A stretch of DNA of 26,160 nucleotides. Source: Spirogloea muscicola. Lineage: Eukaryota; Streptophyta; Zygnematophyceae; Spirogloeales; Spirogloeaceae. The DNA is taken from contig WELB01000377.1 in assembly GCA_009602725.1 (NCBI GenBank), positions 1 to 26,160 on the forward strand. The letters are read 5' to 3'. The notes below the pieces were generated by a model, which saw only the letters and a list, made by a program, of their open reading frames with translations, made no database searches and was not told the origin of the DNA. Shown in pieces: positions 1 through 26,160 of this stretch (positions within the stretch are counted from its first letter, which is position 1; the number at the start of each line of letters is the position of its first letter). Position numbers and translations under genes: made by a program.

Positions 1-48
1 ATTGGCCTCCCTTTCAATTCATGCGCCCCGCGCGCCTTCTCTCTTTTC
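1..48 (+). repeat. 60-bp dispersed box, copy A (starts before the window)
   Basis: Contains ATTGGCCTCCCTTTCAATTC and CATGCGCCCCGCGCGCC then TTCTCTCT. The same text occurs at 1071-1120 and 24864-24920 on this strand and at 1349-1393, 1741-1806 and 2970-3033 on the other strand. Confidence 0.75.
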
Positions 49-54
49 GCCGAA

Positions 55-250
55 GAAAGAAAGTGCCCGCCCATTGAGAAGAGGGGCTGGCAAAGCCAAC
101 CCAAAAAGAATGGACAATATTCAAAGCCAAAGAAAAAGTGCCGAAAAGGGACTACACTACAAAGTGCAAGACGGTGCAGAGGGAGATGCAGATGGATGCT
201 CAGTATCCACATGTGAGCAACAGCAGATCAGAGTAACTCGGGGCAGGAAA
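55..250 (+). repeat. Hairpin-core repeat unit, copy A
   Basis: Aligns over about 190 bp with 1460-1650: AAGTGC-x-CGCCCAT, the hairpin, AAAAAG-x-ATGGACAAT, CAAAGCCAAAGAA, GGACTACACTACAAA, GATGCAGAGGGA and GTGAGCAACA. The hairpin stem is at 85-101. Confidence 0.72.
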
Positions 251-476
251 ACTGCCGGCACGAAGGTGCAACGCCCGGGCCATAGACCTCTGCAGCGAGA
301 CGGCCAGCCTCAACCGAAAGACCTGCGCGAGGGAGCCGGCAGCATTGAAGCCTGGCGAACCCTGCCGCCGCTCGATGGCCTCCCTCGCCCGCCGCTTGGC
401 TGACTGCGTAGCCCGCCTCCTCCGACGAGCGTTTGGCTCCTCACAAAGAGGAGAAAGAGCGGCCAGATTGACTGGT

Positions 477-494
477 GGCTGGGAAAGGCCAGCC
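477..494 (+). repeat. Hairpin core GGCTGG...CCAGCC
   Basis: Six-base stem with a GAAAGG loop, followed by AAAAGAATGGACAA as in the other copies. Confidence 0.62.
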
Positions 495-606
495 CAAAAG
501 AATGGACAAGGTCTGAGGGAGCTTGAGTGCGAACGACTAGGACTAAGACGTCAGCCAGGGAACGCTCAGTAACCTCTAGACAGGAGATGCAGATCACGAA
601 GCAGTC

Positions 607-750
607 AGGCGTGATTACGTCGGCGATGAGCCGAGGCCCCCTGCCGAGCGCGCTGGCGACGAGGTCGGCGCGCCGGGTGTGGATGCGGCCATCCGCCCCA
701 GCGGTCGGAGGCATGCCGCTGGTATTTTCGAGCGCCACGGCATAATCGGC
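607..750 (-). pseudogene. Short endonuclease-domain fragment of the same retrotransposon family
   Basis: The reverse strand reads EADYAVALENTSGMPP, HTRRADLVASALGRGPRLIA and DVITPD, colinear with KEAGYQVALESTGVMP, RTRRVDLVGVPLGGGKRLLM and DVVLTD of the copy at 7279-8174. The similarity stops abruptly at both ends. Confidence 0.68.
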
Positions 751-944
751 CTACTAGAGGTCACTAAGTGACCATCCTTCGTGGTACTTGTTGTTGTTTG
801 TAGTTTAGCGCCATTGGGCTGGCCTTTCACAGCCACTGCCTTATGTTGGACAAGCTGTTTCCTTCCAGCCCCTTCAGACCTTGTCCTGCTTTTCGGGCTG
901 CCTTTTCACAGCCACCGCCCTCTCCTGGAAGCGTCTTTCTTCTA

Positions 945-1016
945 AGTGGCTTCCGTGGTGGTGGTTTGGCTCCTCACCATAGCTTGTCAGATATGCATGT
1001 GCTCACTCGGGGATAT
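945..1016 (+). pseudogene. C-terminal tail fragment of the same retrotransposon family
   Basis: The forward strand reads SGFRGGGLAPHHSLSDMHVL then TRGY, matching SGFRGGATAPQVSLSDLFVL then TRGY at the end of the 1874-2963 copy. The stop that normally follows TRGY is replaced here by a TTA codon. What follows (1027-1119) is the left arm of an inverted repeat. Confidence 0.66.
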
Positions 1017-1026
1017 TTAGTGTCCC

Positions 1027-1119
1027 CCTTAGCCAGCTCATTACCCAGTTAATAAGACATTTGTAAGGCTAGAATTGGCCTATCTTTCAATCTCATGCGC
1101 ACCGCGCGCCTTCTCTCTC
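1027..1119 (+). repeat. Inverted repeat, left arm
   Basis: Reverse complement of about 1349-1438 at roughly 80 percent by eye. It comprises the end of a retrotransposon 3' flank (CTTAGCCAGCTCATTACCC) plus one 60-bp box. Confidence 0.7.
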
Positions 1120-1348
1120 TAATCGAAGAAGGAGCTCCCGCCTACTTGCCCGTTCTTCTCGCGGTCTGGACCGGCCTTTGCGCAGCCCCCGGTTTGCAAG
1201 AAGCTTTAACTAATTTTCACAGCCATCGTCGCCTTTGGAAGAGCCCCACTTTCTGGTAGAGCTTTGTTCTATGAAGAGCTTACTACCGACGATGGAGGGG
1301 CAAAATGAGAAAGTGGCTCTGGCATAAAGAGTGAGTGGAGCCAAAGCA

Positions 1349-1438
1349 GAGAGATGGCACGCGGTGCGCATTATATTGAAAGAGAGGCCTATTGTAAAGT
1401 TACAAACGTCCTGGTAGCGGGGTAATGAGTTGGCTAAG
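1349..1438 (-). repeat. Inverted repeat, right arm
   Basis: Includes the box text in reverse (GCACGCGGTGCGCA) and GGGTAATGAGTTGGCTAAG, matching the left arm in inverse order. The 230-bp spacer between the arms holds no gene. Confidence 0.7.
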
Positions 1439-1459
1439 AAGAAAGGCTAAGGGGGGCAA

Positions 1460-1650
1460 GAACAAGAAGAAGTGCTCGCCCATAAAGAAGAAGGGCTGGC
1501 AAAGCCAGCCCAAAAAGGATGGACAATGTCTAAAGCCAAAGAATGAGGAGCCGGAAACGGACTACACTACAAAACACTGCAAAACACATAGACGATGCAG
1601 AGGGAAGCTCAGTACCACGAGTGAGCAACATCAGGTCTGAGTAGCTCGCT
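1460..1650 (+). repeat. Hairpin-core repeat unit, copy B
   Basis: Second long copy of the unit at 55-250. The core 1494-1510 is a perfect 7-bp stem, GGCTGGC-AAA-GCCAGCC. Confidence 0.74.
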
Positions 1651-1740
1651 GCAGGGAAAGAGGCACTCCGCCGAGACACAGAGGCGGCGGCCATTGCACG
1701 GCCTGCTCGCGTGTGGACGGCGTGGGCAAGGGAGCGTTGA

Positions 1741-1806
1741 AGAGAGAAGGCACGCGGGCCGCATGAAATGAAATGGAGGCCAATTCAAGCCGACACATTG
1801 TTCAGG
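1741..1806 (-). repeat. 60-bp dispersed box, copy D
   Basis: Reverse-strand copy lying about 70 nt beyond the stop codon of the retrotransposon fragment at 1874-2963. On that strand it starts CCTGAACAATGTG, as does the copy at 2970-3033. Confidence 0.72.
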
Positions 1807-1873
1807 CAGAGTCTAGGGCAAACTAAACAGGGCTACATAATACGGAACCTAAACCAAGGTGCCTAAGGTGACA

Positions 1874-2963
1874 TCAGTACCCACGGGTGAGCACAAACAA
1901 ATCCGACAAGCTAACTTGGGGAGCTGTAGCGCCGCCACGAAAGCCGGAGGCCTGACTTAAAGCGCGCCCTGCACGTTGATGAAGAGCCAATGCTTGCGAG
2001 CGCTGCAAACTAAGTGAGAGCCGCATTCTATAGTATGCAACTAAGGCCTGCGGAATGCTGGAGTGGCCCAAGCTGCCCCCCCGACTTCGACGACGCGCAT
2101 CAACCAGCCGGGCCAGATGCTGGATCAGGCAGGACCATTGTACGCCGTAGCCTCCGTAGATATCCATGGCACACGGATAAAGATGGTCCCCTCGGGGATG
2201 GTCCTGATAGTGCCGCTCCTTCTTGCGCTCCGCGCTGGACGTGGCCCAGCCAGACACAGTTGACATGGGTGCGCCAGCCTTGTACGCGTCGATCAGTATC
2301 ACGTCCAGGAGCAGACGAGGCCCACCGCCCCGGGGGGTGGCGCCCACGTCCAGACGCCGCACATATGGCTTGCCGTGCCTTGAGGAGATTGGCATGATGC
2401 CGGACACCTCCATCGCCAGATGATACCCCGCCTCTCGCACAATTCCAAATATAGTGTCCCTGAGTAAGTCGTGGGAGGCAATGCGCTCACCCCCTTCATC
2501 ACATCGCAGCATATGAGCAGCTAGATCGAGCTTGTCATCGGCAATGTGGCCACACTCGCACTGGCGGATGCCAGCCAAGCATGGGGGGGGAAGGGCCGAA
2601 GGTGGTGGTGGAGCGCTGTGCGGAATAGGTTTTCTGGGAGTCGAAGGGACTCGTATATCAGCAGAGCGTTTAGCCACTCAGACGCGCCCGAGGAGCTGAT
2701 GGAAAGGAGCTGGGTGAGGCCACGTCCATCGTCCTTGAGCAGTCCCTTCAATTCAGAGGCGGCCTGCACGTCCGCAGCGTGAGTGTAGTGCGCCTGCGCT
2801 TTCCTGTCAGAACAGCGTGCCCATGCCGCAAAATCTGCATGACCCTCTGCAGAAGTTGGTAAAGAGCGCGAGAGATCATGCAGTGCTGCGGTCAGGGAAA
2901 GCTGGAAGGGTAGGTTCCGCGTTGCAACACCCGCTATAGTGGGTGCTAAAGCAACCTGGCCCC
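1874..2963 (-). pseudogene. Non-LTR retrotransposon fragment: zinc knuckle and endonuclease, frameshifted
   Basis: Same family as the copy in the VPS13-like gene. Reading from 2963 down: ALHDLSRSL, LLSISSSGASEWLNALLIYE, zinc knuckle CECGHIADD...AHMLRC, then RRLDVGATPRGGG, LLLDVILIDAY, AERKKERHYQDH, LYPCAMDIYGGYG and a tail ending SDLFVLTRGY and a stop. The first part and the part from the knuckle on are in different frames; the switch lies at or near a run of eight G (2583-2590), so one base was gained or lost there. The 3' UTR (1801-1873) is unlike that of the copy at 7184-7278. Confidence 0.75.
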
Positions 2964-2969
2964 TCAGGA

Positions 2970-3033
2970 GAGAAGGCGCGCGGGGCGCATGAATTGAAAG
3001 GGAGGCCAATTCAAGCCAATACATTGTTCAGGA
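2970..3033 (-). repeat. 60-bp dispersed box, copy E, inside a retrotransposon ORF
   Basis: Reverse-strand copy between the reverse-transcriptase piece and the endonuclease piece. TCAGGA occurs at both edges (2964-2969 and 3028-3033). The box brings a stop in the frame of the reverse-transcriptase fragment. Confidence 0.7.
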
Positions 3034-3340
3034 CGAAGCGACTGGAGATGGTGGAGGCCACTTGGGCCCAGCAACCCAGGTGAGCTGCTTGGGACAGGCG
3101 AGCCAGTGGACGGCACCCAAGGCCGCCTTTGCTGGTAGGAAGGGTACACTGTAGGATGGCAGCCGGCGTGGCGGATAGATTGGGATGGTCCACCAGGCCG
3201 TGAAGAGCCTGTTGGAGTTAGGAGTCCACGGTAGAGTAGATGGCGAGTAGTGCAGAGGTGGGTTGAAACGATACTGTCAGGCGCATACGAAAGACTTGGG
3301 CGAAGCGGCTGAGTTGAAGAACAAGAGCAACAACGCGGCG
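3011..3340 (-). pseudogene. Reverse transcriptase C-terminal fragment of the same element
   Basis: The reverse strand reads LQQALHGLVDHPNLSATP, then LPTSKGGLGCRPLARLSQAA and HLGCWAQVASTISSRF. 'LP-x-x-x-GGLG-x-(R)' followed by an Ala-rich helix is typical of the thumb/connector end of non-LTR reverse transcriptases. Upstream, after a stop/frameshift near 3218, ALVLQLSRFAQVFRMRLTVS continues the same region. The catalytic YxDD part is absent. It lies just ahead of the endonuclease fragment at 1874-2963, split from it by a dispersed 60-bp box, so both were probably one element. Confidence 0.62.
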
Positions 3341-3720
3341 GCACCCACCTCCAGCCAACGGGAGCGCCGCCACACCTCGGCCGCATGCATGGCTCCGTAT
3401 CAGGCCCCACGCGGGACGGCGAAGTGGGCCGGGCCGCCGCCTCCGTGGCGGACAACCTCTTGCTGCCGTCTCGGTGGCTGGCAGCGCCCTTCGCAACGGG
3501 CGTCTCAAGAGTCGACGGAGGGCGTCTCAGCGGCAGGGCGGAATGTCACCTCAGCAGGAGAACCCGCAGGAAGGCCGCGGCGCTCATGACGCGCGGACCG
3601 CGCCGTGCCGCGCCCCCGCGTCAAGCCGCCGCCGAGGCGCCGTCGGCTCGGTCCCACCGTGCTGCTCCTAGCCTTTCCTGCCACTGCGCCAGCTGCTCGA
3701 CGCTGGCATCAGCTACAGTG
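3341..3720 (+). promoter_or_regulatory. GC-rich 5' flank / leader of the VPS13-like gene
   Basis: This stretch is much richer in G+C than the gene body and lies between a retrotransposon fragment and the chorein start codon. No TATA box is evident. It is open in the same frame as exon 1 from an upstream ATG at 3385, so it could encode a 112-residue Ala/Arg-rich N-terminal extension, but it shows no domain and chorein_N normally starts the protein, so I read it as promoter plus 5' leader. Confidence 0.45.
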
Positions 3721-4368
3721 ATGATTGACAACTGGTTGTCGGGCCTGCTGGCTCGGCAGCTGACCACCTACCTGGATATCAATGAGGAGGAGCTCCTCGT
3801 GAGCTTGCTTCCCGGCTGCGTCCAGCTCCGCAATGCGCGCGTCCGTCCGGACGCGATCAACGAGAATCTGTCCACTTCGCCACTTATTGTAGTGGAGGGT
3901 ACCCTGGCCTTCCTGCGGGTGGTTGTGCATCCCTTGCAAGCAGCCGTCGTCCAGATCGTTGCCGACGGTCTACATATGACCACGGAATTTCGGTAAGGCA
4001 AGAAAAGGCATGATGAGTACCTTTCCAGCCCTATGGTGTATGTACACAGCCAGATGTGCAGCAATTGAGCAATTTGTGTTGGGCTGACATACAAGGCAAC
4101 AGTCCCAGTTCCCTTAAAAGTGCAAGTGCATTTACAGAGAAAAACTTGTCACATGTCAATCACCTCGTCAAAGAAGCTGATATCAGGCTGAAAAAAACAA
4201 TGTCACAACTGACTGGTCAATTGCAATTCTGAGTAGGTCTGCAGATGATCCTTGGTGGCAACAGCAAAGGGAGGTTGCAGATAAGCACGTGCGGTGCAAA
4301 ATATATGAGCAACTGGATTCGAAGGTTAGAGGTGCTCTTAACACACCCTCCATTACGCTATCAGCCTG
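3721..4368 (+). CDS. VPS13-like gene exons 1-2: chorein_N domain
   Basis: Exon 1 (3721-3992) encodes the chorein_N domain: MIDNWLSGLLARQLTTYL, then the LLVSLLPGCVQLRNARVRPDAI stretch that matches the family pattern L-S-x-x-L-x-x-G-x-V-x-L-x-N-x-x-x-(R/K)-x-x-A. This is the opening that loads lipid at the donor membrane. Exon 1 ends in CG|GTAAGG in phase 2. Exon 2 (4237-4368) starts after GAGTAG and reads RSADDPWWQQQREVADK, equivalent to the charged linker after chorein_N in plant homologues. A second AG at 4243-4244 would give an immediate stop, which decides the acceptor. Exon 2 ends in CTG|GTAAGA, phase 2. Confidence 0.88.
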
Positions 4369-7300
4369 GTAAGAAACCTGCTCCGTGACACACAAGCTGG
4401 ACACTTTGAGCGTAAAGTTGACTTGTTGATCTGCGCTGTTGTGCAGGGATGTTTCGTGCACAGATCTCTTGAGCAGCGCAGGGCAAAGAGGACATCAGCT
4501 GCTACCGCCTGGGCACTGCTGGAGCATCTCAGTATAGCAGCTCTAAGCATTGTTGAAATTGAGATCCTGAACGCTTGTATTCGAGTCCCTTTCATCGATA
4601 GATATGGCAAGCAGCGAGCTCTCTGCTTAAAAGTGGCCAAGCTGTTTATGAAGAGAGGAAGTGAGAGTGGGGCAGGCGGCAAGGGTGGATTAGCAGGAGC
4701 ATCGTTGAAGATGGTCTTCGGAGCACTCACAGCAACTGCAGCTGCGGTTACAAAGATCTGCCAAATTACCGGTCTGAGCTTGTACCTAGAGAAGGAACGA
4801 GTGACACACAACAGAAAATCAGAATGTGATATCTTATCATTAAGAGATGGAAAGGTGGAGCCATTTCTGAAGGGAGTCATTGCAGGCAGCCAGACTGCAC
4901 AGGATGCTGAGGACAGAAGCAAGAGCGAAGACTATCAAAGAGGGAGTGAGGACAAGAACATCCTACCAGAGGCAAGGTCTCAGACAGGCAGGGGGCCATC
5001 CTTGCAGGAATGGCAAGTGGAAGAGGAGGTACCGATGCTTTCAGTAGCCGAATCTGAAGTTGTCAAGATGGAGAAGGTCTGTCTCCTGTCACCTCATAAT
5101 CACAAGCTATTCCTGAAACTGGAGCCCCAGCTGGCTGTTGCTCTCAACACCGAGGTTGATGAAGTTGCGCTGCACCTGGACATTGCTGATATTGAAGTTC
5201 TTTTGGACCTGAGTGGGAAGCTGACAGCTGCTGGCTATTCAAGTCCTGATGAGAACGCAAAATCTGATAGTCAGACAGCGAATGGCGGGGTAGAAACTGG
5301 TCAACAGAAAGAGCCGCAAAGCACTGTGGAATACTCGAAAGATAGGTCAGCCAGAGAGCTCTGGCGCTGGTGCTTGTCAAGAGTGCGGGACAACAGGCAG
5401 CAGGTCAATGAGATAATTTTGACCAGTTCCCTGCGGAGGAGGTACACCAAGACGTACGAGGCATGGCTTGTCGGGAAGTACTGGGGCCAAGATCCGAAGA
5501 CGAAAAGTCGACGAGGTACAGACATCATAGACAGATGGCAATTACAGCAGGAGAGTAGCACAAGCAGACTCACACCTAATCACCTTTCTTTGGACCAAGA
5601 GGCGGACTTTCTGGAGAGGTCTCTGCCAGCTGAAGCCATAGTGCTGGCCAGGCACATTGCTCGGCAGCGGGTCTTACTTCAGAAGGATGGCACACCTATT
5701 GAAGTTTCAAATCCTATGTTGCAACGCGATGTCACGCTCCACTGTGCACTGCAGCTTGGAATGGGTTACATTTCTGTGAGCTTGGCTGCTCCAGTAGACG
5801 CTCAGACCAGGAAGGTTGCAGAGATCCCAGCATGTAGACTTGCTTGGCAGCAGCTTTCTGCATCACTCGATTTTGCAAGTAGCGGTGTGCGGACAAGCTT
5901 GACATGTGGCGCTGTCCTTGGAGAACTGCTCAGTCTACAAGCGGACATACACTGCCACTTCACAAGATCAATGAGGGATCAAGGGCAGGTAGAGGAGGCA
6001 CCACGTATCCTCTTGAAGGGCAGCCCTGCTTATACTGGCATCGTAGAAGGTGCAGCCTAGCAAGTGCAAAAGCTTCCTCATCGTGTAGCCCATCTACTGC
6101 TGGCAATGTATTGTACTTATACTTCCTTGGCATTCTTGCAAGATTTAGTGCCTCTGTATGCACTGCTTCCTTCAAGGATCTGAGGCTCATTCACATACAC
6201 ATGTTACAAGAACTGACTAGCCTGTAGGCATCTGTCTTATGTATGGCAGGGCCTTATAAAGATGCCGGGGTCATCACCTTGACCAAACAGCTGATAACAT
6301 TCTGGCAGGCGACAAAATCTATGGTGTCTTCTGCTTGGTTTCGTACCCAGGTCTGCGCATCTCCAATGGAGAGGCTTCCAACATAGAGTGACTAGGGAGG
6401 CTTATGGTCCCGTATCTGAGTCTCACAACTGTGTGTATGTTTGCTACCTACAATGCTGTTAAAGTCTTCCCACTAAGAGACCTGAGATCATGCTTCTGAT
6501 CATTGGTTTGGCCCGATCATCTTTCTGTAGACATACTTCGGAAGAGACGATTGATAGCTAACATACCAGCTGCATCTGACTTTACGACATGCATTTGCAT
6601 TGGCCTGTGGCATATAATCTCTGCTTGTTCTAAGTGGACAATCGCTGATGCGCAGGCATCAGGGCCTTCAAATACCACCACCATCGATGTACACAACAGG
6701 GAAAGGCCTAGCACTGCTGCGCAGCCCTATCTTGTGTGCTCGCTCGCATTTCAGCAAAATGGGAGAACGTCTTCAGAGGATCTTGTGGAAGTTCAAATTC
6801 TCATGGGCGCCTTAGAGGTCAACGCTATACCGCAGAATGTTTCTGATTCTATCAATTTGTACAGTTGCCTTCGGAATGCATTTCAGACCACAGCCACATC
6901 TCAGGAGCCCAAAGTTGTAGCTACTGGAGCCAGATCTTTTGGTAGAAGCAAACGGGAGGAGCTAGAGTTGAGCACTAGCATGGAGATCCAGGAAGCAAGT
7001 CAAATACAGCTTCATGCTGTAGAATGGCTAGCTTCTCTCCTACAGACTCTTGCAGATGGAGTTCTCTTGGCAGTTCCAGCAATCAAATTGCAGCTTCTTG
7101 TGGATATAGACTGTCCAAGATTTGTATTGTCCACCGGTGAGCTTAAGAGGATAGATAGAGCAATACCAGGCAAGACTGGAGAAAGCGGCTGCTGATATGA
7201 AAGAATCGGCTGTGAAATGCCAGCCAGATGCATACAGGTGTTCATGACGGAGCCAAAGGCTAGGCAGACAGGGCGCCCTCAATACCCCCGTGTCAGCAGT

Positions 7301-10300
7301 AAGAAGTCAGATGAGCTGAGGGGAGGAAGAGCAACCCCGCTGCGCAAGCCAGAGGCTGCTGCAAGGGCCCGACCAGCGCGGCGGTGCAAAGCAAGCGCTT
7401 GGGAGCGCTGCAGGGACATAGACAGTCGCATACGGTAGCAGGACACCAGACCCAAAGGCACCGAGCCACCGGGAAGGGCAGCACCCTGCTCCCGGCGCCG
7501 CTGGTCAGCTTGAGAGGCCAGCAGCGAAAGTAACGAGGACCACCGACCCCCGTAACACCCATGGATGTCCATGGCCAGTGGGTAAAAGGTATCACCCGCC
7601 GGGTGGTCCTTGTACTTGTGCAGCTTCTTCCGTTCGGCTACCTTCACAGCGTAGCCGGTCTCAGAAGTAATGGGGCCCTTCGTCCGGAAGCTGTCGGTGA
7701 GGACAACGTCCATGAGGAGCCGCTTGCCACCTCCCAGGGGGACGCCGACCAGATCGACACGCCTCGTCCGAGGGACCCCATTGCGGAGGAGGATGGGCAT
7801 CACCCCAGTGCTCTCCAACGCCACTTGATATCCCGCCTCCTTGACGATGCCATACATGGCGTCACGTAGGAGGTTGTGGGAGCCCGTGCGCTCACTGCCT
7901 TTGGCACACCTGAGCATGTGGTCACCCATGAGCAATGAATCCTGCTCAATAAGCCCACATTCACATTGGGTCACCCCTGCCAAGCACAGGGATGGCAAGC
8001 CAAGACGGCGGCGCATAGCATCGCAAAACAAAGCATTCTCCATCCGCAAGCCCGCATGCAAAGGCAAAGCGCGGAGCCACTCAGACGCTCCCAGAGACGA
8101 AACAGATAGGAGCCGAGCCTGGCCTCGAGCATCTCCTTGGAGGAGACTCCGGAGATGCTCCAGTGGTTGCTCGTCTGGAGAAGGGAGGGTCTCCAGTCTG
8201 CTCATTGTAAATGCGGGACATTGGACCCTGCACTCCACTACAGCCAGCCCGGAGGACGTTAGTCAGACGCGATCAAGTAGACTTGCGCCTGACTTGAATG
8301 ACGAGTCAGGAGTACGGCAACGTGACACGAAGAGCTTGGCTGAGATTGCCTGGGACAACAGACCCAGAGCTAAGGCAACACAACATGCAGAGCCTTTGGA
8401 GGGCATGTCACAGATTTGGAATCATTATGAACTTTCTGTCGACGGCGCCACAATGACTTTGGAAAACTCTACATCAAAGCGGGGTGGAGGTCGGACTCTT
8501 CTTGAATTTACAAACGGTGCCGTCCATGCTTCCTTTCACAGGTACTTTGAATTGTGCCTCCTCGGCAGCACTCATTTCAATACTCTGGATATCTCAGTTG
8601 AGTTGGACTTCCATGTCTATGCTGGGCTTTGAGGCTGGTGAGGAACTCTTACGAACCTTGAGGATGTGTCCTTTCTGATGGGGATAAAGATGCACGATAT
8701 TATAAATTGTGCCTGCTCTTGCTGCAGGGAGATTTCTGCTATGCTCCTAAACGTGAGCAATCACGTCTCAGCAGCTATCAAGGCTGAAGTTCCGACTGTT
8801 CAGCTACACGTTACTCCAGAAGAAGCTGCAGTTGTCACAAGGGTCAGAGACGGTCGCTAACTGTAGTGAATGCTGTAGCTGCTGCCAGTTCTACACATCT
8901 TTCTCTCTGTGAAGAAGCCTTCTAAGAAGCCACTTTAGTTGAGAAAGGAAGCTTGTAGAGGCTTGCAGTCCACCTATTGATAAGGTTGGCGTGCTTGTTT
9001 GTTGCTTGCCTTTTTAACAATACTATCCAAGAGCCTAGCAAGCTTAGCAAGGCTTTCTGCTGTAGTCATCTACACAGTATATCTTGGTTGATATGTGAGT
9101 CTTGAATGATTGTGCACGCCTCTGCAGATCGCAAACCTCCTGATGGGGGCCAGCAAAAGTGATGGCCAAGGCTCTACCAAAGTGCACAGGCAAGAGGACT
9201 GCTCTGCCAGGTCTGGGCAATCCAGTGTGCCAGGCTTCCCAGTGTGGGTCCCCAACAGCGACTCCTACTTCTTGCATTTGCAGTTGGTTCTGGGCTCCTT
9301 GCAAGTGACTCTAGATAATCTCCCAGTTGACAGAGTGGGAAGCTGGAGGTCTGCATCGGCTGACGCAGGCGGCAAGCAAAGCGGCACCAGTAGTGACAAG
9401 GACTGGTCATTAAGCTCATCAAGAAGCATACGGAGAAGCCTCTCTCACAGGAGTTCCCAAAGTGCTCCCAAGGAGTCTGTTGAGCTGTTTCTGCAAGCTT
9501 TTACCTTGGTTGGCCAGCTTGGAAGCTTTCACCAAGGTACCATACAAGGTGGACTGGAACACGTCAGTCTCTCGGTCCTTCCTCCCAAGTCTCCAGCATC
9601 AGCTGCTGGTCAGTGGACTTCAGATAAGTCGTACTCGGTTGGAAGAGTCGATACAGATGAAGGGCCAGAGACTGTGAAAAAGCAAAGAAGTGTGCAAGCT
9701 GCGCTCACTATCCTGGATTGCTCCATCTACTTATCTGGCTTTGGTAAGGTTTTCCTGCTAGCAATGGACAGGGACCAGAGAGATCATCCATTCTTGAACC
9801 AGCATCTCAGTGCTGGTACAAGCAGCTCAAGAAGGGTGGAGTCTGAGTCTGAGGATGTACAAGAAACTGGCGCTTGTCTTTCTAAATACACAGTAGCAGA
9901 TATGAAATGTATACGGGATGCGAGAAGCACTGCAAGAGACAAGGAAATGAATAGGGAAATTGCAGATCATCAGTGGCTTTCGGGCACTCTGAGTGTGAGC
10001 CAATTTATTGTTCAAGATGCAACAAGTGGAAGTATACTGAATGAGGCTGTACGAGCTCGTCATGAGTTACAATCAAACTCCCCAAGCTCAGCAGCTCAGA
10101 GTATGAAGGTGGCCATGCATGTTAGAGGAAAATTTCAGGGGCTTAGTGTTACAATCCAGGTATGTGAAGTCTCCATCATCATTTCCAGAATCAGACTTGT
10201 GATATAAGCGCTGACTAATGAGCTCGTTTGCCCTTGTCTACCTTATATCCCGTCATGACTGCATTGTCAAAGGATGCTAAAGCGGTACTACAGTCTATGC

Positions 10301-13300
10301 AGGACATGTGGTTCCTTGCTTACCAAAGTTAAGGTCATATTTGTCACCAATACTACTAGCAGTAACTGCCTCACTCGTCTTCTTGGCCTGCTCAGGATGG
10401 CCTTGTTGTGCTGGATCCACTAGCTATGGTTGAGTTGTTGCACCTACCAGAACGTATTACTACATCTGTGACAAGAATGTCAAGAATGATAGGCATTAAG
10501 ATTGGTCGCTCTTCGTCTGGTTGGGAGGCTCCACCACAGCCTAGTCGACAGCAGGACACAGGAATGAAGGACAATACTCATGGTGGTGACCAAGTGTCTG
10601 ATTGGTCTTTGTTTTGGAAGGGCGAGGTGTCTATTGATATCCAGTCGTGCGCGCTGGTGCTTGCCCGAGGAAGCACAACTTTGCATCGTTTGTCTTCTTC
10701 TCGATGATGAGGAAGCAGCCATAGGAATCCTTGTCTGAAATAACCAGAGGATTTGCACAGAGGATTTGCCAGTGATAATTTACGTCACAGCTGCAAAGGC
10801 AGCTCATCTTTGTTCTTGTTGACGTCATTCTCAAAGTGTATTTGTAGTACTTGCTGAAGGCAGTGATTGCTAACATTGCTTTGATTGCTCCGCAAAGGCC
10901 ACTAAGATTTCAGCCCCATCTTCTGTGTGCCTTCCAGTTCCTCCAGCAGGACTTCTTCTTCAGGCAGATGCTTCTACGTCTGCCCTACTGCTAGCACAGC
11001 AGTTGGCAATCGGATGTCATTGGAGAGGCTATCTATCCATGGACTTCAAGCTCATTCACTGGGAGAAAGCAAGTCCATGCGAATGCTACAATCACCTGAT
11101 AGCACAGGAGATGACACAGTTCATGCTGACAGGTGGGAGGACTGTCACAGCTTGAGATCTGCTGGCAATCTAGCAATTCCATGCTTGCAGGTCGGTGCTG
11201 ATGCATTGCAATACATGTGGGGTGGACTAGTTGATCAAGAGCACGTTATGACATCCAGTAAGTTCATTCAACCTGTGTGCCAGGTACTGAAACAAAAAGT
11301 AACGAGCTTACTTGCAACTGCTCCTCTTTGTGCAGCTTAGAAGGGCTGTCTGCCATGTCAGGGCCAAACGAAGGAGATGGTGATGATGTTAAGTCAAGCA
11401 TGCCTCGTCATGCATGCCGATGTCAAAGTTGACGACGCCACAAGTAAGGGTATGCTACATACATACAGCACTAAGTCATATGCATCTATGCTTTCTTTGA
11501 GGATTTATTTCCTTCCTGTTGTAATAATCCGGGCTTAGAGCTATTCACGTGGGTGTGCTCGATGACCCCAGGGCCTGCTTCTTCAAGGTCAAGTGATGCA
11601 AAGGTAGTTGAAGAAGTGGAGAAGATTGAAAATCAAAAGCAGGCAGAAGGCAGCCAGGACAGGGACGGCTTTGAGGAACGGTGCATCTTGGACAGACTTC
11701 AAGTACTGGTGGAATTAGCAGATGCTGAGCAGGTCCATTCTACTACCTGGAGCGGAGCATTGACTGGCAGGTGCCAGATTTGCGGCGGTGAGATAGTTGT
11801 GACAACATCAGAATTTGAGGTGAACTTTCTGACTCTTAGATTCAGAGCTTGCTGCAAGAATGAAACGTTGATCCATGGCTTATGATTTTCAAAACAGGCC
11901 CTCATTGGCTCTCACCTTGCAGCCTTGACATGGGAGTAAGATTTCTTATTGTGCTCCACACTTGCAGCTGGGTACAATAAGATGCCGAATGCAAATGCAT
12001 CAGAATAATGCATTGAAAGTTAAGATGCAAAATTGTCACCTTGCACTCTTCAGCTTCTGGTGAATCTTATTGCTCCTCTACTAGCACTCTTGTCTACTTC
12101 CTCAAAAAAGTCTACAACAACGCAAAGTGCATCAAGTCCTCAGAGCTCCAATCCAGATGTGCAAGTTGTTCAGAGTGGAACATCTGAAATCTCTCCCCGT
12201 GATGGCAAGTACTTGACATTGGCCTTGCTGCAGTGGCAAAGTTTTGCTTGCTACTGACCACTCAAGCTTCAAATCACAATACTAGCTCGGAATCTCTTTG
12301 CATTGTGCAGGCTCTGTGATAGCAATCTACGATTGTAATGCATGCCAGTACTTTGCGGTTGAAGATAGTAGTGATTGGCAGAGTCACACAACAGGGATGA
12401 GAAAAAGGGGAACCAGAGTAGCAAGAGCTAAGGCAAGAATTGGTTATCGCCTTGTTGGGGAGAGGCACTACGGTGTTGGCAAAAGGGCTCTTTTCCAGGT
12501 GAAGGGTTAAATCAAGTACAACACTGGCAGCTCTCACTACTACAGCACTGACTTATGTGAACGTTCAAGTCAGTCGGGTGTCCTTGTTCAACAGGCATAC
12601 TTCATCTTCTAGTATGATATGAATGTACTGGGCCTATGATGTCCTCTCAGTTCTCCATGATGCTGGCCTTCAGGTGAAATATGTGGGAAGCCGGCGGGAC
12701 TGGTTCTTCTTAGAATCTCTACAAGCATCAAGCCCTGATGGGGAGCCTCTCAAAGTAAAGTATGAAACCAGCTCTGGTATGGTTGAGTTAGCTAGCACCA
12801 ACACCAAGTCCTGGGAGCTGTGGCGGCTCGAAAAGGTCTCAAGCTCAGAAGACAACACAGATGAGGACTTCACCGCTTTTGAATGCAAGCATGGGCCGAA
12901 GCTGGCATTGATCAATAAGAAGAGTAAGCGAGCCTTGTCCTTCATTGGAGGTACGCCAACTCTGGTGGAGGCAACGCAGTCCTCTGCAATCAGCCTACAA
13001 GTCCTTGCTGAGCCCACGACGAGCATGGGTGCAAGTATGAATGAGGAGCCAGGTTGCATGGAGGCAGCCTGGGAGGACGAGCTACTTCCAGATGATGTCA
13101 AGGCCAGGGAAGCCGGCCTTGCAACATGTAGTGAAGTACCAGCAAATAACAGCCACAGCCACCATAGTCTCATGGAGTCTGCAGACACACTACAGCTTGC
13201 TGAGATGAGGGCAAGGCTTCCAGAAGTTTTATGTCAATTTGATGGCCCATTGATGTTCACGCTCCTGTACGAGCCAAGGGGAGACGTGAGGCAACTGCTG

Positions 13301-16300
13301 CCTCTTGCCAGACTTAAGCTTCAGGGAAGGGAGGGGATTGCGCACATGTTCCCAAGAAGGGCTCAAGCATTTCTGAAAGGCCTCATGGTGCTGGAGTACT
13401 TTGACTCTCGCTGCAGCCACTGGTGAGCACAGTATCTATCTTTTGATACTTGCTGTTGTGTGTTTGCCCTGCACATCCACCATATGCTGTATGCCGATGA
13501 TATAATGAAGGCTCTTGCTCCTGCTGTGCCAGTTGTGCTAATATGACTCTGTACCTGAGCATGATGCTTGTGGAACTCTTAATGTGTCCTACCATAATTG
13601 TGTGCTATTCTGCTCAAATATTTTGGCTGCTTTGTGCAGCTTTATAACCAATAGCTCGGTGAGCTGAGTGCAGGGAGTCTGTCATAAAGCCAGTGAGCTT
13701 GGATTTGTCCATAATCATACGAACAGATTCAGCATACATTGACATGCCTACATATTCCATGTCTCCTGTCATTGTCCACCTTGAAATCGGCAAAGTAAGC
13801 TCTGAAGCAGACATACGAGTCTTTGTGAGCCTGTCAACACGAGTTGTTACGGTCTGCAGCTAATCGGCATGGAGCACTTCTTTTGTGGCATAGCATTGAT
13901 TGTAGACAATCAACGCAGTTCCTTCATGCATGTGGCAGAATAAGGAGGAGTCTTTGTGTAATCCACTAGCAATTGACACCGTTTTTCCTGTCATTCCATC
14001 AGGTTGATGCGCTCCTAAGCGAGCCTATCTTAGATATGGGTTTGTTTGTGGCTGGAGCTTTAGACCTGGCTCAGCCATACGGCATCAAGTACTCTCCTGC
14101 TTTTTCCTGCATGGTACAACTGTCTGACACTTGGCTCATATACCCTCCTTCCAGCACTTAGCTCACATAACATCCTGCATTTTCACTGGACTCTGGTCCA
14201 GTGCAAATTGTTGTGTGCAAATACGAAAAAATGTTGTTGATTGCAAATAACCATTGGTCTCTGTATTCAATGACTTGATGTCAACCTGCCTTGCAAGCTC
14301 GAGGTAACACATCAATCGAGCGAGGATAGAAAGTGTTGACTCATTGTCATACATCATGGCACATCTGCACTTGCAGGTCAAGAACAACACAGCAACCAAG
14401 CTGTGCTGCAGCTTTGATACTGATGATACACAGAGGCAGGGAGCAGTCAGGCCCCATGATGCAAGTCCATTTCTCATCAGGTGCTATTGCCTCTGCTGAG
14501 CTCCATGTCCACACTGCGCAGATTTCCCACCTCCACACCAAGTGCACATACTAACGTAGCTGCTCATGATTTTCGTAAATCAAACCCAGACTTTCTCACA
14601 GCTATGTTAGCTCCTATTTTGCTTAGAAGCTTCAAGCCCTCAATCCCTTCCATCTTGGACATTTTTTGCCAGAAAGTGCCATCTGTTGAGTTAAGAAATC
14701 TCCACCTCCTATTGACTGAGTAATACAACTCGATACAGGCACACAACCTCACGCAAGGAAGGAACCGCAACCCAGCTATGTGATTTTATATCGCTAAAGT
14801 TGCAGGCAAATAATGGCTATAGCACTGAGCCACTGCTGCAATCCCTGCTTAGCACAGGTGTCAGAGCAGTGCGCACCCGCCTGCTTTTTGGACAAGGTGA
14901 GGATCAAATCACCTTTGGGTGAAGCAGATGAAGCACTTACACATATCAGGACTATGACAGTCCTTCCTTTGTAAGAGTTATTGAATGCCTCATTGTGTCT
15001 AGCCTGCAACTATGCTTTTTTCTAGCATAGAAGCTGGTGCATTGCTTGATGACTGACCTTGATCTGCCCTCTGTGCAGACAATGAAGGATTCAGCCCTGG
15101 TCCATACATTGTTCTTGACGTCAGCAAGCCTGCGGTATGCTTCTCTGACTGTGACTGTGCACTGTTAACATTATCTCTGGCATGAGAGAACAACATTCGG
15201 ATAGAACTAGGCAAAACTATCCGTAGTCAATGTCGTGCTTGTTGCTTTGACTAACTAATGGTCTACTGCTTTTCTTACATGCAGAGTGGCCTGACGTTAA
15301 GCCTGTCACCCTTACTTACAATACGTAATCTGACTGGAGTGCCCTTGGAGCTCTCTTTTGACCAAACTGGAAACAAGACCCTAGTGCTTTCAAATTTGGA
15401 AGGCAGCAGTACAGAATCCAGTCAATTGATGAGGCTGGAAAGTGGGGATGTACTGGATGATATTATAGTATCATTCCAGTCCCTTGATTTGCAAAGAGAG
15501 CATCAAGGAGTCCTTGCTCAGATGATACTTGGTAAGGAAGTCATGCATGCATGATAGAGCCTGTCCTCCTCCTATGTTAAGTGAAGGGTAGCCTTTCCTG
15601 ATCAGTCAGGTGCCTGGTCATCAAGTCAGACTTGCTGCAGACCGATTAAACAGTTGCATAGAGAGTCCATTGTTACAGAGTCGCTGAACAAACGCTGCAT
15701 CTGTATAACATAGCTGGCACGCAATCCTAAATCATGCCGGATTTTTGTACAGGAGAGGATTCGCTGTCAATACGGCCAGCAGCTGGCACATGTCAAGATG
15801 CAGTATGGACTTGGTCTGAGCAGGTATTCAGAGCAGTGCCAGTCCACCTCTCAGGGTGGATGGATAAAGTCCGTGCTGGTGTAACAAGAACTATGGGAGG
15901 AGTCTGGGGCCAGAGCCTCGAGTCCACCTTTGGGACCCTTCATTGCAAGTCTCACTCCAAAGAAAACATTCATTTTTTGTTGAGGACTACATGCAGAGAC
16001 GTCCCTGTGGATAGCGGAGGCCCGCAGGTTTACGTTCAACAGCGGGAGCTAGCCTTCCTCCCCACACTGCGTGTGCAGAATCTACTCACTTCCACTGTAG
16101 GAATCTCCCTTGTCGCTTCTTCAGAAGGTGAGGCCTTGTACTCACGGGACACCTTGCACCAGCACCAGTACTTGATTAATACTTTCTTGTTACCTGCTTG
16201 ACATTGCTCACTGAGTCAAAAAGTGTATTTGACTTGTTCTGCTGCGGTTGTACTGCACCATTTCATGGAGCTTATTGTTCTTCTCCTACAGAAGCAGCTT

Positions 16301-19300
16301 CTGCAAGGCCCCCCACAATTGGACCCGGCTCGAGCACCAGTTTCGTGGTAGAGGGCAATGCACACACTGCTTGCGCGTATGCAGATCCTGAGCACAGTTT
16401 CCTCATTGTCCATCATATGGACCTTCGCATGAGCTCAGCGCCTATCCCTTTGAAGATACTGCCGAGTACAGGGCAACTGAATGACGTTTTTCGGAAAGCA
16501 GAAATAGGTGGAGAGGCTTTCAAGGAGATTTTGATTGGGACAGACGAGAAGCTTTCAATTCAAGTGAAGATGGACCAGGCAGCAGACGGTGTCAGCCAGG
16601 TTGCCGTCTTGCTCGCTCCTTCACTCGCATGTGCGGCAGAATTTGTAGTGTGTCAGTCTTGGCCTTGCTATTGTATTTCTCAAACTATAGGTGACTTTTT
16701 TGCAGGTCATAATAAAGTCAAAGCATACGCTGCGAAACAGTAGCCAAATGAGTCTCTTATGCTCTCCTGGAGTTGCACGGGCTGTCAGATCCAATCCAAG
16801 GTTCATACAAAGACTGGCAACCACGTATTTGCATACGATCCTGTCACATTGCTCTTCCGTCGAACTTGCAAAATGCCAGGATACCGATATCTTCCCAGCA
16901 TTGTCTACGAGAGTAGTCATGTGGACCATACTCAGGTCATTTACTTCCTTACTTCATGGTGACAGCTGGTGGAGAATTGGCAGACAAAAGCGCCTGGAAT
17001 GGCCAGCTGAGATTGAAAGATGCACTGAAAGTCAAATACAGAATGGAGGAACTCCAGTTTTCAACTTGAAGCCAGGCTCTTCGCTCTCGTGGCTGCCCCG
17101 GTAATGCAGCTGCAGGCCACTTGTTCTTTAAATCTGAGCTGCGCAATATATGCAACAGCATGAAATACATGGCTCTTGTCATACTGATCCATCGCAGCAA
17201 TTATTGCCAACTGCAGAGGGGGAATTATACTGCTAATGGCGGCAGAGAAGGGCCAAGCATTTGGTAAGCTGGATCTAAATGCACTTGCCAGCACAACAGA
17301 ACTCACTCTCCTCCAGGAACATTCTCGACAGTCTCACAACGGCATAGATCGCCAAACACTTGATCAGCCATTGACTGCTCAGACGGTTGATCATGAGGTG
17401 CCACGAAGTCTTCAACTCGGTGTAAAGCTTGTAGATGCTGCGGGACTGGTCCAGCTGGCTCCGCGACATGTGATTGTCAACCAGTGCCCCGAGTCGCTCC
17501 TCGTCTGCCAAGATGGTTTGCAGGTATGGCCAAATATGTAACGACAGTGTTGGTCATTGGAAGGACAATTTGGACATTTAAGCACTGTGTATCCTACTGA
17601 GAAACTGCATGGAGAAGGCAACATGTACGAGCATGACTTTCTATCGCCCCTAAGCTTTGAAGCACAGCCCAATATTGCTCCCATGTTGATGCAGGCTGAT
17701 GAGCATCCTCACATAATGCTAGGGGTGGATCAAAGGGCGCCCTTCCATGCCCAGGCCAATGAGACAACTCAATCATCTGTTGCCGGTGCACAAGTTGCGA
17801 TCCGATTGAAGCCAAAAACAGACCCGAGGAATTGGGACTGGTCTGGTCCACTACATGTGGCCTCGCTTGGTAACTTCTCTTTCCGCATCACGGGCAGAGG
17901 AGAGCTTGCAGGTAATGTTGATGAAAGAAGAAATGAAGGCAAGTGTAAAATGCTGACAATTTGGTGCTCATCTATGCCCTGGTTAGCAAGGATCGCAGGC
18001 AAGAAGAGAAAGCATGACCCCTAGGCCCTTATAATTGGATTGAGCTTGAGTGCCTGAAGCCTTGGAAACAGTGGGACATGAACTTCTTGTATCATGTACA
18101 TTGAAGCAATCAAGCTCACTGACATGGTTGCTGTAACAGATGCACATGTGCGATTTGCTGTAGCTGAGGTGATAGAGGAGGCGCCTTCACTCGTCATATA
18201 TATCAGGCCACAGAGAGCAGATGCTGTACCTTACCGCATTGAGAATGAGCTCCCAGACAGCATCTCATTTCACCAAAAGGTCGGGATACCTGGCAACAAT
18301 AAGGTCTCCAAGATGTTGTCACTGCTTCTTACAAGTACTCCGTGATATTTAAGGTGTCTCAGAGGAGAACAGCTTAGAAGTGCAATTGCGTGCAAAGACT
18401 CAAAGGTACTTCTGTGGTATGCTGTGGCATGGCATGTCACAGCATGCAGATGCTTGGGAAGTCCTCGATGGCCACGAGGCTGTTGGGTATGTCTGGGATG
18501 ATCTGACACTGCCTCGCAAGCTCAGCATTTCACTACCTGGCAAGTGGACCAGTCTCTTGACCTATGCAGCTGCATTTTCACATTCCTGCTCATCGATAGC
18601 ACCCGACGATTTGCATGTCTTTCTTGTCCTTGCCATTCCATTGCCATGCCCCTTCAGTAATGGCCTACTTATTAGTTTCACGACACAAGGTTGCAGGATA
18701 AAAGATAGGGGCAAGTGGAGCTGCGGTGTCCTTATATGAATTCTTACAATCTGCGTGCTGCCTAGTGCTGACAACTTGAGCCATGTCTGTTATTGCCAGG
18801 GACAACTCTGCAAGACGAGGAAGTCAATCTTGATAAGTTGAGAAGCTGGGAGCTCTTCAGAGCCTTTAGGAAGGCTATAACATTTAATATGTCATCCATC
18901 CTTCCTGCAACCTTCACTGAGAACGAAGTCATGAAGAGATCTGCATCAAAGAGCACAGCAGAAGTACGAGCCTTGGGTTACGAGATCTACGCAGAAGGAC
19001 CAACTAGGGTGCTAAGGATCAGTGAGGCGGGCAGTGAGGAGAAGGGACTGAGGGGAGCAGGAGCCAGAACATCCATTGCCAAGATTGACATGAACGTGGC
19101 AACCATTGGGCTTAGCATTATGGAGCCTGGCAAGGTGTCTGTAAGCATGCATACCCTCCAGTAACCTCACAATACTCAGTTCACTGCATTTATTGCCTGC
19201 TTAGATTGCTTGTGATATTTACAGGCATTATGAGGTTGTCCTTTGTCTGAATACTTCTCGGGACAGTATGCATGATGGCTTGTCAAATGGAGCTGTCTTG

Positions 19301-22300
19301 AAATGACTGTTCAGGCACTTGAATGTGCCCCAAAGCTTTCGACATAGTATGTGCTAGTGCAAGTAGGGGAGCTTCCTAATAAAAGCAGTTCATTTCTGTC
19401 AATCAAATGCATATATATGATTTGAAGGATACACGAGCTGTGCAGGAAGACAACCAGGAGGCAGACCATGATGACTTGGGAGCAGACAATTTTGTGCCCT
19501 TCTTGTATGCAAGGGTTGAGAATCTTGCTGTGATACTAGATATCACGAGTGACTCGACTGCCTGCCAAGTCAAATCGCAGGTGCAGCTCCCCAGTGCGTT
19601 TCACATTGTTCCTTCACCTAATCGAATAGGTTCTACTTTCCTGGGTCTGCAACGAATATGTTTATATCATGTCATAGCTATATCTCCATGTTGGTCAGTA
19701 TTAAGTGAGCAGAAGGGTGGTAGATCGAAAAGGCCCATAAAGCATGTGTTACATGTTGGTCGAATCTTTTGCTAATGTATACGTACAACAAGAGTAGCTC
19801 TGTGCAGATTTACAAGTTTACGTACATCATGTCTGCAACACCTTGACATCTTAGAGGACGTGTAACACCTACGACATTTGGTGTCTAGCGGTAATGTCAT
19901 GACATAGCAGTGTTGCTGCTCTGACAGAGGATGGACATTGACGCCAAGTGGACTGGAGCTCCACAAATTGTGATATTCCGGCCCCACAGAGCACAGAGCT
20001 TGGATGAAGGCACCCCATTTTTTCATGCTGCATTTGTCATGTCTAATCTTCCTGGCAGCCCACTCCATCTGCGTTATGCATTCCTCCTCATCCAGGTATA
20101 TTATCTAAGATCTTTTTACACCAACTGTATGCAAGGCTGTGGGGGCCTGTTATTAGTCAGATGTTTTGCACATCTTGCAAGGAACTTCATCTTGAAATCA
20201 TCTGCTACCCCCCTTGTAAGCACTTATAGCAGCGGCCTTCTGACAGCCTAGCGGTGATGCCTGATGTCGGCTGCCTCCTTGGGAAGTTGGTCACCGTGTG
20301 CTACACATTTTATGATTGAAGCTTGGGGGCTGAGTCTGTAGACTCCACCCTTACTTATGAACCGACGGTGGTCACGCTCCAAGCACCCAAGATAGGCCTT
20401 TCGGGTGGAAAGGACGTTCTTCCTATCTGTATTTGCAGTAAGAATTATAGTCATGTCTACGTGCTATTCTTACAGACTCTGGAGCTCAATATAGACGGGG
20501 ACACTGTTATGAGGCTTGTGCCTTTCTCTAGATCACGACTTCAGCCATACATCTCAACGCCAAGCCAGCCCCTATACTTTGAGCAGCTTGAAGTCCAACC
20601 AACTAAGGTTAGTGCGACAGACATATGTGAGACACATTCCTGTCTGGATTATAACTCTCTATCTCTCTCTCTCTCGCATGCGCCCATATGTGCTCGCATT
20701 GCCATCTACATCACCTTCCACGGCCACTAGAAGTCTGGAACACCCATCCTACCTAATACCTAAATATTAGGATGAAAATGCAGGTGCCGCATTGCTGCTT
20801 AAGAGAGTCACCTCTTAGCTACTAAGTCTCTTGTGAGAATGATAAGGGCTACTTACACACAATGCATGGGTGGCATGAGGCAGATTGTAGCAAGCTTTGA
20901 GCCTGGAAGCCCCAGAGCAGACCTGACATCAGCTCAGGAGACTGTTCGAGCGCTGCTTCAGTCCATTATAAAGGTAACCCTCAGGCTATGTAAGAGCAGA
21001 TTTATGAGAAATTTGACCCTCAGTTTAGCTAGTTGATCCGCTTCTCTGCACATCAAGACACCAGTACACACAGCAGGGTCAGAGCCTGCGTGGTTCTTGT
21101 CCTCCATTCCGAGACAAGTGATTTGTGCTTCAAGCTCATGTAGCAGCTAAGCTGATCATTACAGAAGCAGACTAGTCCTTGATGTACGCACATTCCCTCT
21201 GCAGGTACCTGCTGTGAAGGGCCGTGTCATTAAATTGAATGGGATCTCTTTGCAGCATGCATTATTGACATACACGCAGCTCGCAGTCAAATTTGCCCAG
21301 CATTACTCTTGGTAAGTGGCAGCTCTGGCTTTCTGATGAGGTTTTGAAAAGTTTGCTTGGCAAGAAAATGATGGTCATATGGACTCAGGCAATGATGAGA
21401 GATAATGAGCATGACAGTGTCCCATCACCTGCATTTGGTCGAATTGTGTGAGAGGCTCCCAGCAGACTTGCGGAAATACTTATGCATTCATTGTTCTTAC
21501 TATGTGCGACAGGTATGGGATGCGGGCTGTTTACTTAGCACGGGGTAGCGAGTTGCTGCCACCTGCGTTTGCTTCTCTCTTTGACGACTCAGCTGCCTCC
21601 TCAATTGATGCCTTCTTTGATCCAGCCAACTTATCTTCTGCAAAAAATATCACTCTAGGTTGATTCTGCAGTCTGTTACTCGAGGAAGAACTGGACAAAC
21701 TTTCTATGCAGGTCAACGATTAAATTGCAGGCTGAAGAGTCATTTGATCTGGAGCTGACTCAGCCCTTGCTACAAATGACCATGTCACATATAAGCACAA
21801 GTAGCAGCCACGGGCTCTACTTGCCATGCTTGTCTGCTGAGGACGTTGTATCAATCTGACACACATGTCGGTGAGCACATGCAGGAGCTTTCAACTTATT
21901 ACGGCAGGGCATAGGTCGTGAAGGCAAATATGGGACCACCCGATATCTGGGCGATTTTGAGAATAAGGTAATGAGGTTGCATATTGTATGGACACGGAAG
22001 TGAAGATACAATTCACTGCAAATGTGGAGAAGAGATGTGCGGTGCAGGTGAAAGGGGGAAGCTTGCACAACATCTGATTATGGGTTCATATGTTACTGCT
22101 GATATCAATCTTCTGGAACCCAATTAGCACTCTTACCTGAGATATTGCAGCTTGCTCTGTCAGCCTTGCTCACACAGGCATCCTACTTGACAGGTAAAAG
22201 AAGCAGGTTCTAACCTGGCTTATGCTGTTGTTACTGAAGTCTCTGACTCTGTACTCAGAGGTGCTGAAGCGGCTGGAGTTGATGGACTGGTATGGTCATG

Positions 22301-23836
22301 CACACTTTCCTCTTGAAGTTGATCTTGCACAGCACAGGTCGCATGTATAAGTGATAGCTGTAGTGCGCTGTACGGATTGTTTACATATAAGCCAATCATC
22401 TGTGCTCTTTTCTCATGGAAATTTTACTGTCAACAGCTACGGGGCTTCAGAAGGGGAATTCTAAATATAGCTCTCAAACCAGACATGCTGAGGACCGCAG
22501 TGCGAGGAGGGGCCCATGGCACATGTCGCATTCAGCTAGATCGGTCAGTGGGTACTGAAGAGGTATGTCTCAGAATGTGCTGACACCTCATGCATAGGTA
22601 GTGATAGTTGGCGCACTGTCAAGTTTGCTGAGATCTTGCTAGATGCATAATTGGAGAAGATTGGAGGAAGTGTAGGAGACCATCTCGGATGTTTTGCCCA
22701 CGTATCGCCAACCAGTCTCTTGTGAAGCAGCAAATGAGTCAAAGTGACGAGGATAGCGTCCTTGAATAACTGAGGACTCGGAAGGTCCACATGGGGCTAT
22801 TGCGAGCCTTGCACATGCTGTATGCAACAAAAGCCATAAATAAGCTCTTGTGCAGGTCTACTTGGAGGGCTACCTTCAGGCAACACTAGATGCACTCTTC
22901 AAGCAAGAGTACTTACGGGTCAAGTTTGACAACGACCAGGTCCTGTGCCAGTCATGATGCCTTAGCCATAATTACTCTCATGCGCTATTGCACTGTAAGG
23001 GTATTAGCCTGTACAAGATCACAGCATCTATTTCCTTATTATGGCTACTCTGAGAAGCAAGGATAGTCAGGTGGCTGTCCAGCAGATCTGGAGGGGGAGG
23101 GGGAGCACATTCTCTCAGTGCTCAACCCATAAGCTGTGCCTGTTTGCAGGTCGTCGTGAAGAATTTGCCGCCTAATAGTACTCTGAAGGATGAAATTGTT
23201 GCTTCCGTGCGGCACTTTCTGGTTGGCGAGGGCCTTCTTTCCGGAGAGACCTCGCAAGCTGCTGCACTATCACTCAGGAGGCTGCATGGGGAGCAGGTGA
23301 ACAGCAAGCAGCTGGCAAGCTTGCCCAGCAGCCACATACTGTGCGGCCCAGCTAAACACTCCTCCGTGCAGTCCTGCTTTGCACCGCAGGTTGGTTGTAG
23401 TGTCCAACACCTCCTCAATCGTCTCATTTCTGCGGAGTCATTCTAGACATTGAAAATCTCCAATTGATGACTGCAGGATAGACAAATGTGGCCTGCTATG
23501 AAAGCCCTCTGTGAGCAGCTGGCAGTCATCATTGTGGTGCGGTCCATGCGAAGGCGAGCCCTGAAACTGCTGCCAAGGAAGGCAAAGAAACAGCTAGGCT
23601 TTGATGACAAGCCTACACGGAAGAATGAAGAAGACGAGGAACAAGCCGAGTTAAGAAGCATGGAAAAGAGAGGGAAGGAGAAGAGTGGCAAATGGCGAGG
23701 ACTGAGGCCAGCTCTCATCCATCTCGTCTTCTCAAGTTCACTAGCATACTTGGATGGCCGCGTCTGCCGACGCATTCCATACCCCTTTGTGCGTCGTGTA
23801 ATTAGCAGCTTCTTGTTGAGTTTTGTTAATACATGA
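3721..23836 (+). CDS. VPS13-like bridge lipid-transfer protein, about 41 exons
   Basis: This spliced gene encodes a VPS13/BLTP-family protein of roughly 3,500 residues. The family forms rod-like hydrophobic grooves that move phospholipids in bulk at membrane contact sites. What I see, in order, is an N-terminal chorein_N domain, groove repeats, the SHR-BD/VAB region with its (L)VNxxxxxLxVxQ and YVWDDLTLPRKL motifs, then the VPS13 C-terminal domain ending in IPYPFVRRVISSFLLSF, the ending typical of plant VPS13M proteins. There is no C-terminal PH domain, as in plant members. I chose ATG 3721 because chorein_N starts at the very N-terminus in this family. The stop is TGA 23834-23836. Exon positions are given in the segment entries that follow. 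Phases agree at most junctions; 10657-11361 is unresolved. One exon (7137-8183) is interrupted by an antisense retrotransposon, so function depends on splicing it out. Confidence 0.9.
4482..5988 (+). CDS. VPS13-like gene exon 3: N-terminal groove repeats
   Basis: This is the longest exon, 502 codons without a stop. The acceptor GAGCAGCGCAG|G is the only one upstream that restores the frame left by exon 2 without a stop. The residues match the VPS13 N-terminal block: a beta-rich stretch around IVEIEILNACIRVPFID that corresponds to the VxIxNVHIRYED region of other members, though diverged, a linker rich in charged residues, the LFLKLEPQLAVALNTEVDE strand pair, and ELWRWCLSRVRDNRQQ...LRRRYTKTYEAWL, which parallels the (L)WWRFA...LRRRYIxLY motif of plant VPS13. 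The end may be 5988 (CAG|GTAGAG, phase 0) or 6049 (GAAG|GTGCAG, phase 1). Confidence 0.82.
5989..6655 (+). other. Intron 3, longest native intron
   Basis: This 667-nt stretch has no ORF that resembles the family and no repeat shared with the flanks. It is read as an intron between exons 3 and 4. A CCCAG at 6345-6350 could be an acceptor of a small missed exon, but I see no VPS13-like reading after it. Confidence 0.55.
6656..8541 (+). CDS. VPS13-like gene exons 4-5, split by a retrotransposon
   Basis: Exon 4 starts at 6656 after GATGCGCAG in phase 0 (or at 6663 if exon 3 ends at 6049). It encodes beta-rich repeats with PYLVCSLAFQQNG, VQILMGALEVNAIPQ and LQLLVDIDCPRFVLST. A GTGAGC donor follows at 7137. 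Exon 5 resumes at about 8181 or 8184 with GRVSSLLIVNAGHWTLHS, equivalent to the STKLLLDLGNLxIRS strand of plant homologues, and ends at 8541 in CAG|GTACTT, phase 2. Between them lies an antisense retrotransposon flanked by CTGGAGAA. Without the insert the frame runs straight on from exon 4 through GELKRIDRAIPGKTGE to GRVSSLL, so the two look like one former exon. Without splicing the sense frame hits TGA at 7193-7195. Confidence 0.8.
7176..7183 (+). repeat. Target-site duplication, left copy (CTGGAGAA)
   Basis: Eight bases identical to 8175-8182. In the VPS13 frame the copy reads ACT GGA GAA, and the other reads TCT GGA GAA, so both keep the same codon phase. Confidence 0.72.
7184..8174 (-). 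mobile_element. 5'-truncated non-LTR retrotransposon inserted in the VPS13-like gene
   Basis: This 991-bp antisense insert carries the C-terminal part of a non-LTR retrotransposon polyprotein and its 3' UTR. It lies between two CTGGAGAA copies (7176-7183 and 8175-8182), read as a target-site duplication. The similarity to the copy at 1874-3340 also fades at about 8175, independently of the duplication. Truncation at the 5' end of the element is what target-primed reverse transcription usually leaves. No poly(A) tail is seen; the 3' UTR instead holds a short stem, GGCTG...CAGCC (7206-7230), like the hairpins elsewhere in the window. The host frame is sense, so the element is antisense to the gene. 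Confidence 0.82.
7279..8174 (-). CDS. Retrotransposon ORF C-terminus: zinc knuckle and restriction-like endonuclease
   Basis: About 298 codons without stop or frameshift (the open frame runs on to 8238 by chance into host sequence). After a conserved helix region LLSVSSLGASEWLRALPLH comes a zinc knuckle QCECG...DHMLRC, spacing C-x-C-x12-H-x3-C. Then follows the endonuclease fold: RTRRVDLVGVPLGGGKRLLM, with D in RRVD and D in LLMDVVLTD, then AERKKLHKY supplying the lysine, and FYPLAMDIHGCYGGRW. That is the PD-(D/E)XK-like arrangement of early-branching non-LTR elements (R2/R4/CRE-like). The tail ends SSDFLLLTRGY. It would nick target DNA for reverse transcription; without its reverse transcriptase this copy cannot move itself. 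Confidence 0.78.
8175..8182 (+). repeat. Target-site duplication, right copy (CTGGAGAA)
   Basis: Second copy, directly followed by VPS13 coding sequence GGG AGG GTC. The AG at 8179-8180 inside this copy, or the AG at 8182-8183 on its edge, would serve as the acceptor that splices the element out. Confidence 0.72.
8728..10159 (+). CDS. VPS13-like gene exons 6-7: groove repeats
   Basis: Exon 6 (8728-8842) follows TTGCTGCAG and reads EISAMLLNVSNHVSAAIKAE, then VPTVQLHVTPEEAAVVTR, the 'phi-x-phi-x-phi-(S/T)-x-(E/D)' strand-plus-helix pattern seen repeatedly in VPS13 grooves. Its donor AGG|GTCAGA is weak but is the one in phase 0 that joins exon 7. Exon 7 (9128-10159) follows CTCTGCAG, is 344 codons, starts IANLLMGASKS and ends GKFQGLSVTIQ|GTATGT, phase 0. 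It contains a long polar serine-rich linker around 9340-9480 and beta strands such as YFLHLQLVLGSLQVTLDNL. Confidence 0.82.
10396..11819 (+). CDS. VPS13-like gene exons 8-11, borders partly unresolved
   Basis: Exon 8 starts at 10396 after GCTCAG in phase 0: DGLVVLDPLAMVELLHLPE. Its end is uncertain (10626, 10656 or 10687). From 10898 to 11257 two overlapping forward frames both look protein-like: one with KISAPSSVCLPVPPAGLLLQ, the other with NRMSLERLSIHGLQAHSL and ALQYMWGGLVDQEHV. I cannot join them with consistent phases. A likely exon at 11362-11443 reads GQTKEMVMMLSQACLVMHAD and ends A|GTAAGG in phase 1, which fits exon 11 (11539-11819), ending in EIVVTTSEFE. The stretch could hold small introns, a non-canonical site or a frameshift. 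Confidence 0.55.
12054..13422 (+). CDS. VPS13-like gene exons 12-14
   Basis: Exon 12 (12054-12204) begins LLVNLIAPLLALLSTSSKK after CTCTTCAG. It ends in GATG followed by GCAAGT, a GC donor; the only nearby GT gives the wrong phase. Exon 13 (12311-12498) continues SVIAIYDCNACQYFAVED. Exon 14 (12674-13422) follows GCCTTCAG and reads VKYVGSRRDWFFLESL, then a polar linker, then QFDGPLMFTLLYEPRGD and LMVLEYFDSRCSHW. The last block matches the family motif (L)xVEYYNxxxxxWEPLIEPW, split by a TG|GTGAGC donor so that the tryptophan codon is completed by exon 15. Confidence 0.82.
12205..12310 (+). other. GC-AG intron
   Basis: Starts GCAAGT and ends TGTGCAG. Phase 1 on both sides gives D-G-S-V-I-A-I-Y. 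The nearest GT, four bases on, leaves phase 2 and breaks the frame of exon 13. Confidence 0.7.
13674..15134 (+). CDS. VPS13-like gene exons 15-20
   Basis: Exon 15 (13674-13851, or ending 13823 at GTGAGC) has no long open frame of its own but clearly codes: W-ESVIKPVSLDLSIIIRTD continues the WEPLIxPW motif of the family. Exon 16 (14003-14113) reads VDALLSEPILDMGLF. Exon 17 (14377-14480) gives VKNNTATKLCCSFDTDDTQ, the family pattern 'V-x-N-x-T-G-x-x-L' where the SHR-BD region begins, followed by the RPHDASPFLI strand. Exons 18 (14522-14555), 19 (14806-14896) and 20 (15079-15134) are small; the last reads DNEGFSPGPYIVLDVSKPA. Exon 18 is the least sure; the phases of 17-18-19-20 are mutually consistent. 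Confidence 0.74.
15285..17523 (+). CDS. VPS13-like gene exons 21-25: SHR-BD/VAB region, first half
   Basis: Exons are 15285-15531, 15753-16127, 16292-16644, 16706-17100 and 17217-17523; all five junctions agree in phase (1, 1, 0, 2, 0). Exon 21 shows LTLSLSPLLTIRNLTGVPLE, exon 23 an amphipathic strand series, exon 24 VIIKSKHTLRNSSQMSLLC and the closing GTPVFNLKPGSSLSWLPR, and exon 25 APRHVIVNQCPESLLVCQDG. These 'phi-x-N-x-(S/T)-x-x-x-L' repeats are the hallmark of the VPS13 adaptor-binding (VAB/SHR-BD) domain, which in other species binds organelle-specific adaptors. The partner in this alga cannot be inferred. At exon 25 a second acceptor at 17196-17197 leads to a stop, which decides for 17217. 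Confidence 0.87.
17695..20095 (+). CDS. VPS13-like gene exons 26-31: SHR-BD second half and following strands
   Basis: Exons are 17695-17911, 18140-18279, 18443-18539, 18800 to about 19140, 19446-19580 and 19928-20095. Diagnostic pieces are NWDWSGPLHVASLGNFSFRI, then VPYRIENELPDSISFHQK (family: LPYRIEN...YYQK), then GYVWDDLTLPRKLSISLPG (family: YAWDEPTLPHKL), VPFLYARVENLAVILDIT, and the strand RMDIDAKWTGAPQIVIFRP that corresponds to the (IQ)IDNQLP...P block. Exon 28 ends in CTG followed by GCAAGT, a second GC donor fixed by phase. Exon 29 can end at 19134 or 19140; both are phase 0. Confidence 0.88.
18540..18799 (+). other. GC-AG intron
   Basis: Starts GCAAGT and ends TTGCCAG. Phase 1 on both sides gives ISLP-G-TTLQDEE. 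The GT four bases on is out of phase. Confidence 0.68.
20096..20475 (+). other. Intron 31, no feature seen
   Basis: A 380-nt intron inside the C-terminal part. The family pattern joins LLIQ directly to TLELNID across it, so no missing exon is expected. Confidence 0.65.
20476..23836 (+). CDS. VPS13-like gene exons 32-41: VPS13 C-terminal domain
   Basis: Exons are 20476-20607, 20884-20973, 21205-21311, 21513-21658, 21885-21967, 22194-22289, 22437-22562, 22856-22939, 23150-23296 and 23477-23836. Every junction agrees in phase. The protein reads TLELNIDGDTVMRLVPFSR, HYSW-YGMRAVYLARGSELL, SLFDDSAASSIDAFFDPAN, GREGKYGTTRYLGDF, VLRGAEAAGVDGL, RRGILNIALKPDMLRTAV, VYLEGYLQATLDALFKQEYL and VVVKNLPPNSTLKDEI. 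This follows the plant VPS13 C-terminus block for block. The last exon is basic and charged before the final SLAYLDGRVCRRIPYPFVRR helix and stops at TGA. In the family this end sits at the acceptor membrane with an amphipathic ATG2_C-like helix. Confidence 0.92.
20654..20676 (+). repeat. CT microsatellite in an intron
   Basis: A run of CT dinucleotides broken once by an A, within the intron between exons 32 and 33 of the VPS13-like gene. Confidence 0.75.
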
Positions 23837-24340
23837 ATTGCAATTTCTAGACGACCTCATTGTTCTTTCATTGGTTTAGTTAGCAAGCGTGACTTGTGCA
23901 TACTTAGTGATGGCTACTCTGTAAGAAAAAGGCCTTGCCTCTTCTTCAGGTTGAGGCAGCTCATTGCCTTATGACAGTTTTCGACAGGAAAATTAACAGC
24001 TCCATTGCTGCTATTCTCAAAGTCGATCAGGGCTCCAGAGCAGCAGCTTTGAAAGTCCTGTGCAGTAAAAGAGGCAGACCGTGGGCCCCCGTTTCCTTTT
24101 GAACAGGATGTGGGGATTGCAACGATGTTGTGCAAAAGTTTCATAGCAAACGTTTCATAGCATGGCTTGTCATGAGTGTACAGGACTTGCCAATCCTGAG
24201 CGTCTGCTCATCTTGGGCTACTGCAGAAGAAGTCCACCCGTACGAGCTGTTGTACCCTACCACCTCGCCACTTTTGGGAGCGCGTACAAGTAATTATGGG
24301 GTAAATGGGTCTCCAGAGGACGAAAAAATACTCTTCTAGA
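23837..24340 (+). other. 3' flank of the VPS13-like gene
   Basis: About 500 nt without a recognisable gene. The first part should be the 3' UTR. A 69-codon open frame at 24130-24339 has no family likeness and is treated as chance. Confidence 0.6.
23920..23924 (+). terminator. Putative poly(A) signal TGTAA
   Basis: TGTAA lies 84 nt past the stop codon. This pentamer is the usual polyadenylation signal in chlorophyte algae, about 10-20 nt upstream of the cleavage site. Position fits; the motif is short and could occur by chance. Confidence 0.5.
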
Positions 24341-24521
24341 AGGGGCTGAGAGGGCAGCCCAACGAGAAAGCAACAGACTTGAAGAAGTGGAGGCTGTGCA
24401 TGGCCAGAACAATGGACACAACGGAAAAGTGCTCAAGTGCACACGAGGAGATGTATGCGAAAGAATGGGGAGGCAAAGCTGAGCTCATGGAAAGAGAGAA
24501 GTGCGCGCCCATAAAGAAGAG

Positions 24522-24538
24522 GGCTAGCAAAGCCAGCC
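24522..24538 (+). repeat. Hairpin core GGCTAGC-AAA-GCCAGCC
   Basis: Same core with one mismatch in the stem, again followed by CAAAAAGATGGACAATGG and preceded by GCGCCCATAAAGAAGAG. Confidence 0.65.
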
Positions 24539-24642
24539 CAAAAAGATGGACAATGGAAAGGCCACGGGTGGTGGACAGAGGCCACAGGAACATAAACAAT
24601 TGGGCGAGCACCACCAAGCAGACGAGGTTCATCAGATAGAAG

Positions 24643-24851
24643 AGAAAGTGCTCACCCATTGAGGATAGGGGCTGGAAAAGCCAGCCCAAAAAAGAATGAA
24701 CAGAGTACGAGAAGGGGGCCAGGGGAAGCGCTAAGAAAAACAAGCACACAAAGAAACAAAGCAGCTACGAATCACTCAGTAACCGCTGCTAAGCAGCCGC
24801 AGGTCAGAGATGCTAGGCTCCTGGAAGTGGGTCCCCTGGCCAGAGCCAAGG
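24643..24851 (+). repeat. 210-bp direct repeat, copy 1
   Basis: Very similar to 25531-25752 along its whole length: starts at the AGAAAGTGCTCACCCATTGAG stretch, contains a hairpin core, GAGAAGGGGGCCAG, GCTAAGCAGCCGCA and ends CCTGGAAGTGGGTCCCCTGG-x-CAGAGCCA. It does not begin TG or end CA, so an LTR is not clearly supported. Confidence 0.78.
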
Positions 24852-24863
24852 TGTCCTCCCTTC

Positions 24864-24920
24864 TGTATTGGCTTGAATTGGCCTCGCTTCAATTTCATGC
24901 GCACTGCGCGCCTTCTCTCT
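24864..24920 (+). repeat. 60-bp dispersed box, copy F
   Basis: Forward copy with TGTATTGGCTTGAATTGGCC, CATGCGCACTGCGCGCC and TTCTCTCT. It follows the first 210-bp direct repeat by 12 nt and ends in the palindrome CTCTTCTAGAAGAG (24917-24930). Confidence 0.72.
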
Positions 24921-25004
24921 TCTAGAAGAGAAGAGCAGCCTGTGCTAAGAAGCACCCAACCGGACTGACAGCAAGATAGAGGAGCTCGCCCGTAGAAAAG
25001 AGGA

Positions 25005-25020
25005 GCTGGCAGAAGCCAGC
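25005..25020 (+). repeat. Hairpin core GCTGGC-AGAA-GCCAGC
   Basis: Six-base stem; upstream GAGCTCGCCCGTAGAAAAGAG corresponds to the shared upstream part, but the downstream part has diverged to an A-run without the GGACAA motif. Confidence 0.6.
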
Positions 25021-25188
25021 CAAAAAAACGAAAGAGCCACAACAGGCAACGAAAGAGCGGCTTCTGCGCTGTTACCTTACCATCCCCAAGCACTGGGCTC
25101 CGCTTTGTGTAGCCCTAGTCCATGCACTAGTCTTTGCCTGACCAGTAGAACAGCGAGCTCGGGCTCTCCCTGTAATGCAAACAGAGCC

Positions 25189-25530
25189 ATGTGGCTTAAC
25201 CAATGTGGCTCGCTTATGTCGGCGTATGGTGACCCACACGCAGAGCTGCGCGCCCGCGATGAGCTGGATGCTCTCCGCATGAGGGGCGAGGGAAGCGAGG
25301 GCTTTGAGCCCTACGTGCGGCGATTCCGGCTGCTGCTGTCCAAGCTATGCAGCGAGCCGATGAAGCCAATCGACCAATGCCAGCGATTTAAGGCTGGACT
25401 GACTGCCTTCTCGATTTCGCAATTGGGTCGCGGTGGATTCCGCAACGGCACAACCGGTCACGGACTTCACCAAGATGGTGGAGCACGCCCGCAAGGTGCT
25501 CAGCACGCCGGACATTGCCGGTCCGAGCAA
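25189..25530 (+). pseudogene. LTR-retrotransposon Gag-like remnant, frameshifted
   Basis: The forward strand reads YGDPHAELRARDELDALRMR, GFEPYVRRFRLLLSKLCSEP and CQRFKAGL, the pattern of the retrotransposon Gag domain (aromatic-x-x-x-F-x-x-L ... F-x-x-G-L). At about 25400 the frame shifts; the continuation LPSRFRNWVAVDSATAQPV and TDFTKMVEHARKVLS is in another frame. The Gag text then runs directly into a 210-bp repeat at 25531, so the element is also truncated. No protease or polymerase is present. Confidence 0.62.
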
Positions 25531-25752
25531 AGAGAAAGGGCTCGCCCATTGAGGATAGGGGCTGGACAAGCCAGCCCAAAAAAGAATGAACAAGGAACGA
25601 GAAGGGGGCCAGAGGAAGCCAGAGGAAGCGCTAAGAAACCAAAGCACACAAAGAAAGAAAGCAGCTACAAATTACTCAGTAACCCCTGCTAAGCAGCCGC
25701 AAATCAGAGAGGCTAGGGTCCTGGAAGTGGGTCCCCTGGACAGAGCCAGAGG
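25531..25752 (+). repeat. 210-bp direct repeat, copy 2
   Basis: Second copy. It differs from the first by scattered substitutions and one added segment, an extra GAAGCCAGAG near 25616. It starts exactly where the Gag-like remnant stops making sense and ends near the start of another retrotransposon fragment. Confidence 0.78.
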
Positions 25753-25810
25753 CAGCAGCGAGGGCTCTCCCGGCACGAAGGTGCAGCGCACGGGCCATGG
25801 AGCAAGCGCC

Positions 25811-26160
25811 CCCTGCTGCTTCCCCTTCCAAGCGGATCTGAGGAGCATCCGCGACTCAGCCATCAGCTCTTTCCCCTCTCTCCAACCCCTACTCACGCCA
25901 TTCTCCACCCTCGCCCAAGCTTCTGATAGAGGGGCACAATCCAGACTGGTTACGGCAGTGGAAGACGAACGCCGCAGAAGGTTGAGGAGGCTGCCAGAGA
26001 TTCAGAACAATCCGAGGAGCTTGGCAAGACTCACTTCTCTGGCCACACCTGGTGCCACTGACTGGATCACCTCTCCCCCCGTCGCCAACGCCTTCAGCAT
26101 CAGCTCCGAGGCCTTTCGGACATCGCTTCAACTCTTCCTCGGCCTCCCACCTAATTGCCT
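25811..26160 (+). pseudogene. Retrotransposon fragment running off the window end
   Basis: The forward frame is open without stop to the window edge. It reads LRSIRDSAISSFP, EDERRRRLRRLPE, then ARLTSLATPGATDWITSPP and FRTSLQLFLGLPPNCL. This aligns with ARLLSVSSLGASEWLRALPL and CDAMRRRLGLPSLCL just ahead of the zinc knuckle in the 7279-8174 copy. The knuckle and endonuclease would lie beyond 26160, so whether this copy is intact cannot be told here. It is a divergent member. Confidence 0.62.

What the first reader, a model, noticed from the sequence alone, without database searches (positions are those of the whole stretch)
7137..8184. A retrotransposon landed inside a VPS13 exon and may have become an intron
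Seen: CTGGAGAA flanks a 991-bp antisense element. Removing the element and one duplicate (7184-8182, 999 nt) restores one continuous frame, exon 4 text ...RAIPGKTGE joined to GRVSSLLIVNAGHW. Unspliced, the sense frame stops at TGA 7193-7195, ten bases into the element. A consensus-like donor GTGAGC at 7137 and AG sites at 8179-8180 or 8182-8183 would remove the element plus 15 or 16 host codons, in frame. Inference: either the insertion was turned into an intron using a dormant host donor and an acceptor at the duplicated target site, or this is a disrupted allele. Target duplication supplying a splice acceptor is an attractive mechanism for intron birth.
Basis: partly seen in the sequence, partly recalled or inferred. 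Interest (0 to 1): 0.85.

Follow-up and report, generated by a model that had tools for sequence, protein, structure and literature searches.

The report
Young LINE insertion disrupting VPS13 exon
A truncated retrotransposon recently jumped into an exon of one of three similar VPS13 genes in this genome; the other two copies still show the untouched site, and nothing in the sequence indicates that the insert has become an intron.

Summary
A ~991-bp antisense LINE fragment lies in a VPS13 exon between two copies of CTGGAGAA, and an in-frame TGA follows ten bases in. The same genome holds two more collinear copies of the gene (C275, C3; 88-91% identical). Both have one CTGGAGAA, no element and an open exon: two natural empty sites. 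The element is a 5'-truncated member of a family with at least 39 other long copies at 95-100% identity. At only 4 sites does it differ from all 15 copies compared, against 14-16% intron divergence between the gene copies, so the insertion is young.

Intron birth is not supported. The donor at 7137 is exon sequence conserved in all three copies. Its score is ordinary, but the proposed acceptors lie in the lowest 9% of this gene's modelled acceptors. In 5,000 simulated insertions of this element into the gene's larger exons, 62% gave a frame-preserving pair of the same type and 9.8% scored as well. The splice would delete 15-16 conserved residues. Likeliest is an ordinary LINE insertion disrupting one redundant copy; only RNA can exclude splicing.

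The parts
3721..23835 (+). VPS13-like gene, comparative model of 48 exons (about 3,440 codons; the end and several exon edges are uncertain)
   Evidence: Model from the three copies; VPS13_VAB domain, E 1.3e-10, above cut-off
6656..8541 (+). Exon that holds the insertion (887 nt without 7184-8182)
   Evidence: continuous and open in C275 and C3
7176..7183 (+). Left copy of CTGGAGAA
   Evidence: AGAA may belong to the element's end
7184..8174 (-). 5'-truncated LINE copy (991 bp), antisense to the gene; its 3' end is at the low coordinate
   Evidence: 39 other long matches; longer copies
7279..8174 (-). End of the LINE reading frame inside the insert (C-terminal part with Cys/His cluster; stop codon at 7279-7281)
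   Evidence: the frame as listed runs on into host sequence to 8262
8175..8182 (+). Right copy of CTGGAGAA
   Evidence: CTG also occurs in longer element copies
7193..7195 (+). TGA in the exon's frame, ten bases into the element
7137..7142 (+). GTGAGC, donor-like exon sequence conserved in all three copies
   Evidence: score 7.3, 58th percentile of 137 donors
8179..8183 (+). Two candidate acceptor AGs (8179-8180, 8182-8183), both weak
   Evidence: Scores 4.2 and 3.2, 9th and 6.5th percentile of 138 acceptors

Best explanation
A LINE (non-LTR retrotransposon) transcript was copied into a VPS13 exon by target-primed reverse transcription at a CTGGAGAA site. Copying stopped early, which left a 991-bp 5'-truncated copy antisense to the gene and a short duplicated target. 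If the insert stays in the mRNA, translation ends at 7193, near residue 842 of about 3,440 in my model, so this copy is most likely broken. Two other copies of the gene, without the insert, remain in the genome and can cover the loss. Shown: the insertion, both empty sites, the truncation, the family, the three copies, the in-frame stop. Inferred: the target-primed mechanism, loss of function, tolerance through redundancy.
For: Two empty sites with one CTGGAGAA each. 39 other long copies of the element at 95-100%. All 9 loci continue past the window copy's 5' end. 14 of 15 copies share the same 3' end AGAAAGCGGC beside unrelated flanks. A longer copy codes for a reverse transcriptase (RVT_1, E 7.4e-18). 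Another truncated copy, L006, has a 6-8 bp target duplication, read by eye. Youth: 4 private sites in about 990 bp against 14-16% intron divergence. Proposed acceptors weak and the splice arrangement common by chance. Three collinear blocks.
Against: No transcript is available, so retention of the insert is not shown. Outside the insert the window copy shows no decay: no stop in the modelled frame (though the model was required to be open in this copy) and a tip dN/dS of 0.37 against 0.30 and 0.39; this fits either a recently broken or a still working copy. The donor at 7137 is of ordinary strength. Target duplications are not uniform in the family: L023 and L026 show no clean one by eye.
Confidence: 0.85

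Rival explanations
1. The insert is removed as a new intron, from the host donor at 7137 to an AG in or beside the right target copy (8180 or 8183). The protein loses 15-16 residues and is otherwise full length.
For: Donor 7137 scores 7.3, 58th percentile of 137 donors. Both pairs keep an open frame and rank 4th and 6th of 384 frame-open pairs. No decay outside the insert. Exonic insertions of another retrotransposon were seen spliced out in a plant (PMC12112155, passages).
Against: Acceptors at the 9th and 6.5th percentile. In 5,000 simulated insertions 62% had a pair of this type, 14.2% reached 10.5 and 9.8% reached 11.5; in 3,000, 54% had a best pair of any type as good as the best here. 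Stronger sites inside the element would compete (donor 7238, acceptors 7413 and 7623). The splice removes residues that differ at only 2 of 16 positions among the three copies.
Confidence: 0.06
2. Splicing of this transcript is disturbed in mixed ways: strong sites in the element (acceptors 7413, 7623, donor 7238) are used with host sites and give several non-coding isoforms. Compatible with the best explanation and also a broken copy.
For: Acceptor 7623 scores 8.9 and 7413 scores 8.4, above the median real acceptor of 8.1; donor 7238 scores 8.9, above the 75th percentile of 8.4.
Against: Scores only; no RNA. The matrix was trained on a predicted model.
Confidence: 0.25
3. The target duplication is shorter than 8 bp, with microhomology (CTG at the right, AGAA at the left) at both joins. 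The insertion remains real.
For: CTG occurs in the longer copies at this point, and AGAA is part of the shared 3' end in 14 of 15 copies. Taken to the limit the strict duplication is one base.
Against: L006 shows 6-8 bp at its own site (by eye), so longer duplications do occur in the family.
Confidence: 0.3
4. Assembly error that put a repeat copy into the gene.
For: The element is a high-copy repeat; no reads were available.
Against: Both joins are exact and leave a duplicated target that matches the empty sites; the copy has 4 private sites not seen in the 15 others.
Confidence: 0.03

Closest known systems
5'-truncated LINE insertion by target-primed reverse transcription (general knowledge)
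   Same: Shared 3' end, variable 5' end, short target duplication, reverse transcriptase in longer copies
   Different: Nothing essential; 3' end is not a poly(A) tail but GCCGCTTTCT in the element's sense strand
R2-type LINEs with a C-terminal restriction-like endonuclease
   Same: Reverse transcriptase matches R2 (and LINE-1 ORF2) chains at E about 1e-5; Cys/His cluster, SHN and spaced acidic residues after it (motif recalled)
   Different: Endonuclease fold not shown (best hit an R2 protein, E 0.14, not significant); inserts beside unrelated flanks in the copies read, not at one fixed site
Introners (PMC9860276, passages seen)
   Same: Element in an exon with a short target duplication that could offer a splice site
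   Different: No evidence of splicing; the element is a LINE remnant of ordinary kind, and its acceptors here are weak
Intronization of new ONSEN retrotransposon copies in Arabidopsis (PMC12112155, abstract and passages seen)
   Same: New retrotransposon copy in an exon
   Different: ONSEN is an LTR element and its splicing was seen in cDNA; here no RNA is held

Membership tests
LINE (non-LTR retrotransposon) | Reverse transcriptase in intact members | tested here: met
   L010 frame of 799 codons, RVT_1 E 7.4e-18; the window copy is too short to include it
LINE (non-LTR retrotransposon) | Constant 3' end with variable 5' truncation | tested here: met
   14 of 15 copies share AGAAAGCGGC; 5' ends differ in the window, L006, L023, L024, L026
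LINE (non-LTR retrotransposon) | Target-site duplication | tested here: met
   Window copy against two empty sites; L006 6-8 bp by eye; L023 and L026 not clean
LINE (non-LTR retrotransposon) | No long terminal repeats | not tested
   No complete copy was read end to end
R2-type (restriction-like endonuclease) LINE | Restriction-like endonuclease fold after the reverse transcriptase | tested here: inconclusive
   Models of mean pLDDT 34.7 and 45.5; fold search without significant hit
Introner | Spliced precisely from transcripts | not testable with these tools
   No RNA data
Introner | Good splice sites carried by the element or taken from the target copy | tested here: inconclusive
   Host donor ordinary, target-copy acceptors at the 9th and 6.5th percentile; arrangement common in simulations
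Introner | Many family members sit in genes as introns | not tested
   Gene context of the other copies was not annotated
VPS13 | VAB adaptor-binding domain | tested here: met
   PF25036 E 1.3e-10, 40.8 bits, cut-off 22.6
VPS13 | N-terminal (chorein) region | tested here: inconclusive
   PF12624 E 0.033, 12.4 bits, cut-off 80; no such hit for a longer N-terminal piece

The most novel reading that the evidence does not exclude
The insert is already removed, in at least part of the transcripts, as a new intron that uses a pre-existing exonic donor and an acceptor supplied by the duplicated target: intron birth caught in one gene of a triplet whose two sister copies still show the ancestral exon.
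Probability: 0.06. Interest if true: 0.65.

Novelty: new member of a known kind. Interest (0 to 1): 0.27.

Why it matters
As it stands it is an ordinary but well-resolved retrotransposon insertion. Its value is as a test case: three collinear copies of one gene, one hit and two empty, allow the effect of a fresh exonic insertion on splicing to be measured inside one cell with built-in controls. If splicing were shown, it would be a very young intron with its ancestral exon still present twice.

Tried and rejected
A first MAFFT run was killed and redone with a lighter method. Two exon-finding runs (one search stopped early through a fault in my script, over-split) were replaced. The final model still has doubtful parts: two exons of zero length, some weak splice sites, and an edge near 18334 where copy A has a stop.

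Exon skipping as a rescue: the exon is 887 nt, not a multiple of 3, so skipping it would shift the frame. Decay of the window copy: not seen, but the model was required to be open in that copy. Structure of the LINE's C-terminal part: mean pLDDT 34.7 alone and 45.5 with four sequences; fold search without a significant hit. Pfam named no VPS13 domain in most pieces of the host gene taken singly. DNA primase small subunit as a yardstick of copy number gave two loci, not three, so triplication is claimed for this block only. The organism was not identified; paper searches on one candidate alga did not bear on it. Paper searches: (no hits). Passages of two papers were read; the others were seen only as listings.

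Full report
What was claimed and what is there. The window holds CTGGAGAA at 7176-7183 and 8175-8182 only, with TGA at 7193-7195 and GTGAGC at 7137. The sequence between codes, on the minus strand, for the end of a retrotransposon protein. The described features are real and at the stated places.

Empty sites. Searching the window's own genome (153,112,186 bases, 471 contigs) with 5000-7178 and with 8183-10207 gave three places each time: the window's contig C377, C275 and C3, the latter two at 88-91% identity. Alignment shows both other copies running through the site with one CTGGAGAA where the window has two: C275:73850-73857 and C3:223602-223609. In both the exon is open and uninterrupted (893 and 890 nt, against 887 in the window without 7184-8182), and no intron begins at 7137.

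Three copies of a block. Collinearity runs through the gene. The downstream neighbour is on C275, on C377 beyond the window, and on C3. The upstream neighbour is on C275, C3 and the contig C447, which may be the missing left part of the window's block (inference). The three gene copies are about equidistant: dS 0.151, 0.158, 0.152; intron divergence 0.152, 0.156, 0.142. One yardstick family, DNA primase small subunit, gave two loci rather than three, so I claim three copies for this block only.

The element. A search with 7130-8200 listed 48 matches, among them 39 long ones (over 900 bp) besides the window's own, at 95-100% identity; only 40 of 2,384 candidates were scored, so this is a lower bound. 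All 9 other loci read continue beyond window 8177 as CTGCAGCACGGG, so the window copy is 5'-truncated. L010 has an open frame of 799 codons with a reverse transcriptase (RVT_1, E 7.4e-18) that matches LINE-1 ORF2 and R2 chains at E about 1e-5. Of 15 copies compared (of the 39), 14 share AGAAAGCGGC at the 3' (left) end; L024 differs there. CTG at the right join and AGAA at the left are thus common to element and target, so the strict duplication lies between one base and eight. By eye, truncated L006 shows 6-8 bp and L024 about 5, while L023 and L026 show none that is clean. The C-terminal part has a Cys/His cluster and acidic residues that recall the restriction-like endonuclease of R2-type elements (motif recalled); the fold test was inconclusive.

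Age. At 4 positions (7369, 7579, 7938, 7942) the window copy differs from all 15 other copies. That is 0.4% of about 990 bp, and an upper bound if the source carried some of them. Half the intron divergence between gene copies is about 7.5%. The insertion then falls in roughly the last twentieth of the time since the copies separated (inference, assuming similar rates).

Could it be an intron? From a comparative model of the three copies I took 137 donors and 138 acceptors. The donor at 7137 scores 7.3, at the 58th percentile. The acceptors score 4.2 (8180, 9th percentile) and 3.2 (8183, 6.5th percentile). In 3,000 simulated insertions of the same element into exons of 250 nt or more of this gene, all had at least one such pair, and 54% had a best pair of 12.7 or more. 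In 5,000 more, 62% had a host donor with an AG in or just beside the right target copy, 36% with a donor score of at least 5; 14.2% reached 10.5 and 9.8% reached 11.5, the observed scores of the two proposed pairs. So insertion alone often gives this arrangement, and the observed one is in the upper tenth, not beyond it. Stronger sites lie inside the element (donor 7238, acceptors 7413 and 7623) and would compete. The splice would remove 15 or 16 residues (GELKRIDRAIPGKTG, or the same shifted by one and one longer), which differ at 2 positions among the three copies. Limits: the matrix is small, rests on predicted introns of which some are doubtful, and says nothing of branch points or expression.

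Selection. Over 3,428 codons (14 dropped for gaps or N), tip changes were 167 synonymous and 201 non-synonymous in the window copy, 154 and 147 in C275, 166 and 208 in C3: dN/dS 0.37, 0.30, 0.39. In exons 1-5 alone it is 0.78 in the window copy against 0.52 and 0.52; in the hit exon 0.31 against 0.19 and 0.53; after it 0.29 against 0.27 and 0.34. No stop occurs in the modelled frame of the window copy outside the element, but the model was required to be open there. With so young an insertion this cannot decide between a dead and a spliced copy.

Host gene. VPS13 is supported by the VAB domain (PF25036, E 1.3e-10, above cut-off). The N-terminal hit is weak and was absent for a longer piece.

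Comparison with print. Some introners take a splice site from the target duplication (PMC9860276, passages). A new ONSEN retrotransposon copy in an Arabidopsis exon was seen spliced out, although exonic cases were the less usual ones (PMC12112155, abstract and passages). The proposed mechanism is thus not new in kind, and here it lacks evidence.

Verdict. A young, 5'-truncated LINE insertion in one of three VPS13 copies, with two natural empty sites in the same genome. Intron birth is possible but not indicated.

Noticed in passing
window 1877-3027 (minus strand): Remains of a second, related LINE family (54% protein identity to the first over the aligned C-terminal part); one search listed 145 match rows in the genome, the window's own included, with 144 of 19,605 candidates scored.
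   Followed up: partly
C275, C377, C3 and C447 of G000: Three collinear copies of the block around this gene, about equally diverged (dS about 0.15), which suggests a triplicated or hybrid genome at least here; one yardstick family gave only two loci.
   Followed up: partly
upstream of the C3 copy (C3 about 227,000): A 236-bp piece of the same LINE's 3' end, 99.6% identical to window 7179-7414, lies in the opposite orientation just upstream of the region aligned to the gene in C3.
   Followed up: no
window 24949-25692 (plus strand): Open frame with a weak match to Retrotrans_gag (E 0.0015, below the curated cut-off), probably a piece of an LTR element.
   Followed up: no
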